64,000 bases of DNA from Cymodocea nodosa (Eukaryota > Streptophyta > Magnoliopsida > Alismatales > Cymodoceaceae): positions 5,476,001 to 5,540,000 of the forward strand of contig CM072335.1 of assembly GCA_036874045.1 (NCBI GenBank). The letters are read 5' to 3'. Each line of letters begins with the position of its first letter. Within the stretch, counting starts at the first letter, position 1. Below are positions 1 through 64,000 of the stretch, in pieces. Below the pieces are notes generated by a model, which was given only the letters and a program-made list of their open reading frames with translations, had not been told where the DNA came from and ran no database searches. The translations under genes and the position numbers were made by a program.

Positions 1-811
1 TTATTTCATGTTATATATTTAAATAACTTTATTTCAATTCAAATATTTACATCTTTCATATTCAAATTATATTTATATTTAGCAATCTAACTTCGTATAT
101 GTGTATTGGATTTTACACGCATTTGTTTTGAGATATATGTACTTAATTTTCTCATAGATCTAAATATAATTGTCAAATGCACAAACATTTTATCCATCTA
201 ATTTAAATATATGAATATATGTGCTTGAGCAGTATCTATACATATGCATACTTGATCAAATGCCTTGCATTTAATTCATATAGATATCTTGATCAATTTT
301 GTTTTCAAATACATATATTTGACTTTCTATATATATACATATATACATGTTTTATTTATTTAATTTTTGTACACATATGTTGAATTTGCACGTATGGGTG
401 TTATGCTTATCTGCTCTACATCCAAGCATAATTTCATGTGTATGACGCTTTCTAACCACATATTGTGCGTTTTTCCTTTCTAAGGAGATGGCAAGATTGT
501 CACATCCACATTTTCTTTATTTTTCCTTCCTGGTTGTCCAACACATCTTCTTCCTTCTTTTCTTTATTATTCTTTCCTCTTCCTTGTCCATCTTAGCACA
601 AGGCATCTAGACATGTAAGTGGGTCGGACGTAGTTGACCTGGCCGAAAAATTATAAACGTATATGGGTGGTGGGTGAGGTCAGGTTGATTCTAAAAAATA
701 AAAAAAATTGTAAGTCAATCCAACCCAAAACGAAGGCCCAGCTCGTGGACACCTCACAAGTTCGACTTTCAAATATCCGATTGTTGTAATGTTCAATCAT
801 TAAACTGAACA
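1..811. other. AT-rich intergenic DNA, no gene seen
   Basis: This stretch is AT-rich with scattered short tracts and no reading frame that resembles a known protein. From about 610 it becomes less AT-rich. I see no RNA gene or transposon terminus that I can support. Confidence 0.5.
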
Positions 812-818
812 CTTTCTA

Positions 819-1066
819 ACGTTCGGTCGAACGTTTAATTTTTTATTATTATTTATCAATAAAAATAATAAATATAATAATGGTTAATTTAATATTAATA
901 ATAATTTATTAATATAATATAATAAGCATTCAATCCGTATCAATATATTATTACATTAAATATTATATTAATAAATTATAATATGATATTATATTATTAA
1001 ATTATAAACGATCCGTATTAATATAATTATTATATTATATTATATTACAAGATTTCGACCGAACGT
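819..1066. repeat. Foldback: 12-bp inverted arms around an AT core
   Basis: The left arm acgttcggtcga (819-830) is the exact reverse complement of tcgaccgaacgt at 1055-1066. The roughly 220 bp between them is almost pure A and T and itself rich in internal inverted repeats. The left arm also sits in a local palindrome. This could be a small MITE-like or foldback element. I found no clear target-site duplication, so the class is open. Confidence 0.4.
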
Positions 1067-1199
1067 TTGACACTTCGGTAGGCCTACAGGCCTGTCGGCC
1101 GGTCAAGCCTAATTTTTCGGATCAGACCAAGTTGGATTGAACCGATCTACGCAAATTCAATCCATTTGACATATCTAACGGCAACATGAGCAGACTTTT

Positions 1200-2147
1200 C
1201 CTTCGAACATAAAAGTGATCATCCGTGCGTATGGCGGCAAGTTCTTCGCCTTCTCCTTTGGTTGGACTACACTCGCATGAGGTCTGACTGTAGTAAGAAA
1301 ATTTGATCGTTGGCTGTAAATTTTCCCTCCTTCGACATTTTCGTTCATTCTTTTATTTATTTTTTTCTACTCTCCTTCTCTTTTCTTCCTTCTTCCTTTT
1401 TCTTCTTTTCCTCAGGCTTCTTCAGCTCTACGCGTTCTTTTTCGGCTCCGTCTGATGTTGGCGCAAACCAGATGGCGCTTCGCCGTCGGTAGATTGTCGC
1501 GAGGAGTGGTCTCGCCTCTAGATGACCAGCGAGCGTCCTCTGCAACCGTGTGCCATGTCCAAGCTATTTTTTGGGCTGGCATATCATGACCGGGCGACGG
1601 CGCTGGGCAGTGACTCCCTCTGCGGGATAACTGGTGAATTTAGCCACCGGCGGTCGTAGAGCTTACAGCGGCGAATGATGCTACACCGACTCTCCTTCCT
1701 CTGTATCCTTCTGTTCCTCTTCTACCGCGGCAGGCCAGCAACGCACGTAGCGCTGGCCTGCTGGAACCTGCCAGCCAAGCAGGCGGCGGCGGTAGGCGCC
1801 CTCGGGTATGCCTTTCCAGTTGTTTTATGCGTCCGTTGCCTCAATTGATTTGGTGGCGAGCCGGATTGATTCGGGGAGAGCTGTGCTTGGACAGTCGGGC
1901 TATCAACAGCCTGCCTTCTTCATCTCTTCGTCTGTGAACCCATCACAGTCACAACAGACGATCTCGTCGGTGACAACTGGGTCTTTGTCCGTGCGTTTGA
2001 CGGAAGCTTTCTCTTCTGATTCAATGGGGGCAATGGGCCTATGGAGCTTACGCTCCTCTACAGTTAAACAACGGTGCCGATCGTACGTGATAGAGGCAGG
2101 CCACGCGCACGTTGGCGCTCAACCAACCTCTACGTGAAACAACCATC
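1200..2147. other. GC-richer stretch of unknown origin, cut by the copia insertion
   Basis: Base composition changes sharply here compared with the AT-rich flank. Short reading frames exist (for example 1808-2137), but none resembles a known protein and they lie in several frames. Removing the copia element joins position 2152 to 32368, and the DNA at 32368-32590 has similar composition, so the two flanks were probably one unit. It may be a leader or fragment of another mobile element or a dead gene. Confidence 0.35.
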
Positions 2148-2152
2148 ACAGA

Positions 2153-2369
2153 TGTTATCTACGTGATACGAGGGCTTCAATGGTGGATTTATTTTAGATG
2201 ATCTTATATATTCTTATATATATGTTTTACAAACTTTTAATTAATTAACTATCTCCAACATCTTCAACTTCAACCTATTCCTTTACTTTTCAGTAACCAT
2301 CATAAATTCAAATTTCAAATCTAATTTTTAATTTGATTTATAACTTGATCTTTTTTACTAATTCCAACA
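2153..2369 (-). repeat. Copia 3' LTR
   Basis: Matches the LTR at 32139-32362 along its length with small indels. The inner edge is at 2369 and the outer edge at 2153, next to the TSD acaga. On the minus strand a purine-rich run occurs just inside the LTR near 2380-2470, the expected place for a polypurine tract. Confidence 0.88.
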
Positions 2370-2569
2370 TCTCTCACTTGATCATAAAGACCAATTATAT
2401 TCATTCATATGCCAAATCCTATAAGACATATATTCTTTTTAATTCCACTCCCACTACTCGTAAGTAGCACAATTTTAATCTTTTACTCCCACTATTTGTG
2501 AGAATATTTTCCATTTACATTATCTATAGAAATGTTCCTTAATCCCATTAAGTTTACAAACTTAATGTA

Positions 2570-4389
2570 CTTTTATGTTGGTATTACTTTTGTTAAAGGA
2601 TCAGCTATCATATCTTTCATAAGGATATAACTCAATCTTATTTTTCCATTTACTACAATATCACGAATATAGTGATAATGTATATTTATATGCTATCCTT
2701 TTGTTGTATTTGCACCACTATATACAAGACTTATTGTTGCTTGGTTATCACAATACATTTCTATTAGACCATTTATTAAGTTTAGATTCAAATCATTTAT
2801 GAATCTCCTAATCTAAACTGCATGTGACGCACCTTCACTACAGGCAACATATTCAGCTTCCTATGTGTATTTTGCTACACACCCTTGCTTCTTACTTCCC
2901 CAAGATACAGCTACACCTCCAAAGATGAATACATGTACTGAAGTGGACTTCCCATCATCTTTATCACCACCTAAATTTGCATCTGTATAACCAAGCACTT
3001 CAAGCTCATCTACTTGATAAGTCAATTTATGGTGTAAAGTTACTTTTATATATTTCAAAATTCTTTTGATAGCTTCCCAATGTTTTGTTCTCGAATTACT
3101 TTGATACCTACTTACAATACTTACAACATATGGCAAGTATGATCTCCTACACAACATAGCATACATCAAACTTCCAACCACTTGGATATAAGGTGCTCTT
3201 AAAGGTTCCTTCCCTTTTCCAAGACATTGGTCCTTAACATTTTCCCTAAAATATAAGGTGTGGGAGCTAAGGAACAATTGTCCATTCCAAACCTTTTTAA
3301 CACCATTTGTAGGTATCTTTCCTGATTTATACTTAGTGTTCTTGATTTTAGATCTCTTAAGATTTGAATTCCAAGAACATAAGATGATTCCCCCATGTCC
3401 TTCATTTCAAATCTTCTACTAAGTTCTTCCTTTGTTTCATTCAACATATCAGTATTATTTCCAGCAAGTAAAATATCATCCACATACAAGGATAATATAA
3501 TGAACTTACTCATACTATTCCTGATATATACACAGTAATCTAACCTCTTTGAAACAAATCCCATTTTGATAATTATATCATGAAACTTATGATACCATTG
3601 TCTAAATGCTTGTTTTAAACCATATATCGACTTCTTTAATTTGCACACTTTTTCCTTATGTCCTTCCACTTGAAATCCCTTAGGTTGTGACATGTAGATT
3701 TCTTCCTACAGGTCTCCATTTAGAAATGCAGTTTTTACATCCATTTGATGTAATTCCAAATCTAAATGTGCAACTATAGCCAATATAATTCTTATTGATG
3801 CGAACTTAGCTACTAAAGAATATGTCTCATGAAAGTCAATTCTCGATTTCTGTGTACAACCTTTAGCAACTAAACGAGCCTTATATTTTTCAATAGACCC
3901 ATCAACCTTTAACTTTTTCTAAAATATCCACTTGCACCCTATAGCTTTCCTTCCTTTAGGTAAATCACATAATTCTCATACATGATTCCATTTCATGGAA
4001 TCAATCTCATCATTCATGGCATCCAATCATAAATCTTTTTCATGAGATTCGACGACATCCTTATATGTCACGGGTTCCATGTGATTTTCCTCCATGTCTA
4101 TAATTAAACAAGAAAGCTCATAGGAATACAAATGGTAGTCATCCATCCATGTTAGTTGATGTCTCATCCTTTTGTTGCTAATATGTAAATCCAGTTCTCT
4201 ATCTTCTCCATTCCTATTGATTTCTTCAATTCCATTTATAGGCTCATTTTGGATTTCTCCCATGATTTCCATGGGTTCACGATTGTTTCCATCATCAATT
4301 TCCATAGGTTCATCTATATTTTCAATGTTTCCATCTTCAACTTTAGGGTCATTTTCCAGGATATTATTGAAATAGTCATCATTCACCAC
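2570..4389 (-). pseudogene. Copia pol: reverse transcriptase and RNase H, decayed
   Basis: Reading the minus strand from 4389 downward, an acidic linker is followed by the RT N-terminal region (WIF, KARLVAKG, QMDVKTAFLNGDL motifs between stops), then the KKSIYGLKQA motif and the catalytic LYVDDILLAG block near 3480-3500. RNase H follows with GSLMYAM, YTDANLGGD and, below 2860, AEYVA, YCDNQATISL and ADPLTK-type motifs. In Ty1/copia elements these copy the element RNA to DNA. Frame changes between the 2861-3277, 3199-3693 and 4027-4389 segments and in-frame stops break the protein. Confidence 0.9.
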
Positions 4390-4404
4390 AAATAGTGGTT
4401 CATG

Positions 4405-5767
4405 TTACTTTCCTATTTCTTCCTTTTCATTTAGATTTTCCAGGAAAGTGGCATCCCTATATTCAATAATTCCCTTTTCTTTACTATAAAACCTATAACC
4501 AAAAGAATTTTCACAATAGCCTATAAACCTGTATTTAAGAGTCTTTGAATCTAACTTATCCCTTAATTGTGTAGGAATAAATACATGGGCTACAGACCCC
4601 CATTTTCTTAAATGATATAAGTTGGGCTTGGTTCCAGTCCATAATTCATAAGGTATGCTAGGCACAGACTTAGAGGGTATTCTATTTAATACATAATTTG
4701 TTGTGGTTAATGCTTCTCCCAAAAAAACTTTGGAGAGACCTGAATGTGAAAGCATGCATCTAATAGAATTCATAAGTGTTCTGTTCTTTCTTTCTACCAC
4801 ACCATTTCGTTGTGGTGTATAAGGCATTGTAGTTTGTCTTTTAATTCCATGCATTTCACAAAACAATTTAAATTCCTTAGAATTGTATTCCCCTCCCCTA
4901 TCTGATCTTAATATCTTAATACTTCTTCCAAGTTGTTTTTCTACTTCCAACTTGTATTTCTTAAAACAAGTCAATACTTGACTTTTATGACTTATTAGAT
5001 AAATATAAGCATATCTTGAAAAATCATCTATAAAAGTCACAAAATATTCCTTGTCATCATGAGTTTTAATACTTAATGGACCACATACATCAGAATGAAT
5101 CAACCCCAATAATTCATTTGATCTATATCCCTTACCAAAAGGTTTCTTAGTCATTTTCCCAACTAAGCAATGTTGACATTTATTTAATTCCATGTCTTTA
5201 ATCTCAGGCAACATGTTCAATTTTATCAATTGTTGTATTCTAGATTTATTAACATTCACTAACCTTAAATGCCACAAATCAATTTCAGATAAACAACACT
5301 CAATATAATCAGAAACTACTTCATTTATTTCATTAGCAACAACAGAAAGTTTAAACAAATCATGTTCTGGTACAAAAATTCCCATAGCAAAGATCTTTTT
5401 GTCTTTTCCTGTGGATACACGTTTATTGTAAAATCGAACTTCCAAACCATTCTTCAAAAGAGTGCCTACAGATATTAAATTCTGCCTCATGCTAGTTGCA
5501 TAGAAGACATCTTTCAGAATCATAATGTTGTCTCCTAAGTCCAAACGATATGTGCCAATACCTTCCACATCTAAATAAGTATTGTTGCCCATATAGGTGT
5601 TGTTGTCTAGGACTCAACTCTTTAAAGAAGTCAAGTCCTTTTTTTTTTTTAGCAATGTGCCTTATGGCACCAAAATCAACCCACCATTCATTTGAACTAG
5701 GGACCACAACATTATTGCATTCCACAACTCCCACAAAGGTTCTTTTGTTCTTCAGGTTCAATTCCAA
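4405..5767 (-). pseudogene. Copia pol: protease remnant and integrase
   Basis: The 395-codon frame 4405-5592 holds the GAG-pre-integrase region (LWHLRLVNVN, CQHCLVGKM: the HHCC zinc site) and the integrase core with HSDVCGP, FIDDFSRY, SDRGGEY and a glutamate in NGVVERKNRTL, forming the D-D-E triad. Upstream, 5492-5767 overlaps in another frame and contains WWVDFGAIRHI, the protease active-site region where DSGA is normally found; here it reads DFGA. A frameshift separates protease from integrase. The integrase part is the least damaged portion of this element. Confidence 0.92.
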
Positions 5768-6254
5768 GGTCCTACTTTTATTTCCATCCTTGTTGAGACA
5801 ATGTACCCTAAAATGACCAAATTGGCCACAAGCATAGCAAGATCCTCGTGCTTTCTTTCCACGTGCTTGATTTTGCTTGAAGTTGTTCCTATTTGGTCCA
5901 TTTCTTCTTTTGTTGCTTTTATCAGATCTCTACTTTTGAAATATGGCATTGGCTTCTTCTAGATGAGATTCATGTTACCTCTGATTGACTATTATTTCCT
6001 TTTCAGTACCCAACCTAACTAGCAATTCAGATAATTGAAGTGAGGTAGACCTAAGAGATGTGGTAACCATATCATAGCTATGTGGCAAACTATTCACTAT
6101 AGTTGCTATTTGCAGTTTTTTAGGTATAGGAGTTCCTGCAGTAGCTAAGTCTTTTGCCATTACCATCATATTATTTACATGTTCCACTACGCTTTGTTCC
6201 TCTAGCATCTTGCAAGAGTTATATTTTTGAAGGAGCAACTATGTGTTCATTTCA
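5768..6254 (-). pseudogene. Copia gag, C-terminal part with zinc knuckle
   Basis: The minus strand gives the gag UBN2-type segment (KYNSCKMLEEQSVVEHVNNM, then LPHSYD) at 5975-6238. A CCHC zinc knuckle follows near 5800-5850 in a shifted frame, reading CYACGQFGHFRVHC. Gag packages the element RNA. The N-terminal half lies 24.7 kb away at 30965-31279 because the gypsy element inserted here. Confidence 0.88.
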
Positions 6255-6259
6255 GTTGC

Positions 6260-8291
6260 TATTTAGAATGAAAAAGTGCATATTATTAACAGTTAAATGA
6301 TGGTTAATTGCATAATATTTAGCTTATCATATGAGAATTAAGCCATTATGTTATAATTGCACTGTTATATGCTTTAATTAAAGAATCTGCTTAATTTTGG
6401 AGAATTAATGTTAATTTAGTACATTTCTGAACTATCAGTAAGTTGCAGGCTGTGAAATTCTTAAGTATCCGAATTTTCTTATATTTCGGACAGTTATGTT
6501 TAATAGACCGAACATATCGGATAGTTATGTTTAAACTGCCTAACAATTATGTTTTGAAAGAATATTTTATTATTTCCTAAAGTATACGTGTCAAAACCAT
6601 AATGCATGACTTAAGTGAACTTTCGGTGAGTTATCTATAACTATCCGAAATTGTAGTTGGGCATCGGATAGTTATATGTGTAACTCTCTAAAATATCCTT
6701 TTATTTATAAAATAGTTGTGGACGCGTGTCATGTTTTGGTAAAGTGACTTAAGTGGATTTTCGGTGAGTTATCTGTAACTATCTGAAATGCATTTGAGCA
6801 TCGGATAGTTAAGTTTGTAAGTATCCGAAATACACCTGAGTATCGGATAGTTAAATTTATGCACGTGTTTTACAGTTAAATCAACGAAGAAAGTCTGTTG
6901 AGTTATCTATAACTCCACGGACTATTTATTTTCTAATATGCCACTGTAGTGGTTGTAGAAATAGGACAATTGAAAGAAAAACCACGACTGCACGTATCGC
7001 GTAGGGAGAAGAAAGCATTGTCGTTGATATGAATGAAGGAAATCCAACCGACCATTCAAGTAGAAGTAGTTACTACTAAAGAAATATAAAAGAAAAGAAG
7101 AAAAAGAAGAAAAGTGTGTGATCGATGGACGGCCAGTGTATATAGAGGAGGAGCACCGAGCTTTCTGCAGGCAATATCGGCAATTCTCCAAAGTACCACA
7201 CCAACCATTGTTACCACCACCACAATCACCAACCATCGGAGGTCTGCGAGAATACTTTCTTGATGTCGGGTCGATTCTGAGACAAACACAGTGCTTGACA
7301 ACCACTATGAGGAGTGATCGCATCGCGGGAACGGAAACCATTTTCACCAAGCACCAACTCATATTTTAGGAGATCGTAAAGCTTTTAGCCTTGGCTTCGG
7401 GTTGATGCCTATATGCTGAAGAAGAGATCATCTTGCAATTCTGGACTCGCAATTCTATAGGGAGAGGAGATAGAATTGTAAGTGGTTTAATTTTCAGTGG
7501 TGTAATCGCGTTTCAAGTAGTGACGGAAGTATTTACTATCGAGTGAGATTACTTTACATTTCACCTTTTGCCCATTTCCATGTTCATATTAAAACAAAAA
7601 TACCAAAAACAATTTATCTGTGTTTGTATGTCATATTTGAGTGTTGTATTGTTTGTGTTGTATCGTGATTAATATTATCTTTGTCAATATTGTGATTGTT
7701 TTATGTTTGTTTTAGTTTTACAGTTTATTGAAATTGGTTCGTTCAAAAGACTTAAAGATTTTAATGGTTACTGTTTGAATTATCTGAATGTTAGTATGCT
7801 TAATGATAAATTCAGTGTTTACTAACATTAAAGAGCTTAATTGATGTTATTTACAATCTGTGGAATCGCCCAATGGTTGGCCGAATTTCTCTGTAAATAG
7901 CAATATTTAAAAAGAAAAGAGAGGCTCGTGGAGTTAACTTAAGTCCGCGAGGTTAGTCCGTTAAGTTAGCCATAACTCAACGAACTTTGTCTGTTGAGTT
8001 AACTGTAATTCAACAGAGGGCTTATTGAATATATAAATTTGATTGTTAACAAACGAACAGTTCTCAGTTCTTAAGCAATTCCTTGTGGGATCGACCTGTA
8101 CTTGCACACTGATACAATAGACATTGTGCACTTGCAGTTAAAATACAAATTGGAATTAATATCTAAATTGTATTAAAGGTTGTTTGTTTACTTCTAAAAG
8201 AAAAAGAATAGGCATAAAGCTAAATTAACTAAGTAAAAATAGAAGTAACAAATCAAAGTTTTTCTGGTGTCGTGCTGGAAAAATCCAAACA
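6260..8291 (+). repeat. Gypsy 5' LTR
   Basis: Aligns over its full length with 28929-30959, differing mostly by single transitions and a few small indels. It contains repeated short hairpins such as 6621-6650 and 6758-6787 (arms tttcggtgagttat and a near-complement), and pairs built on gttgagtta/taactcaac near 7960 and 8000. A possible TATA box tataaaag lies at 7085-7092 and is kept in the other LTR. Minus-strand frames at 6922-7362 are not taken as genes. Confidence 0.92.
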
Positions 8292-8298
8292 AGTTTTA

Positions 8299-8316
8299 TG
8301 GCGTCGTTGCCAGGGA
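8299..8316 (+). other. Primer binding site (tRNA-Asp type)
   Basis: The 18 bases tggcgtcgttgccaggga differ at two positions, both transitions, from the tRNA-Asp complement used by Athila-type gypsy elements. It starts 7 bases after the end of the 5' LTR, as expected for the minus-strand primer site. Confidence 0.8.
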
Positions 8317-8360
8317 ATTGAATTGAATTAACTAGAATTCAATTGAATTAATATAAGCAA

Positions 8361-8696
8361 TTGTTAGAGATGTTTCGTTTTAATAGCCAGAGTTTTGTGT
8401 TTTCTTCTGTAATTAAGAATATGGCATATGCTTATGCTCAAAGATTTCTGAAACCTGTAATTAACATATGTGAATTCTGCAATTCTGAAGGACACGACAT
8501 TTCTGACTGTTTGAAATTGAGACGTTTCCAGATGGTTAGATCCCATGAACAACAAATGAATTATCCTCAGTATAATAGAGTCGTGTATGAGAATCCTATA
8601 GTTTACCCAACTGATGGTCAGTATAGAATGTGTAATATGTTGAGAGACACTAAAGTTTGGGATAGGTATGACAGATTGGAGCGTAGTATAGAGTAA
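8361..8696 (+). pseudogene. Gypsy gag fragment with CCHC zinc knuckle
   Basis: This 111-codon frame contains CEFCNSEGHDISDC, a C-x2-C-x4-H-x4-C zinc knuckle of the nucleocapsid type, followed by a tyrosine- and asparagine-rich tail. It follows the primer binding site directly, so the capsid part of gag that should precede it is missing here. A gag capsid segment lies at 24700-25885 instead. The frame closes with a stop and resumes as a charged region at 8814. Confidence 0.65.
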
Positions 8697-8750
8697 AACC
8701 TGGACAAACTAGAACACTTTATGTGTTAGCAACAAGAAGTCAACCAATTA

Positions 8751-9416
8751 AATTATAAGGAAGTATATTCAGAACCTAAAAAGGATATAATTTACGAAAC
8801 TGAAAAAATCATAATGAATATTGATCAAAAATTGAATGCAATGAGATTAGATGATCTGGAAAGAAAACTAAAAGCATTGGACGAATATACAATGAAAATA
8901 CAAGTTATACAACAAGACTATGAAAATTATAATGTTATAAACCTACATAATTTGCAAAATATACAGCAAATAGAAAATATTAATGCAAGAGAATTTAAAG
9001 AATGCACTTTAAAACTAAAAACAATTGAAGCTCATAATCACAAAAATGATATACAAAAACATCATAAGAGTAACGAAAATCTGGAAGATGTATGTGTAAC
9101 ATTAAGATTTGGAACTGATATACCACCAAGAACTCAAAATGAAAATAATATGAAGGTGGATAAGGGTAAAAATCAAAATGATGATGAAAATGTAATAGCT
9201 GAAAATCTAGAAATCACTGAAAAATAATCTGAATCTGCTAATGAAGCTAAAAATGATCAAACAAATCAACTGAAAGAAAAAGAATCTTTTAAATCACAAT
9301 CTTTAGCACCCTATCCTGAAATATTACAACAAACAATACCTGAAAAACAAGAAAAAATCAGAGAAATTTTTGAAAAAGTACAAGTTAACATTCCTTTGTT
9401 AGATCTATTGTAGAAA
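8751..9416 (+). pseudogene. Charged coiled-coil linker between gag and protease
   Basis: The 137-codon frame 8814-9227 is rich in N, K, E and Q with a heptad-like run (LERKLKALDEYTMKIQVIQQ). A continuing lysine- and glutamate-rich stretch reaches 9416 with stops. In Athila-type elements a low-complexity linker often separates the zinc knuckle from the protease. I assign no function beyond that. Confidence 0.5.
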
Positions 9417-10103
9417 ATGTCACCTTGTGCTAAATTTCTGAAGGATTGGTGTACTAAGAAAAGAAAGCGAAAAGTTCTTAGAAAGGTCTTTTTAGCTGAG
9501 CAAAGTAGTTCCCTATTTCTGCCACAAATTCCTAAAAAATTATCTGATCCTGGAATCTCTGTTATATCATGCACCATAGGAAATACCATTCTAGAAAGAA
9601 CCTTAATAGACTTAGGTGCAGGTATAAATGTTATGCCAAGTGATATATTTGCATCCCTAGGATTAGAAGGCTTAACTCCTACTAGTACGGTTATTCAATT
9701 AGCTGATAGAAGTATAAGATACCCTAGAGGAAAAATAGAGGATGTCTTAATTAAAATTAAAAACTTTATATATCCTATTGATATTGTAATTTTGGATTCC
9801 CAACAAATTAAGCATAAAAATAGTGATACATCTTTAATTTTGGGAAGGCCATTTTTAGCAACATCAGGGGCTGTTATAAATTGTAAAACAGAAGTAATGA
9901 AGTTAGCATATGGTAATGAGGATACTCAATTAAATATTTTCAAACCAGAAACATTTGAGGAGTTAGAAATGTCCTTACATACCATAGACTTTTTAGAGGA
10001 TGAAGGAGATATGTTACATGATGTGATTCAAGAGGAATTAAATAGGCAAATCAATTCAGAAACTTTAGAGGAAAGTGAAAGCATAAATATACAAGGAGAT
10101 TAG
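9417..10103 (+). pseudogene. Gypsy retropepsin-type protease
   Basis: The frame carries TLIDLGAGINVMPSDIF followed by VIQLADRSIRYPRG and DIVILD...LILGRPFLAT, the standard order of an Athila-type aspartic protease: active site, flap region and C-terminal ILGRPFL. The active-site triad reads D-L-G-A-G. This enzyme cuts the element polyprotein. The frame stops at 10101-10103, where the Sirevirus insertion has duplicated and altered the target; the other copy of the target carries cag, so this stop probably arose after insertion. Confidence 0.85.
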
Positions 10104-11580
10104 TGATGAGTATTTCGTTTTGATGATGTGTGCTAAATGAAAAATAATCATATTTGCTCAATTACTATTGCTTGTGAAAAGAAATTAAAATCATCAATTA
10201 ATACAAAAAAAGTTTACTAGCATAAATACTTGTCTGTATTGGATCTAAAGTTAATAACTAGTCGTTTCGTTGCATTAATTTCTCATTTAACTAAACGTTA
10301 AGTTAACGTGTGTTTTTATTGAAAAGCATGATATGTTTTAAAGTTATATCTTCTATATCATGAACAGTGCACGTTTAGACAACTCGTTAAGTTAGAGTTT
10401 TGTTTGTATAGAGGTCACGTGAGAACTCGTTAAGTTAGAGGCTTAAAGGTTAAAATAAGTCACGTGATAACTCGTTAAGTTAGTGAGTAAAAGAAGAGAC
10501 GAACTCGTTAAGTTAGTGTTATACACGTGGTGAAATTATAAATTACGAATGTTGTATTGTATCACATGAGGTGCACATGTTTAACTCGTTAAGTTAACAT
10601 AACTAAACGTGTTGAGTTGCTATATTGAACACTAAGGCAGCACGTTAGGTTATCGTTATAAACTTAAGTTGTTATTTTTGCACGTGGTAAAATTCTTATT
10701 ATAAAAACATTTGTTTATTACTGAATCGGTGAGTTAAAGTTTTTTCGGAGACTTATAGTCGTAACTATCTGAAAGGTAACTTAAGTCATGATTTCAGGTC
10801 TTGACATGTGTCTCACTAGTTTTATGATATAAAGAGTTTTTCGGTGACTTACAACCGTAACTATCCGAAACTTAAATTGTTTTCGGTGAGTTATCGTTTA
10901 ACCTTCCAAAAAAAAGGTTAAGCTGGTTCATTGAGTTAGCATAACACCACAGACTTAGTTCGTTGAGTTAGCTATAGTAATTGTCACGTGAAATGGCACA
11001 TGAGGAATTCGTTAAGTTAGAAACGTTAAGTTATATATACTTGTGTTACTCGTTTAGTTAACATTAAAGTAATGACCTATTATTACACTTGATGGAAATT
11101 CTTTGGACGAGAAAGTTTATTTTGCAGGAAATTTTTCAGAGATTCAAGACTAATGATTAAAGAAAATTTGAAATAAAAACATGAGTCAGAACGTGTGTGT
11201 TTCGATGAAGGAAAAAGCAAAGACATGAAGAAGTGGAAAACTGGTAGTGATTAAACGTAAATGATATGCATGAAGTTAACATACAGTATAAAAGGCATAG
11301 AATTCTCGTTGATCAAATTAATCCTTACACACTAAACAAAAATCTTTTCAAGGATCAAACTATCCCTGCACATCAAAAGAAAAATCTTTTTTAGAAATCA
11401 AAAACACCTCTTCGGGAAAATCTCTCAAGTAGAAGAAAATTCAGTGAAGCAGAAAACGTATTATTTATATCACTGAAGATTTAAAGTATCAAAAGAAAGC
11501 AAATTCGGAGAAGTAGAGAAAGACAATATATTCGTCATTGAAGAATTGCTGAAGAAGAAAAAGAAGAAGAAGAAAGATCT
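10104..11580 (+). repeat. Sirevirus 5' LTR, missing its last ~270 bp
   Basis: Matches 17427-18903 closely, then stops after agatct, where the full LTR continues for about 270 bp more. It holds many copies of ctcgttaagttag and several CACGTG boxes (10416, 10461, 10524, 10681, 10985), plus a hairpin with tttcgg/ccgaaa arms at 10839-10870. Confidence 0.88.
11287..11293 (+). promoter_or_regulatory. Likely TATA box of the Sirevirus LTR
   Basis: The sequence tataaaa lies in a conserved context and occurs again at 18611-18617 in the complete LTR, about 1.18 kb from each LTR start, downstream of the CACGTG-rich part. This is where an LTR promoter would be expected. Confidence 0.5.
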
Positions 11581-11583
11581 TAA

Positions 11584-12104
11584 TGTTGAGAATTTTTGTT
11601 TTGATGATGTGTGCTAAATGAAAATAATCATATTTGCTCAATTACTATTGCTTGTGAAAAGAAATTAAAATCATCAATTAATACAGAAAAAGCTTACTGA
11701 TATAAATACTTGTCTGTATTGGATCTGAAGTTAATAACTAGTCATTTCGTTGCATTAATTTCTCATTTAGCTAAACGTTAAGTTAACGTGTGTTTTTATT
11801 GAAAAGTATGATATGTTTTAATGTTATATCTTCTGTATCATGAACAGTGCACGTTTAGACAACTCGTTAAGTTAGAGTTTTGTTCGTATAGAGGTCACGT
11901 GAGAACTCGTTAAGTTAGAGGCTTAAAGGTTAAAATAGGTCACGTGATAACTCGTTAAGTTAGTGAGTAAAAGAAGAGACGAACTCGTTAAGTTAGTGTT
12001 ATACACGTGGTGAAATTATAAGTTACGAATGTTGTATTGTATCACGTGAGGTGCACATGTTTAACTCGTTAAGTTAACATAACTAAACGCGTTTAGTTGC
12101 TATA
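11584..12104 (+). repeat. Second, truncated Sirevirus LTR copy
   Basis: A second LTR start, tgttgag, follows the first copy after three bases. It matches the other LTRs for about 520 bp and then breaks after tgaacattaag, where the sequence switches directly to RT coding sequence. The tandem order suggests recombination or template switching rather than a normal insertion. Confidence 0.88.
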
Positions 12105-13082
12105 TTGAACATTAAGAGAGATGGTAAAGATCAGATTATTGTTCAAATATACGTGGATGATATAATCTTTGGAGCGACCTCTGATAAGTTGATAAAAATA
12201 TTCTCTGAAAAGATGACTAATCAGTTTGAAATGAGTATGATAGGAGAACTTTCATATTTTCTAGGACTTCAAATTAAGCAAATGGATTAAGGTATATTTT
12301 TAAATGAGGAAAAATATGTAGATGATACAAGAATTCGAGGAACTCCTATGAGTACTTCTTTAAAGTTAGATATTGATGACATAGGAAAATCTATAGATCA
12401 AAGAAAATACAGAAGTATGATTGGTTCTTTACTTTATTTGACTGCTAGTAGACCTGATATTATGTTTGTTGTGTGTGTTTGTGCTAGATTTCAATCTAAT
12501 CCTAAAGAATCACACTTAATTGCAATTAAAAGAATATTTAGATATATACAAGGAACTAAAAATTCCAGACTGTATTATTCTAAGGATAGTTCAATAGATC
12601 TTATAAGATATACTGATGTTGATTATGTAGGATCTAAATCTGATAGAAAGAGTACCAATGGCACACGTCAATTATTGGGAAATAATTTGGTATCATGGTT
12701 TAGTAAAAAGCAAAACTATGTAGCATTTTCTACTACAGAAGCTAAATATGTTGCTGCTACACTGTATTGCACTCAGATTCTATGGATAAGGCAAACTTTA
12801 GAAGATTTTGGATTATCTTATGATACAACTGAGATTTATTGTGATAGTAGTTCTGTAATAAATCTTTTCAAAAATCCTGTATTACATTCAAGAGCAAAGC
12901 ATATAGAGGTTAAACATCATTTTCTAAGAGATAACGTAATTAAAGGAAAAATTAAATTAGAATTTTTGTCTAGTAAAAATCAATTAGCTGATATATTTAC
13001 AAAACCTCTGGACAAAAATACATTCTGCAACATTAGATTAAATTTAGGTATTTGTAGGCTATGTGATGTGTTAAATGCTTAA
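12105..13082 (+). pseudogene. Sirevirus pol: C-terminal RT and RNase H
   Basis: Coding sequence starts abruptly with the catalytic block IYVDDIIFGAT, then FEMSMIGELSYFLGLQIKQM, characteristic of Sirevirus RT. After one stop near 12288 and a short gap, 12348-13082 gives 244 codons with GSLLYLTASRPDI, YTDVDYVGSKSDRKST, STTEAKYVAA, YCDSSSVINL and the C-terminal LADIFTKPL. Everything upstream of the catalytic motif is missing, so no functional enzyme can be made from this copy. Confidence 0.92.
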
Positions 13083-13129
13083 ACTCCACATAAAAAGATA
13101 AATATTATTGATGATGTTGTTCACCTCAT

Positions 13130-14190
13130 AGATATTATATACTTATTATAAATATCTAAAGTAATATCTAAACTACTGCTTAAGATACTATGTATTTATT
13201 GTAAAATCATAGTAGTATCTTATTGATTTTAAGTAGTTTATCAATTTTAATGGTTTTTACAATTTTAAATGGAAGTGTAAATGAAAAACATTAAATACTT
13301 CTGACATTCTAAAATTTTGATTAAATGTTTTCTTTGAATCAAGGAAAGTGCATATGATCATGCATAAATTTGACTTAATTGATTAAACTTGTAGAATAAG
13401 TTATATGTAACTCATCTTAAACTGTAAATTAAAAGTATAAGCTTATTGAAACTGATTCATATTCTAAGTAAAATTATAGAAGTAAAAATTGTATGAGATT
13501 TGTGTTTTATTGCATCTGTATTAATGAAATACATATATACTGTGCTTAAAATGAAAAGTGCTTACAAAGTGAAAATCTATGAGAGTTTATTGATCGATTT
13601 GATCACGAGCCTTTTGTACTTGAGCAGATAGGTATATAAGAATTGTTGTCCTGAAAAATGATTCTTTAAATCTGGCAACCTAAGGTCCTGATCAGATCTG
13701 GGATTGTTGACTAAAAGCTCATTACACAAGTACATTAGAAAGCTCTTATATGATTCAATCTTTTCAAACTAACTTTTAAAGAAAATTATCAATATTTACT
13801 ATTTTGAAGAAAAAAAAAATGTTGTATCATTAATTACAGATATCTTTGAATCACATATAGTTTCTACCAATATGGCTACTAAGTTATTGCATCAACATTA
13901 GTACTTTTGAAAACGTTTATTTGAGATACATTCTTTTATTCTCCTTGAATTAATCATATTGAGTTCAAAGTTGTGTTTTGATTCATATACAGTAGGAATG
14001 GATTCTTGAAATCATTTTTGATGAAGTCAAAATAACGGAAGTTTCTAAAAAGAAAATTTAAAAGTATAGTTATACTTAACATCTATTGTCACTACAAGTA
14101 TAGTTTGTATTTTGATTGAATATATTTGAAGTATATTTGTAGGGGGAGGATTACCAATGTTGAAAATAGATTAATATAATTCAGAATACA
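13130..14190 (+). other. 3' noncoding module shared with the gypsy element
   Basis: No coding sequence is seen, yet this stretch aligns for about 1 kb with 27760-28800 of the gypsy element. The best part is 13560-13790 against 28200-28430, including cagataggtat and gatcagatctgggattg in the same order and spacing. It contains gtagggggagga near 14140, resembling a polypurine tract. Homology of noncoding DNA between a copia and a gypsy element is not expected by descent; see findings. Confidence 0.7.
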
Positions 14191-14641
14191 AATCTTGGTT
14201 AATCTAAATTAATGTCCTCTTAAAATCTTGATGAAATAATTTAAAAAGACAAACAAACTATTTTAGATTCAAAGGACAAAAATGTTCGAATAGTTTAAAA
14301 TGTTCTCAAGATAATGTTAAGTTTAGCATGTGTGTTGTTTTCGGAACGTTTCAGTTGGAAGCATCCGAAAATTGTTTTAAGTGTACTAACTAGACGTTAT
14401 GTTAGATAAGGTAACGTGTAAAACTGCCTCTAGATAGCGTTTTACTCGTTAGGTTAGTTAACTCAATGAGTTATACTTGAATATTTCGGGTATCTTGATT
14501 GAATAAACTTTATTCAATATTATTTTTATATCTAAACCCAACTTCTCTTCAAGTTGAGTTATTCACCTAAAACCCTATTTAAACACTTATTACATAGGCA
14601 CTTAGGTTATTTGTAAACTTTGTCAAGAAAATATTTCCCGC
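14191..14641 (+). other. Noncoding part of the Sirevirus 3' region
   Basis: AT-rich DNA with isolated motifs of the hairpin family (tttcgga...tccgaaa near 14340-14370; gttagtt...gagtta near 14450). No reading frame of note. Confidence 0.45.
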
Positions 14642-16932
14642 TTGTTGCTGTTACAATTTGCGACAATAGTCTCCAAGTTCTACAAAGGTCATGGCAGAGG
14701 AAAAGGCAAAAGCAGAGGAGATGCAAAAGGAAAAGAAGTAGAAAATGATGAAGTTCCACGCACTTGGTTCAAAAAAATATTTCGAGTGGACAAAAGGTTA
14801 GTAGAAATTTATAGTGAATATTTCTTTCCTGAAGGTATACTGAATGAAGTTAGACAAAAACTCCAAAATACTGATGCAAATATTACATACATGGGTATTC
14901 GTAGTAAATTTGATAGAAATACAGAATGAAATGTGCTGAGATTGCATTTCTCAAGCAGTATTCAAATTATTTGGAAAAAGGTGTAGGTGCTTCAACTAGA
15001 ACTCCTCAAACACCAATAAATAGTACTAGACTACATGCATTTGAGGAAGAGCATGAATCAGCAATTCCTACCTCTTTATATTCAAAACAAGTAGAATCAA
15101 ATATTGTTGTAGACAAAACAAAAGTTGACTGTCTTCGAAAGGCAATTGCAATAGAAAGTATCTTTGAAGAATTAAAGCAGAAAACTTTTATAAAGCAATT
15201 TGAAAAGAAAACAGCAATACTTGAAGAGGAGAAACAGAAATGTTATAGTAGAAGGAAAGTTAGAAAAATTATGTCTAAGGAAACAAAGTCTATTGAAAAA
15301 GGAAAATCAAATGAAAATTTATTTCCAAAGGATAATGTATGTCTAGACATTGTACTTTATTATGCATCTGATAAACTCATCAGTTCCGAACACACTGAAA
15401 CTGATGAAGATAATGAGACTTTATTTTCCCTTGCTAGAAAGCTTGAGAAGAAATACAAGTCAAATATGAGCTCAAGTTTTTCTATTAGTACAAGTCTTGA
15501 TGATGCAGAAATTGACAAATCAAAGCATCAGGCACCTGACATTGAACAAGTTATTGCAGATATAAATGAAAATGTTGAGGCAGTAACTAGTTCACAGGCT
15601 GAATTGTCTAGAGTAGCAGATATTGAAAATGTTAAGACTCCAGAAGAGCTAAAAGTTAACCAGCCTTCTTCAGAATCTATAGAAACAACGTCTTAGAATT
15701 CACAACATATATCAATGGAGATATCTGTTGAACAAAATGAACAATTACAGACAAATACACCGGTTGTAGAATTTATGGAAAAATTGAACTCTAAAGATTC
15801 TATAGAGACTGAACAGATAAATGTTGAGCATATTGAAAATGTTCCTAACACTGTTGAAGCTGAAGAATCAAGCTTACTTGAGCAGCTTCAAAATAATATT
15901 TTGGAAGAGGAACAACATGACATTCATTTTGAAGAAGAGGTTCCTAAAGATGAATTAAACTCTGAATCATGGCTTCAGGTATCACCTTCTTTGTGTATAG
16001 TATTACCAATTCAAGGTAATTCAATTCTTTTTAGATTTGAAGAAGCATTGTAGAAATACAATAATCTGATTACATGTTAGATTCTGCATGCTCGTCCAAT
16101 AAAGTTCAGAAATTTGATGGAAATAAGAGATCTATTTGAGTTTCAAGGCCTCATTCAATTCTTGCCAGTTGGAACGAAATGGAAGCAATACACAGAGCTT
16201 ATTGCAACTTTTTATAACAATCTGGTCAAGAATGGAAATTTTCTAAAAACTCAAATAAATCAACATGAGTTTATATTGTCTCCTAAGTTAGTTTTTGAAG
16301 TTTTAGGATTAAAGAATGAAGGTGTTGTTGTTGCAAACAGATTTGACATGATTAGACAACTGGAATGGAACATTCAGTCTTTATCAAAAATTCCAGATGT
16401 ATATTCTGAAATGAGATTAATGGAAAATCTGAATGTAGAGGCAAGGTTTATTGCAAATATATTACATGCCAATTTATTTTAGAGAGTCAGACACAATATG
16501 GAAGTCAGCAGAAGTTGTTTATATGCAATTTATGGCCTGCTGAATAGAATTCAAATCAATTGGTTTGATGTTTTCACTTTTCAACTACAGCATATGAGTT
16601 CAAAGTTATTTTATGGTGATGCTGTATGTAGAATCCTTGCAAGACAATTGAATTTATCCGACTAGCCCTCTGAAACTAAAGGCAAGAGAGCATTTAGTGT
16701 CAAAGAGTTGCAAAAATTCCAAGTCTTGCATCAACCTCAACAACAACAACAACAATAACAACCTGATTATATAGACCATATACAACAACAAAGTTATTCA
16801 GTTCAAGCAGAACAGCAAACCCAGCTACCTCTTGACTTAGATGTAGTGCTTAACGACATCAGAAATGATATTAGGCATCTAGGAGATAAAATATGTAATG
16901 CTATTAGTGATATACTTAGGAGGGGTCAATAA
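14642..16932 (+). pseudogene. Sirevirus accessory (env-position) ORF, putative plant transposon protein type
   Basis: Four frames (14642-14929, 14926-15696, 15715-16053, 16114-16482) and an open tail to 16932 form one decayed protein of roughly 750 residues. The N-terminal part is charged (K/E-rich). The C-terminal domain has EIRDLFEFQGLIQFL, FYNNL, FEVLGLKNE, LLNRIQINWFDVF and KLFYGD, then FSVKELQKF and a glutamine-rich run. These align in order with 22800-23470 in the gypsy element and fit the plant transposon protein domain found with Athila elements. It sits 3' of pol, the env-like position of some Sireviruses. No signal peptide or membrane segment is obvious. Confidence 0.7.
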
Positions 16933-17411
16933 CTATTTTTATTTGTTTCTAAATACAAAATGTAATGTTTGTATTACTTGTTTGATTCATTGAACAATAC
17001 ATTTTTCTGTAAATGTGTTCAATTATTATTCTTGTTTATATAAAGAGTTTTTGTAAATATATCTCTTATATATATATATTCTCTGTAATTAACTTTTTGA
17101 TTAATGATAAAAAGGGAGAGAAATATTATAAAAAGATGATTATGATCTTAATTGCATATATATTATAAAAGGAGATGATATTTAAATGGTTATTATAATC
17201 TGACAGATGATAATTAGAAAATTGATACTTATATAATTATTGACATCTGAGAGTTTTAGTTATGAGATGTAAAATTTACGTAAACAATAGAAATAAGCTT
17301 AAGTGAACTTAAGTCAACAAACAAGTTTGTTGAATTAAAAGTTAACCCAACAAAGGTGCTTTGTTGAGTTAAACATATTTCATAATTGATTTAATATGGT
17401 TTTGTCATCAT
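16933..17411 (+). other. Sirevirus 3' untranslated region
   Basis: AT-rich noncoding DNA after the accessory ORF, with gttgaattaaaagttaacccaac-type arms near 17325-17370 belonging to the hairpin family. Nothing coding is seen. Confidence 0.5.
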
Positions 17412-17424
17412 CAAAAAGGGGGAG
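17412..17424 (+). other. Polypurine tract of the Sirevirus element
   Basis: The run caaaaagggggaga lies two bases before the 3' LTR start at 17427. Catcaaaaagggggagattg is the usual Sirevirus context for plus-strand priming. Confidence 0.85.
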
Positions 17425-17426
17425 AT

Positions 17427-19175
17427 TGTTGAGTATTTTGTTTTGATGATGTGTGCTGAATGAAAAATAATCATATTTACTCAATTACTATTGCTTGTGA
17501 AAAGAAATTAAAATCATCAATTAATACAGAAAAAGCTTACTGGCATAAATACTTGTCCGTATTGGATCTGAAGTTAATAACTAGTCGTTTCGTTGCATTA
17601 ATTTCTCATTTAACTAAACGTTAAGTTAACGTGTGTTTTTATTGAAAAGCATGATATGTTTTAAAGTTATATCTTCTATATCATGAACAGTGCACGTTTA
17701 GACAACTCGTTAAGTTAGAGTTTTGTTTGTATAGAGGTCATGTGAGAACTTGTTAAGTTAGAGGCTTAAAGGTTAAAATAGGTCACGTGATAACTCGTTA
17801 TGTTAGTGAGTAAAAGAAGAGATGAACTCATTAAGTTAGTGTTATATACGTGGTGAAATTATAAGTTACGAATGTTGTATTGTATCACATGAGGTGCACA
17901 TGTTTAACTCGTTAAGTTAACATAACTAAACACGTTGAGTTGTTATATTGAACACTAAGGCAATGCGTTAGGTTAGCGTTATAAACTTAAGTTGTCATTT
18001 TTGCACGTGGTAAAATTCTTATTATAAAAACATTTGTTTATTACTGAATCGGTGAGTTCAAGTTTTTTCGAAGACTTATAGTCGTAACTATCCGAAAGGT
18101 AACTTAAGTCATGTTTTCAGGTCTTGACACGTGTCTCACTAGTTTTATGGTATAAAGAGTTTTTCGGTGACTTACAACTGTAACTATTCGAAACTTAAAC
18201 TCTTTTCGGTGAATTATCGTTTAACCTTCCGAAAGAAAGGTTAAGCTAGTTCGTTGAGTTAGCAAAACACCATGGACTTAGTTCGTTGAGTTAGCTATAG
18301 TAATTGTCACGTGAAATGGCACATGAGGAACTCGTTAAGTTAGAAACGTTAAGTTATATATACTTGTGTTACTCGTTTAGTTAACATTAAAGTAAGGACT
18401 TATTATTACACTCGATGGAAAATTCTTGGGACGAGAAAGTTTATTTTCCAGGAAATCTTTCAGAGATCTAGGACTGATGATTAAAGAAAATTTGAAATAT
18501 AAACGTGGGTCAGAACGTGTGTGTTTCGATAAAGGAAAAAGCAAAGACGTGAAGAAGTGGAAAACTGGTAGTGATTAAATGTGGAGGATATGCATGAAGT
18601 TAACATATAGTATAAAAGGCACAGAATTCTTGTTGATCAAATTAATCCTTGCACACTAAACGAAAATCTTTTCAATGATCAAACTATCCCTACACACCAA
18701 AAGAAAAATCTTTTTCAAGGATTAAAAACACCTCTTCGGGAAAATCTCTCAGGTAGAAGAAAATTCAGTGAAGCAGAAAAGGTATTATTTATGTCACTGA
18801 AGATTTAAAGTATGAGAAGAAAGCAAATTCGGTGAAGCAGAGAAAGACAAGACATTTGTCACTAGAGAATTGCTAGAGAAGAAAAAGAAGAAGAAGAAAG
18901 ATCTCAAACAAGGAGAAATGTTTTAAATTTCGCAAATTAGTTTTCTCTGTTTGTAGTTATGAAATTGTTTAGATGATACATGGTATCGAGTTATAATTGC
19001 ATCTACAATTTCTAAGGAGAATTGAATTGTATATTGTAATTGAAACCTTGAATAAAAATGATTTTATGAAAATAATGTCTCGACTTGTTTTTGAGTTTTA
19101 AAGTTTCAATTATATTTTAGAAAATATTAAAAATACACAATTCACCCCCCTCTTGTGTAGTCATACAATCCTACA
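17427..19175 (+). repeat. Complete Sirevirus 3' LTR
   Basis: Runs from tgttgag to cctaca, 1749 bp. It ends with the pattern caattcacccccctcttgtg... that is typical of Sirevirus LTR ends. It contains the CACGTG boxes, ctcgttaagttag repeats, the tttcgg hairpin and the TATA box at 18611-18617 also seen in the truncated copies. Confidence 0.9.
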
Positions 19176-19180
19176 ATCAG

Positions 19181-20030
19181 GAAAAAATTAATTTAGAAAA
19201 TGATGATGTTCAATTAAGAGCTCTAGCTTCTGATGGGCAACATTTAGAATTGAAACATTTACCTCCTGAATTAACTTACATATTTCTAGTAGAGAAACGA
19301 ACCTGTCCAATCATTATTGCTTTAAATTTAAAAGAGGATCAAATAGCTAAATTAAAAGATGTAATAAAAAGTTATAAAGAAGCAATAGGATGGACTATGA
19401 CTGATATAAAAGGATTAAATTCAACTTTTTGTTGTCACCACATATATTTAGAAGAGAATGCTAAACCTGTTAGAATTCCTGAGAGGATATTAAATCCAAA
19501 CCTTAAAGAAGTAGTCAGGAAGGAAATAGTTAAATGGTTAGATAATGACATAATTTATCTGATTTCTGATAGCTCGTGGTTAGTCCAATCCATGTAGTTC
19601 CCAAGAAATCAGGATTAACAGTTATTAGGAATGAAAGTCAAGACTTGATACCTACTAGAATTCAATCAGGCTGGAGAGTATATATAGACTATAGAAAGCT
19701 GAATGCCATGACTAGGAAAGATCATTTTCCCTTACCTTTTATAGATCAAATGCTGGAAAGATTAGCAGGGCAAGAATATTTTTGTTTCCTAGATGGGTAT
19801 TCAGGGTATAATCAAATTCCAGTAGCATTAGAGGATCAACAGAAAACAACTTTCACCTGTCCTAATGGAACTTATGCTTTTAAGAGAATGCCATTCGGAT
19901 TATGCAATACGCCAGCTACCTTTCAAAGGTGTATGCAGGGCATATTTACTGGAATGACTGAAGATTTTTTAGAAATATTTATGGATGATTTTACTGTATA
20001 TGGCAACTCATATGAAGTCTGTTTAAAAAA
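19181..20030 (+). pseudogene. Gypsy reverse transcriptase
   Basis: Continues the gypsy polyprotein on the far side of the Sirevirus insertion. Two overlapping frames (19250-19597 and 19576 onward) show AIGWTMTDIKGL, VYIDYRKLNAMTRKDHFPLPFIDQMLERLAG, FLDGYSGYNQI, KRMPFGLCNTPATFQRCM and IFMDDFTVYG, the ordered RT blocks of Ty3/gypsy with the catalytic Asp pair. A frameshift lies near 19590. The domain ends shortly after the catalytic motif because of an internal deletion. Confidence 0.92.
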
Positions 20031-20816
20031 ATTTAGACCTAATATTAAAACGTTGTGTGGAAAAAATGAAATAACTAAAGCTATTATCAGTGATAGAGGA
20101 ACTCATTTCTGTAATAGAAGTTTTGAAGCCTTAATGAAGAAATATGAAGTAAACCACAAAATTGCAACATCATATCATCCGGAAACAAGTGGACAAGTAG
20201 AAAGTGCTAACAAACAAATTAAGTTAATCTTAGAAAAAGTAGTAAATCCTACTAGAACAGATTGGGCTAATAGATTGATAGATGCACTTTAGGCTTATAA
20301 AACTGCTTATAAAACGAGTTTAGGTATGTCACCTTTTAGGCTAGTATATGGAAAAGGTTATCATTTACCAGTTGAAATAGAACATAAAGCTTATTGGGCA
20401 TTAAAAACTCTGAACACTAATTCAAATCAAGCTGCTGAAAATAGAAAAATGTAATTAATTGAATTAGAAGAATTTAGAAATGAAGCTTATTCCAAGACTG
20501 TAAGAGAAAAAGAGAAAATGAAATTCTAGCATGATAAAAAAATTATTCTAAAAAGCTTTGAAATAGGACAAGAAGTATATCTTTATATGGCTACACTCCA
20601 TAACCATCTAGGAAAATTAAGATCTAGATGGGCAAGACCTTACATAGTTTTAAATATTTATCCTTATGGAACTATTGAAATTGAAAATCCAAAAAATTAG
20701 AATATATTTAAAGTAAATGGACAAAGACTTAAACCTATTCTGAAAATACCAAGAAGCTCCTTTGGAATTATAGAAGAAGTCAGAGTAGAAGACTACTCGA
20801 GCTTTACGTAGTAAGA
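20031..20816 (+). pseudogene. Gypsy integrase, C-terminal part, fused to RT by deletion
   Basis: Directly after the RT core the frame becomes integrase: ISDRGTHFC, then SYHPETSGQVESANKQIK, giving the second Asp and the Glu of the D-D-E triad. [15 protein letters not shown] and, after stops, KLRSRWARPYIVLNIYPYGTIEIENP follow, typical of the Athila C-terminus. RNase H, the zinc-binding domain and the first catalytic Asp are absent. The junction near 20030 keeps the frame open, so a fused RT-integrase frame of 238 codons exists (19576-20292). Confidence 0.88.
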
Positions 20817-21337
20817 AATCAGTTTTTATGTTTATCTATATAAAAAAAAAACATTAAAAAAAAAATATATATATATATAATATAAAAATCTTTACGGTTC
20901 AACCGATTGGATCCATCGGTATGACCGGAACATAAAAAAATGTTGGTTTTACCGAAACATAGTATCAGCTCAATCGAAAAAAAATTAGGTCTGACCGAAA
21001 CATCGTATCGATTAAATCGGTAAAAAAATAGAAAAACTATTATCTGTAGTATTTTTATTATTATATTTGTTTGTACGGGAAGTCCGTTAAGTTAAGCGTA
21101 ACTCAACGAGTTTACTTCGTTGAGTCTTGAGTTAGTCAACAAGCTTATTTCGTTGAGTTAACTATAACTCAATGGAGTACTATAGCTAAGACCGCGGATA
21201 AGATAGTAATAGTTGGTTTGGGAAATGACTCGATTACCCGCCTAAACTTAGGGCTTATTTAAACTAAAACCTAGGGTTTTGGGGGCATTATCCGACAAAT
21301 CATTTAGAATCTAAAATAGTAAGATCAGAGCGATTCT
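20817..21337 (+). other. Gypsy noncoding spacer with hairpin motifs
   Basis: Between integrase and the accessory ORF lie an A-rich/AT microsatellite (20845-20885), then inverted motifs around ccgatt/aatcgg and tttaccgaaac/ggtctgaccgaaac (20890-21030), then gttaagttaagcgtaactcaacg (about 21090) and gttgagttaactataactcaa (about 21152). These are the same hairpin family found in the LTRs. A TATA-like signal is not clear. Confidence 0.55.
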
Positions 21338-23596
21338 GTGTTGTTGTGTAACTCCACGATGAGGAAGATGACATCCGAATTCTGGGAAGAGGCTGTTGAC
21401 ACATCAGAATTTCTGAAGGAATCAAAAGAATGGCACACGTGGCAGAAGATCAGAAATACGACTAGAGAGAAAGAGCTACAAAAGGTAGAATCGGAACTTT
21501 TCAATTTCAAAAGAGATTTAGTAGATTTGGGTATACAAATACCTCAAATAATGGAAACAAGAATAAAGGTTGCTACAAAAATGGCTGTAATCAAGGAAAG
21601 AAAAATAAGGCCAAGTAATGAAGTTGTCTTAGAATTAATCCAACGTAAGTCCCAACTCTGGTTCAAAAGATGAATCTGTAGATGAGCTAGATGGGCAATC
21701 TAGGAGCAAGAAAGGGAAGAAAATGAAGAAGAGGCAACTGAAGAACAGGAGGAACCAACTGCTGAAAGACCTGTTCCTGAGGAACAGCAGTCAGGACCTC
21801 TAGTTCAACCAACAGAGCCATTGCCCCGAGTAGCATTTGCTTGGTCGAGAACTGAAGAAGAAGAGAAAGAATTTACTAGCTTGGTCAAAACAGCAAGAGA
21901 CCAAGGTGATACTCAAGAAATAGCTACAGCTAATGCACATATTTTATATGATGCCATTAAGAAAAAAAGGGTCGAAGAAAAGTTGAGGGCCCAATATAGA
22001 ATTAAGGTTGAATAGCATCAGGCAACAGCTAAATCAAGTGCTGCAAGAGAAGTTGAGGTTGGTCCTTCAAGACTAGTAATTATAAAGAGAATTAAACAGG
22101 AAGAGTCAGTACCTGTAGCTTGCAGGCCTGCAAAGCCTACTTTTGTAAATTTAATTTCAGAAGAAGAAGAGGAAGAACAGGCACAATTAATCAGAAAAAG
22201 GAAAGGAAAAGAAAAAGTGTCTGAATATAGAGAAGAAATTAAATCTGAAGTACCAATTTTAATAGGGCCTGTGGAGCCAATATTTATAAACCTGCTATTC
22301 GATTCTGAGGAGGAGCAGGAGCTGCAGCAGCAAGAGCAAAGAGAAGAAGAAAAACATGCTGAAATTAGTCTGCAGCCTGTATAAGAAGAAAGAACAGAAA
22401 TTAGGGCAAAAACTGAATTGCCCGTGACTCCATCCCAATCTATTACAGAATCAGAAAGAATAGTGACAGAACTGATTGGTAGTCAGGAGGAAGAAGAAAG
22501 AGCAAAAAGTGAAGAGGCTGAAAGAAGCCATTTGGACAAAAATAACTTTACAGATTCCACTGAAGAGCAAGAAACTGTTCAGCAATTTATGGAGAGAATT
22601 CAAGACAAAGTGCAGAGTTCTACCGGCTCACCACCATAGACAAAAGCAAAAGCAAAAATTCAGGAATCTGTAGAGAATGTTCAAATGCAGCCTATAGAAG
22701 AGGAATATCAAGAACAAACCCCTCTAGAACAACAAAGTCACATTCCTGACCCGACTGAAACAATAGTTTTGAATGAAGTACATTTTTGGAGTCAGGAAGC
22801 TTATATCAAATATCAAGAAATTAGGGGTTACGATATTATTTACAGTAGACCAATAAATTAGGGTCGAATGCAAGAAATTAAAGATTTATTTGAATTCCAA
22901 GGTCTACTGAAGTTTATTTCTCAAGAAAGAGGGCATGCAGTATAAGAGAATCTAGTGCTCTATTTCTATGCAAATTTAAGAGAAGGAGAATGAGGATTAA
23001 TTTCCAACGTAGAGGAAGCAGATGTACAAATAACACCAGAGCTTCTCCACAACATTTTTGGATTAAAGAATGAAAGACTAAAAATTTTAGAAGACACAAC
23101 TGTAGTTGAGTGGACAGAACAGGAAATCAAAGATTGTTTAGCTATCAATCCTGGTGTGCCTTTATTAAACAAATTGAAGCATTTAAATGGTAAAGCACAC
23201 ATGGTAACTAACATTTTGATTAATAATGTCTATCAACGACAAGGCCATGACATAGAATTAAGTCAATTTGTCAAATGGGCCACGTTTGCAGTTATAAATA
23301 GGATTCAAATAAATTGGTCTGCAGTTTTTTTCTCCAAGCTGAAAACAGTAAAGAAGAAATTGTTTTATGGAGATTTGATTCCACTGTTGATGGTGGATTG
23401 TATTGATTTCACGAAATGGGCATCAAAAAGGATCAGATCAAGAACCATTTCAGTGAAAGAATACAGAAATTTTGTAGCTGCAGAGATTGTTGTAACTTCT
23501 AGAGGAATTACAAGAGCTATAGAAAGAATTAATCAATTAGAACTTCAGTTAGAAAAACTCCAGAAGGAAGTAGATGAACTTAGGAATAGAGATTAA
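21338..23596 (+). pseudogene. Gypsy accessory ORF, putative plant transposon protein type
   Basis: A decayed protein of roughly 750 residues in frames 21338-21673, 21821-22015, 22418-22639 and 23156-23596, with stops between. The middle is extremely Glu/Gln-rich. The C-terminal domain (22800-23500) reads EIKDLFEFQGLLKFI, LYFYANL, LLHNIFGLKNE, HLNGKAHMVTNILINNV, AVINRIQINWSAVFF, KLFYGD and ISVKEYRNF, then ends in a predicted coiled coil (INQLELQLEKLQKEVDELRN). The pattern fits the plant transposon protein domain. It matches the Sirevirus ORF at 14642-16932 block by block. Its function is unknown. Confidence 0.72.
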
Positions 23597-24699
23597 ATTG
23601 TATTGTTCACCTACTTGTATAAAATTGTATGAAAATGTCTGATGTATTTGTACTGTAAATTGATTCATATTAATGAATATAATTTTTCAGAGATACTTTT
23701 CATACGTGTTTTGAATGTGAAATGAATGGAATTTATTGAATGATATATATATTTTGTGGAACTTTATGAATGAATGTTTAACAGATTTACAATTTGTTGA
23801 ATGATAGGATAAATGCTTAAAAATTTCTGCATGTTGCAAGGTAAAATGTAAATTATGCATAACATAAAATGACCTGCAAGTTAAATCTTTTTATAATGTT
23901 CAGATTTAAATGAATTTTGATTAGAATGATGCATTAATGACATAGATTTAACTTTATTTCAATTAGCAGAATGAAAAAGAAAAAAAGCAGAGAGGAACTT
24001 ACGAGGAGTAAATCTTAGAGGTTGCTAAGTGTTAACTCAACGAAGTAAGTTCGTTGAGTTAAACGTAACTCCACGAGGTCAGTAATATAATATAAGGTCA
24101 CTCCGTTGAGTTATCTGTAACTCAACGAAGTTAGTCCGTGGAGTTAGCAACAGTAACCGACTGTGTTCTGTTGAGTTATCTGTAACTCAACGAGGTTAGT
24201 TCGTGGATTAAGCAGAACAGTTATTCTTTTAACCACGAATGAAAATTTGTCAGTTTAGCGGTTACCAAAATTTGAAATTAATAGTGGTACACGTACCCAT
24301 AAAAACAGGAATCACGATGCACGTTGCAAGACACGTTCTTGCAACGAGATTTATTCACTTTATGGATGTGCAGTATATATATATAACAGAATGTTATTTA
24401 CGAGTTACCAACACTTTTAAAACAAAGGAGAATGCGCTGAAGGAACTGGAAGGAGAAGTAGCTGATTCAACTTCATCCGACAACAAATATTTATTGAATG
24501 GAAAGCTTTAGACTGGTATGTAATTAATCTTCTGCTATTTATTTATGAGCACATGGACCCGTTCTCTAAGCACTAAATGATTAGTAAGAACACCTACCTA
24601 GGAATTTTCATCGTAGAGGAGTACTGAAAAATTTTCTGAATTGAACTTTAACGAAATTCTTTGGGTGTAGCTAACCTTTCTTTAAAAGAGAATGTAGAA
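23597..24699 (+). other. Gypsy spacer with perfect hairpins and a leader-like segment
   Basis: AT-rich DNA containing two perfect hairpins: 24103-24126 (10-bp stem cgttgagtta, loop tctg) and 24169-24190 (9-bp stem gttgagtta, loop tctg). A third, imperfect one lies near 24047-24072. After a run of tatatatataa at about 24374 there is a short open frame (24239-24511) that I do not recognise. The segment immediately precedes a gag capsid region, so it could be a second leader. Confidence 0.5.
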
Positions 24700-25885
24700 A
24701 TGGCTGCTCCAATAGAAAAACCATTAGGAGAAATTTTGTATCCTGAATTAGTTGATGAACATTCATGTATTCAATTGCCAAACTTTGAGGGAGATAGGTT
24801 TGAACTGAAATCTAATTATATTAGTTAATTGCCACATTTTCATGGATTAGAAAGAGAGGATGCCTATTATTTCCTTAGAGAATTTAACGAAGTTTGTCAA
24901 ATGATGAAAATGCCGAATATGAGTATAGATGCTATTAAACTTAGATATATCCCTTTTTCTTTAAAAGACAGCTAAGAGATGATTATATACTCTATCGCCT
25001 GATTCAATTTCTACATGGACTGAATTTTGCTCTGTTTTTCTAGAAAAATATTATCCAACACATCAAACGATTAAAAAGAAAAAAGAAATATTAATGTGGC
25101 GCAAAAACAGGGTGAATCATTTTCGAAATATTTTGAAAGATTTAAAGATTTACTGACTCAATGTCCACATCATGCAATGAGTAAGGCACAATTAATAGGT
25201 ATAATTTATAAAGGCATAGATGTTTCAACAAAATCTTTATTAGAATCTACTTGTCAAAATGAATTTTTAAAGTTATGTAGTGAAGAAGCATGGGCATATT
25301 TAGAAAACTTTGCAAAAAGAACTGCACAATGGGAAAACTTGGCTGAAGCTATTACAAATAAAAAATATTGCCAAGAGGAATGCATGAAATAGATTCAAGT
25401 ACTATGTTTGAGGTGAAATTAACTGAATTAACAAAGAAAATAGAAGAGTAATCATTAAATCAAAAGCTAGCAAAAAAGAATGCAAACATAAATGATTTAG
25501 ATATTATTTATGCTAGAAACCAGAGAGATAACTTGGGAAATTCTTATAATCCTAATTGGAGAAATCACCCGAATTTATCTTGGAGAAACAACAATTTCTA
25601 AGGAGGAGAAAATGTAAATGAGAAGAATATAAGTTATGAATCATTACTGGAATAAGGATCTAGAATAGAGAAATTAGAAAAGATAATCCAACAATTAAAC
25701 AATCGTCTAGATTTTGTATTTGGAAATGCTGCAATTCAAAATCAGAATAGAAATATACCACTTAGACAGAAGGAACCAATGGAAGTTAGACCTACTAGAG
25801 GATTGCCAATACAAGCAATACCTAATCCTGTCAATAGAACTGTTAATGAAATTGATACCTCTTCTAGGAGGGTAGCTGAATGAAG
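24700..25885 (+). pseudogene. Gypsy gag capsid segment in an unusual 3' position
   Basis: Translations in shifting frames give PHFHGLEREDAYYFLREFNEVC, YIPFSLKD, PDSISTWTEFCSVFLEKYYP, then the frame 25096-25392 with GESFSKYFERFKDLLTQCPHH, LIGIIYKGID and EEAWAYLENFAKRTAQWE, and later YNPNWRNHPNLSW. This is the retrotransposon gag capsid pattern of Athila-type elements and normally lies just after the 5' LTR. Here it lies 3' of pol and the accessory ORF. At least three frameshifts and several stops occur. No zinc knuckle is present in this copy. Confidence 0.82.
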
Positions 25886-26038
25886 CAGCATATCTGAAGC
25901 AACTATCTATATATATATATGTTTTTATTTATAGTTAATAGTATCGTTGAGTTATGCCATAACTCCACGAGGGTGTGTAGTAGTTATGTTAATTTTTGTC
26001 TCTGCTAAATTTTTGTTTGTGTTATACAGAATTGACAA

Positions 26039-27175
26039 ATGCAATTGATGCAATTACCGTTGGATGCACTAAGGGAAGTACTAAGTAATTTATTAGCTAA
26101 AGATCTATGTAGACTGTGTTGTGTATCAAAAGAAATTAAAGACTATATTGAAGAAAAATATTTTCAAGGACTACAAGCTGCAAAAATGACTAAGATTAGA
26201 GATGGATTCATATGGAGGTCATTTAATCATAGTTCAATTAACCATGAATATCTTGCTATGGAAGAAACTACTGTAATTCCACCCAATACATTAGAAGGAA
26301 TAGATCATATTATAGGGATAGATGAAGGATTAATCATATATAGGACGAGACCAAGGTATGGAAGTTTATTACTTGATATTTTGATAAGAAATCCTATAAC
26401 AAGAGAATAATGGAATATAGGAAGACCTAATAGATATGAAGTACCAACTATAAATTGTCGGTCAGCTTTAATATTTTTTGATAAAAATTCTGCAATTCCT
26501 GAAAAATTATATTATTGGAGACCTACAGGAAATTGGGGTGAAGATTTACGCTTAAGTGTGTATAATTTTCTGAATAGATCTTGGAATGAAAATATTATGA
26601 TATATCTAGGACGGAAATCATTAATTTACCAAACACATGTCATACTTGATGGATATATATATCTAGTCACAGATATATCAATAGCATTTGGATCTGATTT
26701 ATACATAGTGAGCATAGACAGTTATGATGAATTTATAGAAATTTCACCTATACCAAGAGAAATAGCTAAACCACCATTTGTAGAATTTAATAAAATTCAA
26801 ATAGGAATGTGGTATAATGAAGATGATGATCCTACTTTATGTCTGATAAGATGGTGGGATGAACTGATGAAATTTCAAATATGGATTATAAAAGACATAA
26901 ATGAATGGAAGTGGGAAGAGGAATATATTGAAATAGATGTAGAAATAGAAATTGCTACATTACTCTGGAACCAAAAAGGATCCCTTTCTGCATTTCATAT
27001 CATTAATGGTAATATACTTGTATTTGGAATTTATAATATATTACACGTTTACAAATTAAGAAGGAACAAGAACTGCATTAAAACAGAATTGATAGCAAGA
27101 AGAACTATGCCTAAAAAGTTTGCTTGGACTGATACATTTATTCCATTTGTTCCTACTTTTCAATCATGTTCTTAA
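26039..27175 (+). pseudogene. F-box protein reading frame carried by the gypsy element
   Basis: Near-complete 378-codon frame with one in-frame stop (taa at 26408-26410). Residues 5-42 form an F-box (LPLDALREVLSNLLAKDLCRL, then CVSKEIKDYI), the motif that binds SKP1 in SCF ubiquitin ligases. The rest looks like an F-box-associated domain: NPITRE followed by WNIGRP, then GYIYLV, DLYIVSID, LCLIRWWDELMKFQIWIIKD, WEEEYIEID, ILVFG. An F-box protein would present a target for ubiquitination. It lies on the element's coding strand between gag and the 3' module, and is far less decayed than adjacent gag. It could be a captured host gene or an older element gene; the target is unknown. Confidence 0.75.
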
Positions 27176-27579
27176 GCTGTGATTTCATGTGTTTAATGTT
27201 GTGTATTATACGTTTATTTTTAGAAAAAGTTTAGTTTTCATGTTTATTTTATAAAAAAAGAAAAAAAACAAAATATCAATCCAGTTTGTTGGTATCTGTT
27301 CTAGGAAACCAACTAGCTTACTTGTGAGCCACCAAAGGCATAGGAGTCTGGGTTCCACACAAGACATTGATTTATTAATATCTATTAAATGTTATTTTGT
27401 TTTATATTCTGTTTTTATCTGTGATTGAAATGTTTTTCAGAATCAAAAATCGGAATATGCAGAAGGAGATACAAACGAAACAAGGTATGTAACCAATTAC
27501 TTATCCTAAATTTTAAATCAAACAAAACTGTATTCATGCCTACTACAATTATTGTAGTTATTGTCAAATCATTTACATT

Positions 27580-27616
27580 GAGGACAATGCAAAATGTAGG
27601 TATGGGGGGGAGGTAA
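27580..27616 (+). other. Internal polypurine-like tract
   Basis: The context cattgaggacaatgcaaaa followed by tgtaggtatgggggggagg is the usual pre-polypurine context of many Athila and Tat gypsy elements. Yet it lies 1.3 kb before the LTR. A second tract, aggtatgggggaag, is the one next to the LTR at 28929. The 1.3 kb between the two is the module shared with the Sirevirus. Confidence 0.5.
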
Positions 27617-27699
27617 TTAAAGTAACAGCCACGTAAGTTTGTTAATTAAAGGAATTAAAATGGTATTGCAAAGTTTTGTGGAAATTGAAAATTTTTATG

Positions 27700-28914
27700 A
27701 ACTTGTTGTAACTATCCGATAATTGAGATTGTAAAATTTTTATAATCTGTAACTGCTTGAATGTTATATTTAGAAAGCTATATAAGATGCTATAGAATTT
27801 ACTATTTATGCAAATCTAGATATAGTATCTTATGTTTTTTCTCAATTTCATGAGTTTAATAATTTCACGATTTTAAAATGAAATCAGAATGCTTAATGAA
27901 AACTCAGTAAATTATCTGAAGTCCTGAAGGAGCTGAGATGTGAATTCTAGATTAAATGAAACACATATGATTAAAGATACATTTAATTTGACTGATTGAA
28001 CTTGTAGAATGATTTATGTGTAGATCTTATTAAACTACAGAAAAAGTATGAGCTTATTGTTATGGATTCATATTTACAATAAATGATAGAAGTAGGACTA
28101 TATGAGATTGGTAATTACTACATCTGTATTAATGAAATACGTACATATACGTTATGTGATTAATGCTTTGTTTTGTGTGTATTTGATTGAGAAAAAGAAA
28201 GAAAAAAAAAAGAAAAAAAATTGAGAGTTTATTGACTTGTTTGATCATGAGACTTTTATACTTGAGCAGATAGGTATGTAAGGATTGTTGACCTAAAAAA
28301 GGACTCTTGAAATTTGGCAACCTAAGATCCTGATCAGATCTGGGATTGTTGACTGAAAGCTCGTTACATGGGTACATTAGAAAGCTCTTGTATGATTTAA
28401 GCTTGTCAAGTTAACTTTTAAAGTACAAAAACAAAAAAAAAGGAAAAAAAATATACATATACTGTTTTGAAAAGATACAAGTGTTTTGTGAAATACAGAT
28501 ATCTTATGAATCGAGTATATTTTCTGTTATCTAAAATTGCTGTAATATGAATCTAGAATTGACTTTTGAAGTTGTTTAATAGAGATACAATTCTTTATTC
28601 TACTTGTCTTAATCATATTGAATTGGATTGTACTTTGATTTGTATGTAGTTGAAATTTCTTCTAGAAATCTTATTAGAAAATTCAAGATGGTAGATGATG
28701 AAAAAAAGAACAAACGATAATATAATTAACACATATGTGATGATGATATACTTTGTATGTAATTTACATATATTCTAAGTATATTTGCAGGTTGATTACT
28801 GAAAAATACATAATATATATTTTTATGCTGAACAAAAAAAAAAAGAATTAATTCTAGCACTTTTTGAAAGACCAATTAATTAGATCTTAGTTTGCTAAGG
28901 GACTAGTAAAATTT
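27700..28914 (+). other. 3' noncoding module of the gypsy element, shared with the Sirevirus
   Basis: No gene is seen. The stretch aligns in order with 13130-14190 of the Sirevirus element. The region around 28240-28400 is strongly conserved (tgatcatgag, cagataggtat, gatcctgatcagatctgggattg, cattagaaagctctt). Simple A-rich runs at 28185-28220 and 28430-28450 are insertions relative to the Sirevirus copy. Confidence 0.7.
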
Positions 28915-28928
28915 AGGTATGGGGGAAG
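28915..28928 (+). other. Polypurine tract of the gypsy element
   Basis: The run aggtatgggggaag directly precedes the 3' LTR start tgtttagaatg at 28929, the expected position for plus-strand priming. Confidence 0.75.
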
Positions 28929-30959
28929 TGTTTAGAATGAAAAAGTGCATATTATTAACGGTTAAATGATGGTTAATTGCATAATATTTAGCTTATCATA
29001 TGAGAATTAAGTCATTATGTTATAATTGCACTGTTATATGCTTTAATTAAAGAATCTGCTTAATTTTGGGGAATTAATGTTAATTTAGTACATTTCTCAA
29101 CTGTCGTTAAGTTGTAGGCTGTGAAATTCATAAGTATCCGAATTTTCTTATATTTCGAACAGTTATGTTTAACAGACCGAACATGTCGAATAGTTATGTT
29201 TAAACTATCGAGCAGTTATGTTTTGAAAGAATATTTTATAATTTCCTGAAGTACACGTGTCAAAACCATAATGCATGACTTAAGTGAACTTTCGGTGAGT
29301 TATCTATAACTATCCGAAATTGCAGCTGGGCATCAAACAGTTATATGTGTAACTCTCCGAAATATCTTTTTATTTATAAAATAGTTGTGGACACGTGTCA
29401 TTTCTAGTAAAGTGACTTAAGTGGATTTTCGATGAGTTATCTGTAACTATCCGAAATGCATCTAAGCATTGAATAGTTAAGTTTGTAAGTATCCGAAATG
29501 CACCTGAGTATCGGATAGTTAAATTTATGCACGTGTTTTATAGTTAAATCAACGAAGAAAGTCCGTTGAGTTATCTGTAACTCCATGGACTATTTATTTT
29601 CTAATATGCCATTGTAGCAGTTGTAGAAACAGGACAGTTGGAAGAAAAACCACGACTGCACGTATCATGCAGAGAGAAGAAAGCATCGTCGTTGATATGA
29701 ATGAAGGAAATCTAACCGACCATTCAAGCAAAAGCAGTTACTACTAAAGAAATATAAAAGAAAAGAAGAAAAAGAAGAAAAGTGTGTGATCGATGGACGG
29801 CCAGTGTATACAGAGCAGGAGCACCAAGTTCTCTGTAGGCAGTATCGACAATTCTCCAAAATACCACACCAACCATTGTTACCACCACCACAATCACCAA
29901 CCATCGGAGGTCTATGAGAATACTTTCTTGATGTCGGGTCGATTCGAAGCCAAACACAGTGCTTGACAACCACTGTGAGGAGTGATCGCGTCACGGGAAG
30001 GGAAGCCATTTTCACCAAGCACTGACTCATATTTCAGGAAATCATAAAGCTTTTAGCCTTGGCTTTGGGTTGATGCCTGTATGTTGAAGAGGAGATCATC
30101 TTGCAATTCTAGACTCGCGATTCTATAGGGAGAGGAGACAGAATTGTAAGTGGTTTAATTTTCAGTGGTGTAATCACATTGCAAATAGTGATGGAAGTAT
30201 TTACTGTCGAGTGAGATTACTTTGCATTTCACCTTTCGCCCATTTCCATGTTCATATTAAAACAAGAATACCAAAAACAATTTATCTGTGTTTGTATGTC
30301 GTATTTGAGTGTTGTATTGTTTGTGTTGTATCGTGATTAATATTATCTTTGTTAGTGTTGTGATTGTTTTATGTTTATTTTAGTTTTACAGTTTACTGAA
30401 ATTGGTTCATTCAAAAGACTTAAAGATTTTAATGGTTAATGTTTGAATTATCTGAATGTTAGTATGCTTAATGATAAATTTAGTGTTTACTAACATTAAA
30501 GAGCTTAATTGATGTTATTTACAATCTGTGGAATCGCCCAATGGTTGGCCGAATTCCTCTATAAATAGCAATATTTAAAAAGAAAAGACAGGCTCGTGGA
30601 GTTAACTTAAGTCCACGAGTTTAGTCTGTTGAGTTAGCCATAACTCAACGAACTTTGTCTGTTGAGTTAACTATAATTCAACGGAGGGCTTATTGAATAT
30701 ATAAATTTGATTGTTAACAAACGAACAGTTCTCAGTTCTTAAGCAATTCCTTGTGGGATCGACCTGTACTTGCACACTAATACAATAGACATTGTACACT
30801 TGCAGTTAAAGTACAAATTGGAATTAATATCTAAATTGTATTAAAGGTTGTTTGTTTACTTCTAAAAGAAAAAGAATAGGCATAAAGCTAAATTAACTAA
30901 GTAAAAATAGAAGTAACAAATCAAAGTTTTTCTGGTGTTGTGCTGGAAAAATCCAAACA
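28929..30959 (+). repeat. Gypsy 3' LTR
   Basis: Begins tgtttagaatgaaaaagtgc and ends aaaaatccaaaca, 2031 bp, one base different in length from the 5' copy. The hairpin at 29290-29319 corresponds to that at 6621-6650. The end is followed by the TSD tttgc and then copia gag. Confidence 0.92.
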
Positions 30960-30964
30960 TTTGC

Positions 30965-31279
30965 TTTATTATATTTTTCCTTCAAAGTGTTCCATAGTGT
31001 ATAAGCATTAGTATATGTTTCATAGCATTTTACTAGACAATCTTCCATGAACATGAACATTAAATTTTTCACCTTTTTATCATCTTTCCTCCATTGATTT
31101 ACTCTTTTAATTTCCACTTCAAAAGCGTTTTCATCTATTTCCGGAGGATGCGAACCTATTACATGCTCAAGATTTTCATACTCTAATGCTTGATTTATTT
31201 TCCAATACCACATCTCATAATTTACCCCATTTAATTTATACATCTTTGCCAACTCAGTTGTAAACATCTTTGAAGCCAT
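30965..31279 (-). pseudogene. Copia gag, N-terminal part
   Basis: From an ATG at 31279 the minus strand reads MASKMFTTELAKMYKLNG, then NYEMWYWKINQALE and AYTLWNTLKEKYNKA, the N-terminal gag domain of plant copia elements (substrate-binding-like gag, UBN2 family). I prefer this start to the one at 31303 because gag of this type usually begins a few residues before the LNG-x-NY motif. The gypsy insertion cuts the frame at 30964; it continues at 6254. Confidence 0.85.
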
Positions 31280-31599
31280 ACTTATATCTATAATTGAAAT
31301 CACTTTCCAATTTCAACAAACAATTACCTTTGAACAAAAATGCAAGTATCAAATTTAAATTTTCAAATTTCAAAATTCAAATTACAAATATTTCTATTAT
31401 TTAATTAAAGCATGTAATTTCTAAACATGTAATTTATGATGACTTGCAAAAAATTAACAATTTGAAAAATGAAATTGCATGATTTTTTTTTAAAATTTTT
31501 TCAATATAATATTTTATATTATATCATGTATATTATTAGAGGGATGTCGAGAGAAAGAAAAATCTCTAACCAATCGCCCGATGGTAGAAGACTAGTGAT
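31280..31599 (-). other. Copia leader, AT-rich part
   Basis: AT-rich untranslated DNA between gag and the GC-rich repeat block. No reading frame or signal is seen. Confidence 0.5.
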
Positions 31600-32118
31600 C
31601 CAGGTGTAGTGCGATGGCTGGGTGGACCGGCGTGCGTTGTTCATGGAGGATGATTGGTGCGTGCGGAAGTGGAGCGTGAGTGAGTGTAGGTAGCACGACA
31701 GGAGTGCTTGCACAGGCGAGTGGAGGTGCGCACGAGCGGTGAGGGCACACATGCAGGCTGTAGAGGTGCGCACAAGCGGCAGGGGTGCGCACGCGAGCGA
31801 TGGAGGCGTGCAAGGGCGATGGAGGTGCGCGCGTGGGCTGCAGAGGCACGGATGCAGGTTGCGGACGTGGGCTGTAGAGGCACGCACGCGGGTTGCAAAG
31901 GTGCGCACGAGCGGCAAGGGCACGCTCGCAGGTTGCGGAGGTGTGCACGAGCGGCATAGTCACGCACGTGAGCAGCGAAGTTTACACGCAAGCGACGACG
32001 GCATGTGTGCAGGCAATGGAAGTGCGCACGAATGGTGACGTCACACGTGCAAGCAATGAAGGTTGCGCGCAAGTGACGAGGGCGTGCGTGCGAGGTGTAA
32101 AGGTGCACACGTAGTAGA
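31600..32118 (-). repeat. CpG-rich minisatellite, period about 19-21 bp, in the copia leader
   Basis: About 25 degenerate units of roughly ggaggtgcgcacgagcggc follow one another (for example the series from 31720 to 32000). The block is GC- and CpG-rich in an AT-rich element. Because units are near 21 bp and contain few stops, long frames open on both strands (31641-32138 minus, 31739-32038 plus). I read these as by-products, not genes. The block lies between the primer binding site and gag. Confidence 0.75.
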
Positions 32119-32125
32119 GAAATCA

Positions 32126-32137
32126 ACTCTAATACCA
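32126..32137 (-). other. Copia primer binding site (initiator tRNA-Met type)
   Basis: On the minus strand tggtattagagt follows the LTR end (ca) after one base. It differs by a C-to-T change from tggtatcagag, the standard Ty1/copia initiator-Met site. Confidence 0.82.
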
Positions 32138-32138
32138 A

Positions 32139-32362
32139 TGTTGATCTACGTGATTTAAGATCTATGATGGTGGATTGATTCCAAATGATCTTGTATATTC
32201 TTGTATGTATATTTTACAAACTTTTAATCAACTATATTTATAACATTTAGAGAATTAAGTACCTCCAACATCTACGCCCCCAACCAACTCAATTAATTTT
32301 CGATAACTACCAAAAATTCAAATATAAAATCTAATTTGAATTTGATTTTACCAATTCCAACA
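32139..32362 (-). repeat. Copia 5' LTR
   Basis: Aligns with 2153-2369; read on the minus strand it starts tgttggaattgg and ends gatcaaca. The TSD acaga follows at 32363-32367. Confidence 0.88.
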
Positions 32363-32367
32363 ACAGA

Positions 32368-33969
32368 TTGCCGCAACAAAAGCTTTAGCCGCGAAAGTAT
32401 CGCAGTGCCCCAGTTGAGCAACCGAGACGCGCGATACGGACTACGACGCGTCAACGCTACCAGTGATTACGCCTATGGATCGAGGCCAATCATCGACGCC
32501 GCTCTATTTTTTTCTTGACGACATGGACTGCGAGGTGCCGATGCTACCGACGACCACGCCGAGGGATTGGGGTGGCGTTTACAACAGGATAGAGAAGTAA
32601 TGGAAGGCTAAAATCGATGCTCTAATCCTACATATTTCTTTTCTTCGATCATTTCCTTTTGTTCCTCCTTTTGCAGGCTCTTGGTGGGTCTCTCGGAGGT
32701 GATGCAGGGTGGTTGTGTACGGATAAAGCTCAGCAGAGAGAGTGAGAATTCCATCAATCGGAGAAAAAAAAGGATCCCGAGCTCCTTCTCCCCTCCTCCA
32801 TTTATAATCCACGGACGAGAAATGGTCGTCCGTTCAGGTGGAAGAGGAGAGGATGGAAGTGGGAGCGACAGAGAAAAAACGCCACCGTCAATGGCGTCCC
32901 ACGTCCATTCCATTCATTTTTCCCCTCGTTGTTTTTTTGTTTCTTCTTAAGAAAAACAAAGGATTGCTAATAAATACCATAACAGTCTATAAAATAGGCA
33001 ATAACTACCATATAACTAGTTTTAGTCCTACATTTCATGAGAAGCACAGCCAACAAAATATTAATATTATCCATGGCATTAATTAAATCTTATCTTATTT
33101 TGAAAAATATACTTTTGAAAATAAGAATTAATCATTACAATTAATAAGTCAATTATTAACAACAATAAAATTAACATGGTTATTCTAGATTTTTAATGTC
33201 ATAATGCCAAGAATTAATAGATCCCACAATCTAGATTAATTTTGAGTTTAGTTTGCTGGTAGAATCTTAAGCAGTTTTCTAATTCTTTTTGAATAAGCTA
33301 ACTCATGTACCTACTTGTATGTGACCAGTATCATGTTTAGACTTACAGGAAAGATCACCATTGCAGAATGCCCTCTCTTGTATTGTGACATATCCTCCAT
33401 CTTCTTTATTTTATGATGAATTTTTCTCATATCCGATCCCTTCTCTATTTCTTAATTTGAAGAAGATGCAGCTGTGGAACCATGTTCTTTGGTCGATTCT
33501 TCTACAAAATGATCTTCTCTTTCGACCGGTACTTCAATCGATTGGAGTATTTTCATATATAAGCATCAAATTAAATTTGTATTTGGTGATATCATCGATC
33601 GATGATACTTACACCTCTAGGTTCGTGGTAGCAGTAGATGTTTGCATACATAGAGAAGTTCTTCAAATATATCATCTAATCAAAGTGCATGTCCGCGCAA
33701 CCAGAGATGCGATCAAGTAATAGAAATTTATTGCATTCAATTGCAAATCAATAACCGTGTACATAGTTTATTTTGCGTCACTCAATATGATTAATGACAT
33801 AAACTTTCCGAGATTCCTTTCGGATGAAAAAAGAAAGAAAGAAAGTAATTGCATCGTCTCAAGACCACGCATTCCTTAGGTCTATCGTTCTCAGAAACGC
33901 CAGTGTTCTTACTTGCACGCTCGTGCAAGAAGCCATCCCTATTAGGGATGGTAAGGGCTTCATGATTGA
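32368..33969. other. Intergenic DNA between the nest and the polygalacturonase gene
   Basis: 32368-32590 resembles 1200-2147 in composition and continues it across the copia insertion. 32590-32940 is purine/pyrimidine-biased with short overlapping frames on both strands and no recognisable protein. 32950-33720 is AT-rich. On the minus strand a possible polyadenylation signal aataaa (33728-33733) lies about 240 bp beyond the polygalacturonase stop. Confidence 0.4.
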
Positions 33970-35506
33970 TTAGAGTGAAGGATATACGTTGCCTTTAGTA
34001 AGGCCATGGACATTCTTACAAATAGACTTGGCATTGCCGCGTCCAGAGTACCTCAGGTTGATGTTCTTCAACTCAATATATTTGCACGGCACCGATCCGC
34101 TGCACTTGAGAGTCACTGCTAGGGGCGTACTTGAGGTTCCTCGAATGTTTCTAAACTTGATGTTGCTTATCTTGACCTTAGATGGAGGCTGCAAGCGATC
34201 ATAAGATTCCATATCAGTTTGAAATATTAATTGTACGTAATTAATATATAGAGAGATACGATGGTTGATGGTTGATGGTCGATGGTGGTGGTATACGTGC
34301 GTACGTACCAGTGAACCACAGCGGCCACTTGGACAGTACTCCTGATCGATGATGATGGGGTTGCCAACCTTGTACATGACAATGTTGTCGAAGGTGAAGT
34401 TCCTGGCAGAGAGTTGTTTCGAGTTCTCCCAAGTCTTTATCCGAACACCATTCATCGTCCCGGAGAGAGTGCAGTCCTTGACGTACAGGTTGGAGACGTC
34501 CTTCTCCCAGCCATACCTGCCGAGACTTCCGACGCTGATGCCGTGCCCGGGGCCGCAGTGCACACCTTTGACGGTAATGTCTGAATTGGAGGGTCCGATG
34601 GAGATGCAGTCGTCACCAGTACCGATGTGGGAATGTGAGATCGTTACGTGGTTCGACAGCCCGACGTGGATGCCGTCGGTGTTGGGGCTGTTCTCCGGCG
34701 CCTTGACGGTGATGGACTGAATAAGTAAATTGTTGCATCTGTACACCATGATGTGGAACATCTTGCTGTTCAGCGACTTGATGCCTTCCACCACGGAGTT
34801 ATCCACGGAACTGAATTGTATGGACTACGTAGTACAAAACCAAATATATGAAAAGGATAAATATCAATTACTTGTAGTAGTAGTTGTTGTCGTTGAATAT
34901 TTAAATAAAACGAGGATCAATGTAATGTATAGCCTTTGGATTTCATCACGTACCGTGGGAAGGGCCTTGCAATGCTTAGACCTGCGGCATTTGTTGTGTG
35001 ACCACGCGCTCTGGCCCCTACCGTCGAACGTGCCCTGACCGGTGAGCTTGAAACCATCGAGGTACTGGAAAACGATCCAATTTATGCCTGAGAACTTGTT
35101 GAGATCGTCGGGCGCACGGATTGTCCCGGACACTTGGAACACCATTCGGCCCTTGCATGGGCCTAGAAAACTCACGACGCCCAGGCCGAAGACCCCGTTC
35201 GGAACCACCACCACATTAGTTCCTCGACTGTCGCATGCTGCCGCCCACGCCTTCAGAAAAGCCTACAACAACAACAACGATAATGCCAGAGCCAGTTCGG
35301 GTCTATATATATATATTTCTTTCAGACTGGGTATGGGGATGGACGAAGCGCGTGTTGCATGTGTTGTGCTGCACCTGTTTGTTGTCGACATTTCCCTTCG
35401 CCCTGGCGCCAAAATTTACGACGTTGAAAGTACTCGATGTGACGGACGCGACGGAGATGGCGAAGAGGAGGAGGACCAAGGGAGAAGCCGTACGAATTGC
35501 AGCCAT
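33970..35506 (-). CDS. Exopolygalacturonase-like glycoside hydrolase family 28
   Basis: Four exons by GT-AG sites: 35506-35375, 35262-34954, 34824-34309, 34188-33970, all phase 0, giving 391 residues, the usual length for plant exopolygalacturonases. The enzyme removes galacturonic acid from pectin in the cell wall. Residues 1-25 form a signal peptide (ASPLVLLLFAISVASVTSS), so it should be secreted. Catalytic motifs are complete: NTDG (195-198), GTGDDCISIG with Asp 218-219, GPGHGIS with His 241, and RIK (275-277). NPIIIDQEYCP and conserved cysteines fit the pollen exo-type clade. The start chosen is the ATG just before the signal peptide. The gene appears intact. Confidence 0.93.
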
Positions 35507-35747
35507 GTTGAGGAACGAATGATATCGACGGTGCATCCTGTGGATCAATATATATTGAAACTTCAAAACCCGTCGAGCCTTCCAAGGCCATTGATTTATT
35601 TATGCGTGCTTCCGTATTTAGTCGAAGAAGAAGGAAACACGTTACACGTACCCTTTGTCTTTTGAGGCGACTCCATTTTTAGGGTGTCGATCTTCTTTTT
35701 AACGGCCGGCTCTGCGCTCGACAAACGCAGCCCCCCCATTAATCTTG

Positions 35748-35758
35748 CTTTATATATA
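35748..35758 (-). promoter_or_regulatory. Possible TATA box of the polygalacturonase gene
   Basis: On the minus strand tatatataaag lies about 240 bp before the start codon. A shorter AT run (35549-35560) is nearer but too close to the ATG for a normal leader. Assignment rests on sequence alone. Confidence 0.3.
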
Positions 35759-36086
35759 GATCGATTTATTTAATTGTGTATCAAAATGTAAATTTGTTGG
35801 ATGATTGATTGAAAGAGTAAGTAAAATGCACACGGTGCAAAATTCGAAGGCACTTGCATTGAAAATTACCATCTGCACCCGGCAAAGTAATAATGGTCAC
35901 ATATATGCATGCAGCAACTTTACAATATTTTTGAGAAGAAAGAAAGCAAGCAAGCTCGCACAACCACATGGTGATGCGTGAGAACATTATCAACGGACGG
36001 AGGAAGAAGAAGATCAACGGAGCCCCGCGACCAAGACTACAAAAGTTCACGACAGAACAAGGTGAAAGCAAGCCCACCAACACTTT

Positions 36087-37349
36087 TCACCGCCGGCCAC
36101 CACCCATCCCCGATTCCTCCGACTTCTTCGCCTCAAGTTCCAACTCCTTCTGACTCACCTCCATCAGCATCCGCTCGTTCTCCAACGCCATCCTCTCGTT
36201 GTCCAGTCTCATCCTCTCCAGTTCCCTGTCCTTGCTACTGCAGAACCTCTGCCATTTGAACCTCCGCTTCTCCAGCTCCAACGCTCCCGTTTGGATCTCC
36301 ACCATCTCCTCCTCGAATTGCACACCCCGTTTCATCAACCAGTCCCGTTGCGTATCCTGAAGCAGCACTCCAGCTATCTCCAGCTGCAAACTTTCATGAC
36401 CCGCTTTCTCCGATTCAATGTTCTTCGCACCTTCCGTACCCATCTTCTCCTCCCCATCCACCTCCTCCTCGTCCTCTTCCTCCTTGATCTTAATCCCATC
36501 AGCGTCCTTCGGAACGGTCGCAGGACGACCAGCCGTCAACTCTGCTTCACATGAACTGGGTATCCTCGGGCCATTATGGTAGGCGCACATCTCCCTGTAA
36601 AACAAGTGCTTGGAGCTGAGGATCTTCCTCGCCACATCCTTGGCCTTGGACGACACGTTCATGGAATCGAGCAGGGAAGGATTCTCCACAACCTGGCATG
36701 TGGTTCCACGGCCGAAGATGTCATTGAGCCTCTTGTACCTCTTGTTGAGATCGTTGAACTTGTCCTCGCACTGCTGCGGCGAGACGTAGCATCCCTTCTC
36801 CAGCATCATCTTCGACACAGTCTTCCACTTCCCCTTCTTCTGCAGCGCGCCACCGCCGGACTTCCGTTTCGCCCCCACCGGCCCATCATCGCACATCTCT
36901 GCCGCACCATCATCCCCAACACAAGCAACGGAAGAGATAAGGAGCCGGACCATCTCGTCCGTCCACTTCATCCGATGCCAAGGCGAGGACGAGGACGAGG
37001 ACGAGGAGGAGCCGCCCTTCTTGCCTCGGACGCCGCCGACATCATCCTCATTGGCGATGCCTGGGTCGGGGTCGTCGTCCTCGTCGCTGACGGGGGATGA
37101 AGCTAGCTTCCCCCGCTGGTACTGGAAGGTGGCTGCGGGCATGGAAGGAGGTGGGCTGAATAGGTACATGGGATGGTCGGAACTGAGTGCCATAGCCGGA
37201 TGCAGGTGGTTGGATTGTTGATGTTGATGGTGGTGGTTCAGGGAGAGGGGAGTCATGGACGGCTGGTGGAGGTGGATAGTGGAGTCGAGGTCGAGAATCC
37301 CAGCCGTTGAGCCTGGAAGTAGACCGCCGCGCATCACCGAATTGTCCAT
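36087..37349 (-). CDS. Trihelix transcription factor, probably GT-gamma clade
   Basis: Single-exon frame of 420 residues. Residues 126-230 form a trihelix (Myb/SANT-like) DNA-binding domain: WHRMKWTDEMVRLLI, KGKWKTVSKMMLEKGC, then QQCEDKFNDLNKRYKRLND, with the third helix typical of the family. A basic patch KRKSGGG...KKGKWK (161-176) could be a nuclear signal. The N-terminus is His/Gln- and Ser-rich with an acidic run (89-103). An acidic stretch (EEEDEEEVDGEE) precedes a long charged C-terminal helix or coiled coil (about 345-412). The architecture resembles the Arabidopsis group that includes HRA1. It should bind GT-type promoter elements in the nucleus. It looks intact. Confidence 0.85.
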   Translation of the reverse strand: MDNSVMRGGLLPGSTAGILDLDSTIHLHQPSMTPLSLNHHHQHQQSNHLHPAMALSSDHPMYLFSPPPSMPAATFQYQRGKLASSPVSDEDDDPDPGIANEDDVGGVRGKKGGSSSSSSSSSPWHRMKWTDEMVRLLISSVACVGDDGAAEMCDDGPVGAKRKSGGGALQKKGKWKTVSKMMLEKGCYVSPQQCEDKFNDLNKRYKRLNDIFGRGTTCQVVENPSLLDSMNVSSKAKDVARKILSSKHLFYREMCAYHNGPRIPSSCEAELTAGRPATVPKDADGIKIKEEEDEEEVDGEEKMGTEGAKNIESEKAGHESLQLEIAGVLLQDTQRDWLMKRGVQFEEEMVEIQTGALELEKRRFKWQRFCSSKDRELERMRLDNERMALENERMLMEVSQKELELEAKKSEESGMGGGRR

Positions 37350-38711
37350 AATTGGAAGCTCAGCTAGGAGGATCAGGCTCTGGTTAATGCATCTCCCTGG
37401 CGAGCGCTGGACAAATCGGAGTCCGGAGAAGCACCTAATGCCCAGATCGGATAGGAAGGTGGAGAGGTGGAATCGATGGAAAAGGAGGAATCTTGACGAA
37501 GGAATTGGTGAGATTTGGTAGATATCTGCAAGTATGTTGCGGTCGTCGGAGGTGAGAAAGGGGAAGAACCGATGAGGTTGGATACTTCCGCGTTGCTTTA
37601 GGCTTTAGCACAGGTTTTTGGCACACATGATGGAAATATCAAATATTTGTGCCGGGTTACAATTCAGTTTTTTCTTCTTTTTTTTACAACCGTAGTGGTG
37701 AAAGTTAGGTTTTTAAAAATAATAATGCATTTGTGCATTTATTAAAAATATTTTAAATTTTAATAAATATCATGAGTCAACTCAATTAAGTTACTGCAAT
37801 TTATTTACTTAACATGTGTTGGTTACTTTCTACGTTTTGTAGGCGTTCAAGTTACCAACTGCCCTAGTCATTAGCGCGATCACTACTCGGGTCAGATCTT
37901 TCGGGTACCGTACTCTGGTTGGTTAGGCTGGAATGAATTTAGCGCCCTTGGAGGGATCCGGGATCATGTGCGGGGTCACCGGATCCGTAAACGGGAAGAT
38001 CCGGTAAAGTCAACAGGATCGTTGCGATGGAGACAACCGGCGGGAAGGGTGTATTAAATCCCAAGGAGCCAGACAGAGGAATATTAATTGGCACCTTTCG
38101 TTAATTTAATTTGTACGTTCGTTTCAATAGGAAAATGTTGCCCTTATTTTGGGCTTTAGTTTAGAATGTCTTGCAAGCTCAGCAGATTATTGGGAAATTC
38201 AAAAGTAGAAGTTGACACGTTCTCCTTGATGGACCTTGATCGGGTTTCAGACGTGAGTCTAGCAACTATATATTTATGATTTCCTATTTATTTCTACGTC
38301 CGGACAAGACGACACAAACGATTGTTGCTAACAGACAATGGTATAATTAGTTCCTACACCAGCATTACTTCGTTCTTATAACATTAACAATATCATAAAT
38401 AAACGAAATTAGTGTTGCTCAAAAAGTTAGTGTATTGCAATTGAAGGACCATTACTAATTAAACTTCAATAGCATGAACTCCCACCTATATTAAACAAGA
38501 CATGGAACAAGTGAAATATCATCGTATTAGAGATAAGTCAAAACAGAAATAAAATCTGCCAAGTTGAACAGTCACCAAGGTCTAACAAAGGAGGATGGAT
38601 GACATTTAACTATACAAGTGTATCCAAATGATAATAAAAAAAATCTCTCCAACTTGAACGTCGCTGGTTCGAAAAACAGCAGGTACGTGTCTAAAGAAAA
38701 AAGGCATTTGA
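37350..38711. other. Intergenic DNA between trihelix gene and copper ATPase
   Basis: 37350-37620 probably holds the trihelix leader and promoter. 37840-38060 is GC-richer, with repeated ggatcc/gatccgg words, and unrecognised. The rest is AT-rich. No gene or RNA is seen. Confidence 0.4.
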
Positions 38712-41700
38712 CTATACAGGATTCGAGTGGCCAATGGGAACCTGCTTGTCATGTAACTGCACAGGTTTCTTGTATGATTGCAGCAGAAGAGAGGAGCATA
38801 CTACACTCAAGGACGAGGCTGCCATGCAAGCCCCTGCGAGCCATGGTGGCAGACGGATGCCAGTGAATGGAAATAGGACACCAGCAGCCACTGGCATGCC
38901 AAGGACATTGTATCCAATGGCCCAGATGTAATTAAGATGAATCCTGGAGAGAGTTTTCCTAGAGAGATCGATGGCAGTGATCACATCTTCTAGGTTGCTC
39001 TTCATAAGCACAATATCAGCGGCCTCAATAGCAACATCAGTGCCCGCACCAATTGCCATTCCCACATCTGCAGCAACAAGGGCAGGAGAGTCATTGATAC
39101 CATCACCCACCATTGCCACGGTCATCCCCTTTGTCTGCAATAGAAGAATGCAACATTTTTTTCAACCAATCAGTGTCCACATGATTATGGATGGGAAGCA
39201 TTTCTATCTCGATAACATTTGAACAACTAATGAACTAGGTACATATAAGATATTGTAAAATACAACAATCAAGTCATAATCTTACTAGGTTATGTCAACT
39301 ATATAAATCATTTTCTTCTATGTATTTTTATTTATAATTAAATCTTTCATTAAATTACATAAATTTAAATCGTTTTCCACAATTTCTATATAAGTAATTT
39401 TAAACTTTTTTCTACTTCTTTTAATTTCTAATCAAATAATTTTCTTCTTTTAATTTTTTCTCTTCCTCTTCTTCTAGCTGGTATATTTTTTGATCTCTTA
39501 AAAATATGACCAAACTATCTACGTCAATTTTTTTATCTTATCTTTAATTAGTACAACTTCTACTCTATACTTAATAAAATCATTTTTAAATTATTCCTTA
39601 TAATAATACTACTCATCTATTTAAGCATACATATCTTTAAATAATAGTTTTATAAAATTTTTCTTTTATTTTTAAGATATCTTCTTATCACATAACACTT
39701 CTCTACTTTATTCATTATGTTTTCATCTTATAAATAACATCCTCTATAATTTCGCCACCATTATGTATTAAATATCCTAAATATTTAAAAGCATTACTTT
39801 TATTGAAGCTCATAGCCATTTAAATATATATCTTCATCATTATTCATATTTTCATTTAACCTACATTTCATATATACAATTTTTGACTCAATCCTTTAAA
39901 CTCAAAAGTCTCTCCATAATTCTAATTTACAATTAATTCATAACTTACTTTCATAAACTAAAATTATGTCATCAACAAAAAGCATACTAAAGTATTCCTA
40001 CTTGAATTTTCTTAGTTATTTCATTTATAAACAAAATAAGCAAATATAGACTTAGAAAGGACCTTGATGCTTATAGTAAATTCTCTAATTTCTCTTCCTA
40101 TAATTTTAATATTAGTAACTGTTCTTTCACATATATCATTTATAATATTAATATATCATATATGTACTTTTCTTTTTAAAATTCACTCCAATAGATTTGA
40201 AGATAATATATCATGAGCTTTCTCTCAATCAATGAAAACCATATAAAAGCCTTTTTTTCTTAATCCTAAAATTTTCTATTAATTATCTTAATAAATAAAT
40301 AATTTCCATTGTTAACCTACCCATAAACCTAAATTAATTTGCTATAATTTTAGTTACATGTCTTAATCTTTATTCAATATCTTTTCCCATAATTTTATGG
40401 TATGATTCATTGCCTTAATATTATGATAATTATTATAATTCTATATGTCTTCCTTATTCTTAAATATAGATATTAAGGAACTTTTTCTTCATTCATCTAG
40501 CATCTTCCTTGTCTTTAGCATTATGATAAAAAGTTGAATTTACTTAATCTTTACTTCACTTACAGGCTTCCACACTTCAATAGACATAAGATCTAAACCA
40601 ATAGTTTTCCTATGTCATTTTCTTAATAGTTGTTTTTTAACTTCCAAACTACTAATTCTTCTAAAATAACTATAATTTATATCTTTTGTATTACTATCTA
40701 AATTTTACATGTAAGAATTTCCTATGGTAAATTCATCAAAAAATTTACTAAAATACCTACATCATCTATCATTTATTTCATTTTCTTTTGCTAAAACTCT
40801 ACCATCCTTTATATCCTTGTCTTTAATACACTTAACCTAAATCTCTAAATTTTCTTTCTCCAACCTTAATCAATTTATATGTTCTATTTTATCCTTATTT
40901 TATGTTCAAATTATCATATAATTCCTTATCAACTTGATTTTTAATATCACTAATTTTCTTAGAATCCCTTTTACTAAATTATGCTTCTTTAAATTTCCTC
41001 ATTTCTATATTTATAATAGATGTTATAGCATTTTTATTTTATTTTCTTATTTTTATACATCTTTGTCACCCAATGGAACTATCCTATAAGATTCTCCTCA
41101 AATTTTCCTAACAATCTTTTTAATACAAGTAGTCATGTCATTACAAAGTTTATTTACCTCTTCATCTAGTTCTCATATTCCTTCTTTTAACAAATTATCT
41201 CTAAATATCATTTTCTTTGCACTTTTTAGATTCCACCAACTAATTCTTAGATTCTTATATATTTTAATGTTTCTCTTCTTAATTTTAATATTAACATCTA
41301 ATACTAACAACCTATATGGTCTAGTTTTTTCTTCAAATAACCTTACAATCTTTACACATTTTTTGATCTATTTTTATAGCAAGTAAAAATTATATTTAAT
41401 TAGCATTTAAACCACTTCTAAATGTAATTAAATGCTCTTTTCTTTTCCTAAAATAAGTCTTAACTACTAAATGATCATCAATTATGCAAAAATATAAAAT
41501 TGAATTTTCCTCTCCATGTCTATTATCAAAACTAAATCTTCCATAGTTTCTTTCATATCCTATAATTTCATTCCTCACATGATCATTTAGATCTCTTCCA
41601 ATAAAGAGTTTTTTAGTAATAGATAAACTTTGAACTAAACTATTCAAATCATCCTAAAATTTATGTTTAATAGCTTTTCCTAAACCTATTTGTGGAGAAT

Positions 41701-44700
41701 ATATACTAATTATATTAACTATCTCATTTTTCTATCACAAGCTTAATCATTTATCTTCTATCCTTATTACCTCAACAAATTCATCTCTTAAACTTTTATC
41801 AATTATTATTCCAACTAGATTACTATGCTTATTTATTCCTGTATACCATAATTTAAAGCCACTACCCTTAATTAACCTACATTTTTCTTATATCCCTTTA
41901 GTTTCTATTCTTACCATTCAAGATTATTATATTTCAAATTGCTAGTCTAATTTTTTTTTTTAGACTACACCCTAAACCCTAACTTCTTTACCTGCACCTA
42001 TCCATTAAGGTATGAGAATTTTTTCTTATTTTTATCTACATCAAGACGTTGATTTAAAACCCCTAAATTAAAATGTTACACTCAAGACATGCATCGATTT
42101 TCTCTTATTTTCTTTTCACTACGCCCAAAGTTTAGCATAAAATATTGTTAACAAAGTTACACCTCAACATGTTATGAGTTAACTAGTTTTTACAATTGAC
42201 TGTTAACCTTCCTTTTATCCAAGTTTGGAACTAGTTATGAAGGGATGATATTACAATTACAAAATGTCTTCTGTTATTGCTGTTTTTCCGCTAACTTTTA
42301 GGTTTGTTAGCGATATCTTTATCTCTTCTACTTGAAGCAATTTCTCACTAATGAATGAAATAGCAAGATACTGAGATACATCAACACCTGTCCTAAATTT
42401 ATATATTTTGCATGTCATTGAAGCAGAAATGACAGCTTCTATAATCTGTATTAAGTTATCAACTAAGAGATATTGGAAAATAAACCAAAATTACAGGCCA
42501 CTGGCAACAGGGAAATGAATATTAGTCATCAGTTGCAATCATATTCCATAAAAATTCCTAGAAAATTAGCCAATAAAGACCTCATGCAAAGGAACTAAAA
42601 AATTATCTAAAATAAGTTAAATGTCTCAATGTTTCAATTGAGTAATTAGGATTTGCCAATTCACAGAGATACACTTTCAGACAGATCCGACTGCAATCAT
42701 GGTGAATACGTACTTAAAGAAAAATCAATTTTGAAACAAACAAAAAAAACATTTTAAGCATACACATCGTTAAATGGCAACTTGATTATTCCTATAGGAA
42801 CAATCATTCAAGAACACATTTACAACATAATTTGTTACAAACTTACCTGTAACTCTTTGATCTTCTCAGCTTTTCCAACTGGATCTATCTCTGCAAATAC
42901 TGTTTTTATGCCAACATCTCTGGCAATTGCAGTGGCAGTGGACAAGTTGTCACCTGTAACCATGATGCTTTTTATGTTCATCGACTTTAGAAATGATACT
43001 ACATGCTGTGCCTCTGGCTTCAATGGATCTGTGACCGCAAAAGCTCCACAGATTACACCATCAACAGAAACCAGAACACATGTCCGAGCTTGATATTCAG
43101 TTTCTGACACATATTTGTCAACCTCAGTGCCAATTGGGACTTTAAAAGCCTGCATCAGTTTCTTGTTCCCAATGAGCACCATCCTTCCACCAACATTTCC
43201 GCTCACGCCAGAACCGGGATGCACTTCAAAGTCATTAGCATTAACCACATGCTCATTGTGAGAACCATACTGCTGATGAAGTTTTTTTGCATGTTCTACG
43301 ACAGCCTTGGCTAAAGGGTGCTCACTATTGGCCTGAATTAAGAAACAACAGAAATAAAAAGGTTGTACATTTATGAAAAAAGGAAAAGTTATAAACACAT
43401 CTACAAAAGTAATATAACTTAATGAAACAATTTTAAAAATAAACACCTCACAGAACTTTAAAGTTTACAAACCTTTATTATGAAGCAACAAGAAAACTTA
43501 TAAAACGTCATCACTAATTGAACAGACTGAAAAAAAAAAAAAACTACGGTGATCACCTCTGCAGCAGCTGCTAGATTACATAAGTCCTGTATAGAGATTT
43601 TGGAAAAAAGCATTGTATTGACAACAACGGGCTTTCCAACAGTTAAAGTCCCTGTTTTATCAAATATCACAGCCTCCACCTGCAAATAAAGGCAGATGTC
43701 AATAAGTCATCATTTACATGAAAATATAATTGCTTTAACTGAAAAGAAAAAAGAAAAGGTTAACATCCTATATTTCTATTAGTTTTTCTAATACAAATTC
43801 GATTCAATGGCAGCATTTATATTCGACCGACCTTATGTGCATTCTGAAGTGCATGTCCACCCTTTATGAGCACACCCTGAGAAGCACCTTTTCCTGTTGC
43901 GACCATGACAGCTGTTGGGGTTGCCAGACCTAGAGCACATGGACAAGCAACAACTAACACAGAAATACTAAATTGCAATGCTAATTCAAAACTATCCATA
44001 GCCTCGGGAATCCAACTTCTTGGATAAATTTGAGCCTCTCCAGGGATAAACCAACCAAACCAGGTAATAAAAGCAGCAGCAACTACCTGTATGGGAAGGA
44101 GAAAAGAATGAGATAACACATTAGAAACAAATACTCAACCTAAATATAACTAAATGCACAATCATAACTTTTTCCCTTCACAATGAAATCAAATAAGCAA
44201 ATTATGAACAGAGATGGGAAACAAAAACAAGACTAAAAGTTAAAATTCAATGTTTGAAGTAACAGGAAAAGCCTTAACAACAATGACAAAAAATAACAAA
44301 TAATAATGGTCAATGTCTTAATTCCACTCACTGGATTCCAGAATATCACAGGATTAGGGATTTAGCCGTAAAATGTGACAAGATATTGATAGTAATATAT
44401 GATCAGTCCCCATCAAACAATGACGGTTCTGCTTGACTGAACAAAAGCATGCATATGTCGCAGTAAAGATTTTATACGAAAGTTTTGAAAGGAATACCTG
44501 TGCCTAAAGTGAGCTAAAGAAAGACAACATTATATGATTTGTGAGCCAATCAGTAATATTATAAGGAAAAAGCTAAAAAACAATTTTTTTTAGAAATAAA
44601 GTAGGAGCTGAACCAATTAAAGATAAAATATGAAAAAATTAGATTAGATAGTTTGAACATATCCTTAGTACACCAAAGAATGTATTACTTAGGAGAGAAA

Positions 44701-47700
44701 ACTTATTTAGTGCAAAAGAAATTAAAATTATTAATGGTAGGCCTAAAACTATTTGGTTAGGAATTCTAAGAAAAGATTTAAATTTATATAATTTAACCAA
44801 AGATTTGACCAATCCTACGTAGTATGTAGGTGTATGTGTAATATTCCTATTTATAGAATATATTTTCATAAATAACACATAAATTTAAATTTTCATAATA
44901 TATATGTCCAAAAATAACAAATTTAATTATATTTACAGAACCATTCGTGTCTAAAAATAAATTATTTAAATATATTTCCAAAATATGGGGAGAGAAGTGT
45001 GTCCAAGGGTTTTTTATTGTTTTAGCATTTACAACCGTAAGAAAACCTTATATAGGATTCGTCGTAACTAGATCTTCATTGAATCTTTAACCAAATCCAC
45101 CTAACTCGCTGCTATTGGGTGCCCAACATCAAGATGACCTTGAATTTTTGCCCAAGCACCTAAGTGATGCCAAGGCACCCACTTCAACAAGCTCAAATGT
45201 AGCCAACATCCAACTTTTTCCTTCCATTTCTTCTTATCGATCATTAAACTTTTTGTTAGATTACATACTTTTGTCCTTTTCCATTGAGTTCAATCAAGTA
45301 ACTTTTAGTCATCCCTTACCTCTTTTAGTTTTATTTGAATTTATTAATTCTCCTTTCTTTACAAGTGCATCTATAGAATTTTTATGGGCAATACCTATTT
45401 ATGAAAATTTTCCCTTATTTTATCTGCTATAGATGTATCTCTATTATGTTCTAGATAAATCATTTCTTAGCTTATTTAAAGTACCATCATTCATCCATTC
45501 TTTCACTACACTAATTTGTTGACCATGTTCCTATTCAATGGTTCAACACTCTATAACATAAAGGCAGATTTTTCTTTTATTTTTTAAATGATGGCAAATA
45601 GATGTCTTGCAAAATTTTTCTTCAATTTTTGATGTTGTTCCTTTCTCAGATAATATTCCAAATGCATTTCCCTATATTAACCAACCTACTTTAGTTTTGT
45701 AAATAATATTTTCTTTAATTTTGCATTACCCAGCCTATTTCTTGCCTTAAGGCAAGTACAAAACTTAGCAAAAATTTAATACGAGGCAACTGAATGCCTA
45801 ACCAACATGTAGCAAAAATAATCTTCTACTCTTGTTGGAGAATTTGTCAATTAATGAACCCAATCAAATGAATCAAATCATATAAAAGATACAAAACATT
45901 TTGTTCTTTTATTTATGTTATTCTTTCATCCAACACTTTGATAGCAATATTATAAATTTTTGTGAATGTGTTTCAAGTAGACAAGTAGATATGTTAAAGA
46001 TAGATATTGTATTGATTAAATGATTTATTTAACTGCTAATTATTGATTACTTAATTTCACCACAAGTAGTTAAATGTTAAATGGCTAACCATTAATCGCC
46101 CTGCTTTTACTAGGTTGTTTAATGGTTAGTGGAATGAATTGTCATTGTAATAAGAATCAAGTCAGATCAGTATCAAAATTTGAATGCAAGGTAACTAAAT
46201 GCCCACCCGACATGTAGAGAAAATAATCTTCTATTCTTTTGGAGAATTTGTCGATCAACCCAATCAAATGAATCAAATCACATAAAAGACGGAACATTTT
46301 GTTCTTTTATTTATATTATTCTTTTACCCAATACCCTGATAGCAATATTATAAATTTCTGTAAATGTATTTCAAGTAGACGAATAGAAATGGTAAAGATG
46401 GAAATTGTATTGATTAAAAGATTTATTAAATTGCTAATTATTGATTAATTAATTCCACCACAAGAAGTTAAATGTTAAAAGGTTAATCATTAATCACCCA
46501 ACTTGTATTAGGTTGGTTAATGGTTAGTGGAATGAATTGTCATTGTAAAAGAATCAGGTCATATCAGTTCATGGCTATCCCAACCTAACCTGATTGTTTG
46601 TTCAGCCTTAAGTTTCACTCCTAACAACCTTAATTTTCAACATAAATAGCAAACCTATAAATGATGAACTCAGAAGAATTCTGTAATTGTACGCTTGTCG
46701 TTATCACAAAAGAGAACTACAGAACCATCATAATGGGCAATATAAAGGCTGTCATTTTCCCAGCAATGTAATGAAGGCTGCAAATAACAAGAACTTGCAT
46801 GCCAACCTCTACAAGTAAGCTAGTTTATGTTTTAATTTTTCAACTTTAGTATGGAATCCTTATGAAAGTAAGGAAATGACTTACAATAGTAACAAAATAC
46901 TTTGATATCCTGTCAGCTAGTCTCTGAACAGGGGCCCTCGCAAGCTGAGCAGCTTCCACCAACTGAACAATCTGAGATAATGCAGTCTCTGACCCAACAT
47001 GAGTGGCCCTAACCAATATGCAACCATTTTCATTTAAAGTGCCAGCAATAACCTGTTTGAATGTGTGTACAGTTAGTCATATACACAAAGCCTAGAATAC
47101 ACTTGCGTATGAATGCTGACTGCATGGATAAGATAGATTATGGCAATGAAGCACACCTTGTCTCCAGTTCTCTTAGCAATAGGTGTTGCTTCTCCAGTAA
47201 TCATGCTCTCATTTACATAGGTCTGACCTCTTATAACAAAACCGTCAACAGGGACTTTGGCTCCTGGAAGAATCTTAATTACATCATTTCTTTGCATGAG
47301 CTGGGTTCTTATTTCAAACTCTGCAGTCACACTTCCCTCAGCATCTAGTGTTACTAGAAATGCTGTGTCCGGAGCAAGATCAGTCAGCTTTACCAGAGCA
47401 TCCGTTGTCTTCCCTTTTGCCATGACTTCCAAATATTTTCCTAAAAGAATAAATGATATCAGCATTGAGCTGGTCTCAAAGAACTCCTGTCCTTCAAATG
47501 TATCTGAGACGAGTGCCTTTATGACTATATACACAGAGTAGAAATAAGCTGCATTGGTTCCTAAAGCAACGAGAACATCCATGTTAGCAGCACCTCTCCT
47601 AAGTGCATGATACGATCCAACATAAAACCTGCAGACAGATTCATGAGATGATAAACCTACATCAGGCTCTGTTAAAAGTTCCAAGGCAAAAAAAAATTGA

Positions 47701-50700
47701 TTACACTTTTTTCAACTTGAAATAGAATGAAGCCAGATGGAAAATAAACCAATAAAACATCAACTTCTTACCTCCACCCAATAATAAACTGCACGGGGGT
47801 ACAAAGCAAACCTCTTAGTAACATCCCCAAAGTAAGGGTGTTGTGAATTTTATTATTTAACCAGGCATCTACAGGATGAAGCATAGGAAGTACCATGGAA
47901 AGGAAAAACACTGGAATGGAGAAAAGACAACTTAAGAGAAACTGATTTCTGTAAGCACAAATCTCATGTTCCCTTTCTGTATCTCTATTGTTTGTTGGAG
48001 TGTACAAGTTTGCATGGAAGAAATTAGGACTACGGCCTGCCTCTTGAACACACTGTATGAGAGATCTCGGGCCTGTCAGATCAGGGTCATAGGAAACAAT
48101 TGCTTTTTGTCCAACTGCGTCTAATTCTACATTCTTTACTCCTTCAACTTCTTCAAGGGAAGATTGGACAATGGAAACATCTTCAGCAGAATTGATGCCA
48201 TCAAGTTTTAGATATATTTTGTACATATCATCTCCAGAACTTATAACATCAGCTCCAAATCCAACACTTTCAATTACTTCTATAAGATGGTGTGAATCCG
48301 TAATATATGGATCAAAGTGTATTTTTGCTTCCCCCAGAGAAAGGCCAACCACAGCTTTCTTAACACCATTTACTCTTTGAAGGGCTTGCTCAATAGAAAC
48401 AGAGCAATTAGTGCATACCATTCCCTTGATTCGGAGATGACACACTGCTATATCCTGGTCAGAAAATTGATCTACTTGGTAGCCTAATTTTTCTACAGCT
48501 TCTTTGATGGTTTTTTCCTAAAAAGAAAGGATATCATAAACAACATTAGCTTTTCTGAAGCCAAAGATTTTCCGTTCATATACATCAAAAAAAACTGCCC
48601 TAAATTCTGGTAGATAATTAGGACAGATAACTAAACCACATGTCTGTAATCAAATAAATCGGGAATGGCATGAATAAGAGAATCTTATAGGAATCAACTT
48701 TTATCTCGACAATGGTAAAAGAATCTTGACGTTTTTATTAACAAGAAAAAGGGTAACAGTACGTACAATAGGCATGGACCCACCACTTTACATAACAAAG
48801 AATATATGAAAACTATGTCAATGAATGTTAGTACATTTTTTCATCATCATTCAAATAAAAAAGGAGAAATGGGTGCTTTACGAGGACTTGTTGCAGGCAA
48901 TGATTAAAAAACAGACAAATTGCAGCAACCACTGATACCATGGTGCAAAACTATCAAGTGCTTGCACAAGTTGAAAAGAACAAGTTATGCACTACCTCCA
49001 CATGCTTGTTCTTACTTAGCATAAAAAAAGATCAATACGAAACAAATAAAGAACAACAATGAATACACATAAATATAAGCTACAAAAAGTACAGATACAA
49101 GAGAAGAAGACCTACCATAAAATCAAAGTCAAACAAAAAATTACCATTGTAGAATGTAAAACAACTACAAGCTCATGTAGAGGAGAAGAGAAGAGATATA
49201 GATTGCATGAAAACTATAAGCACATAAAAAAGATGCCCTTGATCTACCTCCTGCAAAGTCAAACTAGCTAGCTAGGCTGATTGGACACATTCAAACTAGT
49301 TGAGAGGCTCAACCTGCAAAATAGCAAACTGAACCAACCAAATGGACATCAATCAAGTCCCCTCTGATAATTAAGTCAAAAGAGCAAAATGAATGGAGGT
49401 AAATGAGATTTGGATTGTGATTAGTGTTTCCATAAAAATGTTATTGTGGTATATATACTAGAGTGAGGGTATTTTGTGGTAGGTGGGATTTGGCTAATAG
49501 TTGTTGGCTGCATGGGATTGACATAAATGAGATGTGAACTCTAACACTACATCCATTCAACAAAATGTACGTCACATAAGCATGCATGGCAATAATACCA
49601 TACAAGTGAGATCCACATAAGCATGCCTTACTAGGTTTGGCTCAACCATGTCAGACCCATTATTCCTTAGGGGAATACTCTCCTACAAAAATGACAATCT
49701 TGATGGCAAATCCACATGCAAGTGACCCAATTAGCATAGAAAGGATAGGAGAGATGACCACTCACACTAATGGAAACAAGATGGTGGCTCATTGATTGCT
49801 CAATCTCCCTCCTATTGCATATGATTCACATTGGCTAGATCAACTCAATCAAACATCCTCATCAAGATAGGTGATTGGCTAGTTGAATAGACGACGAAGA
49901 AGGCGGAAGAAAGAAGAGACGAAGAGAGAGAGGAGGAAGAAAGAAGAAGGAAAATAACCCTCTTTTCTTCTAGGGTTTTTCATTCATATCCATTACATAA
50001 GGTGTTACACTCTTATATACTTACATAAAGATAAATAGATCCATAAATGGATCCTTACAATATTAGATATCTAACACTCCCCCTTAAGCTGTAGTATACA
50101 TGTCGATCATACTCAGCTTACTACAAAGTCTTCTGAAGTCATTAACACCAAGTCCCTTTGTAAGTATGTCTACAACTTGATCTTCAGATCGGATGTAGGG
50201 AGTTGATATGATTTTCTTTTGAATATTATCACAAATAAAGTGACAATCTACTTTAGCATGCTTCATTCTCTCATGAAAGGTAAGATTAACAGCAATGTAT
50301 ATGGCAGTTTGATTATCACAATGCATTGACATTAAGCCACAACTGTCAATTCCCAATTCAAACAATAGAGCTTTTAACCAAATTAATTATGTAGTAGTGT
50401 TGGACATGCTACGATATTTAGCCTTAGCACTAGATTTGGTAATAACATTCTGTTTCTTTCTTCACCATGTGACAAAATTACCTTCAACACAAGTTAGAAA
50501 ACTAGAATTAGATTTTCTGTTGTTTTTGTGCAAGTTGGGGTTGGATAAGAAGTACAAATGTCATCTCCCATTTGAATAACTTAGATGGTTGGGCAATTTT
50601 GAAGTAAAGAGGGAACTATAAAGTTAGGTGATGTGACTTCATCATTCAACCAAAAAACAAACAATTTGGTAGTCCCCCACTTTTAATGAATTTTCCTATT

Positions 50701-53053
50701 TCATTTAACATTCCCATTTGATTTTATGTCAATGCAAATAACCTAGGTCAAAAGATAGGACACATTTGATCATTTGAAGAAACTCACAAGGAAGAGGAAG
50801 AGGGAGTTAGGGCAAGTCCATCCCTATAGGAGGCTTAGTACATGATGATCTAAGGCTTGGGAAAGTATCCAAGTGACCATGACAAAACAAGAAGCTATCA
50901 ACTAATGTGCCTCTTCATTAGAGCTCACAATCAATGTTGCAACTAAGACCAACTTGCTAAGGTATACCTTGCTACCAAGGCCACCAACTAGCCCATAAGG
51001 ACTATAGTTTGGGCTTCCCTCTAATGAGCCATCCTTCCCTACAACCACCCCCATCTTCTATAGGAAGATATGTTATTCAACCTATCAAGGGAAAACTAAA
51101 TGACCAACATCACCACAAACCTCAACTGTAGCATGATCAAACCCATGTCACTTCAACAACTATAGCATCAAATTGGTCCCAACTTCACCCTAGTAGGTTA
51201 ACATCTAGTCATGCTAAACATCAATTATCTTTGTTGTCATTATAAATGATTTCATCTTAATGATAAGGAAGCATTGTCACCCATGAGTTGTATGAATGGA
51301 TGGTCTACAACATAGAAATATTAAGAAGAGAACTAGCACCTTCTCACAAAGGCATGAGACAAGCAAGCCTAAGTGGAGGAGAAGGTTAACTACTTGGCTA
51401 CCTAGGTGGACCCCTTTAAGGAGTTGTTAGGGTCTACCTAAACTTCTACCAATTGGGAGAGTAGGGTGGTGACTACCCATAAGGCCACAATGGCCAAGAA
51501 GGTGGAGGGAGATTGATGAACCATGTCTAGGCAATCGACCTCAAGGAGGTGAGAAAAAGGTAATGTATCAATACATTTGATGCTTGCTAGAAACATAAAT
51601 GATCCTTAAATGTTGGATATGGTTGGCCAAGTCACTTTTATCTGCATACGTCTCCTTTGACATCAAAGTTGCCTCCACCACACTAAATTTCAATTCTCTA
51701 TCTCCTATGACCTACCATCCACCTAAACCAACTCATCTACCATTTCCAAGTTGGTCATCCTACTATCCTAGCTCCCAAGTTCACCCATACAAAACAAAGG
51801 TGACCCCCTTGGCAAGATGTGCCTTCCCCCCAAGGCAAAACTAACAAGAAAAGGTGCTTCTCTCTAAATGCTTTCCTTTGAAAGTAGTCTTATCTTCTTG
51901 ATCCAAATGGACGCAGTAATTTGTTCCTCCAACTACTTCACATCCCCTGTTAATTGCCTAATTTGCTCAAGTATCTGCCTTAGCATCTTCCTCTCAACCA
52001 TGTTGTCGATAGCATGTAGTCTACTGATTTCACCTCCTACTGAGTCAAATTGGCTGGTTAGACTGACTGAACACACTCAAACTAGTTGAGACATTTGACC
52101 TGCAAAACAGTAGACTGGACTGACTAAATGAGGTCAATCATGTCCCCTTCGATATTTAAGTTTGACGAGTGAAACAAGAAAAGGCAGGCCAGGTTTGGCT
52201 TGCAATTAGCATTCCCATGAAAATGCATTTAAATGATATTTATACCTGAATGAGGGTAGTTAGTGTTAGGCGGGATCTAAATAATCGCCGTCCGTTGGCT
52301 ACCTAGGGTTGACGTTGATGGCATGTAAATTCCAACGTGACATTCGTACAACCAAGCCATACACCATGTAGACATCGCATGGCAGTTGTACCGTATGGAT
52401 GGAATCTGCACAGGTACGCCTTACTGACCCATGGGTTGGTTCGACCGTGCCAACCCCCTCGTTCCTTGAGGGAATACTCTCTAAAAAAGGCATCGATCTC
52501 GCTGGCAAAATCTCGAATGAGAACCCGATCAGTACGGAAGGGATAGGAGGGACGACCTCTGGCATTAACGACAACCGCATGGTGGTTAGCCTATTGCATA
52601 CGATTCAAATCGGACCAGCTTGACTAGACACTGTCATCAAGATAGGCGGGCCGACTAAAAAACGCCCATATCACTCTGCACGGTCGTGTCGCGGGGGCGA
52701 GCCTGCTCAGCGGGGCACCCCACATCAACCCCCCAAAAAATGAAAAACTTTCACATAAACAGCACAAGAAAAGGAGGAAGGGGAGGAAAGCTAGGTACAT
52801 TGACCAAATCGGGCATATACATGATCACCGCCTGCCCCAGAACCGTCGACACCGAAACGTTAACAATCCCTTCCATCTTGCCCAGCTCCGACTCTATCGA
52901 CGCCGCACACGACGCGCATCTGATCCCCCGGATCCTGATCATCACCGTCCTCGTCCTTCTCGTCGAGGCCCGCCGGCCGAGATCGACCGCCACGCTGTCG
53001 GGTGGCCGGAGGAGTGGGAGCCGCAGTTGCGCCCTCGCCTCGGCCGTTTCCAT
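38712..53053 (-). CDS. HMA5: P1B-type copper-transporting ATPase, HMA5-like
   Basis: Eight exons: 53053-52799, 48517-47772, 47628-47157, 47052-46885, 44086-43832, 43679-43557, 43332-42847, 39134-38712. They give 975 residues with consistent phases, close to the usual 980-1000. The enzyme uses ATP to pump Cu(I) out of the cytosol. Two N-terminal metal-binding domains show GIRCASC (Cys46, Cys49) and GMVCTNC (Cys120, Cys123). Then come the membrane helices, TGEA, CPC in [12 protein letters not shown] (595-597), the phosphorylation site DKTGT (Asp639), SEHPLA (His678-Pro679) and GDGINDSP (845-852), with the C-terminal MAASSLSV helix. CPC with these sites indicates the P1B-1 (Cu) group. Introns 1, 4 and 7 are long and filled with repeats. 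I see no break in the coding sequence. Confidence 0.93.
39255..41990 (-). mobile_element. RTE-type LINE remnant in intron 7 of the copper ATPase gene
   Basis: On the minus strand the endonuclease is recognisable: [34 protein letters not shown] (41870-41760, read through breaks), then [19 protein letters not shown] and [17 protein letters not shown] in 41396-41647. Further down, near 39960-40000, the RT catalytic block reads [10 protein letters not shown]. The 3' end near 39260-39290 has the ttgttgtat tail of plant RTE LINEs. The coding region is heavily decayed and AT-drifted. It lies in the same orientation as the gene. Confidence 0.8.
44590..44840 (+). mobile_element. LINE 3' fragment in intron 4, opposite strand
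   Basis: Plus-strand translation gives [19 protein letters not shown], then [24 protein letters not shown]. This is the C-terminal tail of plant RTE LINE proteins (GRPKxxW and DL motifs). Only about 250 bp are recognisable. The orientation is opposite to the LINE in intron 7, so it is a separate insertion. Confidence 0.72.
44841..45780. other. Intron 4 DNA with nothing recognised
   Basis: AT-rich. 45050-45200 is slightly GC-richer and might continue the LINE tail or another repeat. The 105-codon frame at 45115-45432 does not resemble any protein I know. Confidence 0.35.
45783..46576. repeat. Diverged tandem duplication, about 404 bp, in intron 4
   Basis: 45783-46172 and 46187-46576 match along their length (shared landmarks: caatcaaatgaatcaaatca, gatagcaatattataaattt, ggttagtggaatgaattgtc). 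They differ by scattered substitutions and small deletions. No coding capacity is seen. It may be an LTR pair of a very short element or a simple duplication. Confidence 0.75.
48540..49270. other. Intron 1 DNA with nothing recognised
   Basis: AT-rich intronic sequence next to exon 2; no transposon termini or coding signal seen. Confidence 0.4.
49884..50485 (-). mobile_element. Truncated copia 3' end in intron 1: RNase H, polypurine tract, LTR
   Basis: The minus strand from 50485 reads FVTW, a damaged [10 protein letters not shown] and [17 protein letters not shown] block, then [12 protein letters not shown] and [14 protein letters not shown]...[19 protein letters not shown], the C-terminal RNase H of a copia element. 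It is followed by the tract ttaagggggag and an LTR-like segment from tgttagatatc (50072) to tattca (49884), about 189 bp. Sequence 5' of RNase H is absent. Confidence 0.8.
50486..52044. other. Interior of the intron 1 repeat element
   Basis: Mixed-composition DNA, less AT-rich than the rest of the intron. I see no protein of note; the 81-codon frame at 51599-51844 is not recognisable. Confidence 0.35.
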
Positions 53054-55991
53054 TTAGGGACCTTTGGAATCCGGAACGCGAGTGGCGACGTCTCCCTACC
53101 TGTCCTGCCTCTTCTCCCCTCCTCAACACCCTTGCTTTCGTAGGTTCGAGGGTTCGAATGGCAACGGCTTTTGCGTCAAATTATAGGTGAGAATTGGTGA
53201 CGTGGCGGTGACACCGTCAGGAAGGCGGCATCCACTATTTGAAATACAGGCCGACGACGAAACTGGCGGTGATAACCGAGAAAATCTTATCGCTATCGTT
53301 TTTAAATTAAATTATTAAAATGGTCTCTCACAGGTGTCAAATGAACTTCTTGCGGGCCAATTTGATTTAAAAAATAGGATTTGACCAGACTATAATATAT
53401 TAAAATTTTGATTTAGGTTGTGTTTAATGAATGATAATGTATGTTTGATAATGTGTGTTTAATGAACGATATCTTGATATTAATATTAATATGATGAATT
53501 ATGAATGATAATTTATGTTTGATATTTATGTATTTATAAATAAAATGATGTACTTAATGATTTGATTATGAGATAACGTTGTAATTTTTTTAAATTTAAA
53601 ATTAAAAAATAAATATAAAAAAAATTAAAAATTTCAATTAAATCAAAATATAAAAATAGAAAACTTCAAAAAATAAAAACTTTAAACGAATTGAAGAAAA
53701 AATAATAATAAACTTAGATTTGATCAAGTTTAAAAAAATAAAAAAACTTTAGTCAAACTAAAGAAAATAATAAAAAATAATAAAAAACTTCAATCTGAAG
53801 TTAACCAAGTTTAAAAAAATTAAAAAACTTCAATAAGACTAAAGTTTAACTTAAGTCATCAAAGAAAAAAATAAAAAACTTCTAACAAATCTAACAAAGT
53901 TTTAAAAACTTTAGTTTAAACGAAGTTTTTGATTTTTTTTAACTTTTTTTAAAACTCGATTGGACATTGAATTAATGATTTAAACTTCAATTTGATTGAA
54001 GTTTTTTATTTTTTTTTCTTTGTCCAAACAGAAGTTTTTGATTTTTTTAAATTTTTTATATTTATTTTTTGATTTTAAATTAAAATTAAAAAATTTTACA
54101 TATTTTAAAAAGTTATAAAAGTGAGCCTGTGCCTATAAGTTGATCCCTGAAGGTATAGGTTGGACCAAGCTATCTCAAAAAAAATTTAGACTAGGTTAGA
54201 CTACCTTGAAAGAACTTCAAGTCAAAATGAGTTGTTTCAAAAAAGTTTAAAAAAAATTCAATCCACCCTGTAGCTTAAACAAGCTGATATTCTTTAGGTT
54301 GGATCAACCTGACTTGGTCCAGAATTTATGAAACATATAACTTCCTTGTTTTTGCAAAATTTGGTGAATCAATACTCTAGCATTATTATGCTGATCATAG
54401 AGATGTAACCTGCCTTTCACTTAATCCAACTAACTATTGTCGTTATTTATGTTCATTCCAAGAAGAAATAGAAACAAAGTTTTTCATCTTCTTTTATTTT
54501 GTACTTCAGGTTAAATCAAAACTTTGATGTTTTTTAAATCATGATTATGTTATGCGATGCATGTCATAGGTGGACGGTGGAGTAACATTCTAGCTATCGG
54601 AGATATTCACGGATTAATATCTTATGTTTCATGATATATGTAATATTGTTTGGTATCAAAGATGACAGCATATCCCACTTTTGTTATTGTGTTTACTAAG
54701 AGTGTTAATGTAAATAATGTTTGTGTATTTGCAAGTATGCACTTGTTTGAGAATTGAAAGAAATTATAAAAAATATACGTATTGATCCAGACCTTCTTCT
54801 ATTAAAAATAATCGAGAAAAAATTATTTGGAATATTCTCGCAATTATCTATCTACAAAGAAAATATCAAGAATAAAAAAATAACTTCAAGAGTAAAGTAT
54901 ATTTCCATTTGAAAACGTCTTGCTCGTTACAAATGAAGAAAAATGAAATAATAAAAGGATAAATGACGATCTATCAACAGACTAAATTACTAGAAGAATA
55001 AATTTTTATTTAGACATGTCAAAGGATTATATTGGGCCAGCACAACTTGTATTTTTTCCATTGTTTACGTGGATCTAGGTCCTATCGAGGTGAAACTAGT
55101 GCGGCCTAGGCACGAGCACCATTACGACAATGACTATGGCAACGTACATCCACATTCTACTGCTCCTCCGTAGTGTCCGTGACCTAATAAATTAAAGAAG
55201 TGATGTAGCGTGGGTGATGTGGCCCTCATTGTTGTCCGGTCCGGCTACCTACATTTGTGTATCCTCCAACAATGCGGTATCTACGAACGCCTCTCCAAAT
55301 CCTTCATCGCCTTTTGTCACTCTTAGATATCTGATACAATGTTCGACTCCTCAATCATCTGCTCGTCAAAGTCGATGTCTTGTGGTTATGTGGTAGCGTA
55401 GCCCACCCATCGTTCCTTTGTATAGACGGGCATGTTCGTTCGAAGAGATTAGCAAGTTGTTCGTGAGGTTTTTCGACTAAAGTTGCATTTAAGAATAATT
55501 CTGGAAGTAAGCTTTAAAAGCAAGTGATGTAAAATGATGTTTTTAAGAAAGTTGAAAATTGCTTTGGAAACTAACAAAGACTGTTATTAAAATTTATGTA
55601 CTTTTCCAAAAATGTCTTTAGCTATAAAACGATGATTTTGTTCATAATTTGTTTTTAATACATTTATGATTATTACTAAATTTATTTATATTGTTGCTTA
55701 AAACTAATACGATAATCTTGCATATTAAACATTAATCAATTGCTTATAATGTCCATTGTTTATTAATCAATTGCTTTTGAATCCAAGGTAAAAATATAAT
55801 AATAATAACAGGCGGTGTCATCTGTCGTCTGAAGCTTATTAGATTTTATTTATACTTGTACCTTTTTGTTATTTACGATGCGTGACAAAGTCATTTCACT
55901 ATTGGGCATCATCAATCTTCGTTTGCCATGGTAACTTCTACCGGTAATAACGCAGAAGCTACCGAGCGAAATTTGATTACAAAAATCGATA
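53054..55991. other. Intergenic DNA upstream of the copper ATPase gene
   Basis: 53054-53300 is GC-rich and presumably holds the promoter and leader. 53380-54160 is low-complexity DNA made of A-rich/T-rich runs with repeated aaaaaacttc-type words. 55050-55430 is GC-richer without recognisable coding sequence. The rest is AT-rich. Confidence 0.4.
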
Positions 55992-56022
55992 CTCCAACGG
56001 TATACAGTGAAAACCGTTGGAG
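55992..56022. repeat. Perfect 10-bp inverted repeat
   Basis: The arms ctccaacggt (55992-56001) and accgttggag (56013-56022) are exact complements around an 11-base loop. No gene or T-tract makes this an obvious terminator or microRNA. Confidence 0.5.
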
Positions 56023-56093
56023 CATGGTTGATCCAAATGATGCCTACGCCACCACAGACATTCTCAATCTACATCCAGGCACACTCTAACGCT

Positions 56094-56138
56094 GGGAAGG
56101 AGGAAGGAGGAAGGAGGAAGGAGGAAGGAGGAAGGAGA
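56094..56138. repeat. (GGAAGGA)n microsatellite
   Basis: About six copies of the 7-mer ggaagga in direct tandem, followed by a long A/T-only stretch (56150-56550). Confidence 0.9.
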
Positions 56139-57857
56139 ATGTGTTTAATATGTTAACATAAACAACATTGCTCGTTATAATCTAAATTTTTTTAGAAATA
56201 ATATGTTAATGTATTATTTAATATTATTAAGTTGTGTTGGAATTAATGTTACTTATTTAACATATTATTAAGTTGTTGAATATGTTAATGTATTATTTAT
56301 TCTTATAACATTATTGTTATTATATTTTAATGTATTATAATCTAGTATCATTTTTCAACATTATTTTTTATTTTAATCTATTATAATTATAATATGTTGT
56401 TATTTATTATTATAATTATACTTCTTGATATCATGTTAATGTTATTATTTTAATGTATTATAATTATAATATATTATTTATTATTATAATTATTATATTT
56501 TAATTATATATTATTTATTATATTATAAGTCTGTATTATTTTCCATCATTTTCAAATGAATGAGATAGGAAATGACAAAAAATGTTTTCTTTAATATAAA
56601 AGGAAATGATGAGAAATCATATTCTCCTATTTGTATTAGCACAAATATAAGAAAGATGAAAAAAAATTTCCACTATTTCTTAGTTGTATAAATCCCCTCC
56701 CAAGTTCAAGGTTCGTATATATATGTTATTAAAAAAAAATCTAATCAAGCTCAAGCATATCTTCGATTTGACCAAATCTTATATATATTTTATTATATTA
56801 GGATTATTATTATATTATTATTATTATTTTAAAATAACAATAATAATAAATTTCCATATATATATATATATATATATAAATCAACTTAAAGGAACGCTTG
56901 TGATGACTTATTCAAATTACTCAACAAGGATATAATGTATTTGAATAGTAGAAGAATCTAGGATAAAACTTTTGTGATCTTTTACTTTTGATCAACTTCA
57001 TTCTTTTTTCCTTATAGATCAACTTATAAACGAGAACATTGTGAATAGTGAAGTTTCTAGTAGCTATTGTTAGTTGTGAACTCATCTTTACTTTCACATA
57101 GTTCATGTTTCAACACTACTTATCATGATCTTTTATTGTCTATATGCAAAACGTTGTTCCTATCACATATCTTCATGTTAAATATAAAGATGACAATAAT
57201 GATCTCCTCCTGTTTATATAAAGTCATCTAAGGACGTGAAGCTTTTCATCCCTTTTCAATATAATCAAGAAAAAATTCTGTTAAAGAAAACCCTCCTATT
57301 TATAAACACAAGCAATCACTATACATTTATCGATGCATCCTTTTGATGATTAAGCTGCATCGGCTTGTGGGAAAACAACATCCGACCATTATTTGTTTAT
57401 TATATATATATATTTTAACAAAGCATTTGCAAACGTGACATTCTTTTTTATATAACATTCATTTAATTTAAATAGATATAACACACATATATCTTTTGTA
57501 ACATTTATTTTTTAAAATAGATGTAACATATATATTCAAAAAAAAATTAATAAATGTAACATTTTTAGCATTCATTTTCTCCTTTATGTATAAAAATGTC
57601 ACCGTCAACAGGTCTCATTAAGTGAAGGTTTGGAAGTAATGAGTAATGTTGGTCCCCTTCTTCTATACTATGGTGCTTGTGATGCTCTTACTTCATCTGT
57701 CACCACAAGTGGTACATCTCCCATTAGTGTTAATGTACACATCCTACGCATGTAAACAATGCCATTAGTGTTACAATGGCAATAACATAGCTATAACATT
57801 CAACAAAACTTAAATCACAGTGTAATCAGATGAAAGGTAAATAATTGTGAACTACAC
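56139..57857. other. AT-rich intergenic DNA
   Basis: Contains an (AT)n run at about 56855-56878. At 57430-57570 there are several copies of a tgtaacatt-like word in both AT contexts, which could be subterminal repeats of the CACTA remnant further right. No gene is seen. Confidence 0.4.
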
Positions 57858-58874
57858 TATTTTTGCATTAAGTTCTATTTCAATAATTCATAACATATCC
57901 TACATAACTTGGATTTCAACAATTAAACTCTCCTTGGAAAGATTAAGAAGAGTACTATCTTGGAAAAATTATAAAACTCGGGTTGCATCTATGAAAATAT
58001 AGCAAATTTTAATTTATGAAACACATGCACATGTAGAATTGCAAATATCTGAATTTAAGAGTACCAACTTTCAAAAATTGTATCTCACGTTCTACTACAT
58101 GAAATTCATTATTTTTGCATTAAGTTCTATTTCAATAATTCATAACATATCCTACATAACTTGGATTTCAACAATTAAACTCTCCTTGGAAAGATTAAGA
58201 AGAGTACTATCTTGGAAAAATTATAAAACTCGGGTTGCATCTATGAAAATATAGCAAATTTTAATTTATGAAACACATGCACATGTAGAATTGCAAATAT
58301 CTGAATTTAAGAGTACCAACTTTCAAAAATTGTATCTCACGTTCTACTACATGAAATTCATTATTTTTGCATTAAGTTCTATTTCAATAATTCATAACAT
58401 ATCCTACATAACTTGGATTTCAACAATTAAACTCTCCTTGGAAAGATTAAGAAGAGTACTATCTTGGAAAAATTATAAAACTTGGGTTGCATCTATGAAA
58501 ATATAGCAAATTTTAATTTATGAAACACATGCACATGTAGAATTGCAAATATCTGAATTTAAGAGTACCAACTTTCAAAAATTGTATCTCACGTTCTACT
58601 ACATGAAATTCATTATTTTTGCATTAAGTTCTATTTCAATAATTCATAACATATCCTACATAACTTGGATTTCAACAATTAAACTCTCCTTGGAAAGATT
58701 AAGAAGAGTACTATCTTGGAAAAATTATAAAACTTGGGTTGCATCTATGAAAATATAGCAAATTTTAATTTATGAAACACATGCACATGTAGAATTGCAA
58801 ATATCTGAATTTAAGAGTACCAACTTTCAAAAATTGTATCTCACGTTCTACTACATGAAATTCATTATTTTTGC
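57858..58874. repeat. Four-copy 252-bp tandem array
   Basis: Units start at 57858, 58110, 58362 and 58614 (each beginning tatttttgcattaag), with 9 bases of a fifth at 58866. The copies are almost identical: the only difference I see is actcggg in units 1-2 against acttggg in units 3-4. Each unit holds the same 71-codon frame closed by a stop, so it is not a protein repeat. The near identity implies recent amplification. Confidence 0.95.
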
Positions 58875-59341
58875 TATCTACAAAAAGATTTAAGAGAATT
58901 CATTACATAAAATTAGTTCTGAGCATAAAAACTAGACAAAGTAGTAGTTGATGAACAAGAAAATATTGAAGTACAAAAATGCTAGTGCAAAAAACAACAC
59001 TTTGCTTTCGATTTCAAAAATCATATCTCCTTGCATACAAGTCTAAAAATTACAAACTTGGTCTTGTTAGAAAAGTAATTCAATCTACTATATGGGAAAT
59101 ATATGATCACATAAAACCATAAACCATAATTGCAGCAGATTTTAAAGAATGACACTGATATAGAGATGAAATGCTATCACTTTCTATATGAGGCCATCAC
59201 ATTCTTATATCTAAAGTTGTAACATACCAAGCGACTACAAGGCAAGCACATAAATAGGAAAGAGAAACCACACATATAAAGTAATAGACAAGCTTTCATT
59301 CAATAAACTTTTGTTTCATATATTGCATGAATAATACCACA
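58875..59341. other. Flank between the tandem array and the CACTA remnant
   Basis: AT-rich DNA with no recognised feature. It probably forms the 3' part of the CACTA-type remnant. Confidence 0.35.
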
Positions 59342-61113
59342 TTAACTACATACATCATCATCATCATCATCATGTTCAACATTGTATAGATCTCTTAGAC
59401 TAGCTTTGACGACTACATGCCACCCTTCTTCTGTAAGATTAGCTAGATAAAATATTTGTTGAACTTGAGATGTCAAAATGAATGAATTGTCATTACAACA
59501 ACGATCAAGGTTAACTAAAATTAAGTCAAACTCATCCTTCTTGATTATTTGTTCTCCATCAAGGTAATTCACTCAATCACACTTGAGTAATAAAACACTC
59601 TTATCTGATGTATAATTGAGAGTGACAATATCAACGATAACACCAAAGTATGCAACATCCCTTTCCATTGGACTTCTATCTTTACCACTTGAGAAACACA
59701 AAGTCCTTGCACTTAACATGATACCACTATTTTATATACACCTCTTTTGTTCGACGTCTTTCGTATGGAAGTGATAATCATTAATTAAACAACTCCTGTA
59801 GCTTTTAACTTGTGGAGAAGGTCTACAAGATAACCATCTAAGGTCTTTTGAAATGTCATCTAATTTTTTTATCATGTATTGATTGTACCTAATTATGAAA
59901 AAAATAGGATGACACCATAAGTCATCTACATGGTACTTATAATAAATCACCATAAGTCGTTTATGCTCACATGTGCCCGAAGCCAATTTGAAAATCCCAA
60001 GAAATATATCTTTCAACTCCCCATGGTTGTGCATGAGGATGTAGCAATATTAGATGTTGAAGATGTTTTCTATAATAAAACATGAAATTAATATTTCAAT
60101 AATGAATATATGATAATACATACGTATACATAACAAATAGGACATATGTACTTGCAGAAGCCTTCGATTTCATCACAATTGTATAACACAGTTTGATGTG
60201 CCAACTCTAAAATGTTGTAGTATAATTCATGTACTACGTCTCCACCCATAAGCCATGCACCACATTTGAATGTATTCCATGTGTCCTTTTGTTGAACCAT
60301 ATCATGGCAAGAGACACGCAATTCAATTGTATATACACACCTTCCATATATCTTAAAAAATATGTCATACTTTCCATGGCTAAATATCCTTTTACAATTG
60401 AGTATTCAATATGACATGTATTCTGAACATAGGAATTCAGCTTTGCATGATACTTAACAATAATGAGATTATAGATGATACTACCGTCTTAACATGGTCA
60501 TACAAAGATAGTGTATTATTTTTATCTTTCTATAGATACATCCATCGATAATGCACAAGTCCTCCAAGGTGTGTTTCTTCTACTAAATGAATGGGCAAGT
60601 GTACCATGATATCAAAAAATGTACAAGGAAATATAGTCTTAAGTTTACATAGAATGACCGCAATTTCAGAGTTTAAGTCATCTAATTGTGCACTTGTTGC
60701 AATCTTCAAATATATTTCCTTTAAAAATTGACATAACTCTATAAGTGCTTCACTTACATTGTGTGGCAAAGATCGTGTGATAGCTATTGGAAGTAATTGC
60801 TGCATTAGAATATGATGATCATGACTCTTGAGTCCTATCATTTTTCTTGCTTCAAGGTTAATGCATTTAGATATATTAGAGGCATAACCATTAGGAAATT
60901 TAACTTAAACACTTGACAAAATATATTCTTTTGATCCCTACCCATCGTATAAATTGTAGGTGGAATATTTTCATCATCATCATATACACGGAGAGATTCT
61001 CTTATGTCCATATCTTGTAAATCAAGACGAACTACTTGGTATCTCTTGTTTTTCCTTAAGCTTAAAAGAGTTCCAATAATTTTATCACTTACATTCTTTT
61101 CAATATGCATCAC
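59342..61113 (-). pseudogene. CACTA (En/Spm) transposase TNP2-like remnant
   Basis: Reading down the minus strand: HIEKNVSDKIIGTLL (61113-60838), a TNP2 transposase motif. Then LKSHDHHILMQQLLP and LPHNVSEALIELCQFLKEI, FPCTFFDIMVHLPIHLVEE (60841-60530), the DUF4218 pattern. Finally YFGVIVDI, KDEFDLILVNLDR, QVQQIFYLANLTEEGWHVVVKASLRDLYNVE (59342-59680), the DUF4216 pattern. These three parts occur in this order in CACTA transposases, which cut and paste the element. The stops, frame changes and short length show it is dead. No clear CACTA termini were found. Confidence 0.85.
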
Positions 61114-61840
61114 ATCAAAGTTGCGTCATATGAGAAGTGATTCTCAATATGATAATTCAAAGAAAATACTTTTCTTCTTCTAATTAAAGGTTTTTTCCTT
61201 GTCATTGTTTCCCCTTATTTTATTTGTAGCAATATTACCCTTGCCCAAAGTGAACGTTAAATTTTCCACTTCACAAGACCTTTATGTTAGAGAGAGCTCT
61301 AGGTTGCAACCTATGTTCATAAGAAGAAATGTGGAGCACTTCAAAGGTATAAAGAGAATGGATGATCCTCATATTTAAGCATAAATTTTTATATCATATG
61401 CATATGAGTATTTAGGTGTTTTTAGTTTATTATTATGTGCACATATAGGATGTTGTTTAAATGATATTTTCTTTAATATTATTAGTTGCTTTACATTATA
61501 TCTCATGGAATACGTTTGCTTTGTGTGAATATGTGAATGTTGTGTATAAAATTAATTCTTAAACCTTGTGAATGCGTGTATATAGTACTTGCTATAAACT
61601 CTAGTACAACCTCCATTTTGTAACTTGTGTAGTTCGATTGTTTTGAGTTTTATTTCGTATTTTGATTTGTTTTGTAATTACTTTGAGTGTAGAATACGTT
61701 TGTCAAAGTTTTGAAATTTTTAAGAATGTATTTCTTTGATTTTCACTTTCTTCTTTCGAAGGTCACAATAGTTTTGAATTTCTGGTCAAGAGTAAGATTC
61801 TATGTTCAACGTCTACACGTTGCCTGCATCACGTACCATT
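61114..61840. other. DNA between CACTA remnant and mosaic LTR
   Basis: AT-rich. It may contain the decayed N-terminal part of the transposase on the minus strand, but I cannot read any motif there. Confidence 0.35.
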
Positions 61841-62910
61841 TAGAATGAAAAAGTACATAATATTAATGGTTAATTGCATAATATTTAGCTTATTACATAA
61901 GAATTAAGTCATTATGTTATAATTGCATGATTATATACCTTAATTAAATAATGTGCATAATTCTAGTGAATTAGCTTTAATTAAGTATATTTGTGAACTA
62001 TCAATGAGTTATAGGCTTTTTAATTCCTAAGTATCTGAAATGTTTGTTATTTTAGAGAGTTACATTTTATGTACTAGACAGTTATGTTTTGAATGCTTAA
62101 AGAGTATTTTATTATTATTTCAAGAATGACATGTTTAGAATGAAAAAGTGCATAATATTAACGGTTAAATGATGGTTGATTGCATAATATTTAGCTTATT
62201 ATATAAGAATTAAGTCATTATGTTATAATTGTACTATTATATGCTTTAATGAAAGAATTTGCATAATTTCAAGGAATTAGCATTAATTAAGTAGATTTCT
62301 AAACTATCGTTGAATTATAGACTTTTTAATTCCTAAGTCTTTGAAATGTCTGTTATTTTAGAGAGTTACATTTCATGTACCAGACAGTTATATTTTAAAT
62401 ACTAAAAGAATATTGAGGTACATAACAATAACTCATTGAGTTACAGGTTTAAAGGTGTAAAAAGATCACGTGAAAACTTGTTGAGTTAGTGAGTAAAAAC
62501 TATAAGTTGTACATCTGAACTCGTTAAGTTAGATTTATATACATATTGAATTTAAATGTTTTATTATGTCATGTGAGTTGCACATGTATAACTTGTTAAG
62601 TTAGCATAACTATACACATTAAGTTATTTGAATATACACTAAGGTAACGCGTTGTGTTATAAACTTATAAGTTATTTCTTTATTGCACGTGTTTTATAAT
62701 TAAATCAATGAAGTAAGTACATTGAGTTACACTAACTCTACGGACCATTTATTTTCTAACATGCCACTGTAGCAATTGCAAAAACAAGAAATTCGAAGGA
62801 AAACCACGATTACACGTATCATGCAAGAATTCACTCGTGGAATAAAAAAGAAATCACCAATGTTGATATAAATGAAGGAAATCCAACCGATCATTTAAGT
62901 AGAAACAATT
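61841..62910 (+). repeat. Mosaic LTR: gypsy-type, Sirevirus-type, gypsy-type
   Basis: 61841-62130 and 62131-62410 are two partial copies of the gypsy LTR start (tgtttagaatgaaaaagtgc at 62132). 62412-62690 instead matches the Sirevirus LTR (compare 10412-10686: aaaggt...cacgtga, gttagtgagtaaaa, aactcgttaagttag, ctaaggta...gttataaactta). From gcacgtg at about 62690 the sequence returns to the gypsy LTR (compare 6862-7060: ttttata.ttaaatcaa, ggacta/ccatttattttcta, atgccactgtag). Sirevirus pol follows. Confidence 0.75.
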
Positions 62911-62989
62911 ATTACTGAAAGTGAATCAGAAAATCAGAAAATTCTACAGAAAAAGGATAGCACAACACTATTTGCACTTATTGTGATAA

Positions 62990-64000
62990 AAAAAGTATGG
63001 AAGACAAAGTCTGGACACCCCATTGAATAAATTATTGGAAATATAAATCAAGGTGTTCAAACAAGAAGTAAAATTCAGAATATCTGTAATTATTGTGCAT
63101 TTGTATCTGAACTTGAACCTACAATAGTTGAAGAAGCTTGTAATAATGAATATTGGATTATAGCCATGCAAGAGAAACTGAATCAGTTCAAGAAAAATGA
63201 AGTCTAGAATTTAATTGAAAGGTCTATTGAAAAATCAATTATCGGAACTATATGGGTGTTTAAGAATAAATTAGATAATAATGGCAATATTATTAGAAAC
63301 AAAGTTAGACTTATTGCTCAGAGATACAATCAGCAAAAAGGAATCGATTATGAATAAACTTTTGCACCTGTTATAAGACTTGAAGCAATTAGAATATTGC
63401 TTGCCTTTGCAAGCAGTATGAAAATAAAGCTCTATCAAATGAATGTTAAAAGTGCATTTCTTAATGGCATTTTACAAGAGGAAGTATATATAGAACAACC
63501 ACTAGGTTTTGAAGATGAAGAAAGACCAAACCATCTCTATAAACTAAATAAAGCTCTTTATGGTCTGAAGCAAGCACCATGTGCATAATATGATAAGTTG
63601 AAGGGTTTCCTTCTTGAGAATTAGTTTAACATAGGAACTACAGATAATACTCTTTTTATCAAGTCAGAAAATTCTCATATGTTGATCATTCAGATTTATG
63701 TTGATGATATTATTTTTGGTGCCACAAATGAGAAACTATGTCATGACTATCAAATTTTAATGAAGAATGAATTTGAAATGAGTCTTATGGAAGAATTAAA
63801 ATTCTTTCTAAGATTACAAATTCATCAATTACAACATGGCGTCTTTCTGAATCAAGAAAAGTTCTACAAAGAGATTCTCTTAAAATTTGGTATGGAAAAA
63901 TCTAAAGAAGCAAATACACCTATGAACTCAAATAAAAAGCTTGATAAAGATATCTCTGCTACTTCTATAGATCAAAAGAAATACAGAGGCATGATTAGAT
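62990..64000 (+). pseudogene. Sirevirus reverse transcriptase, runs off the window
   Basis: Translation gives GHPIE, IIGNINQGVQTRSKIQN, CNNEYWIIAMQEKLNQF, IGTIWVFKNKLDNNGNI, KVRLIAQRYNQQKGIDYE, YQMNVKSAFLNGILQEEVYIEQPLG (63397-63588), LYGLKQAPCA, then IYVDDIIFGATNEKLC, EFEMSLMEELKFFLRLQIHQL. This is the Sirevirus RT, more complete than the nested copy because the N-terminal half is present. Several stops (for example near 63206 and 63356) interrupt it. Gag, protease and integrase are absent between the LTR and this region. Confidence 0.9.

Follow-up and report, generated by a model that had tools for sequence, protein, structure and literature searches.

What is an F-box gene doing inside an LTR retrotransposon of Cymodocea nodosa? 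By binding SKP1, F-box proteins deliver their targets to cullin ligases. The window, the whole 64,000-nucleotide stretch analyzed here (contig CM072335.1, positions 5,476,001 to 5,540,000), holds a Ty3/gypsy element in which a frame for such a protein lies between gag and the 3′ LTR. The gene could be a passenger copied once from the host, an independent gene that landed in the element, or a resident gene of the element family, serving the element itself or directed against the host.

The Carrier Element

The carrier has the paired LTRs, target duplicates, primer-binding site and PPT of an LTR retrotransposon, all read on the plus strand. The 5′ LTR (6260–8291), whose start was placed by comparing both LTRs, is 94.0% identical over 2030 bases to positions 28931–30959 of the 3′ LTR (28929–30959). 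Over 2034 aligned sites the two differ by 121 substitutions, of which 108 are transitions, and K2P is 0.063. The 5-bp target duplicates, GTTGC and TTTGC (30960–30964), differ at one of five bases. A primer-binding site at 8299–8316 shows 2 mismatches in 18 to the complement of an 18-mer that we take to be the plant tRNA-Asp 3′ end, a match that 0 of 2000 shuffles reach, and a purine-rich, PPT-like stretch read from the sequence adjoins the 3′ LTR at 28912–28928. When the element is removed, a minus-strand copia gag frame with one stop spans the insertion junction. The insertion site is an older minus-strand copia element (2861–6238 and 30893–31312), its gag split by the gypsy insertion.

Within the LTRs, a 5′ ORF (8370–10094, 4 stops) encodes a CCHC zinc knuckle (8469), a coiled region and an aspartic protease (PF13650, E 9.5e-5, just under its cutoff). 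The CCHC pattern is the sole one on the plus strand of the window element, and a Pfam search of this ORF found no capsid or gag domain. A nested Ty1/copia element (about 10095–18907, plus strand, LTR pair 93.6%) follows; it is a later arrival outside the family. At 10095–12116 its 5′ LTR is directly followed by a second, partial LTR copy (11580–12116, about 95% identity). The 5′ part of reverse transcriptase (19180–20040; PF00078, E 3.6e-24) is fused by an internal deletion to the C-terminal part of integrase (20041–20800; PF00665, E 4.5e-4, under its cutoff). Because of the nested copia element and this deletion, the window copy is a broken one. Farther downstream lie an env-like or putative plant transposon ORF, the aORF (21338–23596; PF20167, E 1.9e-5, under cutoff; 9 stops), gag for the capsid (24703–25883; PF03732 in two pieces, E 8.1e-8 and 9.3e-4), and the F-box frame. 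The env-like ORFs of the copia (16081–16479) and gypsy (22943–23593) elements look related, with 24% identity over 94 aa (E 1e-7, a single comparison).

No recognized gene was found in the 1.75-kb stretch between the F-box gene and the 3′ LTR. It contains a noncoding spacer (27964–28791, plus strand) of about 70% identity to the spacer at 13351–14143 of the nested copia element. The spacer common to the two elements is about 830 nt long, with a 213-nt core at 85% identity; both versions end in AG, a possible splice acceptor, and RNA folds of the shared core gave z values of −0.89 and −1.84, with no clear structure. The element order is 5′ LTR, NC-PR-RT-RNaseH-IN, env-like ORF, gag, F-box, 3′ LTR.

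The Ty3/gypsy domain order is seen in the pol of locus L021 (PF13650, PF00078 and PF17919, then PF17917, PF17921 and PF00665), which retains RT-RNaseH-IN as two frames split by a stop. We regard the family as Athila-like, a placement made on its features. A tRNA-Asp primer site and one RNase H are Athila traits. The primer site is present here, with the two mismatches noted above, and a scan of the L021 pol at E up to 0.1 detected the RNase H linked to RT and no second one of the Tat/Ogre kind. Gag is not upstream of pol, as it is in Athila. PF03078 (Athila ORF-1) is absent from the aORF of the window copy, which has the subthreshold PF20167 match instead, and the L021 aORF matches neither; in the part of the source covered, PF03078 is reported in 16% of Athila elements and is hence not obligatory (PMC6317226).

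Elsewhere in the window, likely host genes occupy the minus strand at 33970–35262, 36087–37604 and 38712–53053. They comprise a polygalacturonase-like gene named from its ORF, a gene for a Myb_DNA-bind_4 (trihelix-like) protein, and a heavy-metal ATPase gene with long introns, in which the HMA domain lies in one exon and the rest was named from ORFs. The segment 40001–42000, between ATPase exons, has a very low GC content (0.235) and a strong GC skew (−0.515). A tandem array of four copies of a 252-bp unit, with 99% matches, spans 57858–58874. Rfam (gathering) and tRNA scans of the window found nothing.

The F-Box Frame and Its Protein Class

The F-box frame occupies 26039–27175 on the plus strand, with 378 codons plus a stop and a single internal TAA at codon 124 (26408–26410). 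Its N-terminal 123 aa match PF00646 at E 1e-8 and 35.2 bits, well above the Pfam cutoff of 20.5, which places the product among the F-box proteins. The first-pass annotation had described just such a frame, with one stop and an N-terminal F-box, after gag and inside both LTRs of a gypsy element, and had named the lack of a significant F-box profile match as one outcome that would refute it; the frame and its place are confirmed, and the match is significant. Related frames exist at other loci. PF00646 is found in 9 of 9 members of an alignment of these copies (A2; best E 5.8e-11) and also in L028, in a scan of the places other than L002b, L011b and the L020 piece.

The C-terminal half is less clear. 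The earlier description of it as F-box-associated in type is weakly supported: in a scan at E up to 1, FBA_1 was found in 4 of 9 copies (best E 0.0016) and FBA_3 in one (E 0.79), but the C-terminal half of the window frame has no Pfam match, and no FBA domain was found in L029 or L028 at E up to 0.1. A single-sequence fold, with the stop read as alanine, has a pLDDT of 34, too low to lean on. It places helices at residues 8–47 and mostly strands past residue 88, with a helix at 166–178 and a short one at 122–125. An F-box joined to a beta-rich binding half would suit this fold, at a confidence too low to argue from. Solved structures gave no match to the A2 profile, and two weak, unrelated matches to the N-terminal piece.

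The first-pass annotation had also contrasted the single stop of this frame with the many lesions of gag. Against gag the contrast holds, since gag has 5 stops and 3 frameshifts and the F-box frame 1 stop and no frameshift. Against all other ORFs of the window element it is not significant: these have 22 stops in 2247 codons, or 3.7 expected in 378, and the probability of one or fewer is 0.116. A neutral-decay simulation from the LTR divergence gives 1.6–2.8 expected stops. The contrast was thus overstated. The GC3 of the F-box frame is 0.18, versus 0.20–0.28 in the element's other ORFs. Codon usage was considered as proof of long residence and set aside as weak, because the host HMA gene (in a set containing 3 stops from exon edges) also scores as element-like.

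Copies at Other Loci

Other copies were sought in 27 10-kb stretches of the source genome picked blind to content. One (L001) lies at a contig end and the other 26 at round coordinates in the inner parts of large contigs; this sample is not random along the chromosomes, so no copy number follows from it. Targeted stretches were L021, picked since it adjoins L008, together with L029, L030 (the rest of one L002 copy) and L031 (beside L020). F-box relatives were detected by tblastn in 9 of the 27 blind stretches: at two places each in L002 and L011, in L004, L008, L009, L017, L027 and L028, and as a short piece in L020, with no further F-box in L031 beside it. No relatives were found in viral contigs.

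The place of the gene is fixed. At all 11 visible gag 3′ ends (10 at these loci, plus that of the window), the F-box frame follows gag on the same strand after a gap of 155–240 nt. At the second L011 place the gag match stops 22 bases short of the gag end, and in L017 the F-box frame adjoins a copia LTR, with no gag visible. The adjoining stretches L021 and L008 form a second complete copy, with the same gene order between two LTRs (the 5′ LTR cut by the stretch end) and no nested element. The order F-box, noncoding stretch, 3′ LTR is also seen in line in L004 plus L032 and in L027. The same F-box between the LTRs of other family members, proposed as a check in the first-pass annotation, is therefore found.

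Selection and Decay

The alignments cover all places except the short L020 piece. In the F-box tree, five places (L011 twice, L017, L002a and L028) split from the other seven with support 1.000, and the gag and F-box trees group largely the same copies. Between the two groups, NG86 distances are dN 0.126 and dS 0.325. With within-group means subtracted, the net dN/dS is 0.281 (bootstrap over codons, 0.185–0.444). Neutral simulations under six settings of 1000 pairs each, in which the null evolves a pair and not the whole tree, gave medians of 0.72–1.16, with no value at or below 0.281 in any setting. This comparison, also among the proposed checks, thus places the divergence between subfamilies below all neutral simulations. 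When 12 single between-group pairs are set against a separate set of nulls, all 12 fall below the 1% point of the strictest (0.504), all but one below that of the middle null (0.472) and 9 below that of the mildest (0.398); the three pairs that stay within the neutral range of one setting all involve L017. The within-group dN/dS is 0.60 and 0.51, near the neutral pair medians of that separate set (0.60–0.85).

Codon positions and indels were also compared. Net divergence at codon positions 1, 2 and 3 is 0.081, 0.046 and 0.119, and fourfold sites (71 in the single pair for which they were counted) give 0.153; within groups the positions differ little (0.064, 0.074 and 0.075 in one, 0.120, 0.103 and 0.087 in the other). 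The F-box frame carries 1.10 indels per kb, and 11 of 15 are multiples of three; the 3′ flank has 13.55 per kb, of which 39 of 305 are such multiples. Gag has 3.69 per kb (15 of 44) and the stretch before it 9.04 per kb (27 of 85); these counts are not independent, as pairs share copies. The net dN/dS of gag, calculated with L010 omitted, is 0.123, with a smaller group of two copies only. The net all-site K2P is 0.088 for the F-box frame, 0.134 for the stretch before gag and, once gapped sites are left out, 0.094 for the noncoding 3′ flank. Plain identity by itself would therefore reveal no selection, the F-box being hardly more conserved than the noncoding flank. The net dN of 0.055 gives a ratio near 0.6 against the 3′ flank and near 0.4 against the stretch before gag, and the net dS of 0.196 exceeds both noncoding K2P figures.

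Most copies are decayed. The frame is intact at 1 of 12 aligned places (L029), some of which are cut short; the other 11 have 1 to 7 stops each, and three of these also have a frameshift. Most stops (21 of 29) replace what is usually a tryptophan codon in the other copies, which is what decay through cytosine deamination would be expected to produce. Some recur across copies, such as that at codon 310 in four copies of two subfamilies, which may reflect recurrent mutation or inheritance, the two being indistinguishable here. It may be that F-box-defective copies spread with help in trans, or that mutation repeatedly hits those codons. Every gag copy is broken, with at least one stop in 10 of 10, and most members would therefore depend on others.

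Such a pattern is that of a gene under selection during replication of the family, with moderate constraint, that decays once a copy has inserted. Because of its fixed place after gag, low net dN/dS and few indels, the F-box is a resident gene of the element family, selected in the past, and not a one-off capture.

Displaced Gag and Possible Modes of Expression

The family's gag is itself displaced, to a place behind pol and the env-like ORF. It follows the aORF in the window, at L004, L009, L011, L027 and L028, and in the L021–L008 copy, at coordinates 5879–7063 in L004, 9790–8606 in L008, 1590–2774 in L027 and 6019–4834 in L028, with PF03732 at E 3e-18 in L004 and 4.6e-19 in L027. In the window copy, the capsid is encoded downstream of pol and the env-like ORF, while the CCHC pattern stays with the protease in the 5′ ORF; at the three loci matching the 5′ ORF (L020, L021 and L024), no gag match was seen. 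Among the literature matches listed, none reports gag behind an env-like ORF.

This arrangement raises a second question, that of how capsid and F-box genes located behind pol are expressed; from their place in the 3′ half, both would require splicing or internal initiation of their mRNAs. A motif search for the palindromic GTTGAGTTA-N-TAACTC found 11 matches at 8 places in the window, with 0 expected, all within the gypsy element. The sites, at 6897, 21152, 24053–24191, 25946, 29565 and 30628, are distributed over the two LTRs and the regions preceding the env-like ORF, gag and the F-box; those at 24053–24191 (plus strand) are the ones upstream of gag. The motif before the F-box (25946–25965, plus strand) starts 93 nt upstream of the ATG. 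Of 9 other copies, 4 have it exactly and 7 have a looser version of it. Just upstream of the F-box ATG, 6 of 8 copies listed have an AG that follows a pyrimidine-rich run; L004 and the intact L029 lack it. The motif and the AG are only hints of possible internal starts or splicing.

Proposed Origin and Role of the F-Box Gene

Our analysis allows us to propose a role for this gene. We consider it likely that this is a many-copy Athila-like Ty3/gypsy family whose extra gene, selected and derived from the host, encodes an SKP1-binding F-box receptor that degrades a target to the element's benefit. A host F-box gene would have been acquired and then kept. Its product, a putative SCF substrate receptor to judge from its domain, would bind host SKP1 via the F-box, and the C-terminal half would carry a target to the cullin ubiquitin ligase. 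The protein degraded, to the element's benefit, could come from the host, as a restriction or silencing factor, or be encoded by the element itself. As a tentative extension, the family's SCF receptor may remove a host silencing or restriction factor, with gag moved to a separately expressed 3′ gene, in a strategy like that of Vif or P0.

It is also possible, though doubtful, that the resident gene serves the element itself and is not directed against host defense, for example by adjusting how much Gag, integrase or env-like protein is present. The location of the F-box directly after gag at every visible gag 3′ end and the largely shared grouping of the two trees are consistent with such a role, but a C-terminal target-binding half would suit either kind of target.

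A frame selected only in the distant past and now drifting, or kept mainly as a spacer or RNA signal, appears unlikely. It would account for the near-neutral dN/dS and small codon-position differences within subfamilies, for the 11 of 12 broken places, and for an all-site divergence close to that of the noncoding flank. However, it fits less well with indels that are few and mostly multiples of three, the low net dN/dS on the deep branch, and the one intact copy.

Maize Bs1 took up host gene pieces. It is very improbable that this one element likewise copied a host F-box mRNA by template switching and carries it as a passenger: fragments of host genes are described in LTR elements, in one or a few copies, in the parts of two reports covered here (PMC7264820, PMC13317346), but this gene occurs in a third of the blind stretches and in two subfamilies, and net dN/dS across the subfamily split is low. 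Insertion of an independent F-box gene or retrocopy after integration, which the first-pass annotation had named as an outcome that would overturn its reading, is scarcely credible, since the A-rich run about 80 nt past the stop (27253) that might suggest it is matched by such runs at 12 places in 6201–31000, the frame has no flanks or target duplicate of its own (the longest word common to both sides is 9 nt, within the range typical of shuffles), and the sequence on both sides of it aligns in L004, L008, L027 and L029.

Comparison with Known Systems

A resident gene of the element family, of clear biochemical class and bearing marks of past selection, opens a direct way into the question of how host proteins may be affected by a many-copy element. 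In the portions of the literature covered, the additions described for plant LTR elements include extra ORFs that are env-like or antisense, transduction of the Bs1 type, and, in orchid elements, an ORF of AlkB type. The tRNA-Asp-like primer site and single RNase H are shared with Athila. Athila-type elements with a third, env-like ORF, as described in the passages covered, are also similar in having an extra ORF between pol and the 3′ LTR, and recombination between families is reported for them (PMC2410132, PMC6317226). Here, in contrast, gag lies 3′ of the env-like ORF, the aORF has no PF03078 match, and an F-box gene follows gag.

The Phalaenopsis element Gypsy_Pa_2799, which carries an ORF for an AlkB-type m6A demethylase, is likewise a large Ty3/gypsy family that has kept, through several rounds of replication, a gene of host type in an extra ORF; it differs, in the part of the report covered, in the gene itself, its dual RNase H and its Gag-Pol in one ORF (PMC9289625). 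According to the same portion of text, extra genes of plant LTR elements mostly lack known domains, and the domains named there for the 121 angiosperm genomes screened in 2022 are PMD, G-patch, AIR1, B3, ArgoL2 and others, with no F-box (PMC9289625). In Thlaspi arvense, the F-box-family gene TaChr6G576 is listed as an "LTR-gene" and tied to an LTR retrotransposon, but it appears in the passages covered among genes expanded by retroduplication and tandem duplication and not as a family-wide element gene (PMC8764390). Among the literature matches listed, in a search whose scope did not extend to supplements and most subscription papers, none describes an LTR family with a resident F-box gene.

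Polerovirus P0 and lentiviral Vif and Vpr are examples in which a mobile genome equips a host cullin ligase with a substrate receptor or adaptor. The element's F-box protein would be comparable to them in supplying such a receptor, with SKP1 binding and target both putative. If that target is a silencing factor, the gene would represent a transposon-encoded counter-defense that uses host ubiquitination.
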